Assembly: GCA_034231615.1 (NCBI GenBank)
Contig: CM067318.1
Location: 39,780,769 to 39,844,768 of the forward strand
Length of the DNA stretch: 64,000 nucleotides
Reading direction: 5' to 3'
DNA from: Meghimatium bilineatum
Lineage: Eukaryota; Mollusca; Gastropoda; Stylommatophora; Philomycidae
The number at the start of each line of letters is the position of its first letter. The stretch's first letter is position 1. The notes beneath the pieces were generated by a model. The model was not told where the DNA came from. It made no database searches and saw only the letters and a list, made by a program, of their open reading frames with translations. Positions 1 through 64,000 of the stretch are shown piece after piece. The translations under genes were made by a program, and so were the position numbers.

Positions 1-193
1 AGTAAACATGTAATCGTGCCAGTACACATGTAATCATGTCAGTATGCATTTAATCATGTCAGTAAACATGTAATCATGTCAGTAAACATGTAATCATGCC
101 CGTAAACATGTAATCATGTCAGTAAACATGTAATCATGCCCGTAAACATGTAATCATGTCAGTAAACATGTAATCATGCCCGTAAACATGTAA
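1..193. repeat. 20-bp minisatellite
   Basis: About 9.6 copies of a 20-bp unit (agtaaacatgtaatcatgtc), starting before the window edge. Some units begin with cgt instead of agt. Confidence 0.95.
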
Positions 194-1121
194 GTGCTTG
201 GAACATGCAAATATTTACTCCAAATCTGTCATCAACAACATTGGAACGAAATTTAAACGTGTGACAAAATAAGTGCTTGGAACAAACCAGACATATTATA
301 TAAAAATACAAATTGTCACGTAACATTGATACAACAGACTATTCAGGAGGCCTATAATACTTCAGAATACTGAGATCAAAGACAACCCACCCCTGAATAT
401 TGCAGTAAAATAGTTTAAAAAGACACGAATATTGCAGTTAAGGAAACAAATACTTATGAATATTGCAGTGGAAATAAACACACCCAGTACTTATGATTAT
501 TCCTGTACAAAATACACACTTGAGAATAATCCACTCAAAGAAAAATAGGAATATATTTTAATACTATCCATAAAATGATTCATTGAGAAAATTTGTAATA
601 GGCTTATACTCAATCTCTTTTTTAGACAAACTAAACATTCTGTTATACTGGAAGAATATCATTCTCAAACTATGATGCTAGGGGGAGTCAAATGCAGTGT
701 CAGCGACCTCAATTTGATAGCCAATTTATGATATTCAATTCCTGATTCAATGAATCCATTAATAAAGTTACTTTATCCGGTACTCTACAGTGATCGGTGA
801 CCTGGTTTCTACGGAACAAAAAGCGAACATAATTTAACGGAATTAAATTCGCATAAAGGCGTATATACAGATGGATCCAACGTTCTATACGTTATGCGAT
901 GAGAGCTCCAGATCACTTGATACGCACGCTACACACTGAGTGGGGGGTGAATGACCAGTATGTTGCGCAAAAATCTCCAGATCAGTATCCTTAGTTACAA
1001 CTTTTTAAATCTCAGTCACAAAAACTCTGTGCAATAGCGTATGAAATTAGAAAGTTGGTATGTTGCACATGATTTGGTCACTGATCCCTGTATTGAATCC
1101 TTTATACAACTATTAGGTTTG
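194..1121. other. Downstream flank of LMF2-like gene, no gene seen
   Basis: AT-rich sequence with short irregular repeats of a tgaatattgcagt motif near 390-500. No exon, RNA gene or element was recognised. The 79-residue ORF from 1041 runs into the array that follows and is not supported. Confidence 0.4.
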
Positions 1122-1620
1122 ATGAAGTCTGATGTGTCAGGCCATTTCACACAAAAAGGCGATATCTCTGTTCTGTGGTCTAAATCCTGCTGGAAATTAC
1201 GGACATTGTCCTGCTACAAGAGAGATCCAGCAGAAGTTAATAACATTGTCCTGCTACAAGAGAGATCCAGCAGAAGTTGATAACATTGTCCTGATACAAG
1301 AGAGATCTAGCAGAAGTTGATAACATTGTCCTGCTACAAGAGAGATCCAGCAGAAGTTGATAACATTGTCCTGCTACAAGAGAGATCCAGCAGAAGTTGA
1401 TAACATTGTCCTGCTACAAGAGAGATCTAGCAGAAGTTGATAACATTGTCCTGCTACAAGAGAGATCTAGCAGAAGTTGATAACATTGTCCTGCTACAAG
1501 AGAGATCCAGCAGAAGTTGATAACATTGTCCTGCTACAAGAGAGATCCAGCAGAAGTTGATAACATTGTCCTGCTACAAGAGAGATCTAGCAGATATTGA
1601 GAATAAAAGCTAATAAAAAT
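1122..1620 (+). repeat. Dispersed element copy with internal 40-bp minisatellite
   Basis: The left part (gatgtgtcaggccatt, then aatcctgctggaaatt) and the right end (ttgagaata) match the dispersed element seen intact at 29774-29930. In between, 1203-1595 holds about 10 copies of a 40-bp unit, cctgctacaagagagatcca plus gcagaagttgataacattgt, which corresponds to a single short stretch of the element. Confidence 0.85.
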
Positions 1621-1700
1621 AAGAGATCTGCAGATCTCCAAAAGAACTGGTTCCTGTCGGTCATAAAACTCAAAGCTAGCCATGACTAAACTTCCTCAAC

Positions 1701-1706
1701 TTTATT
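1701..1706 (-). promoter_or_regulatory. Possible polyadenylation signal of the LMF2-like gene
   Basis: AATAAA on the minus strand, about 360 nt after the stop codon at 2067. It is the best hexamer seen between the stop and the tandem array at 1203-1595. Such hexamers occur by chance in AT-rich DNA. Confidence 0.3.
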
Positions 1707-2066
1707 ACTGCTGTACATGTGCTATCGACACAGACACCCACATATTGCTATAGACACAGACGTCCACAAATTGCTATAGACACAGACATATATCATTTAA
1801 AATGACATTAAAAAATACCGTACTGTGCTCTTCACCCCCCCCCCATTATTTAATTAGTTCCCTCAACCCCACAAATAGCTATGACCATCATTGAAAATCA
1901 CTGAACTGGAATACTCTAAATTTCTCAATATAAGAAAGATTGCCAGTTAAGATAATGCCAGATGAAAGTCAGAGAATCAGACAATTATGAAACACTCATA
2001 TCATTTCTCATATCAATTTCCATATCTGTTGTATGTATATTTTTATACTGCTGAGACTAGATACTG

Positions 2067-2231
2067 CTAAACAACACTTTTAACTGCTCTACTCAAAAAC
2101 ATGGCTAGAACTGCTGAACCAAAGATCGAGATAGTAAAACTAAATCCTTCTGGTTGGCCTATCAGATCTCGTATCCATACAACTGTTTTAGCCGTCATGC
2201 TCTCAGCTTTGAACTTCTTCATGGGTGGATC
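2067..2231 (-). CDS. LMF2: LMF2-like last exon with C-terminal membrane segment
   Basis: 165 nt from acceptor tcttcactacctacag to a TAG at 2069-2067. It encodes [12 protein letters not shown], then [13 protein letters not shown] and a hydrophobic [15 protein letters not shown] followed by [11 protein letters not shown]2 proteins also have a late hydrophobic segment after the conserved domain, though this tail is shorter than in vertebrates. Sequence conservation is weak here; phase, acceptor, position and the hydrophobic tail support it. Confidence 0.75.
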   Translation of the reverse strand, partial: DPPMKKFKAESMTAKTVVWIRDLIGQPEGFSFTISIFGSAVLAMFLSRAVKSVV

Positions 2232-5200
2232 CTGTAGGTAGTGAAGAATAGATTAATTAACTCTGTATAATTTACTGTAGGTAGTGAAGAATAGATAAGT
2301 TAATTCTGTGTAATAATTTAATGGCAATATAAATATATTAGTTTCCTTCTTCTTCAGCGTTCATTCTCAAACTCTCGCTGGATCTCCCTTGTAGCAGGAC
2401 CATTGTCCTACTAGATTTCCAGCAGGATGTATTCCAGAGAATGGAAATGCGTTGTGTCGCCGTATTATTTGCGCCAATGGCCTGACACATCCGTCTTCGT
2501 CTGCATATTAGTTCAGGAATGTGGAATTTCTTAATAAAAACTTAATGTTAATATATTTTTTTGGTAGCATATCCTATTCAGGATGCAGCCATCAACCCAG
2601 TATTTTGGGCTGTAGTGATTATCTAGGCTTTACAAATACATTTAGTAATTTTCCATTGCTTTTTGAATAGTTCTGATGTACAATTTCATGCGTCAGGATT
2701 TGAACCCTGTACCTTGGTCATCCCATACGCACTCTGTACAAATACATTTAGTAGTTTTCTATTGGTTTTTTAATGGTCCTGATACACAATTGCCTGCGGT
2801 GGGATTTGAACCCAGTACAATGGTTATCCCATACGCACTCTGTACAAATACATTTAGTAGTTTTCTATTGGTTTTTTAATGGTCTTGATACACAATTGCC
2901 TGCGGTGGGATTTGAACCCAGTACCATGGTTATCCCATATGCACTCTGTACCATATAGCCAGACAAATGTTAATATAAATACAGTGAAATCCCATATAGC
3001 ATATCCTTTTATAACAAATTTCCCTATTTAACAACACTTTAAAAAATCTATATTTATTCTTTATATTGTATAAGTATTACTAGAACTGTGACAATGTGTC
3101 AGGGGTATACAGTAACAACAAACACCACCTTTAAGAACACCCATATAAAGCAAATCAACAACATTTTCTACCTAGGATCTACAATTACTTCCACCCTTTC
3201 CCTGGAAAATGAAATCAATGCATGTATAGGAAATACGGCTACCATTTTTGGCAGACTATCAAAGCAAGCTCTGAAAAACCATAAGCTAAAATTGAATACA
3301 AAGATTCAAATCTATCAAACATGCGTGCTGAGTACACTATATTATAGATCTGAAATATGGACTACCTACACCAAACATGAGAGGAGACTTAACATCTTTC
3401 ATCTAAGATGTCTCAGCAAGATCTTAAACATCAAATGGCAAGACAAAATCACCAACATGGAAGTGTTGTACCACACTCAGCTACCATCTGCCATGGAAAC
3501 AATATAAATATATTGCGTTGGCTGGATCACGTCATCAGAATGCCAAATTGCCACATCCCAAAGCAAGTACTGTTCAGGGAACTGGCTGACGGCCATAGAG
3601 CCCGCGTTAGACCAATTCTGAGGTATAAAGACATCTGCACAACCTCAATGAAAGGCTTCCACATAAAATAAAAAAACTGGGAAAACACAGCCAAAACTCG
3701 AGGCGTCTGGAGGCAGAACCTGCATGTAGGAGCAGCATTGTTCAGAAATAATGTTTAAAGATATGGAAGAAAAAAGAGAAAGACAAAAACAAAAAACTTC
3801 CGTTGCTGCGATATGATCGCTTGAAAAGTCACATTCCTGAGAAAATATTCAAAGGATTGCTTCTTCTTATTGCTAAATGACCATCTGCAAGATGCAAAAG
3901 GCCATACTTAATGTACATAACAAATTACTGTTATTACACACATATTTCGACGGTCCGGACCAAATTGTTATAATAAGATTTGAATGTACTTGGTTAAGAA
4001 ATGATTAATTTCTTAAGTCACAAAGGATCACTGGATGTTCTTAGTCCCAAAGGATCACTGGATGTTCTTAGTCCCAAAGGATCACTGGATGTTCTTAGTC
4101 CCAAAGGATCACTGTATGTTGTGTTTGGATCCTGAGAAATTACGAGCAACAGAGCTCATATATATTTTTGTGCAATGTGGAGTTTTGTGTAATGTAGAGT
4201 TTTTCCAATGTTTTATTTCATAACCAGAAAACTCCAACTCTCAGAGGATTCTAGAATACTTTGTGAAGAAGACGGCCTACTACATTCTCAGCGGATTCTA
4301 GAATACTTTGTGAAGAAGAAGAAGGCCTACTACATTCTCAGCGGATTCTAGAATACTTTGTGAAAAAGAAGGCCTACTACATTCTCAGCGGATTCTAGAA
4401 TACTTTGTGAAGAAGAAGAAGGCCTACTACATTCTCAGCGGATTCTAGAATACTTTGTGAAGAAGAAGGCCTACTACATTCTCAGCGGATTCTAGAATAC
4501 TTTGTGAAGAAGAAGGCCTACTTCTTAGAGAAGTCAAAATATAATTGCTTAAAGTTCTGCCCAGCTTCCTCAAAAAGACATATCACTATAGGCATGTCAT
4601 CTACAAGTGATCCGATGTTATATGGTGGTTGGTCTAATGGGCCAAAGTTGAGACCTACAGACCTTCAACGTGCGGAATCACTGGAATTTCATGATAGCTC
4701 TAGCAATAAATGACAATATCCAGTTGAATATAAAGATCTAGAAATATAGACAAAGTTGATCCAATACCTGGTCTAATAACTCAGAAATATGGATATAGTT
4801 GATTCAATACCGGGTCTAACAATTCAGAAATATGGACACAGTTGATTCAATACCTGGTCTCACAACATAGACATGAGCACAGTTGATTCAATACCTGGTC
4901 TAATAACTTAGAAATATAGACACACTTGATTCAATACAAACACAATAAAGCATGGAGACACACTACATAGTATAGACATATAGGCATTGATGCTGCATGA
5001 CAAACATCAGCAGGGATATAACACACACAATGCAATCTCAGATGAAATTATACACAACAAATATAATTTGGGAATCATTAGATTGAAAACACAAAAAAGA
5101 GAGGAACTAGGACAAAGAAAGAAATGGGAATAATTAGATTGAAAACAGAGTATAAGATGAACAAATTATTTGATGGAAACTATTGTTCTAATACATTCAT

Positions 5201-8200
5201 AGTCCCTTACCTGTATAATTCTGGAAGCCTTCAGGTAGTCAATGAAGGGTTTATTTGTGAGTGACATGCTAGGTAGATACATAGCCTTCTGTTCTCTCTT
5301 CCACCAGTCACTGCAAATATATAGTAACAGCTTTTTGGGTGAGTCCGCATATTTATCTTCACTTAACAAACCAACAGTACAATAAATGTTTGTATATTTT
5401 AGCTGCTTTACAGATACACCAGAGATAGTGAATGTGTACAAGCGAAGTGAGACGAGTCAAATCTATCCATCTATAAACCTGTAACCAGTCAAGGTTTTAG
5501 GGGTACCACTTTGGATGCATCAACGCACAGAGTCCTCCAAAAAATCTTGTCCTGTCTTTGATGTCTGTCCACGTTTTTATTAATTAATAGAACGAGTCAA
5601 ATGCTGGATCAAAATCAGCTACAGGTGCTTAGGTGGCCAGACAGTTCAGAAGCAATGGAAACTTACTGAACAGAAAATATTGCCTAGAAAATCTTTACAA
5701 CCAAAAAATGCTGGGTTGATGGCATGTCCTGAATAAAATATGTTAGAAACTTTCTATAAGAGATTACAAGGAACTGTTGGAACCATAAAAACTGTTGGAA
5801 CTAGAACATAACATGGTCCAAAAAATTAAGATTTTTTTGTTTTCCTTAAATTATTGATTAAGTTTCATCTTATATTTGACTCTTTCAACAACATATTAGT
5901 TTTTCTGGCAGTCCCTGGTATTTTCAGAATTCTTCTGTAGATGTCCAACTTAAATCTTTCTAAAATTCTGATCTCCCTGTTAGGGGTTGAAGAGTTCTTT
6001 GGAGATGGCTTTATGCCTTGCAGCGTTAGGGGTTGAAGAGTTCTCTGGAGATGGCTTTATGCCTTGCAGCATCAGGGGTTGAAGAGTTCTCTGGAGATGG
6101 CTTTATGCCTTGCAGCATCAGGGGTAGAAGAGTTCTCTTGAGATGGCTTTATGCCTTGCAGCATCAGGGGTAGAAGAGTTCTCTTGAGATGGCTTTATGC
6201 CTTGCAGCATCAGGGGTAGAAGAGTTCTCTTGAGATGGCTTTATGCCTTGCAGCGTTAGGAGTTGAAGAGTTCTCTGGAGATGGCTTTATGCCTTGCAGC
6301 ATCAGGGGTAGAAGAGTTCTCTTGAGATGTCTTTATGCCTTGCAGCATCAGGGGTAGAAGAGTTCTCTGGAGATGGTATTTTTCTGTGTGTATATGTTAG
6401 TTTTCATTGACTCTGCATATATCCAGAGAGGAAGATGACAAATACCATCTGCTACACGAGAGAGAACTTGAAAACAATTTCAACCCCGCTATTAAATTCA
6501 CATTTACCATTTCCACCACCTCTGTCCATTTCCTGGACATCATTGTCACTATTCATCCCCTATACCTCAGCACATCAGTCTACTACAAACCTACTGATGC
6601 ACATGGGCTTTCTGCTCTACACTTCTTCTCATCCTCCCGCCTGTCGTAACTCTCTACCTTACTCACAACTTCTTCGTTTATGTAGCGATGACGACAATTT
6701 TCTCGACAAATCCTCTAAGATAATTGAGTTCTTTCGTAGACGCTCCTTCCCTGACAGCATTCTTTCATTGGCTTGGCTCCGTGTACGCCAGCTATCTCGC
6801 CTTGATACCTTGAATAATTCCCAGGGTTCTTCCTCCTCATCTGATAGGGTTAAACTGGTTCTTACCTTCCATCCCCATAACTCGACTGTCCGTCGTATTC
6901 TACTTAAACATTATTCCCTTCTCCAGTCTGATTCTGACACCCGTGACGCTTTCCACAAATTACCTCTGGTGGCCTTTAGGCGCGACAAAAATCTGAAGGA
7001 CATCTTGATTCACAGCCACCTCAGGTCCTCTGCACCTGACTATTTTGGTACCGTGCGGTGCTCACGCGGTCGTTGTTTCACATGTCCTTATGTGGTTCAG
7101 ATGCGCTCTATCTCATTCCCCAAGGCCAGTTTCTCCATCGATGAGGCCTTTACATGTGAACTTATAAATAATCCCGTAATGTTATTTACGTGATCAAATG
7201 TAAACGCTGTGGTAAGCAATATATCGGTGAGACTGGCCTTAGACTGAGCGACCGCTTCTGTAACCACTTGCATGCTATCAAACACTGAACACCCACTCCT
7301 GTGACCAATCACTTCAACGGCGATGGCCACCGTGGTGTCCTTGACATTCAGGTCACTGCCATCAGATCCTGCACCACCGATGATAGATCTAGGTACGCCC
7401 TCAAAAATCGTCTCATTTTCGAGTTGGGTACCATCAAGCCATTTGGACTCAATTCCGACCACTCTTTCGCTTAGTTCTCGGTCGTATTGGTCTTTGTTAC
7501 GTCATCGTTTTGTTCCTCTCATTCCACCTGTATTATCGTCTTTGTGTACTTCCTGTTCGTATGCTTCTGGTATCTATCTTACTACCATTCATTTTTACTT
7601 GTGGTTTTTTTTTATGTTTGTATATTATGTCCGTATCTTGAAAAAGGCCTATTGGTCCGAAACATCAACTTTGTCCTGTGTATTGTCATCTGTAGATTAT
7701 ATTCTGTGTTTTGTTTTGTTATATGTACCATATTTACATCCGTTAGTGATAGTGTGTAGTGTTTTAGTCGTCATTCAGTAGGACTTCATTACCTGTCTTA
7801 CACATGAGTATTATTTACCACTCCCTTTGGAGAACATGCACCAACACAACACAATATCCAAACAAAATTACTAGTTAAAACAACCAAAATTGGAACACTA
7901 TCAATAATAATGAGGACATGTGCCCTAGAAACTTAAACAGCTTTGTCATGTGACGTATTCCTTCCAGAACGTTGTCTTCCCAATGAAACTCTGAACCTCT
8001 CTCTGTCTTGGGCGATGTGGCTTGCATTTTCTAGCGATGTATTAATGTTATCTTTAATGTCGTCTGTCCATCGTCTTCTTAGTCTGCCCTTTCTCCTCTT
8101 CCCAGGTACTCTTCCCTCCATTATTTGTCTTTCTAAACAGTTATGTCTCTTTATATGACCAAACAGGCGTAGTTTTCTTTTTGTTATTGTGTTTAGTAAC

Positions 8201-11200
8201 CAACACTCTGGAATATTCAATGTGTTTATAATATCTGAGTTTCTGATTTTATCCTTCCATGATATTCGAAGTATCTTCCTGTAGCATTTCAGCTCGAAGG
8301 CATTGATCCTCTTTGCCGCTGTTTTACTTAGAGTGCATGTTTCACAGCCGTATGTTGCAACCGGAAAAATAAAAGTTCGTAACATTAGCACTTTTGTTTC
8401 TAAACAGCTACTAATCATTAATAATCAAGTGCCTACACTGATAGATCATATATGGATTTCAAGGCCACCTGTTTTGCAGGATATGAAATCCATATATGAT
8501 ACACTGATGCGAATTCTGTGACTCTTGTGCTGAAAATTTCTCAAATTGTGAAGCAGAGGCCGAGGCCATCAAGACAGCCACTGAGTTAATACACCAACAG
8601 TTTGATTTCATGGAACAAAAACCATCAGACAGTCATTTTTACAGACTCTATGTCAGTTTTGAAAATGAATGAATGATGTCAGTTTTGAAAGCACTTAAAC
8701 ATACCCCATATGAAAATCAAGATAATCTCCACATAGCAAGAGCAGCACAGTCATATCTCTGCATATCAAATAAGTGTGACTATGCAATGGATCCTCAGAC
8801 ATAGTGATATATATATTTGGGACAAATTTTCTATCCCTGGCCTCCTTTTGGGAAAAATATTCTATCCATAGTCCCATTTCAGACAAATCTTTTTGTGTGG
8901 CTTCCCCTTTTGGGACAAATTTTCTTCCTTGACCCCCTTTAGGGTCACATTATCTTTCATGGCCCACTTTTGGGACAAATTTTCTTCCTTGACCCCCTTT
9001 AGGGTCAAATTATCTTTCATGGCCCACTTTTGGGACAAATTTTCTTCCTTGACCCCCTTTAGGGTCAAATTATCTTTCATGGCCCACTTTTGGGACAAAT
9101 TTTCTTCCTTGACCCCCTTTAGGGTCAAATTATCTTTCATGGCCCACTTTAAGGACAAATTTTCTTTTTGGATCCCCTGGTGGCTGTAATTCACTTTATT
9201 TATAAATTCACTTTATGTAATCCACTTTATAAATTCACTTTATGTAATTCACTTTATTTATAAATTCACTTTATGTAATTCACTTTATTTATAAATTCAC
9301 TTTATGTATAAATTCACTTTATGTAATTCACTTTATTTATAAATTCACTTTATTTATAAGTCACCAAAGATCTGTAAGCTTTATCACTGTCATTTATACT
9401 GTTCATCATTCATGGTGTTACCATCATGGTGCCACGTGATGAGTCAGCTGACCCCCAATTTTAAACTATTCCTTTGTGGATCCTCCACTGCAAGTATCAG
9501 TGGCCCCTCCAGGGAGGGTACTATATGGCTCATGTTGAGATCAACAGTTCTAAGAGAAAGATTTATGGGGATGCCCAAAGTGTACTGTCATCAGATCAGA
9601 AAATCATTAATCATATGATTAAGACATTTACAAACAATTAATGCCGTACCAATGTGTCCTGCCCTCACAGTCTTTAGGACTCGTGTAATGATAATGGTAA
9701 AGCACTGCTCTGATGTACTTGGGCGGTCGGTTGGGAAATGGATTGCGAGCCATTAACTCTAAAACATCAGGTTGGTTCTGAAGGAGTCTGTACACTAAGT
9801 TGATAAACCATGGATTGTTTTGGAAGTTGCCGAGGGCAGCAAACCACATCTGCCAGTCAAGTCTCGGCTGATGAGGGGCTGGAGAGAGAGATAATAACAT
9901 CTTGTTCATTAAGATGAAACAGTCAACACAGTCAGTTAGTTTAGTTAGTTAGTTTAGTTTATTTAGTTAGTTTAGTTAGTTGACAGATAATCATTATTGC
10001 ACTATAGATGTGTGTCCACATGTACTTTGACCTCCTATTTAATATGTCCTTCAGCATGTGATCTCTGACTCTTCTTTCAGCATGTGATCTCTGACTCTTC
10101 CTTCAGCATGTGATCTCTGACTCTTCCTTCAGCATGTGATCTCTGACTCTTCTTTCAGCATGTGATCTCTGACTCTTAATTCAGTATTTGATCTCTGACT
10201 CTTAATTCAGTATGTGATCTCTGACTCTTAATTCAGTATGTGATCTCTGACTCTTAATTCAGTATGTGATCTCTGACTCTTAATTCAGTATCTGATCTCT
10301 GACTGTTTCCTATGGTTGATAACTCTTCTTGTGATTCCTATATGCTGCACACTTCCTGCTTCACGGTTCACTGCCAAATCCTGCATTCTCTACACTGATA
10401 GGACATACTCTACTACTGACAGGACATGATCTACTACTAATAGGACATACTCTACTACTGACAGGACATACTCTACTACTGACAGGACATACTCTACTAC
10501 TGACAGGACAAAACCTTCACATAATACTAGACAACACATCAAATGACTATGAAAGAAATGACACTTATTTTCAAAATAAATATTTATCTATTTTTAAAAA
10601 TATTTATATGGAAAGTTAACATAAATTAAGATTCAATTCACATGTATGGAAAGTTAACATAAATTAATAGATTCAATTCACATGTATGGAAAGTTAACAT
10701 AAATTAATAGATTCAATTCACATGTGTGGAAAGTTAACATAAATTAATAGATTCAATTCACATGTGTGGAAAGTTAACATAAATTAATAGATTCAATTCA
10801 CATGTGTGGAAAGTTAACATAAATTAATAGATTCAATTCACATGTGTGGAAAGTTAACATAAATTAATAGATTCAATTCACATGTATGGAAAGTTAACAT
10901 AAATTAATAGATTCAATTCACATGTGTGGAAAGTTAACACAAATTAATAGATTCAATTCACATGTGTGGAAAGTTAACACAAATTAATAGATTCAATTCA
11001 CATGTGTGGAAAGTTAACATAAATTAATAGATTCAATTCACATGTGTGGAAAGTTAACATAAATTAATAGATTCAATTCACATGTGTGGAAAGTGAACAT
11101 AAATTAATAGATTCAATTCACATGTGTGGAAAGTTAACATAAATTAATAGATTCAATTCACATGTATGGAGTTCAACTACATCTATAGTAGATCTTCTAC

Positions 11201-14200
11201 TCTTCTCAACTGAAAACAAGTGATCTCACTTGGGAGACAATTCAGTGGCATCACTGATTATGTTTCCTTCTACAAATTGTCTTTGTACACAGGTCAACAC
11301 CGGTTTGGGTAGCCCACAGGCCAACACCGGTTTGGGAAGCCCACAGGCCAACATCGATTTGGGAAGCCCACAGGTCAACACCGGTTTAGGTAGCACATAG
11401 ATCAACATCAGTTTAGGAAGCCACAAGTCAACATCGTTTTAGGTAGACTACAGATCTTCACCAGTTTGGATAGCCATACAATCATATGCACATAGATTAT
11501 TCTGGAGGTGATATATAAGGTCTTTTTTTAAAGATCAGCTGTCCTAGATATTGTGTGCAGAATATTAACTTTCATGTTTGGTACACAGAATATTAACTTT
11601 CATGTTTGGTACACAGAATATTAACTTTCATGTTTGGTACACAGAATATTAACTTTCATGTTTGGTACACAGAATATTAACTTTCATGTTTGGTACACAG
11701 AATATTAACTTTCATGTTTGGTACACAGAATATTAACTTTCATGTTTGGTACACAGCTTAGATGGAGTATTATCACTGGATCTATATTATCACTATATTC
11801 TGTTCTGCAAGTGATGTGTTGCATTCATAAACTAGTCCCTAGCACAGCTAACCAGTCCCAAGTACAGTTAACAAGTCCCAAGTATAATTACCAAGTCCCA
11901 AATACAGTTGTTACAAGTCCCAAGTACAGTTAACAAGTCCCTAGTGCAGTTAACAAGTTCCTAGTGCAATTAACAAGTTCCTAGTGCAGTTAACAAGTTC
12001 TAAGTACAGTCACTAATGCTGCTTATCAGTACCTAGTGATGTTAACCAGTCCCTAATGAAGTTAACAATTCCCAAGGGCAGTTAACAAGTCCCAAGTGCA
12101 GTTAACCAGTCCCTAGTGCCATTAACCAGTTCAGATATTGATTTTCTTCACTGGAATTTATGTCACCTAAATAATAAAAACATACATATACACAGGAATA
12201 TCCACCATACCCACAACTGGAGGAGCATCGGATACATTTCCAGGCTTATAAAGAAAATCATATTCTAACCATCCACTTGTAGCTAAATCATTGTTTGCGT
12301 GACCTTCGATAATGACCTCTGGTCGACCTCCAACACCTGTCATCCTGCCATAGACAAATGTACACATCAAACTTAATGGAAGATATGCCAAAACAACATA
12401 CAACAATTGATTCACAATATAGGCCTAATATATGATTCACAATATATTATTCACAATATAATATAATATTAAACAATATATAATTCACATTATATGATTC
12501 ACAATATAATATAATATTCACATTATATGATTAGCAATATAATATAATACACATTATATGATTTACAATATAATATAATATTCACATTATATGATTCACA
12601 ATATAATGTATACTTTGGCGTATCTCTTTCAAGTGGAAACCATGAATACTAAGTGGTTAGTATGGTTAGTACACTGGTTCTTAGTCCGGTTATTCAATGT
12701 TCAATTTCTAGATCAGCTGAAGATATTTTTTTTTAAATCACCAATGGTTCCTAGGTCAAACCCAGCCTAAGTAAATGGGTACCAGATCTTCAAGAAAGTA
12801 AAGGTAGCAAGTGTGATTCTGACCATATCATCTCTGGTATGCAAGCAATTTATGAATAACTAACTGTGGGTCTAACTGTATTTCTAACTACATCAAGGTT
12901 GCAAGGTGAAGGCACTGCAGACATGCTGTAAACCACAACAAATTTGTATTTCTCTTGCAAATCCACTAACTAGCAGAAATGAGACGCATGTGGTTGCGTC
13001 TGTGGGTCTCACCAATGGCCCACTAGACATACCACACATGCAACAGAAAATCTTAGTGGATGACATGCCATTATATTGAGGTTATCTTCTTAGAGAAGCT
13101 TCATGGCACGTCATCTATACAATTATGCTTTTATTAATATATATGTATGCACCCTTTGTGGTTGGGAGGGAGCCAGAGATGTACTGTGCAGCACTGTGGA
13201 GGAGGAAACTACAGCACTGTTTTTTCCTATGGCTGTAACCCATCATAGAGGCACAGTGACTCAGGATGTGACAATACTTTTGACTTGAACATTTGGCTGC
13301 ATGCCTGAAGCAATAGAGAAGTTCGGCACAACCAGTAGTCATTTGGTGGCAGGGAATGAGCATAGTGAACCCTATCTTGGCTACAGTGACTAGGATCAAT
13401 ACATAGGTTGAAACCTACCTTCCTGGAGATGTGATAGTTATTCTCTGGCTCTGTCCCGGGGTGGGCTGAAAATCCACAGACTTCCCAGCAATATACCGGG
13501 TAATGTCATTTAATGGCATTAGGTCAAAGGGCATGAGCCCATGGACCGCTGGATCAGCAACCAACCAACCAACCAGTAGAAATGAGAGAAAGAACACAGA
13601 AGTCTCCAGGCATAACACTCTTAACAGGATAAACCACAGAGGAGATGATATAGATGCTTATTTTATAAGAAAGGTAAGTCTATGCTCCATGGAAAAGTGA
13701 AGCAAGACATTGAGCAGACTGAGTGCTTCCTGGTCAGCTGTGCACCAAATCTTTTGGTAACAGTAACCATTACCCAAAGTAATAATGACAACAGTTTCAG
13801 TCTGTTCTATCTATGCCTCTCAACTGCAAAGTTGCTGCAACATGTCTATCGGGCCACAGGACTTTCTCCTTGAACTGCAAAGTTGCTGCAACATGTCTAT
13901 CGGGCCACAGGACTTTCTCCTTGAACTGCAAAGTTGCTGCAACATGTCTATCGGGCCACAGGACTTTCTCCTTGAACTGCAAAGTTATTTATGAGTAGGC
14001 CTATAGTACATAGAAACAGACATTAAAATAGTAATGGGAGAATTTAAATACAAAGGTTGGACCACGAAGAGCATGGGAGGAAGATATGCAGTAGGGCCTT
14101 TCACTATCAGCCAAAGGAATGAGAGAGGAGAACGACTAGTGCATTTTTCCATAGACATGAACTTGACAATCACGAACACTGTATTCCAACAACACCTTCG

Positions 14201-17200
14201 ACGACTGTTCATATGGACATCACCAGATGGCAAGACAAAAAAAATCAAATAGATTGCATCTTAACCCATCACAGATGGAGATCATGCATTCTATGCGCCA
14301 ATACCCTTCAGAGTGCCTCTCTGACACAGACCATGAACTTCTCATGACGAATGTAAAAATAAAGCTTAAAAAGGTTATAAAAGTTGCTGAGCTCATCTGC
14401 TTTGACACCAGCAACATACTAGCTGAGTATAACATCGAACTGCATAACAAACTGGAAATACTTCTGGCAGTACCAACATAATTAACACCCGATGAACTAG
14501 CCAACTATGCAAGAGATTTTATTTTTCTACAGAACAAAATCTTATACCCGAAAAAAAATACCAAGAAAAAGGTTACATTTCAGATGAAACTCACAAACTT
14601 ATTGAAGAAAATATAAATTAAAATAATAATTAATGCTGCAAATCATAGCAAATACCGGTACAAAGAAATCACCAAGAAAATAAGGAAGAATACAAGACAG
14701 GACAAAAACAAATATATATATACTGGAGACCTGCAGCAAGATAGAGGACATGAACAAACAAGGAAGAAGAGATAGTATGTTCAAAGAGATGAGAACACGA
14801 ACAGGCGACTTCAAGCCAGCCCTAAACATCATTGAAGACAAACATGGTAGCAAATTGACAAAAAATTATGATATTCTGGAAAGATGGAAAGAATACTGTA
14901 AGGAAATGTCTGAGGAAAGCCACAGAAACACGGACAATAACACCCACAATAACACCTACAATAACACCCACAATAACACCCACACAATAGCAGTGAAACA
15001 GAACCAGAACCCAGTTTAGACGAAGTCATATGGGCTATTAAAAACCTGAAGAGAGGTAAATCTCCAGGGTGTGATAATATAACTGCTAAAATCATCCAGG
15101 CAGGAAGTGTTTGGATATTTGGCTGGGATGAAAACAGTGTTTACATATGCTTAGTTACTGGGATCAGATAGTTTAAAAAGCTATTAACTCTCACATGCCC
15201 TGTTCAAAACTAAAAGAAAAAAAAAAGGTTTGTTTCTCCTGCAGAGTTTGTTTATGTTGTCCTTGACCTTTAGTTTTTAGAAAAAGCAACATCAGTGATT
15301 TAGTGAAAATCAAACTTTGTAGTCATTTGCGATTTCTATTGTGTTATATGGCTGTGAGAGTTGGACACTCACTGCGGACATGGAGAGATGATTACAGACC
15401 TTTGAATACAACTGATACAGACATATTATGCATATCTTCTAGTGAGCATAGAAAATGTATGTACGTAAAACTTACATTTTTACGTACATTATCTGCACAT
15501 AATGCAAATTCTGCACATCTCCTATAGACAGCATAGAACAAATGTGTACGTAAACAATCAAAGAAAGATGTATACAGGTTCAGAAAAACCAATAGTGAAT
15601 TGACAAGCATGTGCGTTAGGACATGTATGCAGACATGATTCCATGTTAAAAACGATACTACAGGGATTAATAAAAGGTCAAAGGAATAGAGAAGGACAAA
15701 GAAAAACAAGAACAATTGAAATTGTTGCATAATTGAAAATATAAATCGCTGGAGGACTGTGTGTAGTTACATCCTATGTGGTACCCCTATGATCTAATAT
15801 TTATAAAAACTCATAAACATCTCCTAATATTTACATAAATATACATAAATGTTTGCTCATATTTATATAAACCCATAAATATCTATAAATATTTATATAA
15901 ACATAAATATTTCCTCATATAAAGCCATAAATATCACCTAACATATTCATATTTCCTAATATTTACATAAACACACATTAATGTTTTCTCATATTTATAT
16001 AAACCCATAAAAAACTCAAAATATTTATATAAACATACACAAATGTTTCCTTATATTCACATAATAAGCTCATCAATATTTCTGAATATTTACATAAACA
16101 CAAATATTTAAATCTATCTACCTATACGCTGTGGCCCGTTTGCCTTGTGGCAAAGAGATTTATATAAGCTATAGTCCGTGTCGCATCCAAGGCCTGGACT
16201 TCTAGTTCAGGGTGTAAAGAATAGGAACAATTGTTTTCTAAGGAAATTTGGAGGAATAGGATGTCAACATGTCGCTTGTGAAAAAATCATTTTTACACAT
16301 ATTGTTTCAATTTTTTACTTTTGTCTTCTATCAAATAATCTCAATAGATGATGAACACATGCAGGCCTATGGACATTGCACTTTTGTCCTACTGTGGTAG
16401 ACCTCTAAGTAATGGGAAATGCTACAAAGAGATAGTAGAATGCACTACAGATGGGTCCAAAAAAAACTGATAGAAGAGTGATAAGATAGTTGACCCAGAA
16501 GTTTGTACTGTACTCCTGGCAGGATGTGGTAATATTATAATATTACTATAATATTAATATAAGAAAGGGAACATAGATTTCATAATTAATATAAGAAAAT
16601 GAACATAGAGTTATGAATTAAAATTAAAAAAGGAACACAGATTTCATAATTAAAATAAGAAAAGGAACATATATTTCATAATTAAAATTAAAAAAGGAAC
16701 ACAGATTTCATAATTAATATAAGAAAATGAACATAGATTTAATAATTAAAATAAAAAAAGGAACACAGATTTCATAATTAGAAGCATAAAATTGAAATAA
16801 AATCAGGTTTCATACACAAATGAAATGTTTGAGCATGTTACAAAATCTTACACTCGGAAAAGGCCATAGGAGCTTGTAATCTGAAATGGTTCAACTTTTT
16901 CATGCCAGGACTTCACATACTTGGGCAGATTATAAAATGCTGTAGAATCCAGGTAACTAAGAGGTACCTGCCACCATGACAAATAAATTGAAAAGCATAA
17001 ATAAGGAAGGATAATGGTGGACCGGATCTATTGTATCAGATGCACATTGATAATCATGATCAATAATGGCATCTTTTCATGAATGGTCACATCCACAAGA
17101 CAATTTCAGACCAAATGAACATTAGTTAGGTCCATTTTAACTGCTAAATACATTACAAATGCATTACCAGAAATTGTTTAAAACTTTTGAAGGGCAATTT

Positions 17201-20200
17201 GGCAACTGGTTATGGTGGACAAATAGCAGACATTGATGCAGATCCTATATTACTCATTGTTTGACCCAAGAAATGTTTATTGTACTGTGGCTATAGAGCA
17301 ACACTGTTTATTAGTTTATTAGTCTGTTATTTTGCAAGTTTTAAAAAAACTGGCTCAAATCACATGGGATGTGGTTAAATGAAATGTGTATTATGCTGTG
17401 ACTATAAAGCAACATTGTTTGTTTATTAGTCTGTTTGCTTGCGAGTTAAACAAAAACTGGCTCATATCACAGGGGATGTGGTTATACTACAGTAAATAAA
17501 GCAGGGAAAAAAGACAAAGTACGATAAAAAATAGCCAATAAACACAATATAATATATCAGAACAGAGTCAAATATATTTAATGTTACGCAGTACAGATAT
17601 TGAAATGTAGATTTAATATAAAAATTGGGTACAATTTGAAGTTATTTTATTAATGAAATTAAAACAAAGATATTTTAGGCATGAAAATAGTCTAAGAATA
17701 ATGTCAAGTTTAATGTTGCAAAAATACTAAAGATGTAGACATCGGGTGTTAAGTTATTTCAATCTCTTCTCTTAAAGATCAGGCAATTGCAACTTGCTAC
17801 GTGACATGCTGTTGATCATCTCGAACAATGCCAGTCTACTACACATTAAATGGAAGCTATAGACCAAAGCAAGACAACATCAACAAATTGATCAGAAATG
17901 AACAGGTTTTACGATATTTTAACTGAAAACAGGACACTATCATCACCAAATGCATTACAAATAGAAAGCATTTATTGTAAAGCTGATCAAACTTGTGTTT
18001 TACGTAAGTAAAATTGTTATACAGTTTTACATCTAGCAACATCTGTATGTATCTATAAACTCATTCTAACATAAACATCCTTTTGAGAAAACAAATCTTA
18101 TATGAGCTTGGGTGTCATCTCAGTTCATTAAAGGAGGAGTGCCCATACTTTTGTTAGAAAGGCTATGGTTTGTCAAGAATTACCAGCTCACAGCTAAAGG
18201 TATTACTCATCATCATCATGTGTCAAGAGCTACCTGATCACAGCTAAAGGTATTACTCATCATCATCATGTGTCAAGAGCTACCTGATCACAGCTAAAGG
18301 TATTACTCATCATCATGTGTCAAGAGCTACCTGATCACAGCTAAAGGTATTACTCATCATCATCATGTGTCAAGAGCTACCTGATCACAGCTAAAGGTAT
18401 TACTCATCATCATCATGTGTCAAGAGCTACCTGATCACAGCTAAAGGTATTACTCATCATCATCATGTGTCAAGAGCTACCTGATCACAGCTAAAGGTAT
18501 TACTCATCATCATGTGTCAAGATCTACCTGATCACAGCTAAAGGTATTACTTCATTATCATCATAGTATAAAAATGTAGAGTATTTAAAATGTAAACCAT
18601 TGTAGCACTAAATAAATAAAACTAGGAAATCAGGGATCTCCCTAGCATAGTGGTTAAGTTGTTCGCCATGTGTTCAAGAGGTCACGAGTTCGAATCCATA
18701 TCGTGTCGTCTTGATTACAGGGTTAATTTTTTTGGGAGATACCTGTGAATTATCACTTGAATGTACGGAGTTACGTGCTATTAGTGGTACTATCTGCATG
18801 CAGTGTGTGCCCTTCGTTGAGAGTGACGGAGTACATATGGGAAACCAAGTACAGTGAGGTAAATTCTCTAGGATCTTTAAACCCTTTGAACATAAAACTA
18901 AATTTTATCGAAATATAAAAAAATATTATCGAAAATGAGCTTGTTAGAGGAGAATATATCAAGTATGGATGTGACCACACTGTGATTTAAATTGAATATT
19001 CAAAAACATAGATACTGTGTGCATAAACGTCACAGAAAGCTATGAGAAACAACAAAAGCTAACCACTGAGAAATAATTCACACAAAAAAGAGTCATGCAA
19101 GCACAATATAATTTCTAATCCAACAATTCTGAAACTGTTGAGTGCCAAATGGGGTAGTCATTAATTTACAAAATAATCTGCGTTACGTCATTAAATTATA
19201 TCTGGAACTCTTAACTTATCTTTTTTTATTTCTTTCTTTCCAATCTTAGGAATTATAAACAATAAAGCTCTTTTTTCCTTGATACAAGGGACAAGGGAAG
19301 TTGTCTCCAGATTTTCTAATACCCCCAACGCGCAGCAGCATTCCCCGTTGAAGGTGGATGTGTCGGGCCATTGGCGAAAATAAGATGATGACACAACAGA
19401 TAACCAATCTCTGGTCTAGATCCTGCAGAAATCTAGTAGGACCATTGTCCTGCTACAAAAGAGGTCTAGGAGGACCATTGTCCTGCTACAAGAGAGATCT
19501 AGGAGGACCATCGTCCTGCTACAAGAGAGATCTAGTAGGACCATCGTCCTGCTACAAAAGAGGTCTAGGAGGACCATCGTCCTGCTACAAGAGAGATCTA
19601 GTAGGACCATTGTCCTGCTACAAGAGGTCTAGGAGGACCATCGTCCTGCTGCAAGAGAGATCTAGTAGGACCATCGTCCTGCTACAAGAGAGATCTAGTA
19701 GGACCATTGTCCTGCTACAAAAGAGATCTAGGAGGACCATCGTCCTGCTACAAGAGAGATCTAGTAGGACCATCGTCCTGCTACAAAAGAGGTCTAGGAG
19801 GACCATCGTCCTGCTACAAGAGAGATCTAGTAGGACCATTGTCCTGCTACAAAAGAGGTCTAGGAGGACCATCGTCCTGCTACAAGAGAGATCTAGTAGG
19901 ACCATTGTCCTGCTACAAAAGAGATCTAGGAGGACCATCGTCCTGCTACAAAAGAGATCTAGGAGGACCATCGTCCTGCTGCAAGAGAGGTCTAGGAGGA
20001 CCATCGTCCTGCTACAAGAGAAATCTTGCATTTGAGAATGAGCACTAAAGAAGAAGCAGCATGTGAGAAGAGAGTTACTACTGAAGAAATTATCTGACAT
20101 AAACATCCACGCATTATCTGACATAAACATCCCCATATTATCTGACATAAACATCCCCATATTATCTGACATAAACATCCCCATATTATCTGACATAAAC

Positions 20201-23200
20201 ATCCCCATATTATCTGACATAAACATCCCCACATTATCTGACATAAACATCCCCATATTATCTGACATAAACATCCCCATATTATCTGACATAAACATCC
20301 CCGCATTATCAGACATAAACATCCCCGCATTATCTGACATAAACATCCCATATTATCGGACATAAACATCCCCATATTATCGGACATAAACATCCCTGTT
20401 TTATCTGACATAAAAATTCCCATATTATCTTAAATAAAAAGTTCTCTAATTATTTTACAAAAAAATTCCCAATGTTATCATTTTAGATAAAACTGTGTAC
20501 TGAGGCATATGCTTATATAGATAGCCAATAATTTACATACACATACAAACATGTGAGAATCCAACAACTTAGGTAAGAAATTATACAGAATCCCAATAGC
20601 CAACTTACACAACCTAATCCCTGTTAATTTATTGTTAATAGTGTTACATCTGCTGTCATTTCTTTGAAGGTCATTTCCAAAACCCACATGGGCATTACAC
20701 AGTCTGAGGTAACTTCGCTCATTCATCGTACATTGCAAAAAAAAACTCACTTATTTCCCTCTAGTGACTTCAATGGGTTATCAATTCTGGTTGGATTAGA
20801 GCTAAGTTTAAGAGATAAAAGTTCCAGTGTCGAGTACCAACCCTAAACAGGAAATGGGTGGCCGGGGTAACACAGGGCAAATATCAAAAAAAATAAAGAG
20901 GTATAAGTGTTACCAAAATAAGTTGATAAAACAACCTAATGAGAAACAGTGACAGACGACGTTTCTACTAAACAGCCTTCATCAAGATAAACAAAGGACA
21001 ACAGTAAACAAATCTTGCATAGAGACACACATGGTGGTGATAGGAAGGAAAAAAAGAGGGAAGAGGGACAATAGTGAGGAGATGATGGAGGAAGCAAAGA
21101 TAGGACAGAATGGCAGGAGAAAAGAGAGTGTGAGAGGAAGATGAATGTGGTAAGTGCACAGAAAAAGTGGAAATAGATCAGATATAATGCAAATAAAATA
21201 AAAATGTAAATCAACAAATGTAAATATGTAAAGCCCTCGATGGTCTTTCTCGCCTCTGCGTCCTTCAAAGTGTGGTAATAGGCCACAATTCGTTATTTAA
21301 ACTTGGTGTCTCCAGTTCAAACTCCCTTTTTACCGCAAACTTCTATAGAGTTTCGTTATTTTCATTTTATTTACATTATGTTATCTATTTCCAATTTTCT
21401 GTGCACTTACCACTTTCATCTTCCTCTCACTCTCTCTTTTCCCCTTTCATGCTGCCCTATCTTTGCTTCCTCCGTCGTCTCCTCACTGTTGTCCCTCTTC
21501 TCTCTTTTTTCCTTCCTATCACCACCATGTGTGTCTCTATGTAAGATTTGTTTACTGTTGTCCTTTGTTTGCCCTGATGAAGGCTTTTTAGTCGAAACAT
21601 CATCTATCACTGTACCTCATTGTTAGGTTGTTTTATTGACTTATTTTGGCTAAGCACCTTAATCTAACCAATATGGAAACCCATTGAGGTCACTAAACGT
21701 AAGTAACAAGTGCATTTTGTGTGTGGAACGACCAAGGACAAATACCCCATCTGGGATCAGTGGAGCACAGTTTAAGAACTGCTATTCTAAAAAAATAAAT
21801 TGGAATGCATAGCATCACTACAGTTATATCTATCAGAAGCAGACACATGAAATATTCTCTTTCAAAAACAGTTTGCCAGATAGCCCATGTAAATTTGAAA
21901 ATACCTCCTAAATAGCCCATATGAGCTAGTGATGCGAAATGGCCGAGTGAAACCATTATATGTAAAGGCTACTTTTGGTAGCCATTCCTGTGTTGGCTTG
22001 TGGATGGAAGTATGAGGAACCTAAAGATGTATGGTACATGAATCAATCAAACATTAGGCATAGAGACAACTGATTTCACAGGAAAGTTACATATCAATTC
22101 ACCACAATAAATATACATTACTAAACAAATGTGCACATGTCCAAGAAAAATATTTCATAGTATTTAAAATATGTAGTAGCTTTAGGGTTTATGAGAAAAT
22201 CTCATAATCCCAATTCAATATGAACTAGCGGCGGGTAGTGAAAAGATGTCACTCATAGATCACGGACACAGCTACTGAATGTAGAAAAAACATGACATTC
22301 ATAGATCAGACACAGCTACTGAATGTAGAAAAAACATGACATTCATAGATCACTGACACAGCTACTGAATGTAGAAAAAACATGACATTCATAGATCAGA
22401 CACAGCTACTGAATGTAGAAAAAACATGACATTCATAGATCACAGACACAGCTGCTGAATGTAGAGAAAACATGACATTCATAGATCAGACACAGCTACT
22501 GAATGTAGAGAAAACATGACATTCATAGATCAGACACAGCTACTGAATGTAGAAAAAACATGACATTCATAGATCACAGACACAGCTGCTGAATGTAGAG
22601 AAAACATGACATTCATAGATCAGACACAGCTACTGAATGTAGAGAAAACATGACATTCATAGATCACTGACACAGCTACTGAATGTAGAGAAAACATGAC
22701 ATTCATAGATCAGACACAGCTACTGAATGTAGAGAAAACATGACATTCATAGATCACTGACACAGCTACTGAATGTAGAAAAAAACACGACATTCATAGA
22801 TCAGACACAGCTACTGAATGTAGAAAAAAACATGACATTCATAGATCAGACACAGCTACTGAATGTAGAAAAAAACATGACATTCATAGATCACAGACAC
22901 AGCTGCTGAATGTAGAAAAAACATGACATTCATAGATCACAGACACAGCTACTGAATGTAGAAAAAAACATGACATTCATAGATCACAGACACAGCTGCT
23001 GAATGTAGAAAAAACATGACATTCATAGATCACAGACACAGCTGCTGAATGTAGAGAAAACATGACATTCATAGATCAGACACAGCTACTGAATGTAGAG
23101 AAAACATGACATTCATAGATCAGACACAGCTACTGAATGTAGAGAAAACATGACATTCATAGATCAGACACAGCTACTGAATGTAGAAAAAACATGACAT

Positions 23201-26200
23201 TCATAGATCACAGACACAGCTGCTGAATGTAGAGAAAACATGACATTCATAGATCAGACACAGCTACTGAATGTAGAGAAAACATGACATTCATAGATCA
23301 CTGACACAGCTACTGAATGTAGAGAAAACATGACATTCATAGATCAGACACAGCTACTGAATGTAGAGAAAACATGACATTCATAGATCACTGACACAGC
23401 TACTGAATGTAGAGAAAACATGACATTCATAGATCACTGACACAGCTACTGAATGTAGAAAAAAACATGACATTCATAGATCAGACACAGCTACTGAATG
23501 TAGAAAAAAACATGACATTCATAGATCAGACACAGCTACTGAATGTAGAAAAAAACATGACATTCATAGATCACAGACACAGCTGCTGAATGTAGAGAAA
23601 ACATGACATTCATAGATCACAGACACAGCTGCTGAATGTAGAGAAAACATGACATTCATAGATCAGACACAGCTACTGAATGTAGAGAAAACATGACATT
23701 CATAGATCACTGACACAGCTACTGAATGTAGAGAAAACATGACATTCATAGATCAGACACAGCTACTGAATGTAGAGAAAACATGACATTCATAGATCAC
23801 TGACACAGCTACTGAATGTAGAGAAAACATGACATTCATAGATCACTGACACAGCTACTGAATGTAGAAAAAAACATGACATTCATAGATCAGACACAGC
23901 TACTGAATGTAGAGAAAACATGACATTCATAGATCACAGACACAGCTGCTGAATGTAGAGAAAACATGACATTCATAGATCAGACACAGCTACTGAATGT
24001 AGAAAAAACATGACATTCATAGATCAGACACAGCTACTGAATGTAGAAAAAAACATGACATTCATAGATCACAGACACAGCTGCTGAATGTAGAGAAAAC
24101 ATGACATTCATAGATCACTGACACAGCTACTGAATGTAGAGAAAACATGTCATTCATAGATCACTGACACAGCTACTGAATGTAGAGAAAACATGACATT
24201 CATAGATCACTGACACAGCTACTGAATGTAGAGAAAACATGACATTCATAGATCAGACACAGCTACTGAATGTAGAGAAAACATGACATTCATAGATCAC
24301 TGACACAGCTACTGAATGTAGAGAAAACATGACATTCATAGATCACTGACACAGCTACTGAATGTAGAAAAAAACATGACATTCATAGATCAGACACAGC
24401 TACTGAATGTAGAGAAAACATGACATTCATAGATCACAGACACAGCTGCTGAATGTAGAGAAAACATGACATTCATAGATCAGACACAGCTACTGAATGT
24501 AGAGAAAACATGACATTCATAGATCAGACACAGCTACTGAATGTAGAGAAAACATGTCATTCATAGATCACTGATACAGCTGCTGAATGTAGAGAAAACA
24601 TGTCATTCATAGATCACTGACACAGCTACTGAATGTAGAGAAAACATGTCATTCATAGATCACTGACACAGCTACTGAATGTAGAGAAAACATGTCATTC
24701 ATAGATCACTGACACAGCTACTGAATGTAGAGAAAACATGTCATTCATAGATCACTGACACAGCTACTGAATGTAGAGAAAACATGTCATTCATAGATCA
24801 CTGACACAGCTGCTGAATGTAGAGAAAACATGTCATTCATAGATCACTGACACAGCTACTGAATGTAGAGAAAACATGTCATTCATAGATCACTGACACA
24901 GCTACTGAATGTAGAGAAAACATGACATTCATAGATCAGACACAGCTACTGAATGTAGAGAAAACATGACATTCATAGATCAGACACAGCTACTGAATGT
25001 AGAGAAAACATGTCATTCATAGATCACTGACACAGCTGCTGAATGTTAATGTTCATAACTATTTTATCAGCTATTCGAAACAGCTCAGATGGACAAGCTC
25101 TGCTGCCCCATTGAGAGAAATACAGTTCATTGAAGAACTACATACCAGCGTCAAGTCTGACTGGAGAAAGAGGTTGTGTGTACGAAAAAACAGAATAGTC
25201 GGAAAAGCAATGTCCTGTATACAAAAATAGCAGGAAAACTCATTTTCTCTCCATGTAATGTCTTGCCATGATTCTAAAATTTGAGATTCAATCTTCTTTA
25301 TCTCCCCTTCCTATACAGCTTTACCACCAGAACCATTAATTTCAATAGTGAAACAATGAAAACTTGCATGGTCTGGACATATATGCCGACATGATTCCTT
25401 ATTAAAAACAATACTGCAGGAAACAATCAAAGACGGACGAAGCAGAAGAGGACACATAAAAGCACGGACAGACAACATCAAGGACTGGACAAGATATTTT
25501 CTCATTGGTCCACATCGTCGAAGATAGAAATGGCTGGATGGAAGACACTGCGTGTGTTGATGCATCCAGTGTGGTATCCCTACGATTCTGACAGGTTACA
25601 GGTTTATAGATTGATAGATAAATCTCCCTTTTTCTCCAATTGCAAGTAGCTATCTCTAAAGGTCTTTCTACAAACCCAAAAGGTTCCAACTCTCAGCTCG
25701 GTGCACAATACAAAAGGTTCCAATTCTCAGCTCAGTGCACAATACAAAAGGTTCCAACTCTCAGCTCAGTGCACAATACAAAGGCAGAGTCTGTTACTCA
25801 ATGGGGCACAAGTCAAGTAGCAAGTTATTACCTATCTATGTATCTTCTTTAACTATTAAATGAAATACAAAAAAAAACCAAATCAAATGTTGTGGACATA
25901 TTCAAAGACAAGTTGACGGCCTTTTGCATCTTTACAGATGGCCAGGTTGCAGGCCAGTACAGATGGCCATGTTGCAGGACAGTACAGATGGTCAGGTTGC
26001 AGGCCAGTACAGATGGCCATGTTGCAGGCCAGTACAGATGGTCAGGTTACAGGCCAGTACAGATGGCCATGTTGCAGGCCAGTGTAAAATTTCTAATGCA
26101 CTATGAGGAATTCAAATTAGCTAAATTGCAGAAAGACATGGTCTCTTTTTATTTCACACATGATTGCTTGTCCAGGCAGGCTTTATGGACAAAGTGCATT

Positions 26201-29200
26201 ACTCATTTGCACTAACTCTATCCCAGTCTGTTGTTACCTCTAAGAGAACGGCAATGCCACTATGCTTGGAAACAAGCAGAATTGCAGGAGATATCAGAAG
26301 GTGGGGGTTCAGTCCTAGTAGAAGTCAACACACCGTTCAATTTTTTTAAACCCCCTTTTTAGATAGTCACTGCACTTGGCAATTCGGCTGGTATTTGTTG
26401 CTACAATAACATAGATGACTGCTGCTAACTCATACATGACGGTTAACGCTTTGAGTCTCCCCAGAAATAAGCAAGAATCTGTTGTGTTTCTACAAAGCAG
26501 AAAAAGTACAACCTATTGATAATATCTGTACTCTACATTCCTTCTGTGTGCTACACACTGGGGGTCTCTTTCAGTGTGTTGTGCGCAAAAATAAAATAAT
26601 GTGCAGAAGAAATGATTGGCGTTTTACTATCTACGCTTTATAGAAGCACAATGAATATAATGGCGCTCTGCACATTAAACGAGTTTGGGATAGCGTGAAA
26701 TGCAAAACAAATACATATAGCATCACAATCTATAGTATCTTGAGAGTTATCATGCAGAATTTATGTGGGCATCAAGGACAATAACCACAGACACCACATT
26801 TGACACTACTCTTGTTCTTATGCAAGATTACTTGTCCCAATAAATCTTGTTGATTATTTCTAATTGTGTCCCTTGTATACTTTGTTATGTCCCTTTGTAC
26901 CCTAGTTAAGGTAAACTTCATTCCACTTAACATTGTTCCGTTTAATAAGTGTTGGTATCTACTAGGACAGTACCTTTATGATGGTTTAATATACCATCCA
27001 ATCCATTTTGGGTCTCTCTTCGGACTGTCTGTTTGGGTTTACATCCTTGGTCTGAGACACTTGCTAGCCCATTAGGTGGTGGGGACTTTCTGTAGGGGTT
27101 GATTCCCTTAGCTTCAGGCACTCCTATGATCCCGTAAAGCAGTGGGTGCATAAAAGACATGACACCTTGCAGAAGACCTTTTACTTGAAGGTAGAGTTGA
27201 AAAGACGCAAGCAAAAGGTGGAAAGATACAAGTGGGAGTAACATCACGAGATGAACAGGATAACGTCTAGTAGAGTACAGTAGCCTAGTAGTGAAGTTGC
27301 TTACTATCAACAGATTACAACATGCCAGGTTTGAAACTGCATCTGAAGAAGAAGAAAATTTCTCGCATGGCATGACCACTTATCCCGTCGATTCAGCTGT
27401 ATTTGGGGATCTGATACATGAATTAAGGAAGGTAAACATAGCAAAGAATTGAACTGGTCACCCCAACTAATAATTGCTACGGCTTAGTACATGAAATTAT
27501 CTTCACACCTGATGGCAGGTTGCTGCCGTGGGTCTCACCTTTACCTATTCTACGCTTCCCTTTCTAGCATCAGCAACACATGGGCAGAATTCAAGCTGTA
27601 AACCATGACACAACACAGTCTATTCTCTGGACTACTCCCTGCTAATCAGCAGGAGTTTAAAAGCAAAAGCAGGAGAAGAAAACAGTTTAGTTTGTTCAGT
27701 TGATTTTTTCTTACAGACTCCCAGAATGATCTAGAACTTACCACGCTGATGGTAAACATAAAGGCTGCCACATCTAGAACTTACCAAGCTGATGGTAAAC
27801 ATAAAGGCTGCCACAAGAGAAAAGAATACTGTTCCTCCTATGCACATAAACTTCCTGATCAGCCCCTTCTCCGTCACTATGCTCCTGTATAACAATAAAA
27901 CATGAGGCACTGCTTTAGAAATGACACAAACATAATCAGTTGCTTTCAACAGGTGCTCAATAAATGTCAGCTATCTTACAAAGGAGATTGCAACATTTAT
28001 TTAACATTTCTCAGTATGTTATAAAAGCTAGGATCAACACAGCAATCAAGCTCTTGCATCCTTTTGTGCAATGGGAAAGTTTCCCCAGGACTTAATTTCA
28101 TCCCCCCCCCCCCACACACACTCTGAGGAGTTTTGTCTATTCATCCCACCACAAACTCAAAGGGGTTTTGTCTGTTTATCCCCCCAAACTCAAAGGGGTT
28201 TTGTTTATTTGTTGTTTTAATCCCCAGGAATTATGAGTAATACTGCTCTTGAAACCTTTTCGTAAAATGTGAAGGTTTCTCCAGCGTTTTATTTCTTCTT
28301 CAGCATTCATTCTCAAACTCTCACTGGATCTCCTTGTAGCAGGATCATGGTACTACTAGATTTCCAGCAGGATGTCCAGAGAATGGAAATGCATTGTGTT
28401 GCCGTTTTATTTGGGCCAATGGCCTGACACATCCGTCTTCAACTGGAGTTTTATTTCATACCCATAGTTATTATCATGTGACGTATTCCTTCCAGAACGT
28501 AGTCTTCCTTACGAATCTTCTGAAATACCAATGGTCTCTGACAATTGTTCCGCTTCCTCTAGCGACATGTGCATGCATTTCTGAATATCTCTTGTCTAAC
28601 GACGTCTTGGTTGACCTCTGCCTCTACTGATGCTTGTAGAACTAACGTAAATACTGCTGATCGACTTTGTGTTTTACGTATGTACTATTGTCCTACAGTT
28701 GTACAGGAGTCTTACTTATTATCAATACCTCATACCCAGAAAGCCCCACCCCCCCCAACTCTCAGCACTATGCAATGCTATAAGAAAAAAATCTACTCAG
28801 TGAGGTAAATATATAACTGTATTGATGAAGATTTGTGGAGCTTCTGACATTATTTTATGCCATTCCTTCAATCTTCATTCCTTAGTGCCATCTGAGATCA
28901 CATGCAGCTTGCAGTGTATCTTGTCGTGCATCTCTGTTTTGGAGAATTTCCTCCATCTCAAGCAAAATGTCTACTTCTGTAATCTTTATTTTTTCTTGTC
29001 AGTGTTCTTTGTGTCTGTTTTGTTGTTGTCTTCTATTTTCCTGATGTTTCCCATCTAAGGACTTGCCTTATAATAGTTCTTTGGCTGTTTCGTCTCATGA
29101 GGTGTCCCACATGTCCACCGCAATGTGATATATAGCCAGACCTGGTCTTAAGAGACGCAGCACCTCTTTTAGGTGATTTAGCAAAAGGCGGTCCTGCGTC

Positions 29201-32200
29201 TTCACAATGTGTACTATTTCATTCCCTACCCGTAGGTTGGATCAAGGTTTGATCCCCTAGGCTGTTCTCTAGTTTGCCTAGACAGAAATTAGCCACCGTA
29301 TACTAAACAACTAAACTAACTACAGACAGATATACCAGCAGCACAGTAGATGATGAGTTATATACCTAATGAAGGATAGAGCCACTTCTAATCCCAGTGA
29401 TGCTGCTCCTAGGTTGATGGTGTATGGCATAATCACTTTTAGCCAGTGTGTAAACTGATTCTCGTTAAATGCTGTGGATAAAGACTGAATACTTATTGTA
29501 TATAAAAGGTAGAACTACAAAAATCTTCTGCATTCGTTCTAAAACTTCTACTGGTGAGCAGGATGTAGTCTGAAGAACAGCATGTCTTATGTTATCATTT
29601 ACAGCTTGGCTGCGATAACTGTCTTTCGGCCTGACACAGACTTCATCATGGCTTTCGGGTCTCCTTGACCTACGGGATTTGACAGTCAACACTCAAACCT
29701 CTTTAGTTGTTTCTCACGACAGGTCAAAGCGCTACCATTTTTTGCTCTCCTTTCAAACCACGGTAAATCCCGCCGAAGACGGATGTGTCGGGCCATTGGC
29801 GCAAATAAAACGGCGACACAACGCATTTCCATTCTCTGGACTACATCCTGCTGGAAATCTAGTATGGCCATTGTTCTTCTACAAGAGATCTCGCAGGAGT
29901 TTGAGAATGAACGCAGAAGAAGAAACCACGGTAACATAGGAAAACTAGAATAATGTCAAGTTGTCATTCGAACACAGCTGAGATTTATTGGAAAACTGTG
30001 TTATGTCCTTATTGAACAACGGCATATTGTGGCAAGCGAGGTACAGAGCATGTCTGTGGTGACAAGCTACCGGTTTCAAACAGCAGGAAATTGGTGCATC
30101 TAGAATATTCATGAAGCAATGGCAAACTACACAGCATAAATACTGCCTATAAAATAATTAGTCCAAAAAATGATGGATTGATGGCAACATCCAGAATAGG
30201 ATCAATTTGACTTCCAACAGCATATTAAGACTCATGTGATCGGCATCAGCCGTGTCCAACATCACACTTGTCGTCCTTCATTCAGCATATTAAGACTCAT
30301 GTGATTTTGATTTTTTTAAATTTTTGATTAGAACCTGGCCTCACAGCACGTGGGGCATTATCATAAGTGCTCCGCCCTCTGTTCCAGCAGCCATCCGACT
30401 CAATGGTGTTTCAAGTCTAACGCCGCCAAAACGGACATCGACTCATGTGATCGACGTCACACCTGTCCGACATCATATCTGTCATCATTCATCCAGCATA
30501 TTAAGACTCATGTGATCAACATCACACAAGTCTGTCTTCAGTTTCTACAAGACTTGCCACTTGTTACCATTCATTGGGATTATTTGTTCTTGGTTATGAA
30601 CCAATGTCATAGTAAACCTGTAAGTATTCAGTAGCAGCAGATATCAAAGGGTATGCATGCTTCAAGTTCCTCTCCCAGCATACACCTTTCATTCTACTAT
30701 GCCTGGTCTATTTTGTGCAATCTTTCATACAAAATTCCTTGAATCATTGACTAGAACTGTCATCGGTCGCAATGTCCAACATACAAGAGTCAATCACTGA
30801 ATAGAACTGACATCGATCGCAATGTCCAACATACAAGAGTCAATCACTGAATAGAACTGTCATCGATCGCAATGTCCAACATACAAGAGTCAATCACTGA
30901 ATAGAATTGTCATCGATCAGAACATCCAACATACAAGAGTCAATCACTGAATAGAACTGTCATCAATCGTAATGTCCAACATACAAGAGTCAATCACTGA
31001 ATAGAACTGTCATCAATCAGAACATCCAACATACAAGAGTCAATTACTGAATAGAACTGTCACCGATCACGATCCCAATATCCAACATACAAGTGTCAAT
31101 TACTGAATAGAACTGTCATCAATCAGAACATCCAACATACAAGTGTCAATCAATGAATAGAACTGTCATCAATCGTAATGACCAACATACAAGAGTCAAT
31201 CACTGAATAGAACTGTCATCAATCAGAACATCCAACATACAAGAGTCAATTACTGAATAGAACTGTCATCAATCAGAACATCCAACATACAAGAGTCAAT
31301 TACTGAATAGAACTGTCATCGATCAGAACATCCAACATACAAGAGTCAATCACTGAATAGAATTGTCATCGATCAGAACATCCAACATACAAGAGTCAAT
31401 CACTGAATAGAATTGTCATCGATCAGAACATCCAACATACAAGAGTCAATCACTGAATAGAACTGTCATCAATCGTAATGTCCAACATACAAGAGTCAAT
31501 CACTGAATAGAACTGTCATCAATCAGAACATCCAACATACAAGAGTCAATCACTGAATAGAACTGTCATCAATCAGAACATCCAACATACAAGAGTCAAT
31601 CACTGAATAGAACCGTCATCAATCAGAACATCCAACATACAAGTGTCAATCAATGAACAGAACTGAACTGTTATCAATCACAATGTCCAACATACAAGAG
31701 TTAATTATTAAGCAACTTCAATGAAACTCCTTTAAATATTTGTCAACTGGTGAACTATAGATGTCTTTGATACAATCCTGCCTGCTATCTCATTGTCATG
31801 AATGCCAGCATGTCTAGGACAGTAGATCCATGTCCTGGAGGTTGGAATATATAACAAAAATAACAAAGAGACAGTACAATGTTGATTCAAATAATAGCTT
31901 ATACAAATTCAATTCCCGTCAGCTGAAATAATTATTTTCATTTACCTTCATGCTTCTACTTGAATTTACTTGTATAAGCTATTATTTTAAGCAACATTGT
32001 ACTGTCTCTTTGTTATTTATGTTTAAAAAGATGACCCATTGGCCCATGTACTACGAATACAAATGTTCAATGTCTATGGTCCTGAGGATACTTCAATATG
32101 TGTACGGGATGTTCATTGTTGTAATAGTCCTTGTCTGGTTTGGTCTGTTCTCAGTGACTTGAATACACATTTTGAATGTATTGATGAAATTGCATCTTTT

Positions 32201-35200
32201 TTGGAGATGTAGTTAGTCAGTTACAGAAAAACCTGTTTACTTAAATTACAAGGCGATTCGGTGCCACTAGAACTGATCTGGTTCAATTCCTGTTAGTCTC
32301 AAGAATTTTTAATTTATCCTCATACTTCCTGCTTGAATTTACTTATATTCATAATAAGCAGTTATATATGCCTGTGTAAATGTATATAGGATCACAGCCT
32401 GTCATCTGTGAAAATTTTTTTAATTGTCAATGTATGGCTTGTCTGAATTTCTTACTTTTGTCTTTTGCTGTATTTACTCCCCTGCTGCCTTTCAGGTTAG
32501 CGCTGGAGTGGCTTATGCTAAGAAAGCCAACCCCTGCAGAAACTCTCTACTGCCTAGCGGGTTACCGTAGGAGTGCCTCTGGCCAAGGAAGTAAACCCCT
32601 CCAGAAATCTGGAAGGGAGACCCTAAGGTAGTCAACTGTGTATCTTACCAACCATCTTCTGCTTGTTTTCAAGTATATTATCGTTGTTTTCCCTTGAAAC
32701 TAATCAACAAAATCAACAGGGGGCTAGTGCATATGGGCAAAGCAATTAGTCCATAAAACTTGCCTGGGCAAGTAGTCATGTGTGAAATTTGTTAGGGCCC
32801 CTTAGTCCAGATGAAATTGTTAGGGCCCCATAGTCTACATGAAATTTTACACTGACCTGTTTCCTGGCCATCTATAAAGATGCACAAGATCATCACAATT
32901 TGACACAAACATGACAAGCAGTTACACAATTACTTACCAATTTTAGAGCCAATTGTATAATCATTGTTCAATTTGAGATTAAAAAGAATGCAGGTCTGGT
33001 ATCCAATATAGCCCAGAACTGAAAATGTAACAACTAGGTTGACGATCTTGAAAAGGTTGCTCCAAACCTTGGGCCAATTCTTGCTGCCAACTGTAGAATA
33101 TAGAAAGTAATAATAATAATAATAATAATAATACAAATAATAATGATGATGGTGGTGGTGGCGGCACCGACAAATATGATGAAGAACTATGTGGTCTTGG
33201 GTTCAAACAGCAGCTGCAACTGAATTTTTGTTTTTCGAAGGTAAAATAAACATCATTTTCAGTGGTAACTGCTTAGGAAAATAAGCCTTTAATTTCATCA
33301 TCTATAAAAAGCCCGCAAACCCCCCATACATTTTTTGCTGAAATGTTTTTTCAGAGCTTTGTCATTTCCCGAGCTTTGTAAGTCCCAGATTACAATTTGA
33401 CACAATCTAACTGTAGAGGGTGTAATACCATCAACTGGAGCTGGTATATCTTCTACTACAGAGAGGAATGACTTGCTAGAAATCTGATGGTATGCTGCAG
33501 ATGAAGTGCTTCAGATAGGCACCTTAACTAGGCTTCAACATGACAGAGATCATATGGTAGGATAGCCAGCACCTATTCCCAACCATGTTATTCGTATCTT
33601 AGTTCATGCATGGCAGATTTCAGTGTTACTATTCTTTACTCATTTATTTATACTTTGTTATTTATACTTTCGCCAGCCAATGAAAAGCACAACAATAGTC
33701 AGAGAGGTCTAAGGTAGTGGTGCTACATACATGCCTGTCTAACAAAGATCACAGTTGTGGTTAAACTGTTCACTCTGTGCCTAAGAGGTTGCGGGTTCAA
33801 AAATGGATTGTAGCATCATATTTACAAAGTGGATTTTCTCTGGTGATCCCTGGAGAAACTACGGAGTTACATGTTATGAGTCGTACTCTCTGTACAGTAA
33901 TGGACATGCCGTTTTGTTGAGAGGGACAGAGTATACATGAAGAAGCGCAAGCACAATGAAGAATCTTCTACACCCTTTGAGCAATCAAAATACATTTTTA
34001 AATATAATGTATAATTTTTATTTGTGACATGCATAACCCGTAGCGGACCAAGCAACAACTTATTTGTCATTTTTCCCTATATATCCATATTGTCCCTAGT
34101 CCACCAAGGGTTAATGTCTTATCTCAGTAGTTTGTGCCGTGAAGCATCGTGGGGAGCCGAAGTCTATGTTCTATTACCAAATGTGTTGCTGTTGTAATCC
34201 CATGGGGTTGTAGAATATCTCTGATATTGTCAATCCATTTACGTCTTGGTCTTCCTCTTCTTGTCCCATCCCGGATATTCTGCTGTTGTATGCTCTCGAC
34301 TGGATGAAATAAGGCTCCATTCTCATTAAATATCCAAAACATTTGATTTGTTGTCTCTTGATGAAGTCATTGAATGGTGTAGTTCCTATGATTTCTCTGA
34401 TGCCATAGTTTTGCATTCTATCCATTCCTGTGATGACAATGTTTCAAAAACATCTCATCTCACATGCTGTAATCCTACTTTCTTGTGCTTTGCCATTTAT
34501 TAATGTTTGTTTAGTTATTATGCTGATGTTCAGATGTCTAGTCTTGTCAGTTGATAGGATTTTACATTAGACTTTTCACATCTAGACTCAATTTCTCTAT
34601 CTAGCTTTCCATCTTCTGTAAAAACACTTTCTACGTATCTAAATTCTCCTACCTGTTTATGGTTAAGTTGTTAATTTTTTACCTACCGGGTATATGTTTA
34701 TTAGGGCGTTTGATTTTCATATTATGTTTTTCACATGAAGACATTAGTGTGTTATATATACACGTCTGTGTCTGTGTCTGGTCTCTTGTCTCTCTCGTGT
34801 GTGTGTGTGTGTGCGTGCGTGTGTGTACCCCTATATATCCAGTAACATATACTCTGAACACCTATCTGTTCCAGGCAATCAGGCATGCATTGGCCAGAGA
34901 CATGTTCATGCATTATTCAATGTCGCTTGTTCATTGTTTTCTTGGACTTCCTCTTCTTCTCTTTCCTGGCACTATGCCTTCCAGACTCAGCCTTTCAATA
35001 CCATCATGTCTCTTTAAGTGTCCACAATACGCATGCGGTTGCATGTGTGAGTCTCACAATGGCCCACTACACAAACCACCCATACAACAGAAAACCTGAG
35101 TAGATGACATGCCATTATATTGAAGCTCTCTTATGGAAGCTTTGTAGCATGTCATCTATACAATTATAGACCCCTCTGAGTAGAGGGCTCATTCAATTGG

Positions 35201-37036
35201 CATTGCACTAAGCCAAAAGTTCAAGCCTTCAAAAGAAAGCTCAGAAAAACCACCCTACTGCACATAGGAAGTAAGAGCTATTCCTGGGTTCTCAAACAAA
35301 CAAACAAATGTCCAAAATATGTTGCTTACTTATTATGATGGTATTTAGAAGCCATCCTTCATTTAGTTTCAGTAATTTCTATGTTCTTTTTTATTCTCTG
35401 TCCATGATACTCATAGGATCTTTCTGTAGTACTTCATTTCAAATGAATTTACAAGGGTATATGGTATATACTGGCTCCCCCTATGTTTTTTAAATAGATA
35501 TTTGATTTATGAAATTTATATTTAAATTTATTGATACAAATTAAAATTTCAGATCACTTCAAAATTTATATTCTGTAGTTTACTGTTTAAGCTGGTGTCC
35601 ACACAGAAAACCCTCTATTTGCAATCATGACCCCTGGGTTGGTCTAATGACTCCAGAAAATTATGGTCTTGGCCATCTTGAGCAAGTTTACATGGAACAA
35701 ATCATATAACAAGAGCAGGACAGGAAGATTGTTCCTGTGTGGTTTGATACTGTATATACAGTATATTTCAGGAGTCTATTAAAAGTTGTACAAAATTTGA
35801 TAATAATCTATGTAGTCGGGATCCATACTAACAAATGGGGTCCATGAAATGATTAAGATCAATGCAACAACTAGGATCCCTAAAATGATTGGGATCCATG
35901 CAACAGCTTGGATTTCTAAAATAACTGGGATCCATGCAAACAAATGGGGTTCATGAAATGACTGGGATCTATGCAATGACTAGGATCCCTAAAATGACTG
36001 AAATCCATGCAACAACTAGGATCCCTCAAATAACTTGGATCCATGCAATAACTAGGATCCCTCAAATGACTGGGATCTATGCAAAGACTGTTGTGTGATT
36101 ATCTAACCAGTGTTTGTGGAAAGATACAACATATTTCAATACACTGTACATTTAATAGTGTGAATAAGGAAACAATTTTCTCTGTACACTTAATAGAGTG
36201 AATAGGGAAACAATTTTCTCTAACACAAAAAATATAATCTCATGAAAATGACAATAATTGTTTTTAAACCTGGACAATTTCATGACAAAAAAATTAGGAC
36301 AAATTAATCATTTCATAGATACATCTTTACCATTGAAGCTAATTTAATTGCATTTCAGTAGTAGATTCTATGGTCATCTTGATGTTTGTCAATCAAGGGT
36401 ATTTAAAACCTCTATGAACCGAGACACGCTCTTTCAATATAAGACGGAAGTCTGTTGATGTTATATCAGGGCAAGTTAGATTTAGATCTATATCACCATT
36501 AACAAGTGATGTTTCCACAACAAAGGTTGACTGCAATTGGCCTTCAACATTCTCTGCTTCTTGTCTTAGTAGTGTACTCTGTATCCTGCATATTTCATGA
36601 TGTTTCCCTTGCATTTCTATCTCTGCTTACATCATGCTTGTTTCCCTTCAAGTAAGGCCTTTAACAATGTTTCATGTCTTTTAATATGACCCCAAAATAT
36701 TTTATTTGATTTTTATTTCCTTGAATAGTTCTGTGTTACACACAGTGGTCTCATTATTTGTTTTCTTCTCTTTCCATGAAATTCTCACTATTCTTCTACA
36801 TACCCACATCTCAAAGGTATCCCTTAGCGTGATTGTATGTTTTGGGAAGGATTTTTGATAATTATATTGTATGTAATTATTCCAGTAAGGACATCTATAG
36901 TTACTATCCTACCTTTGTATTTGAGCTGTGAGGATGTAAAGGAAGTATCGTCCAGCAGTGACACACACAGTGTGATAGTTAACAAGTTGAAGAAGTTGTA
37001 GTTGCCAGTTAGGATGATAGATGCCTGCAGCAATAC
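2067..37036 (-). CDS. LMF2: Lipase maturation factor (LMF2-like), 3' nine exons; 5' end missing
   Basis: Nine minus-strand exons join in frame: 37036-36913, 33090-32938, 29471-29366, 27884-27785, 16967-16852, 12344-12211, 9878-9650, 5310-5211 and 2231-2067. They total 1227 nt, 408 residues plus a TAG stop. Every intron is GT-AG and every phase matches. Seen motifs typical of the LMF family are [20 protein letters not shown] followed by [49 protein letters not shown] and DWWKRE. Known role of the family: ER multi-pass membrane proteins that help dimeric lipases fold. The NYNFFNLLT motif and the hydrophobic segment near the C-terminus (in the last exon) favour LMF2 over LMF1. About 200 N-terminal residues expected from the family (first membrane segments, TYHYETQ region) were not found upstream of 37036. 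Introns total about 34 kb and hold most of the repeats listed here. Family assignment is firm; LMF2 versus LMF1 is inference. Confidence 0.93.
2346..2500 (-). mobile_element. Short dispersed element, full copy (about 155 bp)
   Basis: Reads on the minus strand from gaagacggatgtgtcaggcc to gaatgaacgctgaagaagaa. The same sequence recurs at 28291-28443 (-), 29774-29930 (+), 54441-54600 (+) and, more decayed, at 62960-63110 (+). No coding capacity, no clear terminal inverted repeats and no convincing box A/B promoter were seen, so SINE or MITE status is open. Confidence 0.85.
2631..2948 (-). repeat. Three tandem 106-bp units containing a tRNA-like segment
   Basis: Units start at 2631, 2737 and 2843. 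Read on the minus strand each contains a tRNA-like stretch with ctgggttcaaatcccacc as a B box and tggtacagagtgc as a weak A box. The last copy continues into tggctatatgg at 2949-2962. It looks like a tRNA-derived SINE tandemly amplified. Confidence 0.8.
3085..3760 (+). mobile_element. LINE 3' fragment (reverse transcriptase C-terminal region), frameshifted
   Basis: Translated pieces [57 protein letters not shown] and, one frame on, [12 protein letters not shown] and LRYKDIC match the region after the reverse transcriptase in common invertebrate LINEs (YLGS, YGSE.WT, RRILxIxWxD, GHVxRM). There is a frameshift near 3505 and later stops, so it is dead. Confidence 0.88.
4014..4126. repeat. 27-bp minisatellite, about 4 copies
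   Basis: Unit gtcccaaaggatcactggat plus gttctta, nearly identical between copies. Confidence 0.9.
4230..4528. repeat. 44-50-bp minisatellite, about 6 copies
   Basis: Unit ctcagcggattctagaatac followed by a variable run of gaa triplets and ggcctactacatt. Copies differ mainly in the number of gaa triplets, which fits slippage inside the unit. Confidence 0.9.
4733..4945. repeat. About 43-bp degenerate minisatellite
   Basis: Four to five diverged copies around agttgattcaatacctggtc and taataactcagaaatatgga. Confidence 0.8.
4946..5210. other. LMF2-like intron sequence, nothing recognised
   Basis: AT-rich intron DNA between the minisatellite and the exon at 5211-5310. Confidence 0.4.
5211..5310 (-). 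CDS. LMF2: LMF2-like exon: DWWKRE to ASRIIQ
   Basis: 100 nt, acceptor atatttgcag, donor CAG|gtaaggg, phase 2 in and 0 out. It encodes [20 protein letters not shown] and [12 protein letters not shown], matching the WWRRxxxxxxFPxVSL pattern near the LMF2 C-terminal domain end. Confidence 0.9.
5640..5745 (+). repeat. Dispersed repeat fragment
   Basis: The segment ending aaaatgctgggttgatggca resembles 30105-30205 (+) and, reversed, 2560-2625 and 37088-37122. It may be a decayed LINE piece; no coding frame survives. Confidence 0.55.
5820..5990 (-). mobile_element. LINE fragment (reverse transcriptase C-terminal region)
   Basis: Minus-strand reading gives [20 protein letters not shown] followed by GTARKTN, the typical FEMxxYRRxLxIPWTxxxTN motif of LINE C-terminal regions. 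Short and interrupted. Confidence 0.7.
5985..6376. repeat. 46-bp minisatellite, about 8.5 copies
   Basis: Unit gggttgaagagttctctgga, gatggctttatgccttgcag, catcag. Two unit types (ggttgaag/ctctgg and ggtagaag/ctcttg) alternate in blocks, which shows that several units were copied together. Confidence 0.93.
6430..7665 (+). mobile_element. Penelope-like retroelement, 3' half, inactive
   Basis: The translated sequence starts in the last part of the reverse transcriptase ([29 protein letters not shown]), changes frame near 6600 ([32 protein letters not shown]), and changes again near 7190 into a GIY-YIG endonuclease region: [31 protein letters not shown], stop, then [13 protein letters not shown] and a final stop at 7472-7474. 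This domain order (RT followed by GIY-YIG) is specific to Penelope-like elements. Two frameshifts and an internal stop make it non-functional. A tail motif aaaaaggcctattggtccga at 7642-7661 resembles the tails at 20.95 and 21.58 kb. Confidence 0.9.
7933..8418 (-). mobile_element. LINE 3' fragment with intact 161-residue reading frame
   Basis: Minus-strand frame from 8418 to 7933 contains [66 protein letters not shown] and [12 protein letters not shown]. This is the standard C-terminal end of a non-LTR retrotransposon ORF2. The frame is open over its whole length, so this copy is younger than the other LINE pieces, but it is truncated at the 5' side. Confidence 0.9.
8540..8720 (+). mobile_element. 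LINE RNase H fragment
   Basis: Reads [20 protein letters not shown] and then, through frameshifts, a [10 protein letters not shown]-like piece, as in the RNase H domain of Jockey- or I-type LINEs. Confidence 0.65.
8815..9178. repeat. 60-bp minisatellite
   Basis: Four near-perfect units plus diverged edges; core cttttgggacaaattttctt ccttgaccccctttagggtc aaattatctttcatggccca. The length divides by three, so both strands carry long but artificial ORFs (98 and 110 residues). Confidence 0.93.
9186..9362. repeat. AT-rich tandem repeat of aattcactttat units
   Basis: Alternating tttataaattcactt and tatgtaattcactt blocks, unit about 31 bp with deletions. Confidence 0.85.
9650..9878 (-). CDS. LMF2: LMF2-like exon: [16 protein letters not shown] domain core
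   Basis: 229 nt, acceptor ttatctctctctccag, donor gtacgg. The junction G+CC gives A, so the protein reads VVA then [16 protein letters not shown], the signature of the family. It continues with [40 protein letters not shown] and TSPKDCEG. Reading past the donor meets a stop after 8 more codons, so the splice site decides the frame into DWWKRE. Confidence 0.95.
9935..9982. repeat. (agtt)n-type microsatellite
   Basis: Runs of agttagtttagttagttagt in the intron upstream of the exon at 9650-9878. Confidence 0.85.
10050..10310. repeat. 25-bp minisatellite, about 10 copies
   Basis: Unit ttcagcatgtgatctctgac tcttc on the left, drifting to ttcagtatgtgatctctgac tctta on the right, so the array has two homogenised halves. 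Confidence 0.93.
10398..10512. repeat. 21-bp minisatellite, about 6 copies
   Basis: Unit tactctactactgacaggac a. Confidence 0.9.
10609..11168. repeat. 40-bp minisatellite, about 14 copies
   Basis: Unit ggaaagttaacataaattaa tagattcaattcacatgtgt. Differences are limited to a few positions (tgtatgg/tgtgtgg, aacat/aacac), so the array is recent or well homogenised. Confidence 0.95.
11280..11470. repeat. 27-bp minisatellite, about 6 copies
   Basis: Unit gccaacaccggtttgggaag cccacag; outer units are diverged. Confidence 0.9.
11545..11757. repeat. 28-bp minisatellite, about 7.5 copies
   Basis: Unit aatattaactttcatgtttg gtacacag, practically identical between copies. Confidence 0.95.
11833..12135. 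repeat. About 20-22-bp degenerate minisatellite
   Basis: Copies of agtccctagtgcagttaaca with many substitutions; ends about 75 bp before the LMF2-like exon at 12211. Confidence 0.88.
12211..12344 (-). CDS. LMF2: LMF2-like exon: [10 protein letters not shown] motif
   Basis: 134 nt, acceptor gtctatggcag, donor gtatgg, phase 2 in and phase 1 out. It encodes [15 protein letters not shown], a spacer with [12 protein letters not shown], and APPVV. This is the start of the conserved C-terminal LMF domain. Confidence 0.95.
12410..12608. repeat. AT-rich tandem repeat (atgattcacaatataatata)
   Basis: About six irregular units just upstream (in gene sense) of the exon at 12211-12344. Confidence 0.88.
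12650..12790 (+). mobile_element. Possible tRNA-derived SINE fragment
   Basis: A tagtatggttagtacactgg stretch resembles a tRNA A box region; attcaatgttcaatttctag then gatcagctgaagata resembles the B box region and downstream part at 31905-31925. Decayed. Confidence 0.45.
12972..13132 (+). repeat. Dispersed repeat with terminal hairpin (copy 1)
   Basis: Similar to 35028-35168 over about 150 bp. Its right half is a hairpin: gatgacatgccattatattg pairs with the later catggcacgtcatc. The family is not recognised. Confidence 0.7.
13822..13987. repeat. 51-bp minisatellite, 3.2 copies
   Basis: Unit ctgcaaagttgctgcaacat gtctatcgggccacaggact ttctccttgaa, identical in the copies. Unit length divides by three, giving false ORFs in four frames. 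Confidence 0.93.
13994..15110 (+). mobile_element. LINE fragment: endonuclease end to start of reverse transcriptase
   Basis: Readable in pieces over several frames: [44 protein letters not shown] (APE-type endonuclease C-terminal half), then [20 protein letters not shown] and [11 protein letters not shown] (start of the RT, the KAPGxDxI motif). Several frameshifts. A small (cacaataacacc)n expansion sits at 14935-14985. Confidence 0.85.
15300..15785 (+). mobile_element. LINE 3' end, same family as 13994-15110
   Basis: Contains [11 protein letters not shown]-like and later [16 protein letters not shown]-like pieces in mixed frames, ending in ggaggactgtgtgtagttac atcc, as at 25330-25600. The central RT is missing between 15110 and 15300, so this copy has an internal deletion. 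Confidence 0.75.
15786..16115. repeat. AT-rich degenerate tandem region
   Basis: Irregular repeats of tatttatataaacataaat, no gene. Confidence 0.8.
16540..16795. repeat. About 31-bp A-rich minisatellite
   Basis: Units such as aggaacacagatttcataat taaaataagaaa; lies immediately downstream (in gene sense) of the exon at 16852-16967. Confidence 0.88.
16852..16967 (-). CDS. LMF2: LMF2-like exon: VPLSY to SSYGLFR
   Basis: 116 nt, phase 0 in, phase 2 out. Acceptor catggtggcag, donor gtaaga after the partial codon GT. It has no ATG in a useful place and is too short to stand out as an ORF. It reads [20 protein letters not shown] and ends [11 protein letters not shown], matching the family's NSYGLFRR motif. 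The junction codon GT+G gives V where vertebrate LMF2 has R. Confidence 0.92.
17241..17490. repeat. Two diverged direct copies of about 125 bp
   Basis: Both contain gctatagagcaacactgttt or its variant, then a ttattagtctgtt stretch, an actggctcaaatcac stretch and gggatgtggttat. Confidence 0.75.
17820..17990 (+). mobile_element. LINE RNase H downstream fragment
   Basis: Sequence gagcaagacaacatcaacaa-like followed by gaacaggttttacgatattt matches the region after the RNase H domain at 42230-42330. Confidence 0.6.
18170..18556. repeat. 50-bp minisatellite, about 7.6 copies
   Basis: Unit tcaagagctacctgatcaca gctaaaggtattactcatca tcatcatgtg. Unit length varies by three bases with the number of cat triplets. 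Confidence 0.95.
18630..18910 (+). mobile_element. tRNA-derived SINE (copy 1)
   Basis: Head looks like a tRNA gene: A box region ctagcatagtggttaagttg, and B box cgagttcgaatccatatcg 35 bp later. The body (tacggagttacgtgctatta, then cttcgttgagagtgacggag) is shared with 33710-33985. It ends in aaaccctttgaac. Confidence 0.85.
19343..20062 (+). repeat. Dispersed element copy with internal 33-bp minisatellite
   Basis: Left flank ggatgtgtcgggccattggc and right end tttgagaatgagc..gaagaagc are those of the element at 29774-29930. Between them, 19435-20030 carries about 18 copies of a 33-bp unit, ctgctacaagagagatctag gaggaccatcgtc, which is single in the element. The unit length divides by three, so it yields a 225-residue plus-strand and a 242-residue minus-strand ORF. 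Confidence 0.9.
20085..20435. repeat. 24-bp minisatellite, about 14 copies
   Basis: Unit ttatctgacataaacatccc cata. Begins 25 bp after the element above and extends its artificial ORFs. Confidence 0.95.
20840..21285 (-). mobile_element. Penelope-like element tail (left arm of an inverted pair)
   Basis: Minus-strand reading contains tttgtttatcttgatgaagg ctgtttagtagaaacgtcg, similar to the tail of the Penelope-like element at 6430-7665, and a purine/pyrimidine-rich tract. The arm 20930-21225 is the reverse complement of 21350-21645. The outer part (aaccctaaacaggaa, ggggtaacacagggcaaa) recurs at 42790-42830. Confidence 0.7.
21286..21650 (+). mobile_element. Penelope-like element tail (right arm of an inverted pair)
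   Basis: Plus-strand reading has tgccctgatgaaggcttttt agtcgaaacatc at about 21573-21604. CTGATGA and CGAAAC separated by a short possible stem resemble a hammerhead core, which is known from Penelope-like elements. Preceded by the same pyrimidine-rich tract as the left arm. Confidence 0.7.
21660..22235. other. LMF2-like intron sequence, nothing recognised
   Basis: No exon, RNA or repeat family was recognised. The 87-residue minus-strand ORF at 21693-21956 has no family match. Confidence 0.4.
22236..25048. repeat. 44/46-bp satellite array with higher-order structure, about 62 copies
   Basis: Basic unit cacagctactgaatgtagag aaaacatgacattcatagat followed by caga (44 bp) or cactga/cacaga (46 bp). 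Variants: ctact or ctgct, gagaaaa or a longer a-run, catgac or catgtc. The variants come in repeated order, e.g. the blocks starting near 23205 and 23568 are 363 bp apart and share the same series of eight units. The right end (24540-24950) is homogenised to the catgtc form. Confidence 0.97.
25330..25610 (+). mobile_element. LINE 3' end
   Basis: Pieces [34 protein letters not shown] and, after a shift, [18 protein letters not shown] followed by the tail gtggtatccctacgattctg acaggttacagg. This is a standard LINE C-terminal end and 3' UTR. Tails of the same type occur reversed at 5460-5560 and, in a variant, at 48455-48560. Confidence 0.8.
25675..25787. repeat. 33-bp minisatellite, about 3.4 copies
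   Basis: Unit aaaggttccaactctcagct cagtgcacaatac. Confidence 0.9.
25935..26085. repeat. 25-bp minisatellite, 6 copies
   Basis: Unit cagatggccatgttgcaggc cagta, with gtcagg and gccatg forms alternating, i.e. a 50-bp dimer. Confidence 0.92.
26350..26995. other. LMF2-like intron sequence, nothing recognised
   Basis: Unique AT-rich sequence, no supported feature. Confidence 0.4.
26998..27145 (-). repeat. Dispersed repeat of about 140 bp (copy 1)
   Basis: Reverse complement of 32500-32635: shared blocks tttctgtaggggttgattcc and aggcactcctatgatcccg. Each copy has two related halves. Family not recognised. Confidence 0.65.
27140..27375 (+). mobile_element. LINE 3' end, second family
   Basis: Resembles 58150-58385: ataaaagacatgacaccttg, then gatacaagtgggagtaacat cacgagatg. 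Translates in pieces to the KDMIPxxKTLLEGKVE and RYKWESNITRW type of LINE tail. Confidence 0.7.
27595..27685 (+). repeat. Dispersed element relative, partial
   Basis: gacacaacacagtctattct ctggactactccctgctaat shares the centre of the 155-bp element but has a tctgctaatcagcaggagtt version of the right part. Similar partial copies: 43229-43290, 45826-45910 (-), 46320-46375, 50510-50600, 52543-52630 (-), 55670-55730 (-), 58805-58860 (-). Confidence 0.65.
27731..27816. repeat. 43-bp tandem duplication of an exon end plus splice donor
   Basis: The sequence ctagaacttaccaagctgat ggtaaacataaaggctgcca ca is present twice, at about 27731-27772 and 27774-27816, with one difference (ccacg/ccaag). On the minus strand each copy holds the last 30 or so bases of the LMF2-like exon at 27785-27884 and its gtaagt donor. 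Confidence 0.93.
27785..27884 (-). CDS. LMF2: LMF2-like exon: membrane helix before VPLSY
   Basis: 100 nt, acceptor tgttatacag, donor gtaagt, ends at phase 0. It encodes [14 protein letters not shown] and then the hydrophobic [18 protein letters not shown], which continues into VPLSY of the next exon as in the family's ISLVP motif. The exon end and donor are copied once more, 43 bp further downstream (see repeat at 27731-27816); the inner donor keeps the frame. Confidence 0.9.
28291..28443 (-). mobile_element. Short dispersed element, full copy
   Basis: Minus-strand copy of the 155-bp element (gacggatgtgtcaggccatt to gaatgctgaagaagaaat). Confidence 0.85.
28476..28700 (-). mobile_element. LINE fragment
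   Basis: gtgacgtattccttccagaa cg is the reverse of the 3' coding end of the LINE at 7933-8418; the rest is decayed. Confidence 0.6.
28820..29365. other. LMF2-like intron with unplaced repeat pieces
   Basis: Contains decayed LINE-like sequence to about 29060 and a segment with a B-box-like aaggtttgatcccct near 29245. Nothing firm. Confidence 0.35.
29366..29471 (-). CDS. LMF2: LMF2-like exon: [11 protein letters not shown] segment
   Basis: 106 nt, acceptor ttatccacag, donor gtatat. The junction codon gives A, then [20 protein letters not shown]. This matches the F..xQFxxWLK pattern that follows the previous membrane helix in LMF2, then a second hydrophobic run. Ends at phase 2 (AG), completed by the next exon to R. 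Confidence 0.9.
29774..29930 (+). mobile_element. Short dispersed element, reference copy
   Basis: Best preserved plus-strand copy: gaagacggatgtgtcgggcc attggcgcaaataaaacggc gacacaacgcatttccattc tctggactacatcctgctgg, then aaatctag, a single gccattgttcttctacaaga gatctcgcag and gagtttgagaatgaacgcag aagaagaa. Used here as the reference for the family. Confidence 0.88.
30222..30520. repeat. Interspersed short repeats (cagcatattaagactcatgt)
   Basis: The motif cagcatattaagactcatgt gat occurs three times with variable spacing; a segment ctggcctcacagcacgtggg gca at 30333-30355 recurs reversed at 44910-44940. Confidence 0.7.
30750..31705. repeat. 50-bp minisatellite, about 19 copies
   Basis: Unit catcaatcagaacatccaac atacaagagtcaatcactga atagaactgt. 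Two main forms (gatcgcaatg and aatcagaaca) are intermixed. Confidence 0.95.
31855..32010. repeat. Fold-back repeat with arms of about 55 bp
   Basis: ataacaaagagacagtacaa tgttgattcaaataatagct tatacaaattcaa is followed about 50 bp later by its near reverse complement ending cattgtactgtctctttgtt at. The loop includes a SINE-like piece (attcaattcccgtcagctga). Confidence 0.85.
32240..32372 (+). mobile_element. tRNA-derived SINE fragment
   Basis: B-box-like ctggttcaattcctgttagt followed by a body (cctcatacttcctgcttgaa tttactt) also present in the loop and right arm of the fold-back at 31855-32010. Confidence 0.55.
32500..32635 (+). repeat. Dispersed repeat of about 140 bp (copy 2)
   Basis: Inverse of 26998-27145. 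Two related halves around gtaggagtgcctctggccaa g and gtggcttatgctaagaaagc c. Confidence 0.65.
32938..33090 (-). CDS. LMF2: LMF2-like exon: membrane segment
   Basis: 153 nt between acceptor ttctacag and donor gtaagt, phase 1 in and phase 1 out. It encodes [15 protein letters not shown] followed by a hydrophobic stretch ([19 protein letters not shown]) that looks like a transmembrane helix, then a luminal or loop piece ending GSKI. A (TAA)n/(TGG)n microsatellite lies directly upstream in the intron. Confidence 0.9.
33100..33165. repeat. (taa)n then (tgg)n microsatellite
   Basis: taataataataataataata followed by gatgatggtggtggtggcgg; sits next to the acceptor of the LMF2-like exon at 32938-33090. 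Confidence 0.9.
33710..33985 (+). mobile_element. tRNA-derived SINE (copy 2)
   Basis: Matches 18630-18910: gtggttaaactgttcactct, B box gcgggttcaaaaatgg (decayed), then ggagaaactacggagttaca t and gttgagagggacagagtata, ending in acaccctttgagcaatc. Confidence 0.82.
34130..34665 (-). mobile_element. LINE 3' fragment, frameshifted
   Basis: Minus strand: [31 protein letters not shown], then in another frame [17 protein letters not shown]. The typical LINE C-terminal GHLxRM..GRPRxxWxDxI pattern. Confidence 0.82.
34793..34827. repeat. (gt)n microsatellite
   Basis: gtgtgtgtgtgtgtgcgtgc run. Confidence 0.95.
34925..35020 (-). mobile_element. LINE fragment
   Basis: Minus strand reads a [20 protein letters not shown]-type piece then KRRRGSPRK, similar to 8100-8160 reversed. 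Confidence 0.65.
35028..35168 (+). repeat. Dispersed repeat with terminal hairpin (copy 2)
   Basis: Same family as 12972-13132. The right half folds: gatgacatgccattatattg aagct pairs with the later agctttgtagcatgtcatc. Confidence 0.7.
35330..35465 (-). mobile_element. LINE fragment
   Basis: Minus strand gives a [10 protein letters not shown]-like piece; short and decayed. Confidence 0.5.
35815..36085. repeat. About 34-36-bp degenerate minisatellite
   Basis: Unit around tgggatccatgcaacaacta ggatccctaaaatgac. Confidence 0.88.
36390..36850 (-). mobile_element. LINE fragments
   Basis: Minus-strand pieces of the [12 protein letters not shown] and RLKHETLLK type plus [20 protein letters not shown], in different frames. 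It ends about 60 bp from the LMF2-like exon at 36913. Confidence 0.6.
36913..37036 (-). CDS. LMF2: LMF2-like exon: [13 protein letters not shown] segment
   Basis: 124 nt, starting at phase 0 after acceptor cctttag and ending at phase 1 before donor gtagga. It encodes residues 1-41 of the recovered fragment, including [20 protein letters not shown], the best conserved membrane-associated motif of LMF proteins. It is the most upstream exon recognised. Confidence 0.92.
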
Positions 37037-37269
37037 CTAAAGGAATATATAACACATATTCAATTTAATTATTAGCAATCTTATTATGGATGAAGTCATC
37101 AATCCAACATTTTTTGACTGTATACTTTGTATATATTGTGATTTTCTAGAATTCAAAAATTTAACTAAATTATGAACTTACACCAATCTTGAAACACAAA
37201 TCTATTCATATGGAAACCAGAAGGCAAATAATAAATTAAATCTTCATCCTAACATTATGTTTTCAATGT

Positions 37270-37670
37270 CAAACATGGACACTAATTAAAGAACAAGAGC
37301 GAAAGTTTTCTACGTGTGAAATGAGATGTCTAAGAAAAGCAGAAAACAGAACAAGAAGAGATCATGTGAGGAATTAGGAGATTACAAGAACTGTTCAAAT
37401 AACATCTGTGGTCAAATATATAGAAAAACAGAGACTGAAATGGTTCTGTGGTTAATGAAAATGAACTCTTATTGGTCAGCCTTAAAAGCATACAACATAA
37501 AAATGGAAACAGCAAGATGCAGAGCACGATCAAGAAGAAGGTGGATTGAAGGAGTTACCAACATTCTGAGACTTCATAATATTACTATAAATCAAGCGAC
37601 CAAACATACCATAGTCCAAAAATCGATTAACATTCATTCCTGCGAAACCTCACAACAAAAACAGTAGATT
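37270..37670 (+). mobile_element. LINE 3' fragment
   Basis: EMRCLRKAENRTRRDHVRN-like start, then YRKTETEMVLWLMKMNSYWS and RARSRRRWIEGVTNILRLHN, a LINE C-terminal pattern with a shift near 37390. Confidence 0.75.
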
Positions 37671-37689
37671 TTCTAGGGAATATACATAT

Positions 37690-38000
37690 GTTCAGTAATT
37701 TCTCATTGCTTTCTGAAATTTCCCTGCCTGCCAACTATCTACTGATACAAAAATATTCTGCCAGATTGGATCATGTCTTTCTCCAGAATAGTTATGAGCA
37801 TAGATCACAAACTGCATCAATTATATTAATTGATCTGACTTTTTACTGTGCCTATGATTGGCTGGCAACACAAAGTATATGCAAAGTTATCAATTATCTT
37901 CATAACATCCAAGATAGTTGCCACTGTTTGGGATTTGAAAGAAAAAGTACAATTGTATAAAACTATGTCAAATATATGATGATGTTCATAACTGAGATGT
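37690..38000 (+). mobile_element. Jockey-like LINE reverse transcriptase fragment
   Basis: Contains RLDHVFLQNSYEHRSQTASI followed by ILIDLTFYCAYDWL, which resembles the xVFxDLxAAYDxVW motif of Jockey-type reverse transcriptases with substitutions. Open for 90 codons but lacking the rest of the domain. Confidence 0.55.
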
Positions 38001-38009
38001 GGAAAAACA

Positions 38010-38640
38010 GTGTCTGTCTGCATCTTTGATGGTAAAAATAGGACTCAATGAAAGCATTTAATTTGATTCAGCAAGTTATTGAAATAAAGGACTAAAAAAC
38101 TGTTCAGACTTTCCTGTCAGCAGATATGAAACAATCTGCTCAAACAACCCATATTTTGACCCCCAACCAAATAATATTGACAATCATTGCATTACACCAT
38201 TCTGGATAAGTGTTATGATAACCTTACAATAACACATTCCCTCAGAAACTGGTCACTCCCTACACATGTATCTTTGAACATATTCTCAAATGAGATCACA
38301 GGTGTAAACATTTCATCCAACTGTACCATTTATAACACACTAGATTTCATTCTTGAACCCCTGATATTAATATGCAGAGGGTGTTGTTTTCTTCAGTAGC
38401 TGCATAGACTATGGTTTGATCCAGTCTTTGCTTTAAAGTTACCAACAGCAATTCAAGCTTATATCTCATTACAAGGCTGTCTCTAGTATATTCAAGTGAC
38501 ATAATCATGTCCACTTTCTGTATAAGATCAACGCATTGCAGAGAATAATTATCACAGATAATCTAGTGACTGAAATATGTTGGAGAAAAGTAAAGCAAAC
38601 AAAGGTAACATTACCACATGTCATAAGAGGTGACAAATGA
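38010..38640. other. Upstream flank or 5' intron of LMF2-like gene, nothing firm
   Basis: Possible continuation of the LINE fragment to about 38400; otherwise unique sequence. No LMF2 N-terminal exon was found here on the minus strand. Confidence 0.35.
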
Positions 38641-41257
38641 GATTAAACAATAGTTCCAAACACTAGACTAAACCATAGTTCCAATCATTAGACTACAACA
38701 TAGTTCCAATCATTAGACTAAACCATAGTTCAAATCACTATATTACACAATAGTTTCAATCTCTAGATTATACCACAGTTCCAATCACTAAACTGAACCA
38801 TAGTTCTAATCACTAGACTAAACCATAGTTCCAATCATTAGATTGGACAATAGTTCCAATCATTAGATTACACCATAGTTCCAATCACAAGACCAAACCA
38901 TAGTCCCAGTCAATAGACTAAACCATAATTCTTATCACAAGACATCCAAAGATCTGACTACAGCGATGATCTAACTACTAGATTACACATGTGTTCTCTA
39001 ACTATTAGACTATATATGTGCTCTGACTACTAGATAACATATGTGTTATACTGGAATACACATATGCTCTAACCACTAGACTACACATGTGCTCAAACCA
39101 CTAAAGCAAATTGTGCTCTAAGTACCAGACAACACATGTGATCTAACTACTAGACTACACAGGTGCTCTGCTAGACTTCACATGTGCTCTAACTACTAGA
39201 CTACACAGGTGCTCTACTACACTTCCAACGTGCTCTAACTACTAGAATATACATGTACATAACTACTAGAATACACAGGTGCTCTAATTGCTAGACTAAA
39301 CAAGTGATCTAATTACTAGACTACACATATGCTCTAACTATTATACTAAACACGTGCTCTACTAGACTACACAAGTGCTCTCACAACTAGACTACACATG
39401 TGACATAACTACTATATTACACATGTGCTCCAACCACTAGACTACATGCGTGCTCCAACCACTAGACTACACGTATGCTCTAACTACTAGATTACACATG
39501 TGCTCTAACTACTAAACTACATATGTGCTCTACTAGACTAAACAAGTGCTCTAACTACTAGACTACATGAGTGCTCTAACTACTAGACTACATGAGTGCT
39601 CTAACTACTAAGCTACACAAGTGTTCTAACTACTAGACTAAACAAGTGCTCTAACTACTAGACTATGAATGTGCTCTAACTATTAGACAATACATGTGCT
39701 CTAGCTACTAGACTATGAATGTGCTCTAACTATTAGACAATACATGTGCTCTAGCTACTAGACTACACAAGTGCTGTAACTACTAGACTACATATGTGCT
39801 CTACTAGACTAAACAAGTGCTCTAACTACTAGACTAAACAAGTGCTCTAACTACTAGACTAAACAAGTGCTCTAACTACTAGACTAAACAAGTGCTCTAA
39901 CTACTAGACTAAACAAGTGCTCTAACTACTAGACTAAACAAGTGCTCTAACTACTAGACTAAACAAGTGCTCTAACTACTAGACTAAACAAGTGCTCTAA
40001 CTACTAAACTAAACAAGTGTTCTAACTACTGGACTAAACAAGTGCTCTAACTACTAGACTAAACAAGTGCTCTAACTACTAGGCTACACAAGTGTTCTAA
40101 TTATTAGACAATACATGTGCTCTAGCTACTAGACTACACAAGTGATCCAACCACTAGACTAAACAAGTCCTCCAACCACTAGACTACACATGTGCTCCAA
40201 CCACTAGACTACACATGTGCTCCAACCACTAGACTACACATGCTCGAACCACTAGACTACACTTGTGCTCCAACCACTAGACTACACATATGCTCGAACC
40301 ACTAGACTACACATATGCTCGAACCACTAGACTACACATGTGCTCTAACTATTTGACAATACATGTGCTCTTGCTACTTGACTACACACGTTTTCTAACT
40401 ACTAGACTACACAAGTTCTCTAACTACTAGACAATACATATGCTCTTGCTACTTTACTACACACGCGTTCTAACTACACAAGTGCTCTAACTACTAGGCT
40501 ACACAAGTGCTCCAACCACTAGACTACGCATGTGCTCTAACTATTAAACAATACATGTGCTCTAGCTACTAAACTACACAAGTGCTCTAACTAATAGACT
40601 ACACATGTGCTCCAACCACTAGACTACACATGTGATCTAACTATTAGACAATACATGTGCTCTCACTACTAGACTACACATGTGCTCCAACCACAAGACT
40701 ACATGCGTGCTCCAACCACTAGACTACATGTATGCTCTAACTACTAGACTACACATGTGCTCTAACCACAAGACAACATGCGTGCTCCAACCACTAGACT
40801 ACATGTATGCTCTAACTACTAGATTACATATGTGCTCTAACTAATAGACTACACGTGTGCTCTACTAGACTAAACAAGTGCCCTTAACAAGTGCTCTGAC
40901 TACTAGACAACACATATGATATAACTACTAGACTACACAGGTGCTCCGCTAGACTTCAAATGTACTCTAACTACTAGGCTACACAGATACTCTAACTAGT
41001 AGACAATACATGTGCTTTACTTGACTACACACGTCCTCTAACTACTAGACTACACATATGCTCCAACCACTAGACTACACACGTCCTCTAACTACTAGAC
41101 TACACATATGCTCCAACCACTAGACTACACACGTCCTCTAACTACTAGACTACACATATGCTCCAACCACTAGACTACACACGTCCTCTAACTACTAGAC
41201 TACACATATGCTCTAACTAGTAGACAATACATGTGCTCTACTAGACTACACATGTTC
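38641..41257. repeat. 25-bp satellite array, about 100 copies in two subfamilies
   Basis: 38641-38945 has actagactaaaccatagttc caatc; 38960-41257 has actagactacacatgtgctc taact, in the same 25-bp register. Variants include actaaacaagtgctctaact blocks (39800-40080), a ccaaccactagactacacat form, and a 50-bp dimer repeated four times at 41030-41215. Confidence 0.96.
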
Positions 41258-42060
41258 TCTAACAGGAGATTATAATCGATCATCACAAGATGTATTACTG
41301 AATATCGGTACATGTACAGTGCCGTAGGTATCGACGTACTGTTATGAAGTCGTGGACGCTTTATGTAATAAAACTGCCGTCCTTTTTTTTTAAAACCGCC
41401 AGCTGTGTAATGTGAAATCTCGCTATTACGAATTTTCCCGACCGATGATATATGCCTGTGTATGCTATGACCACAATTCGTTATATACAATTATATACCG
41501 GAAAAATTGAAAAGTGTTATATAGGAATATTTGTTACAATGGAATGTGCTATAAAGGTGTTCATTGTATTTAGATCGCGGCCGTATATAAACTTACGAAA
41601 CGGCGTGTTTGTATATTAAATCGGACTTCTATTTACTTGGCGAAGTTGGGGGGGGATACATTCATCAACACCCTTCCCTTTTCTAATGTCATAACTACGG
41701 TCCTGACAAATGTAGAGATGACGGAGAACATCATGGTTTCTCAATCGATGAAATGAATGGCCGATAAACCGATAGCTTTCAGTCATAGATGGCCAACCTT
41801 TTTTAATCGGCGGGATATATTCAAAAAATTTCGAGGAGAAACAGGTTCCAACAAATACTTTAAAGTTCCAAGGTCGTCGTAAGTCGCCGAAATATATCTC
41901 TACATTTTAAGGCTGACTGCGTTTGAAGTCTTCAATGTCAAGCATGGAAAGCTAGCGGCGGGCGACATTGTTTTCAGCAAGGAACATTGACTATTTGATG
42001 TAATAATCTCCATATTATCGCTGTTTAGTGTCGTATTTTCCGACACAATATATTTTAAAT
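41258..42060. other. Non-repetitive segment between the two genes
   Basis: Richer in CpG than its surroundings (tcgcggccgta, gctagcggcgggcgacat). No exon or promoter motif could be assigned. Its position between two divergently oriented genes makes it a candidate for 5' regions, without direct support. Confidence 0.3.
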
Positions 42061-42061
42061 A

Positions 42062-42500
42062 TCTAGAAAAACATTAGTACTACAATGAATATCACAGCTC
42101 ACTGTGGCATCCCTGGTAACGAAAAGGCAGACGAATTGGCAAAAAATAGGAGGCAACTTCCCTCAGATCCCCGTATCTCACAGATTCGAGGAAATAAAAT
42201 ATCTGCTAAAACAACGTATACGTCTTCAGTGGAGAGAACTAAACTGAAACTACAGCCCCGAGCAAGACAACATTAAGAAAAGTGAACAAGTCACGATATT
42301 TCGACTGAGAAAAAGGACAGTGCGATTTAAAAGCATACTTACACTGAATCGGTATTAGCGATTTCGCATCTTGCATCCGCTGAGCAGCACAACAGACATC
42401 AGATCACATACTAAAGGATTGCCACAGGTTCTCTAGTCACAGAACACCAACCAACTGGAGCTTCTCTGCAAAACACTTTGTGGGGAACCTAACATGCTAA
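42062..42500 (+). mobile_element. LINE RNase H fragment
   Basis: TAHCGIPGNEKADELAKNRR is the RNase H C-terminal motif (HxGIxGNExADxLAK) of Jockey/I-type LINEs; later ARQH and, through stops, the region that follows RNase H. Dead copy. Confidence 0.88.
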
Positions 42501-42779
42501 ACCAAACCACTCCATAAATGACGAATATTGGACTAGATATTTAACAATTGATCGCTGAAGTTGTGTAGAGTAGCGGTATAGTCGCGTCATCCATTGTCGT
42601 GTAGTAGCTTAAACGAATCATCAATTGGTGTGTAGCAGCATAGACGCGTCATCAGTTGGTGTGTGGAGCATAGAGACGTCAACAATTTGGTGGGCTGCAT
42701 TGGCTCACGAACTGAATTGTACAACCCACGCTCTAAGCAAAGTCTGCTGAAATGTGTTAAGGGATAAATCAACCCGTGT

Positions 42780-42958
42780 AGGGTAACAACCCTAAACAGG
42801 AAGTAGGTGGCTGGGGTAACACAGGGCAAAATGTCAAGAAATACAAAAATAGGTAGGTGTGTTACCAAAATGAAACATAAAACAACTTACTCTCGTTGTT
42901 AAGTTGTTTTATGTTTCATTTTGGTAACACACCTACCTATTTTTTGTATTTCTTGACT
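42780..42958. repeat. Near-perfect palindrome, arms about 57 bp
   Basis: gtcaagaaatacaaaaatag gtaggtgtgttaccaaaatg aaacataaaacaactta is followed, after a loop of about 10 nt (ctctcgttgt), by its reverse complement. Left of it lies aaccctaaacaggaagtagg, the outer part of the Penelope-like tail at 20840-20940. Confidence 0.93.
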
Positions 42959-43289
42959 GAAATGTGTTATTCTCTTTGAATGTCAGTGATTTCTTTGATG
43001 ACATAGGAAATAGTAACGCCAGGAGAGCAGTAGATTAGTTTCAAATAAAACATTGCCAAAGAAGGAAGACAATTATCCTTAAGTGTGGCTAAAAATATTA
43101 CAAACATGGGCCTACAGTTTTTCAGACGTTGAAGCGGAATACAAAAGAGCACCAAATACACTATCATCCACGACCCAACTTCAATAGCTGTAGCCTGGAT
43201 TTGATAGGGCTGCAAGCGGAAATTCTAACGCATCTTGTTCTCTGGACTATGATCTTCTAATCAGGCGTCTGAGAACGAACACAGAAGAA

Positions 43290-44044
43290 ACAGAAAGTAA
43301 CCGGTCTATTGATTTTTTTAAACAATATGTATCTTATTGATTCAAAACTCGTGTAACTATTATTAATAAATTACAGACAGGTAACGTAAGAATAGCCACG
43401 TATGGCGAACACTAGCAGTTACTAATGTAATGGGATTGTGTGGGGAAAGGGAGGGAGAATTCCCAACTTAATCTGTTAATATGATATACACGATCTGGCA
43501 CGTCAACAATGTGTACAGACTTCTACCGACCTGATCGATCGATTTTCTAACACTGATCGGATTCGATATTAATACAGCCTGCGTTAAAAATAAACCTCCT
43601 ACCACGCGTGTACACACACCTGATATCAGAACAGCTACAGAACATTGAATATAAGCTGCAGCTAACGATCTGACAAAGTATCGTTTGATTTGATATTAAT
43701 CCAGAAATTCGGATCTGGGAATACTGCAGTGTTGAGACACCTGTCTCTGACATTCCATAAAGGTAACATAACCTAATGTACATAGTCATCAGAAATAAAT
43801 GTAATACAAAGGCATATCATGAGGTAGGCGTGCTAAGTAATTGTTCTCACAGTACGAGAATTCGCCTTCGCCAATTGTCTTTTATACTTTAGAAGAATAT
43901 GCCTATGTGTATGGTACTCTTAGATATATGCTGGGGGAGACAGTGCACCTGTCTATATGAAATACATATGAATCACCGAAAAAAAAGGCACCGAAATATC
44001 TATGAATCTGCCATGTGCGCTAATTAGCCGACGAATTAATAAAA
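43290..44044. other. Non-repetitive segment, nothing recognised
   Basis: No supported exon, RNA or repeat. ORFs here have no family match. Confidence 0.35.
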
Positions 44045-44052
44045 GGTATATC

Positions 44053-44229
44053 CAGGGCCGGATTTAGACTTGATAGGGCCCTAAGTTATTTGAGATATGG
44101 GAACCAAAACTATTTGAGATATGGAGCCCTTTAACGATTAAGAATAGGCTTATATAGATGGTGAAATATAAAAAAATGTTGGGGGCCCTAAGCTATAGCT
44201 TGTTTAGCTTATAGGTAAATCCGGCACTG
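44053..44229. mobile_element. hAT-type MITE (177 bp) with target site duplication
   Basis: Starts cagggccggattta and ends taaatccggcactg, inverted copies differing at one or two bases. Flanks are ggtatatc (44045-44052) and ggtataac (44230-44237), an 8-bp duplication with one difference, as made by hAT transposases. The inside has two gggccct motifs and no ORF. Confidence 0.9.
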
Positions 44230-44559
44230 GGTATAACGTAGATACATCTCAGTACAGTGGTGGGGGGGGGACTAAAAAAATAGGTTTAATCGACCTTGTG
44301 GCTAAATTCCTAGTACTACTAGTACTTTTTTTTATTTCTTAGGGCGAATGGGGTTAAACACACACCCTCCACCACCCCTAATCTACGGGCTTACGTTTTA
44401 TAAAGCATATCAATACCACTTTAGTACGCAAGATAGAGAACTCGCGGTATCAAAATAGAATTTGAAGGTTAATTGCCTGGTTCTGTTAACTTCCCGTTTC
44501 TCGTACTCGACAACTTCCATTATTTGTTGTTGTTTTCAATTCCTAGTAGTTACGATCGA

Positions 44560-44950
44560 TTACAATTTTCCTATTTCCAATGGATGGCGGGGGAATGGGG
44601 GATGTCTCCATAGCTTTATTTCATATCCAGAAGACTTGGACTCGTGGCGGTATACAAGGCCGAGAGAAGAACATAATCAGAGGGGTTCTATGTCGCGAGA
44701 CCAGTCTGATAGTAATTTCCTTGAGTCATGCACTGTTAATGTGTCTTCGGACTAGCTGCCGGCGGATCATAAATGTGAGACATTTCGTATATGAAAACGA
44801 CTTCATTGCCCATGGCTTATCTCGTCCGCCTGTAATGACCTTCCAATTCATCGCAAGCACGGTTTGTGTTTCAACTCTTCGCTATTTGCGATCCGTTACC
44901 CATTGCACTCTATGGGAGTGCCCCACGTGCTGTGAGGCCAGTTTCTAACC
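44560..44950 (-). repeat. Possible dispersed repeat, unidentified
   Basis: The end cacgtgctgtgaggccagtt is shared, reversed, with 30333-30355. The plus-strand ORF of 122 residues matches no family recognised here. Confidence 0.35.
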
Positions 44951-45009
44951 AAGAAGAAGAATCCACTATATTTATGTAATAGAAATTCACTATTTACAGT
45001 ATCAACATA

Positions 45010-45337
45010 TATAATTGGGGATTTTGTAAATCCCTAAATCAAATTAGCCTAAATATAATTTGAAATTTTGTAAATCCCTAAATCAAATTAGCCTAAATAT
45101 AATTGTGGATTTTGAAAATCCCTAAATCAAATTGGCCTAAATACAATTGTGGATTTTGAAAATCCCTAAATCAAATTGGCCTAAATACAATTGTGGATTT
45201 TGAAAATCCCTAAATCAAATTGGCCCAAACATAATTGTGGATTTTGAAAATCCCTAAATCAAATTGGCCTAAATATAATTGGGGATTTTGAAATTCCCTA
45301 AATTAAATTGGCCTAAATATAATTGGGGATTTTTACA
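45010..45337. repeat. About 44-bp minisatellite, 7 copies
   Basis: Unit attgtggattttgaaaatcc ctaaatcaaattggcctaaa tataa. Ends about 135 bp before the first coding exon of the ROCO gene. Confidence 0.93.
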
Positions 45338-45470
45338 AGTTGTTAAATCTGGAAATGTGTTATAAATGTATGCTCCACAGAAGGATTCCACTGTACTCAG
45401 ATGTTATTTATTGAGCTGCTCATGTGGATTATAAATTATTCAAAATATTTATATTCGATCATATCCACAG

Positions 45471-45752
45471 TACGCAAACATTTGTATCAAAGTATGTCTG
45501 GATCATCACCCCCAAGAACGAACGTCTCCCATGGAAAACAAGACCATTTGCCATCAAAGCCTTTTCCTGCAGCTTCCACAAAAACATCAAGTGAAAGATT
45601 CTCATCTCCTGAAGGGAAGAAGTCCAAAACCACAGCCGAAAATAAACAGGCTCCTTCACCACCTAGACAAACGGTGGCCAGGAACAAGACAACATCTTCA
45701 AAAAGCAAAACGGGAAAAAACAAGAATAAGACCGGAGAAGCTATCGTTACAG
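45471..45752 (+). CDS. ROCO gene first coding exon (start at 45494)
   Basis: Acceptor tcatatccacag ends at 45470, suggesting that a 5' untranslated exon lies upstream. The ATG at 45494 begins MSGSSPPRTNVSHGKQDHLP. A further in-frame ATG at 45401 would add a hydrophobic run from intron-like sequence and is less likely. The piece is rich in S, P, K and T with no fold seen. Ends at phase 1 before donor gtaagaat. Confidence 0.8.
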
Positions 45753-48700
45753 GTAAGAATACTTACAGCAGTGGGAGAAATTCAGCAGTTTAGAGAATAT
45801 TCAGTTAAATATTTTCTTCTTCGTCCACGTTCATTCTCATACTCCAGGTTAGCAGGGCATAGTCCAGAGAATGCACAGCATTGTAACATGGTTTACCGCC
45901 TATTTCATTATCTGCAACTTTTAGTAGACCCATCAACTTCAGAATGGCTTTGGGTCTCTTTGATCTTTTGTGAAATGGGACAGTCAATCCTCACCCCATT
46001 ATCCTGTAGTAACCTTTTACGACATGCATGTCAGGTCACAGTGTTGCGATTATATGGTTCTTTTTTTGTGGTCCTTGGCAACACAAGGACTAATTTTGTT
46101 AATGCTTCAGAGAATTGTCCAGTAATGTAAAGGCAAAGTATATATAACTGTGTCAATTTATGTTAAAAAAAACAATAATAATTTGGGTCTACCACATTCA
46201 GAATATAGACGGCACAAGTGTTACACACGGAGAGAGAAATAAACATATTCTCCAAAGTCACAATTTTTAGCCAATGTGAAGTCAGATGTGGCAGGTCGAA
46301 AGGACTGGACATCACAACAAAGCTCTGTTCTCTAGACTTCATCCTGCTAAGTGGCAGGAATTAGAAAAGGTATGCAGATAAATAAGACGACAATATTTTA
46401 ATTTGTCTTAATCCCCAGAAATTATAGGCAATGAAGCTCTTACTTCCTATGTTCAATTTTTTTTTTTTGGGGGGGGGGGGGGTCATCCAGAGTTCTCTTT
46501 CACACCCAGAAGACTCTCAAATCTCAGCGATATGCAATGCAGTGAGAAGTGTATCTAGAAGACTCCAAACTCTCAGTGATATGCAATGCAGTGAGAAGTC
46601 TCCTACTCAGAGGAGGTCTATGTGTTTATGTTGAAGGCATGTTCCACATTCTAAATGCAGATACCAATCACAAAAAACCTGTGACACATATGGTGGTACA
46701 GCTCAATCCATTTATAACAACTTGATCCTGACACAGTTCATTGTCAATCCCTTTATAACAACTTAATCCTGACACAGTTCAATCCCATTATAACAACTTT
46801 ATACTGACAGACAGTTCAACCCTATTATAACAACTTGATCCTGACAGTTAAAGCCCTTTATAAAAACTTGATCCTGACAAAGTTAAATCCCTTTATAACA
46901 ACTTGATCCTGGCAGTTAAATTCCTTTATAACAACTTGATCCTGACACAGTTCATTGTCAATCCCTTTATAACAACTTAATCCTGACACAGTTCAATCCC
47001 ATTATAACAACTTTATACTGACAGACAGTTCAACCCTATTATAACAACTTGATCCTGACAGTTAAATCCCTTTATAAAAACTCGATCCTGACAAAGTTAA
47101 ATCCCTTTATAACAACTTGATCCTGGCAGTTAAATTCTTTTATAACAACTTGATCCTGACAGACAGTTAAATCCCTTTATAACAACTTGATCCTGACAGA
47201 CAGTTAAATCCCTTTATAACAACTTGATTCTGACAGACAGTTAAATCCCTTTATAACAACTTGATCCTGACAGATAGTTCAATCCTATTATAACAACTTG
47301 AACAGCACAAATAACAGCTTCACTTTAGAGCTAGTAGCACAGTGTACTTGACATTCTCTGGTTCAAATCACATGAATATCTGTGCTGATTCTCTGAGAGC
47401 AAACACAGCAGAAGACAGAATATACAAAAAATAATAAACTAATTCGAGATTGTGAAAAGTGTCATTAAAATAGGGAATTTTATTATAGACGTATGCACTA
47501 TAGAGGAAGAATTCTAGTGTAGCACTTCTCAAATATCATGATTAAATCTGGCTCAATGCACAACTGATGAAACCAATGAAATGACAGAGCACATTGTGCA
47601 AGTCCAAATCTATGGCACTGCTAAATATGAAATCTGATTGATACTTTACACCCACAATACATGTTTTCTGAAGTCTATAATCTCGTATGCAAACATAATG
47701 ATGAGACTAAATTACTAAGTCCAAGCATAAAAATGATAATAAAATTAATGTTCTTATTACTTCAAGAGAGATTTTTTATTTCATAATCAGATGACAAGAG
47801 AAATGAAACTATAAATGTGCCAGAGCTAACCCAATCAGGACTGGAAATAGCTGACTGGTCAGGACAAGGGATGACTAGCATACCTTTCAATATTTTGGCA
47901 GGTGAGTTCATACCTTTTAATCTTATGACAAGTGAGTTATCATACCTTTCAATATTATGACACGTGAGTTATCATACCTTTCATTCTTATGGCAGGTGAT
48001 GATCATACCTTTTCAATCTTATGACAGTTGATCATACCTTTCAATCTTATGACAGTTGATTATACCTTTCAATCTTATGACAGGTGAGTGACCATACCTT
48101 TCAATCTTATGACAGTTGATCATACCTTTCAATCTTATGACAGGTGAGTGATCATACCTTTCAATCTTATGACAGGTGAGTGATCGTACCTTTCAATCTT
48201 ATGACAGGTGAGTGACCATATCTTTCAATCTTATGACAGGTGACAGATCATACTTTTCAATCTTATGACAGTTGATCATACCTTTCAATCTTATGACAGG
48301 TGAGTGATCGTACCTTTCAATCTTATGACAGGTGACAGATCATACTTTTCAATCTTATGACAGTTGATCATACCTTTCAATCTTATGACAGTTGATCATA
48401 CCTTTCAATCTTATGACAGTTGATCATACCTTTCAATCTTATGACAGACCAGCCATGAATTTCCACACTAGATAGAAGTTATAAACCACCGGAGAACTCT
48501 GAGGGTTGACACATCCAAACTAGTACCCCTACGATCCTGATGGGTTATGGATGAATGGATAGTTGCAATAGATCAACAACTGTTTCCAAATGTTAAATGC
48601 ACACCCATAATCCCAACTGTTGTTGTTAACCTGTTCTACAAATTCTTGCAGATCTTAATCGCTATGAGATCCACACATCTGAGATTGCAGATCTTAATAA

Positions 48701-51700
48701 TTTTCAGATCCACACATCTGAGATTGCAGATCTTAATCCTTTCAATCTTATGACAGTTGATCATACCTTTCAATCTTATGACAGTTGATCATACCTTTCA
48801 ATCTTATGACAGACCAGCCATGAATTTCCACACTAGATAGAAGTTATAAACCACCGGAGAACTCTGAGGGTTGACACATCCAAACTAGTACCCCTACGAT
48901 CCTGATGGGTTATGGATGAATGGATAGTTGCAATAGATCAACAACTGTTTCCAAATGTTAAATGCACACCCATAATCCCAACTGTTGTTGTTAACCTGTT
49001 CTACAAATTCTTGCAGATCTTAATCGCTATGAGATCCACACATCTGAGATTGCAGATCTTAATAATTTTCAGATCCACACATCTGAGATTGCAGATCTTA
49101 ATCACTGTGAGATCTACACATCTGAGATTGCGGATCTTAATCACTTTTGGATCCATATATATGAGATTGCAGATCTTAATCACCGTGAGATCCACACACC
49201 TGAGATTGCAGATCTTAATAATTTTCAGATCCACACATCTGAGATTGCAGATCTTAATCACTGTGAGATCCACACATCTGAGATTACTTATTATTCTTCT
49301 ACCAATGTTTACATGTAACATCTTCAGCTTTTAGTCTCAGACTCCCAAATCATGATGCGTATGATAGAAACATATATATTAATTAAAGAATGAGTCACGT
49401 TACTGTACAACTCTGTTGTCCAAAGCATGGATACATTGCCCTAGTCATGCAGGGGTCAGAGGCAATGAAAGAATAGCAATGATGAGCAATGGTGTGGTTG
49501 ATGGAACAGTATTAAAAAGAGATAGGACAGAGTCCTAATAAGGACATTCACTAATTTACTACAGAGTGAAGAAGATGGTGCTGAAAGGGAAATAACAAAC
49601 ACAGACAAACGGATATGAACAAAATCATGATGACCAGAGAAAGCGTGTCCGCTCTGGAAAAATATAAAGATCACATAATCAACATCTGAGATTCTGACAT
49701 ACTCTTTGAATGCTGCTGGAATTGATAGCAGAGCACTTATGGGAAAATCCTGTGTGCCAAGATATTGGTTTCAAATCAAGAACTTATGCTTATAATGTAT
49801 ATATGGGCTTTTTCATCTTGTAGATATTCATTTAGTAAAATTAAAAGTAACTACTTGAGCAGTATCTCTAATGAATGAAACCTTTTATATGATCAAGTCA
49901 CAGCTTAAAATATATCATATAATTTTAATATCTGAATTAATAGCAAAAGATGTTGGACACCTAATCTTGACATCCAATAATCTGCGGTCTATACCCACGG
50001 ACATTGTACGTATGAAGCACTTAGAGAAGTTGGATATTTCCAAGAACGGTATCAGATGTATGAGCAGTACCGACTACTCTGGGCTGCCTGAAGAGATGGC
50101 TCAGTTGGTGAACCTTACGGAGCTTTATATCTCAGAGTGTAACCTGCCGTTCATGCCACCTATCATTTTTAAGATGACAAGGCTGAAGATTCTGGATATT
50201 AGCAGAAACAAGGTAAACATGAGTTTCAATTGTGTTAAGGTAATCAATGGAAGAATCCTGAATTAAAACATGCCTACTGGCATGACTGTTGTTGCCATGT
50301 TGAATAGGGTAGGAATGAATGAACACACTGTGGCCTTCCATTGCATGTTTAAGGAGTTAGGTAGAGAGAGAGAGGGGTAGGTAGAGAGAGAGGTTGGTTA
50401 TCCCACCTCGTAGAAAGTTCTAATTGGTTAACAAAATATCACTACCCAGGAAGAAAGTACAGATAGCGCAGCTATGCCGTAAATTTGACTACATTTTATC
50501 GTAACAAAGCTGTAAACCATAACACAATGAATACCATTCTCTGGATTACATTCTGCTAATCTGCAAAAGTTTGAATGAACGCAGAAAAAGAAGATATCCT
50601 GTTGAGAAACCTTTGTTAATGAGATGGCACTTGATGATGCTGATACCCGAAGTTTGATATGACACAAAGTAGAAGAAAAAATAACACACCTGATAGAATG
50701 TATGACTGAAAACTACGATAGCACAGTGGTTAGCTCATTGCTTCATAACCTGTTGGTGCAGAATCGACTCCATGTTGAAGGGGTATATTTTTCCAGCCAC
50801 AAATGGACATTGCACAAATCAAGCTAGCCTCATGTCAAGCTAGCATCATGAAACATCTTGCAATGTAAAGATGTCAAGCTAGCCTCATGTCAAGCTAGCC
50901 TCATGTCAAGCTAGCCTCATGTCAAGCTAGCCTCATGTCAAGCTAGCCTCATGTCAAGCTAGCATCATGAAACATTTTGCAATGTAAAGATGTCAAGCTA
51001 GCCTTATGTCAAGCTAGCCTCATGTCAAGCTAGCCTCATGTCAAGCTAGCCTCATGAAACATTTTGCAATGTAAAGATGTCAAGCTAGAATCAAATCAAG
51101 CTAGCCTCATGTCAAGCTAGCCTCATGTCAAGCTAGCCTCATGTCAAGCTAGCCTCATGTCAAGCTAGCCTCATGTCAAGCTAGCATCATGTCAAGCTAG
51201 CCTCATGTCAAGCTAGCATCATGTCAAGCTAGCATCATGAAACATTTTGCAATGTAAAGATGTCAAGCTAGCCTCATGTCAAGCTAGCCTCATGTCAAGC
51301 TAGCCTCATGAAACATTTTGCAATGTAAAGATGTCAAGCTAGCATCATGTCAAGCTAGCCTCATATCAAGCTAGCATCATGAAACATTTTGCAATGTAAA
51401 GATGTCAAGCTAGCCTTATGTCAAGCTAGCCTCATGTCAAGCTAGCCTCATGTCAAGCTAGCCTCATGAAACATTTTGCAATGTAAAGATGTCAAGCTAG
51501 CCTCATGTCAAGCTAGCCTCATGTCAAGCTAGCATCATGAAACATTTTGCAATGTAAAGATGTCAAGCTAGCATCATGTCAAGCTAGCCTCATGTCAAGC
51601 TAGCCTCATGTCAAGCTAGCCTCATGAAGCATCTTGCAATGTAAAGATGTCAAGCTAGCCTCATGTCAAGCTAGCCTCATGAAACATTTTGCAATGTAAA

Positions 51701-54700
51701 GATGTCAAGCTAGCCTCATGTCAAGCTAGCCTCATGTCAAGCTAGCCTCATGAAACATTTTACAATGTAAAGATGTCAAGCTAGCCTCATGTCAAGCTAG
51801 CCTCATGTCAAGCTAGCCTCATGTCAAGCTAGCCTCATGTCAAGCTAGCCTCATGTCAAGCTAGCATCATGTCAAGCTAGCATCATGAAACATTTTGCAA
51901 TGTAAAGATGTCAAGCTAGCCTTATGTCAAGCTAGCCTCATGTCAAGCTAGCCTCATGTCAAGCTAGCCTCATGAAACATTTTGCAATGTAAAGATGTCA
52001 AGCTAGCCTCATGTCAAGCTAGCCTCATGTCAAGCTAGCATCATGAAACATTTTGCAATGTAAAGATGTCAAGCTAGCATCATGTCAAGCTAGCCTCATG
52101 TCAAGCTAGCATCATGTCAAGCTAGCATCATGAAACATTTTGCAATGTAAAGATGTCAAGCTAGCCTCATGTCAAGCTAGCCTCATGTCAAGCTAGCATC
52201 ATGTCAAGCTAGCATCATGAAACATTTTGCAATGTAAAGATGTCAAGCTAGCCTTATGTCAAGCTAGCCTCATGTCAAGCTAGCCTCATGAAACATTTTG
52301 CAATGTAAAGATGTCAAGCTAGCCTCATGTCAAGCTAGCCTCATGTCAAGCTAGCCTCATGAAACATCTTGCAATGTAAAGATGTCAAGCTAGCCTCATG
52401 TCAAGCTAGCCTCATGAAACATCTTGCAATGTAAAGATGTCAGGCATGGATGTTGACCCCCTAGTACAAAATTGGTCATTACAAATAAACAATACCTAAC
52501 ATCATAATCCCCTCCACTCACATCACAATGGGTGTCTTCCTCTAAGTTTATTCTCAAACTCCTGTTGGTTAGCAGGCTATTGTCAGAAGAACAGAATACA
52601 TTGTGACCTGGTATACAGTGTGGCGAGAAACAAAGATGGTGATAAGGGCAGGATCCCAAGGTGACATGAGTTTGTCATTCTTGTTTCCTGTGGCAGGCGG
52701 TGAAGTTTCACTTTCAGTACTAAATCTATCTTTACCTGGTATTCTTTTTTATGAATAAGTGTTCTAGAACTTCTACAAGTTCAAGATGATGCTTATTGAC
52801 TCAAGATGAGGGATTAATTTATTATGACTTATTGACTCAAGATGAGGGATTAATTTAATATGACTTATTGATGCAAGATGAGGGATTAATTTAATATGAC
52901 TTATTGACTCAAGATGAGGGATTAATTTAATATGACTTATTGTCTCAAGATGAGGGATTAATTTAATATGACTTATTGACTCAATATGAGGGATTAATTT
53001 AATATGACTTATTGACTCAAGATGAGGGATTAATTTAATATGACTTATTGACTCAAGATGAATGACTGCCTCAAGATGACTGAATGACTCAAGATGGCTG
53101 ATTGATTCAAAATGACTGACTAAAGATGACTGATTGGCAAGATAGGTGATTAACAAGATGACAATGTCCAAGATGACTGATTGACTACAGATGACTGATT
53201 GACATCAGAGAATGGTAGAAATGGGAGTGACTAGAGGCGAAGGAAGAAAGTGCTCCTTCTCCGGAAAGATCAGAAGAACCCATAACCAGCAACTTACTGG
53301 GACACTGAGCTTATACACTTTTAGATGGCTGACGGAGCAGCAAGCAGAGCATATATGGGAATGCCCCCAGTGCTGTCAAGCTTGTTCCTAAATCAAGAAT
53401 CAAGACAGATTGACTAAAGATGACTGATTGTCAAGATGAGTGATTGTCAAGAAGTAATGTCAAGAAGTCATGAAGTAATGGTTGGTAGTACGAAGATCGT
53501 GAATAGAAATTTAGTACTAATTGTCGAATGAAGTAATGGTCGGTAGAAAGAGGATCGTGAATAGAAAGTTAGAACTAATTGTCAAATGAAGTAATTGTCG
53601 GTAGAATGAGGATCGTGAAAAGAAAGTTAGAACTAATTGTTACTTGAAGTAATGGACGGCAGTACGAAGATCATGAATAGAAATTTAGTACTAATTGTCG
53701 AATGAAGTAATGGTCGGTAGAAAGAGGATCGTGAATAGAAAGTTAGAACTAATTGTCACTTGAAGTAATGGTCGGTAGAATGAGGATCGTGAACAACATT
53801 TACAATTACTGAGAGTATTTCAGGACAGGATGGAAAAGGAAGTTCAAAATAAAATAAAATTTGAACAGTGGAATACCTCAAAAACATATTCATCTCCCCC
53901 CCCCCCCAAACCAATATCAAAAATCATTCCAAAGACATTCATCAATATCCCGTCTCTATACATGTACCATGTTTCTGTTAATGTTGTTAGTGTATTTTGT
54001 TTTTTCTTACAACACTTAATATGTATCTCTCTTTCCCACAACTGTACTGTTTCCAGTTTCAACATAAATAAATGGATATCCCCCATACAGATGTGGAAAG
54101 CAACAGGAAACTACCACATTATTCTCCAAAGAAGAAAGTCATGGCGACACACAGAAGTAGACCTACAGCATGTAGTGTTAATGTTAATATTGCAACACGG
54201 AACGTCAGATCGTTAACGCAGAGTTATAAATTAGACATCAAACAAGAAATGGAAAGAATGAACGTAAATATCTTAGGAATGAGTGAAATGAGATGGACTG
54301 GGGCAGGAGAGATACAATCAGATAAATTTAAAGTCATATACTCAGGTGGACAAAAACACAAGAGAGGTGTAGGCATATTATTAGACACAGAAACAGGAAA
54401 AATGCTGAAGGGTTTCATGGCTCTCATATCTTTATTACTCTGCTGAAGGCAGATGTGTTGGGCCATTGGCGCAAATAAAACAGAGCGACACAACTTATTT
54501 CCATTCTCTAGACTACATTCTGCTAGAAATCTAGTAGGGCCATTGTCCTGCTACAAGAGAGATCCTGCGGGAGTTTGAGAATGAACGCTGAAGAAGAAAT
54601 CTACTAGACTGGGTTGTTCTCTAACACTGAGGATTTATCCCTAAAAACTCTCTAAGCACATCAGATTGACCTGAATTCACATGAACTTTCTCAACAGATC

Positions 54701-57700
54701 AGTATTCTTCTGCCTGAAGTCAGTCAACTGGTCAATCTTGTTCGTCTCAACCTACAACAGACAAATATCACTTCTCTACCACCTGAGATTGCATACTGCC
54801 AAGAACTTGAGGAGATTTACCTCTGGGGTAACTCTATAGAAACTCTCCCAGAGACTCTGTCGGAAATGCCGAAACTAAAAGTGGTTGCCTTGAACTACAA
54901 GTAAATATCTATATGTTTTCTTGTATTTAATTATTATAATTTATAAATATATTAATTTGCTTTGTATGGTTTTTTTTCTGTTTTTGTAAAGCTTTTAGAA
55001 ATAATTGCGTCTTGTGTACAATTTTTTTTTATCTCAACTTGTTTACAGATATGGAAGCAATGAATTATAAACTGTGTGAGTGCCATGCATGCTGTAAGAG
55101 AAGACTAAGAAGAGTTGGACATGAGTTCGCTACCCCTATTCTGTATTAAGTAAATTCCAAAAAACCTGCACGGATGTAAGAAAATGCCCTTGAATAACAG
55201 ATCTGATGATGATTGATGGAATGATGAAGTTAGTTTGAGTTGGTAGCTCTTGACAGCCCTAAGTATTTCTGACAAAAAATACAGATCCCCCCTCAATGAA
55301 TAACCGAGATGGCACCTGAACTTGTATAGTTTGCTGTCATAAAGGCATGGGTTGTGTTTGGGGGTTATTGTTGCATCCTGTCTTAAAGGCATAGGTTGTG
55401 TTTGGGGGTTATTGTTGAATCCAGTCTTAAAGGCATGGGTTGTGTTTGGGGGTTGTTGTTGCGTCCTGTCAATTTTGTTCCTTTTGTTTCATCTCCCATC
55501 AGTTTTTGTATCACCATTCATTATGAGCTGTTCTATACTTTACTCATTGTGTGCTATGTTGTGTTCTGGATGAAGACCATTTCATCAAATTGTAATTTGT
55601 GTGTTTTCTTGTGTGCTTGCAGTGATTATTAAAACTTCCTTCTGCCTGTGTATTGAATTTTTTCCTGACATCACAAACTCCTGAAGACTAGCAGGATGTA
55701 GTCCAGAGAATGGAATGTGTGTACCTTCTGATTGGTTAAAAAACCGACATCACTGTTCTCTGGGCAAACTCATATGTGCCCAGTTTCCCCCTAGCAGATG
55801 CAGAAGTGTATAGTAAAAAAGTAAAGTAACCCATAGCATTTATTAATGCCGTAGGGGTGTGAGATGTTAGCGATCTCACATTTCACAGGCTCTGCAAATG
55901 AGGGTGGTAGCCATCTCGTCTCCCTCGTAGTCTTTACTTCCCGGATTAATCCGGTACCCATTTAAGGCTGGGTCGACCTGGGAGCCGTTGCGATCTGAAA
56001 ACATTTCCGGCAGAAGTGTATGCACACAGATGATTCTCATAGCTCACTAGTAAAAGACTTTCCTCAATTCTGCCCTTCTGATGCTTCAATATCCTGTGTC
56101 CATCAGTCTTGATCTGTCTCTTATTCACTTTCCTGGAAATTTTTCCTCCATGATAAATCTTTCTACTCAACAATTGTGTCTTTTTATGTGTCCTAAATGT
56201 TAACTTGCATTTTTTTTAAGTTCTGAGCAGTGAATCATCTTCTATATTCATGTCTTTGTAGATGTCTGTGTTGGTTCATAATTCTGTCCATGAAATGCTT
56301 AGGACCTTTCTATAACTGTTCATTTTGAATACTGATATTTTACTTTCCATTGCAGATGTCATTGCTCACGTCTCACAACCATGTGTTGCCACTGGAAAAA
56401 TACAGCTTCTTAATAGTGATAGATTTTTTTCTTCCCTTGTGCTCATTGCCATAGATTTTTCATCTGTGATGATGTTTTAGTAGGGCCATTGCTAATCTAT
56501 CTGATCTCCGCCGAGCAATCGCCTGTGGTATTGACAATTGACCCTAGATATTGAAGTTGTTGACATTTTCTCGCTGTTTTTTGTCAATGACTATAGTAGA
56601 TGTGAGATAATCATATGCATTATTTTGTCTTTTTTTTCATTGAGGAAAAGATTGACATAATCAAGTCTTCTAAACCTGTGGGTCTCCTATATATTAGGGT
56701 AGTGCCATCTAACTTATTATCACCTGCTTATTATTCATGTCATATTATTTCCTCTAGAAATTTCTGCGGTGTCGTGGATCCCTACATGGAGAATCTCTTG
56801 AAAAAAGGACAGATTAAGTCAGAGCATATTCCTATTGTTGTGTTTGAGCTGCCAGCGCTAGAAGTTTTGGACCTTGAGAACACCAAACTGAACACACTAC
56901 CAGATGTCTACAACAAGATGCTGAAGGAATTCTATCTTTGCAAGAATTTCTTACAGGTAGTACTGTCAAAATTGTCCTCATTTTGTCCTACAATAAATAT
57001 GAAGGATGTATTTTACTTAACGAGATGTTCAAGAAAGACTTTTATTGAGTAGATGTCTTTATTTTTTTTCTTTTGAGGGAGGTAGGGAGAAGAGATATTG
57101 ACTAGTAAAGTCACTGATCATGTTTACTTCAGTGATGGGTAAATGTGTTTTATCATCAAACAACAGCTATGTGACAGGTAAAACAGCTATGTGACAAGTA
57201 AAACAGCTATGTGACAGGTGAAATAGCTATGTGACAGGTAAAATAGCTATGTGACAGATAAAACAGTTATGTGACATAGATAAAAAAGCTGTGTGACAGG
57301 TAAAACAGCTGTGTGACAGGTAAAACAGCTGTGTGACAGGTAAAACATCTGCGTGACAGGTGAAATAGCTATATGACAGGTAAAACAGCTGCGTGATAGG
57401 TAAAATAGCTATGTGACAGGTAAAAGTGGTCACTGATCATGATTTCAGTGATGGGTAAATGTGTTTTGTCATTAAAAAAACAGCTACGTGACAAGTAATA
57501 ATAGCTTCTCAGTCAGATTGACACTATATAGGATGGGACAGCCAACACCACCAAAACAATCCTTAGTCGCCATTTGCACCATGCATGGAAGCTACACTGT
57601 GTTGTCATTCTTTGTTCGCCTTCCAGACCATGGCAACACACAGGCTTGAATACATATTAAAAAATAGTGGTATAAGATTTTTAAGATATAGGATCAAGTC

Positions 57701-60700
57701 AGCAAGTTTTTGACTGTGGTGAATATCTATGCAATATATTATGTTCAGTATGTTGCTATTATGCTCTGAACTGTTCAAATGCACAGCTGCCTGCAGCTGT
57801 CATCAACACTCAAATATGAATCAGAACTTCCATCAAAGTCAGATCGTAATAATTCTATATTAGGCCTACAATCATCATCTAGCTAATATTGGAATTATTA
57901 ACTAACATATTTTAGTACATTTCCAAAGCCTAATTAGCTGTAAAACATCGAGGAGGTCTAGATTTAATTACTTCAAATGCAAGTAGCAATAATTTACACA
58001 AACTGAAAATATAAACACACCTGTTTATAGGAAAATATCAAAATGAATGTCTCCAACTTTCACATGCTTCTCAAGATAGACCTATTCTCGATTGAAAGTA
58101 CCATATATATTGAAAGTACCATATATATTGAAAGTACCATATATTAGCGACTCAGTGGATGAGATTAAAAGACATGATACCTTGTTGAAGACCTTACTTG
58201 AGGGTAAAGTCGAGGGGAGGTGAGCAAGAGGTAGGCAGAGATACAAGTGGGAGAGTAACATCACGAGATGGACAGGTTAATCTAGCAGAGTGCACCAGCA
58301 AGACAAAAGACAGGGATTTTAGAGGTCTGTTGCAGTCAACCTTCGCTGCAGAGACAGCACCTGATGATGATAAAATATACACTATTCTCCTGCATACCTT
58401 TATTTTAATTAACAGACTGTCCCTTCAAGTATCTACAACCTGAAACATCTACAAATACTGGATATGTCCAATAATCTACTTAGCAGCCTGCCAGAGGATA
58501 TTGGCAAACTCATTGGGCTCAAAGTGCTGCGTCTGGCTACTAACAGCATTGAGACTATACCTTCATCTATTGGCAACCTTACACAGCTTGAGGAGTTTAA
58601 CATTTCACAGAATAGAATCCAAAGACTTCCACCACAGATAAAAGGTAAGCCTCAAATAGTAAACTGTCACCTTAAGGATAATTAAACCCTTAAGGATAAT
58701 TAAATTGTCACTTTAAGGATAATTAAACTGTCACCTTCAGGATCATTAAACTGTCACCTTAAGAATAATTAAATCTTGTTACATTTACAGTATTCTTTTA
58801 TTTATCTGCATTCATTCCCAAATTCCTGCAGATTAGCAGAATGTAGTCCAAAGCATTCCCAAATTCCTAGATAGATAGTATAGGCCCATATCAATCTAGA
58901 CAAGAAATCCTCCCATAGTCAGCCTAGTCAACAAGAAGTCATGACTGATTTACATGGACAGGTTGGTCATCCGTCAAAACTGATGCGCATGGGCCCTTAC
59001 TGCCAGATCAAAAAGAAGAACAGTACATGCAGCCAGTGGTGCCTTTACTGCAACAACAAGCAGTCTAACAATGGAAGTATTCGCTGTAATGCAATATAAT
59101 TAGGAAGAAAAAAAACATGTGATGTACGTATGCGACAGGTGGAGTCATTAGAGAGAGCTAAAATGTGGGCATCACTACAAAAACTCACACTTATCTTTGT
59201 CCCCGGACACGAAGGTAAACAAACGGGCCGACCAATTAGCTAGCCTCATCACCTCAACAGATGGTCATGGACAGTCTATGGACAGAGCAGACATACTCAT
59301 TGCTCTTTGTGAGTCCTCAATATCAGAGGATTTTTAGATAAATGAGCATGAGTTAATATTGAGAATGCGCAAATTGGGAGTGAGGATGGTATGGTCCGTA
59401 GAGAACATTTGACAAAGATTTCAAGCAGTGAACCAACATAGAACCAGAACCATCAGCCATTATATTCTGAGAGATTTACTGAAGCAAACATCTGAGCAAC
59501 TATGGATGTGTCTTGTGTGCAAAGAGGATAATCAACATATCTAATACATCCCACCATGATTATCTATATAAAAGTATAAGCCCACATTAATTTAGACAAG
59601 AAGTCATCACACCATGATGATCTATATAAAACAATATTTATATGAAAGTCACCAAAACAGCTTCGAAAACATGCAGATTTTACAAACTGGAATGGACTGT
59701 CAGAGCGAAAACTTTAAAGGGGGGAAACTCACTATAAGGGCAATCATATAATTTCCGGTAAGGTCACTGGTGCTTTCCTCATTAGCATTCGCACTACATG
59801 AATGTGATCTTTTAGAGGGGTGTTAAGTATTGCTATGAAACACTTCATTTTATAAAATATTGTCACTGATCTAATAGAATGTCAATCATCAACACATGCA
59901 CCAGCCAGTAATGTGCAAATTCATGTGACAACAATCCGTCATAATTTAACAAATAGTGAGTGATCTACCATTTGTTTTTTGCAACAACCCTCCAAATCAT
60001 CACAACCATGTCTTAATAGATTTTAACAGGTAAAGCACAGAGTCAAGAAAAAAATTAAAAAACAGGCACTAAACAAACAGTGATGATGCATGTACTAGGA
60101 AAAGGTACAAAGTTTTTTGTACTAAATGAAATGGCAAAATACTAGTTGTTTTCAAATGATCATTACTTTCCCATGTTAAAAACACAGATATGTAATGTCA
60201 GATTCAGGAATAGGTGTGTGGATTATTGTCCTCACACACCGGACATGCCCATATATGTTAAGAGTATAATCACAGCAACAAAGAAATGCGGCAGACATAT
60301 ATATATATACATATAGCGATTTTGGTTATTACATATATATTAAGTCGGTCCGGGCCAAGTTTTTATGACAAGATTTGACTATATTTATTTTGGTTATTAC
60401 ATATATATTAAGTCGGCCCGGGCCAAGTTGTTATGACAAGATTTGACTATATTTATTTTCTTCCTTATCGATCTGTTCAACAAACATTTTTTTCCCCTGT
60501 AGGATTGATGGCTTTGCAAGTGCTCATATTGGCAGGGAACAAAATCCAAACCCTACCTGATGCGATCTGTGAGCTTACTCATCTGAAAACTCTGGACCTT
60601 ACCAACAACGAAATGCGCTCCCTACCGATGGCAATGTACCATCTGACAAAACTGACTGTGGCACATAGCTACCACAATCTTGACAAGTGTGGTTTGTGGT

Positions 60701-62655
60701 TATATAAGAATCCTTTAGAGGAACCACCACCAGAAGTATGGCGAACAGAAAAGTCAAATAATATATTTGGGTATCTAAAGAGGGCTGTTACTTTCAATAT
60801 TGAGAATCTGCAACGACAAAAGGTTCTAGTCTTTGGGGAGAGTCAATGTGGTAAAACCTGTTTAGTAACAGCACTAACTCTTAGAAAATCCTTCTTGGTT
60901 GGCGGACCACAGGATAAAACAAGGCTTCTACATCAAACAATATGGGTGACTGACAATAAGGTTGAGTTTGTCTTCAACGACTTTGGTGGAGACAATGTTT
61001 ATAGAACACTCTATAGGATGTTCTTGGACAATAAGGCTTTAGTACTGGTTGTGTACAATTCTGCAACGCTGTGTGAAGAGAATTTCTACAGCTGCATTGG
61101 CCAGTGGCTTGATATGTTAAGTGCCAGCTCTCCTGGAGCGATCGTGAAGATAGTTGGAACACATGCAGATCTACTGCATGCAAATATGGATAAAGATGAA
61201 AAGGAAGAACAACTTGACAACGATCACAAGCTTAAATTGGCTGAAAATTCTACAGATGATGCTGAAAATGGTGATTTATCACTTATAAACCCACAGTCAA
61301 CAATTATTAGAACTGTTAGTAATAGTACATCTTCAGTTACAGAAAATAAAGAAATAATTTATGATTTACTGCATAAATACTTGAACTTAAAAGATGCCAA
61401 AACAAGAGCAGAGTTGGAATCACTAGAGAATGACATTAAGAAAGTAGAAAAATCTGGTCAAATGAAGGTGAATGAGGCATCACTAATGATGCTGAGAGTG
61501 AGAGAGAAGAAACTGAAAGACATTCTACAAAATCCTCTAAAAATTCTGCCAGAAATCAGTTTTATAAGCTCTGCTAGAAGTCTGGAAGGAATTCACAAGC
61601 TAACTGATGAACTGGAACTTCTTGCTATTGACAAAACCATTTTCCCACATAACCAGCGATTCATTCCTGGCCACTGGAAACAGCTATCGCTGATACTGAA
61701 ACAAAGAAAAGGGTTTTACCTATACTGGGATGATGTTCAAAACATTGCAGAGAGGTTTAATGTAAAAAATGAGGAACTCAGAGAGTGTATCAACCATCTA
61801 CATGGCATTGCTGATGTCATCTGGTTCTGTGACGATTCTGCACTGTCCCAGATAGTTTTTCACAAACCTAAAGTACTTGTAAACATTATTACGTCTCTAT
61901 ATAGACATGACAGTACTGATTTCTTGAACTATGATAACAAAGCATTTCTTTGTAAAGGTAGAATGAACAGTCAGCAGTTCCAAGAATGTGCTGAAATCTT
62001 TACCCATACCGGAGCGATATCTAGGCCTCTACTAAACTGCTTCCTGTTCCAGTTCAACTTCAACAATGATGATATTGCTCAGCTATTAGAACTTCTACCC
62101 CTTCTTGAAATCAGCTACTCTGTACCAGAGCCTGATGTACCAACTGGACATTTATACAACCGTCCTTTGATGGTCCTTCCATGGTACAATAAGGACACAG
62201 ATATGGCTCTTCTGAAAAAGGTATGGTCTGACCCTAAAGAAGAAACTGTCAAAGAGCTAGTAGTCTTTTACACCTTTCCATTCTTCTACCCCCCTGAAAT
62301 CATTCCATGTTTATCAGTCCAGATACAAGATTTTGTGGATGAGAGATTGGACTGGAAAGATTTCATATATGCCAGCAGAGATACACAGAAAATGTTGCTC
62401 TATCACACAACTGAAGGCGACCGCATGCTCCATCATACAGCGGGAGATAGCATGTTCCATCATACAACTGCAGAAGATAACAATCTCCTGACTATTCTAG
62501 TCCGTGGCTCAGATTTCTCTGAGACACATACTTTCATGGAAGAGCTTGTGAATCTGGTAAACATGCAGTTACTCAGATATCCTGGCCTGTACTGGAAGCT
62601 GACAATTCCTATGGGAGTTGGCAACCTCAAAAATGTCACTGGCAGCTCTTGTTAG
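45494..62655 (+). CDS. LRR-ROC-COR protein (MFHAS1-like ROCO GTPase), complete
   Basis: Seven exons join in frame: 45494-45752, 47791-47901, 49944-50212, 54698-54900, 56758-56956, 58416-58644 and 60503-62655. The CDS is 3423 nt, about 1140 residues. All junctions are GT-AG and all phases agree. Layout: residues 1-86 Ser/Pro/Lys-rich and probably disordered; about 87-490 leucine-rich repeats of the LxxLxLxxNxLxxLPxxI type; from about 525 a Roc GTPase domain with P-loop GESQCGKTC (535-543), DFGG switch II (583-586) and THAD in the G4 position (643-646); then a COR domain to the stop. No kinase follows, which fits the MFHAS1 class rather than LRRK. MFHAS1 proteins are cytosolic and are linked to innate immune signalling; human MFHAS1 is about 1050 residues. 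A charged insert of about 130 residues follows the G4 motif. Function in this animal is inference. Confidence 0.93.
46695..47305. repeat. 35-37-bp minisatellite, about 17 copies
   Basis: Unit ttgatcctgacagacagtta aatccctttataacaac. A block of about six units (46718-46930) was copied as a whole: the same series of variants recurs about 212 bp further. Confidence 0.94.
47322..47402 (+). mobile_element. tRNA-like SINE head
   Basis: Gctagtagcacagtgtactt (A box region) and tctggttcaaatcacatg (B box) with correct spacing. Confidence 0.5.
47410..47790. other. ROCO gene intron 1, nothing recognised
   Basis: Unique AT-rich sequence up to the acceptor of exon 2. Confidence 0.4.
47791..47901 (+). CDS. 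ROCO gene exon 2: first leucine-rich repeat
   Basis: 111 nt, acceptor ttcataatcag, donor gtgagt, phase 1 in and out. Encodes DDKRNETINVPELTQSGLEI, then a leucine-rich-like run ending SIPFNILA. Its last 23 bases and the donor are the first unit of the minisatellite that fills the start of intron 2. Confidence 0.85.
47879..48450 (+). repeat. Minisatellite derived from an exon end and its splice donor
   Basis: The first unit, catacctttcaatattttgg caggtgagtt, is the end of ROCO exon 2 plus donor. It is followed by about 17 more units of 24-32 bp such as catacctttcaatcttatga caggtgagtgat. At least five later units keep an exact CAG|GTGAGT. Short units lack the ggtgagt part. Confidence 0.93.
48385..49100. 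repeat. 365-bp tandem duplication, two copies
   Basis: Sequence around 48447-48735 recurs 365 bp further right (e.g. atggatgaatggatagttgc at 48547 and 48912) with no difference seen. The unit includes the end of the exon-derived array, a LINE 3' tail (cccctacgatcctgatgggt) and the first two units of the 39-bp array. Confidence 0.93.
49012..49290. repeat. 39-bp minisatellite, about 7 copies
   Basis: Unit gcagatcttaatcactgtga gatccacacatctgagatt. Length divides by three, giving false ORFs on both strands. Two more units are at 48650-48735 through the duplication above. Confidence 0.93.
49420..49665 (+). mobile_element. LINE RNase H fragment
   Basis: Reads CPSHAGVRGNERIAMM with frame breaks, then LKRDRT, typical of the end of a LINE RNase H domain. 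Confidence 0.6.
49944..50212 (+). CDS. ROCO gene exon 3: leucine-rich repeats
   Basis: 269 nt, acceptor tctgaattaatag, donor gtaaac, phase 1 in, 0 out. Encodes KDVGHLILTSNNLRSIPTDI, MKHLEKLDISKNGI, then LPEEMAQLVNLTELYISECN and MTRLKILDISRNK, i.e. about three and a half LRRs. One repeat has an insert with CMSSTDYSG. Confidence 0.92.
50690..50800 (+). mobile_element. tRNA-like SINE head
   Basis: cgatagcacagtggttagct is an A box region; gcagaatcgactccatg a decayed B box. Confidence 0.6.
50818..52442. repeat. 16-bp satellite with composite higher-order units
   Basis: Basic unit atgtcaagctagcctc, repeated 2-7 times, then a 22-bp spacer-like unit atgaaacattttgcaatgta aag, then again. About 17 such composite blocks. 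A gctagc palindrome occurs in nearly every unit. Variants (catc, ctta) mark repeated blocks, e.g. 51410-51560 and 51905-52060. Confidence 0.96.
52785..53070. repeat. 36-bp minisatellite, about 8 copies
   Basis: Unit gactcaagatgagggattaa tttaatatgacttatt. Produces an artificial 132-residue minus-strand ORF. Confidence 0.93.
53180..53395 (+). other. Possible decayed LINE segment
   Basis: Reads MVEMGVTRGEGRKCSFSG and later WLTEQQAEHIWECPQC in one region. The W..C..C pattern resembles the zinc-binding stretch after LINE RNase H, but evidence is weak. Confidence 0.35.
53465..53800. repeat. About 59-bp minisatellite, 5-6 copies
   Basis: Unit tgaagtaatggtcggtagaa agaggatcgtgaatagaaag ttagaactaattgtcact, with a longer two-unit repeat. 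Confidence 0.92.
54090..54425 (+). mobile_element. LINE 5' coding fragment (APE-type endonuclease start)
   Basis: NVNIATRNVRSLTQSYKLDI, MNVNILGMSEMRWTGAGEIQ and VIYSGGQKHKRGVGILLDTE match the N-terminal endonuclease of LINEs often labelled craniofacial development protein 2-like. The frame is open for 124 codons and is cut off shortly before the dispersed element at 54441. Confidence 0.9.
54441..54600 (+). mobile_element. Short dispersed element, full copy
   Basis: Plus-strand copy of the 155-bp family, with a single internal ccattgtcctgctacaagag. Located between the truncated LINE and exon 4 of the ROCO gene, whose acceptor is 97 bp further. Confidence 0.88.
54698..54900 (+). CDS. ROCO gene exon 4: leucine-rich repeats
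   Basis: 203 nt, acceptor aactttctcaacag, donor gtaaat, phase 0 in, 2 out. Encodes LLPEVSQLVNLVRLNLQQTN, SLPPEIAYCQELEEIYLWGN and LPETLSEMPKLKVVALNY. It has no start codon in a position that would make it visible as an ORF. It completes the LRR left open by exon 3. Confidence 0.93.
55340..55475. repeat. 44-bp minisatellite, 3 copies
   Basis: Unit aaaggcatgggttgtgtttg ggggttattgttgcatcctg tctt. Confidence 0.92.
56030..56610 (-). mobile_element. LINE 3' fragment
   Basis: Minus strand contains ERFYHGGKISRKVNKRQIKT-like, TDGHRILKHQKGRIEESLLL and other C-terminal LINE pieces with many breaks; also a CHYFSMATHGCETxAM-type piece near 56360. Confidence 0.65.
56758..56956 (+). CDS. ROCO gene exon 5: irregular LRR segment
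   Basis: 199 nt, acceptor tatttcctctag, donor gtagta, phase 2 in, 0 out. Encodes NFCGVVDPYMENLLKKGQIK, then FELPALEVLDLENTKLNTLP and LKEFYLCKNFLQ. The first 25 residues break the repeat pattern before it resumes. Confidence 0.88.
57170..57428. repeat. 20-bp minisatellite, about 13 copies
   Basis: Unit acagctatgtgacaggtaaa. Lies in intron 5 of the ROCO gene. Confidence 0.94.
57430..58080. other. ROCO intron 5, little recognised
   Basis: The part 57500-57650 shares short blocks with 33530-33620 (ggataggccagcacc-like and accatgcatgg); the rest is unique. Confidence 0.35.
58085..58147. repeat. 18-bp repeat, about 3 copies
   Basis: Unit attgaaagtaccatatat. Confidence 0.9.
58150..58385 (+). mobile_element. 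LINE 3' end, second family
   Basis: Reads RGGEQEVGRDTSGRVTSRDG in one frame and LKDMIPC-, RQRYKWESNITRWT-like in another, as at 27140-27375. Ends 30 bp before the acceptor of ROCO exon 6. Confidence 0.7.
58416..58644 (+). CDS. ROCO gene exon 6: leucine-rich repeats
   Basis: 229 nt, acceptor ttttaattaacag, donor gtaagc, phase 0 in, 1 out. Encodes regular repeats: IYNLKHLQILDMSNNLLSSL, LIGLKVLRLATNSIETIP and LTQLEEFNISQNRIQRLP. Confidence 0.95.
58678..58772. repeat. 23-bp repeat, about 4 copies
   Basis: Unit ccttaaggataattaaactg tca, directly after ROCO exon 6. Confidence 0.88.
58950..59560 (+). mobile_element. LINE RNase H fragment with downstream zinc-like motif
   Basis: KMWASLQKLTLIFVPGHEGK, then shifted LASLITSTDGHGQ-like and LWMCLVCKEDNQH-like pieces, the usual RNase H end plus CxxC..H region of LINEs. 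Many stops. Confidence 0.75.
59565..60320. other. ROCO intron 6, nothing recognised
   Basis: Unique sequence with an (at)n run at 60298-60312. Confidence 0.4.
60322..60457. repeat. 68-bp tandem duplication before the last ROCO exon
   Basis: ttggttattacatatatatt aagtcggtccgggccaagtt ttatgacaagatttgact.. twice, with two differences. A relative (cggtccggaccaaattgtta) is at 3949-3990. Confidence 0.9.
60503..62655 (+). CDS. ROCO gene last exon: final LRRs, Roc GTPase and COR
   Basis: 2153 nt in one exon from acceptor tttttttcccctgtag to TAG. It opens with two to three LRRs (LMALQVLILAGNKIQTLP, LTHLKTLDLTNNEMRSLP), then VWRTEKSNNIFGYLKRA as the linker, the Roc domain with GESQCGKTC and NDFGGDN, and a charged acidic/basic insert around 61190-61540. 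The COR part includes FIPGHWKQL, YLYWDDVQNIAERF, LHGIADVIWFCDD and VFHKPKVLVNIITSLYRHD. It ends VGNLKNVTGSSC. Roc and COR on one exon is what sets the reading frame for the whole gene. Confidence 0.96.
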
Positions 62656-62656
62656 T

Positions 62657-62950
62657 TTATAGACAAGTTATTACTCCTCTCTCTCTATAGTTCTTTGATG
62701 TAGATGTTCTTATTATTATAGGTGTTCGTAGTAAGCCATGCCTCTTGACCGTCCAGCTAGATGTAACAAGATAGGTGCAGGTGAAACTGAAAAATAGTGG
62801 AAGACTTCTGGCAATTTGAAAGATACGAAAATACAAGAAGTCCCTCATCTTTTGACTTTCTTCATTCCTGTTCATACTGCAACTGATTTTTCTTGAGTTC
62901 AAATTTAAATTCCTGATCATCTGCGTACTCGCAGACATCAAAAAGAATAA
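62657..62950 (-). mobile_element. Probable LINE fragment after the ROCO stop
   Basis: Minus-strand frame with CTYLVTSSWTVKRHGLLRTP and KMRDFLYFRIFQIARSLPLF. It resembles a LINE reverse transcriptase segment with breaks, but could also overlap the 3' UTR of the ROCO gene. Confidence 0.4.
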
Positions 62951-62959
62951 CTCTCAAAA

Positions 62960-63115
62960 TCAGATGTGTTCAGCCATAGATTCGAATCAAACAGCGACTA
63001 AGCGCATTTTCGTTTCTCTGAACTACATCCTGCTAGAAATCTCGTGGAACCATTCTGCTACATGAGAGGTACAGTTGGGAGTTTTTGAACGACGCACACC
63101 AACAAAAATAAAACA
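62960..63115 (+). mobile_element. Short dispersed element, decayed copy
   Basis: tcagatgtgttcagccatag, ctgaactacatcctgctaga aatctcgtgg, and gggagtttttgaacgac follow the order of the 155-bp family. Confidence 0.7.
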
Positions 63116-63499
63116 TCATAATAGACATTCTTTTCATTACCATCTTTGCTTGCGAAAGAATAACATTACCATTTTATCATCCTATATACAAATATATAAT
63201 AGGAGGGACTACCAAAAAAGATATAACACAATTGAGGAAAAGTGAAAACATGCAGTAGCAAAGTGATGTTTCATATATCACAAGAAACACACAAATTCAA
63301 TGTTCCAACCAACATGACCTACTTCTTTATCTTCTATATTGCGTCATTTGCAGAATGTTGTCCTCATTATCTATCTATCTATGTTCCTTCAGTGCCAAAC
63401 ACGGCGCATAGTGCAGAAACCATAGCTCTCCAGTTTGAGCGATATGATGCTACCGTGTGTAGTTCTTGTATGTTACTGAGGCCCATAGTAATACCATCT

Positions 63500-64000
63500 T
63501 TGATGGTGTTCTGCTAAGAGTCTTTCTTGGTCTTCTTCTGCCATTTGGTACCTATTTTAATGTTTGTAGTAGCAGTCTGTTTTCACTCATTCTAAGTACA
63601 TGTCTGATATAAGGCCATCGTTTTCTTCTTATTGTTATAGAAAAATATTGCTGTTTGGTGTCTACTCTTTGGTGTTGTCACTGCCACTTTGTAAGCTTCC
63701 TGGTTCTATGCAAGCCGTTCAACCTCTTCCAGTGTCATATTCAAAAGATCTTCGATATCTTATGTCCATAATAGTCTTGGTCTGTCTCTTGTTCTCAACT
63801 TTTCCCTTCATGATTAATCTTTCTAAAAAACTGAGTCACTGAGTCTCTTTATATGTCCAAAATATGTTAGCTAGCATTTTTTGGATAGTTTTGAGGAGAC
63901 AGTCTTCTTCTATCTTTGCAAACGCCTGCATTGGCTCATCTATCTTTCCATGATATTCTTAGAACCTTCTATAACATTTCATTTCAAATGCTGATATTGT
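63500..64000 (-). mobile_element. LINE 3' fragment, runs off the window
   Basis: Minus strand has FEMKCYRRF-like, YHGKIDEPMQAF, KMLANIFWTYKE, RLIMKGKVENKRQTKTIMDI pieces, a LINE C-terminal end with frame breaks. Confidence 0.75.

Follow-up and report, generated by a model that had tools for sequence, protein, structure and literature searches.

The locus and its host gene

The 64,000-nt stretch of Meghimatium bilineatum DNA analysed here (the window), taken from a 1.61-Gb genome assembled in 32 contigs, carries on its forward strand a putative LRR-Roc-COR (ROCO) gene. Its predicted seven-exon model, built on reading frame, GT-AG borders and domains, keeps the frame with GT-AG borders throughout and encodes 1140 residues (Table 1). 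In this protein, Pfam searches detected LRR_8 (E 3.2e-42) and Roc (E 8.4e-10), both above their cut-offs, together with COR-A in the expected place (E 2.9e-6), the latter at a sub-threshold 27.7 bits (cut-off 35.3 bits). A genome search with the Roc-COR exon returned one other match, on contig C9, at 22% identity.

Exon 2 lies between an acceptor reading ...ataatcag/ATGACA and a donor reading TGGCAG/gtgagt (slashes mark splice boundaries), and joins exons 1 and 3 in frame. Its end encodes ...MTSIPFNILA and exon 3 goes on with KDVGHLILTSNNLRSIP, which together make up one complete LRR. The (I/L)PxxI pattern of the exon 2 end (..MTSIPFNILAAKDVGHLIL..) is found again in the other LRRs of the protein, and chains of LRRD1, an LRR protein, align over the exon 2/exon 3 junction. 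Because its sequence completes an LRR, the end of exon 2 is required with or without the array described below. Intron 2 spans 2042 nt, 68% of which fall inside arrays called by TRF, and ends at an acceptor at 49943 that scored weakly (−1.6 bits). This and all other splice scores were obtained with human donor and acceptor frequency tables, which rank the sites and are uncalibrated for this animal.

Table 1. Exons of the predicted ROCO gene and features of the intron 2 array, in window positions
Feature	Position	Strand	Remark
Exon 1	45494-45752	+	gene model
Exon 2	47791-47901	+	111 nt; phase 1 in and out
Exon 3	49944-50212	+	phase-compatible partner of exon 2
Exon 4	54698-54900	+	gene model
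Exon 5	56758-56956	+	gene model
Exon 6	58416-58644	+	gene model
Exon 7	60503-62655	+	gene model
Minisatellite, 19 tandem units	47879-48447	+	TRF, period 32, 18.7 copies
Unit 1, likely source unit	47879-47908	+	23 nt of exon 2 plus GTGAGTT
Exon 2 donor, presumed authentic 5' splice site	47902-47907	+	CAG/GTGAGT
Unit 2 donor-like site	47932-47937	+	CAA/GTGAGT, +30 nt; only downstream site reachable in open frame
In-frame TGA, unit 3	47958-47960	+	upstream of all five perfect downstream donors
Unit 3 donor-like site	47964	+	CAC/GTGAGT
Unit 4 donor-like site	47996	+	CAG/GTGATG
Unit 7 perfect donor-like site	48084-48089	+	GTGAGT; first CAG/GTGAGT copy, 182 nt from the real donor
Unit 9 perfect donor-like site	48144-48149	+	GTGAGT
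Unit 10 perfect donor-like site	48176-48181	+	GTGAGT
Unit 11 perfect donor-like site	48208-48213	+	GTGAGT, +306 nt
Unit 12 donor-like site	48240	+	CAG/GTGACA
Unit 14 perfect donor-like site	48300-48305	+	GTGAGT
Unit 15 donor-like site	48332	+	CAG/GTGACA
Second copy of 365-bp tandem duplication	48738-49102	+	TRF, 100% match; first copy from 48373

A minisatellite spans the exon 2 boundary

A unit-by-unit split resolved the TRF array into 19 units of 28-32 nt, the last of which comprises 23 nt and is devoid of a tail. The original prediction had read the first unit as the end of exon 2 plus CAG/GTGAGT, which TRF, the unit split and the gene model all confirm, and had counted about 17 further units in the intron; the intronic location holds, and the count is 18. 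The repeat unit therefore spans the exon-intron boundary placed by the gene model, as in the so-called mirages. In total, the 19 units carry 10 distinct cores.

The last array units are taken along by a 365-bp tandem duplication (48373-49102), which points either to recent enlargement of the intron by tandem copying or to mis-assembly at this site. That the array or this neighbour was duplicated through mis-assembly is an extremely improbable explanation of the locus: the perfect match between the two copies at the very end of the array would fit it, but the diversity of cores exceeds what simple mis-assembly produces and tandem arrays abound across the sampled genome. Indeed, tandem repeats account for 31% of the window and, across a sample of 20 pieces of 10 kb each, for 21.5% (range per piece 0 to 100%; merged arrays at 0.62 per kb). 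That sample includes one piece that is half N (L024) and one, L010 (C21:15000001-15010000), in which TRF scored tandem repeat throughout. In the ROCO gene, arrays cover one of the 12 junctions and 23 of the 3423 coding bases. With so high a density of tandem arrays, seeds that span a junction would be expected by chance.

Other arrays of the window include its longest, at 22235-25046 (62 copies of a 46-nt unit), and a 20-nt array in intron 5 (57162-57425) with units like ...GTGACAG/GTAAAA, which bears donor-like sequences in most units, away from exon ends. Two more, at 58660-58774 (15 nt past the exon 6 donor) and 60319-60459 (43 nt before exon 7), do not span the junctions next to them.

Donor-like sites and their consequence for the protein

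CAG followed by GT occurs in 9 of the 19 units and CAA or CAC followed by GT in two more, while the remaining eight have no GT. GTGAGT is missing from 11 of the 18 downstream units, eight of which also lack GT, and seven of these eight end in the tail TTGAT. On both strands, the window contains six CAGGTRAGT sites, all within the array. Besides the exon 2 donor these are exactly five (units 7, 9, 10, 11 and 14), in keeping with the forecast of at least five further units with a perfect CAG/GTGAGT; all score 12.2 bits, the same as the real donor, and lie within 400 nt of it. Scoring hence bears out their description as possible donors. The donor at 47902 is nonetheless probably the one used, since it bounds the 111-nt exon and preserves the protein.

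Each CAG/GTGAGT could alternatively act as a zero-length exon, or ratchet point, with the intron removed stepwise by recursive splicing. As acceptors, the CAG/GTGAGT units reach 3.5 bits, within the −1.6 to 12.8 bits of the gene's own acceptors; yet their pyrimidine tract is interrupted (CAATCTTATGACAG), the intron is just 2042 nt long and the first CAG/GTGAGT copy lies only 182 nt from the real donor, all of which renders this mode of removal highly improbable.

Read-through from exon 2 yields GEFIPFNLMTSELSYLSIL, followed by the in-frame TGA of unit 3, and a single one of the five perfect downstream donors (48208) would keep the frame length. Use of the CAA/GTGAGT of unit 2 would insert 10 residues into an LRR whose repeat measures 23-24 residues. 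The proposal that each donor would add LRR-like coding repeats consequently fails for this gene, because the stop precedes every perfect donor and unit 2 offers 10 residues; of the IPFNLMT reading on which it relied, the open frame survives in unit 2 only and closes in unit 3. The strong downstream decoys, if used, would instead give a premature stop and therefore aberrant transcripts at most.

Origin and turnover of the units

The exonic unit differs from the core consensus of the array at 3 of 23 positions, whereas no ungapped 23-mer on either strand of the window outside 47850-48830 comes closer to the core than 7 mismatches. The resemblance between exon end and array is therefore not a matter of chance, and it supports the earlier view of the exon end as the likely source of the units. 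Units 1-4 carry 3, 2, 2 and 2 changes from the consensus, respectively, as opposed to 0-1 in units 5-19; of the three variant bases of the exon, one recurs in unit 3 and one in unit 4. This pattern, visible on the exon side only, suggests a cluster homogenised inside and diverged at its edge, as in turnover that spares the edge. Pairwise distances per site amount to 0.318 in the donor-bearing tail and 0.061 in the exon-derived core; with tails diverging about five times more than cores, nothing suggests maintenance of the donors.

With regard to direction, the relatedness between unit 1 and the array is equal whichever arose first, and this would also accommodate an intronic array into whose first unit exon 2 was later extended by a shift of the donor. 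However, the IPFNIL encoded by the 23 exonic nt forms part of an LRR that extends into exon 3. Chains of LRRD1 can be aligned over the junction, and the protein repeats this pattern in its remaining LRRs; moreover, an array with the same arrangement adjoins a COMMD2 exon whose end shows conservation with human COMMD2 (see below). We therefore regard such a late extension as very unlikely. Spread from exon to array would be the simpler reading, because the protein alone already accounts for the exonic piece.

A dispersed repeat family was also considered as a source and rejected. The genome search with the array matched its own locus, its 365-bp copy and four other loci (L003-L006) at 66-70% identity with differing units. 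We treat these four as chance likenesses among AT-rich arrays of similar period, with a remote link possible through L003, which has a 15-nt stretch (TTCAATCTTATGACA) in common with a unit of the ROCO array. Dating of the array by paralogue comparison was dropped, since the sole other Roc-COR exon match is too distant.

Similar arrays at other exon ends

CAGGTRAGT is not in excess genome-wide, with 20,740 occurrences against 21,158 of its reversal (about 0.8 per 64 kb, array copies counted). A genome-wide search for triplets of CAGGTRAGT at a spacing of 8-38 nt, with the reversed motif as control, retrieved 1,832 and 1,177 overlapping matches, respectively; the triple pattern does occur in excess, although arrays contribute several matches each. 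Grouping by hand of the matches listed gave 25 donor and 14 control arrays on C1 plus the first 82.3 Mb of C2 (one-sided p 0.054), and 14 and 9 on C1 alone (p 0.20). Flanks were fetched for 20 of the 25 listed donor arrays (left out were one on C1 and four on C2) and for all 18 control arrays listed on C1 and C2.

Ten of the 20 donor-side peptides, picked by eye and for the most part the longest available, were run against Pfam, as were the 10 longest of the 18 control-side peptides; on the donor side, L044 was omitted despite its 48 codons, and L033, L039 and L040 entered as 60-residue pieces; PDB searches covered seven and two peptides, respectively. Two donor arrays have their first donor at the end of an exon with good support. 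One of them encodes ...YHNLEWRFDVQ of COMMD2 (L047; PDB 8f2r_B, E 9.1e-17; no Pfam match), its first donor reads CAA/GTAAGT and the exon end is conserved with human COMMD2. The other encodes ...VPDVLMYN of a neurotransmitter-gated channel ligand-binding domain (L042; Pfam E 3.7e-11), which we take to be acetylcholine-receptor-like. Support is moderate for a KCTD-type BTB exon (L032; Pfam E 6.6e-4, 20.4 bits, cut-off 21.4; PDB E 0.002) and weak for two further exons, one HRDC-like (L033; Pfam E 0.0062, 16.9 bits, cut-off 23.8; nothing related in PDB) and a second receptor-like one (L040; PDB receptor E 0.92, behind an unrelated chain at E 0.58; no Pfam match). Four arrays with a frame open at the donor (L030, L031, L046 and L048) were not counted; L030, L046 and L048 remained without a match in PDB (E up to 1) and in Pfam (E below 0.01). 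None of the 10 control flanks searched ends a supported exon (best Pfam E 0.044), and the two control peptides run against PDB reached E 0.076 at best.

Homology at the first donor thus occurs in 4 of 20 donor arrays against 0 of 18 controls (p 0.066), or in 5 of 20 (p 0.031), in two sets that were searched unequally. Open frames of at least 45 codons precede 9 of 20 donor and 2 of 18 control arrays (p 0.024), with medians of 35 and 20 (p 0.020), from hand-copied numbers with end points that differed between the sets and with inclusion of L065, whose fetched piece had no flank. The excess of donor arrays over controls is modest and the statistics are borderline. The two strong cases, COMMD2 and the neurotransmitter-gated channel, are independent of these statistics and stand on their own. 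Collectively, these data show the arrangement of the ROCO array at two to three further exon ends with homology support, and the ROCO array appears to be one of several mirage-type arrays in a genome in which tandem arrays are very frequent.

In the BTB, channel and COMMD2 arrays, an in-frame stop follows 2-13 nt past the exon end, while in the second receptor-like array (33-nt unit) the frame stays open for 88 nt. The HRDC-like array, with 31.5 copies of a 21-nt unit, keeps an open frame over about 400 nt, which reads as repeats of the GEWRKLT type. It makes a better candidate than the ROCO array for donor-dependent repeat addition, so that coding-repeat addition is conceivable elsewhere in this genome. 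In the fetched locus piece (C1:4231500-4236500), the array occupies L067:1179-1832, starts from the HRDC-like exon end and holds many CAG/GTGAGT. Another open frame in this piece, at L067:129-599, resembles a mariner-type transposase.

A model for the ROCO array

These observations are probably best explained by blind tandem duplication over a splice site, giving rise to a mirage-type minisatellite that is tolerated as long as its outermost donor works. Some 30 nt across the exon 2/intron 2 boundary would have been duplicated in tandem and amplified to a minisatellite. As the duplicated block consists of the exon end plus the donor, unit 1 would leave both whole and the copies would land in the intron. 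The exon-adjacent donor would then be chosen, favoured by exon definition of the 111-nt exon, and the gene would tolerate the array. Downstream copies would drift within the intron, where the perfect donors may be relics. The ROCO array would be neutral.

We also weighed a regulated decoy array, whose extra donors would bind U1 snRNP and thereby tune expression, either through diversion of a share of the transcripts to premature-stop isoforms or through protection of the intron against early polyadenylation. Five perfect donors as strong as the real one, packed within 400 nt and all behind an in-frame stop, would fit such a device, and one-unit retention is seen in RNA from a human ABCA7 donor VNTR. 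However, no part of the unit diverges more than the donor, with GTGAGT missing from 11 of 18 downstream copies, similar arrays lie at exon ends of unrelated genes, and the ABCA7 retention is said, in the part of that report available to us, to be not affected, in the context of VNTR length (PMC5954066). On balance, a regulatory role of this kind appears unlikely, and we favour blind duplication.

Taken alone, the ROCO array extends a known phenomenon to one further gene. A broader and rather unlikely possibility is that boundary-spanning arrays form a standing generator of identical 5' splice-site clusters, some of them open ladders and others dosage dials. If true, some dozens of genes would be concerned, by extrapolation from two contigs. 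Each donor of the HRDC-like ladder would add 7 residues or a multiple thereof, which would make protein length tunable through donor choice or array length, and ROCO-type arrays would turn donor slippage into premature stops, that is, into a dosage dial. The arrays also supply examples for the published model that has new introns seeded by mirages, as outlined in the portion of that work available to us (PMC3087553). With such arrays at the exon ends of unrelated genes, the genome provides a natural experiment on spliceosome choice between identical tandem donors of which only the outermost, next to the exon, preserves the protein. Should the first donor always win, exon definition or transcription order would outweigh the number of equal competitors; otherwise, premature-stop isoforms should scale with array length.

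Comparison with known systems

Lancelet mirages were reportedly the subject of work by Canestro in 2002, and a human parallel is said to be provided by the minisatellite of the interferon-induced gene 6-16 (G1P3/IFI6), attributed to Turri, Cuin and Porter (1995).

According to excerpts of two reports, mirages are minisatellite-like tandem copies of an exon-intron boundary, found in the lancelet genes Adh3, PGBD5 and troponin C and in the globins BflGb6 and BflGb9, which leave regular splicing undisturbed (PMC3087553, PMC3902484). As far as these excerpts go, the ROCO array is alike in that it consists of boundary copies with AG/GT in many but not all units, and in that the inner units are homogenised while the cluster boundaries are not. 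Unit size differs, with 10-72 bp in Adh3 and 150-160 bp in the globins (3 or 6 repeats in BflGb6) as compared with 19 copies of 28-32 nt in ROCO. Mirages are further characterised by length instability between haplotypes, and the ROCO array is known here from the sequence of one haplotype in a 1.6-Gb genome.

The human ABCA7 intron 18 VNTR, in the accessible text of its description, has units of about 25 bp that include the splice donor of the exon, a feature shared with ROCO. Its RNA reveals retention of one unit through a cryptic donor, with a frameshift, and skipping of exon 19; expanded alleles raise the skipping isoform (PMC5954066), and the statement quoted above on VNTR length concerns the retention event. 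That array begins with GT itself, without an exonic copy in the text at hand, whereas ROCO unit 1 holds 23 exonic nt; moreover, length polymorphism and RNA effects are reported for ABCA7, while the ROCO array is known from sequence alone. In human segmental-duplication genes with internal tandem repeats, minisatellites expand at exon-intron boundaries and, in the passages at hand, variable exonic repeats become introns or longer exons (PMC2812944), as opposed to the ROCO copies, which sit in an existing intron.

Intron gain by tandem duplication of AGGT likewise involves tandem copies of an AG/GT-bearing segment, and in the potato case of intron gain the duplicated sequence crosses the intron-exon boundary, as does the ROCO unit. 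The acceptor of intron 2 at 49943 lies outside the array, about 1.5 kb beyond it, and the locus is thus not an instance of such gain.

Literature searches with limited terms, run without this gene's name, returned no genome-wide count of boundary-spanning arrays. What may be new is that they recur, within a single large genome, at the exon ends of unrelated genes, together with the contrast between a closed (ROCO) and an open (HRDC-like) array. In kind, the ROCO array belongs to what is already known: it matches the lancelet mirages and resembles the ABCA7 VNTR and the 6-16 minisatellite.
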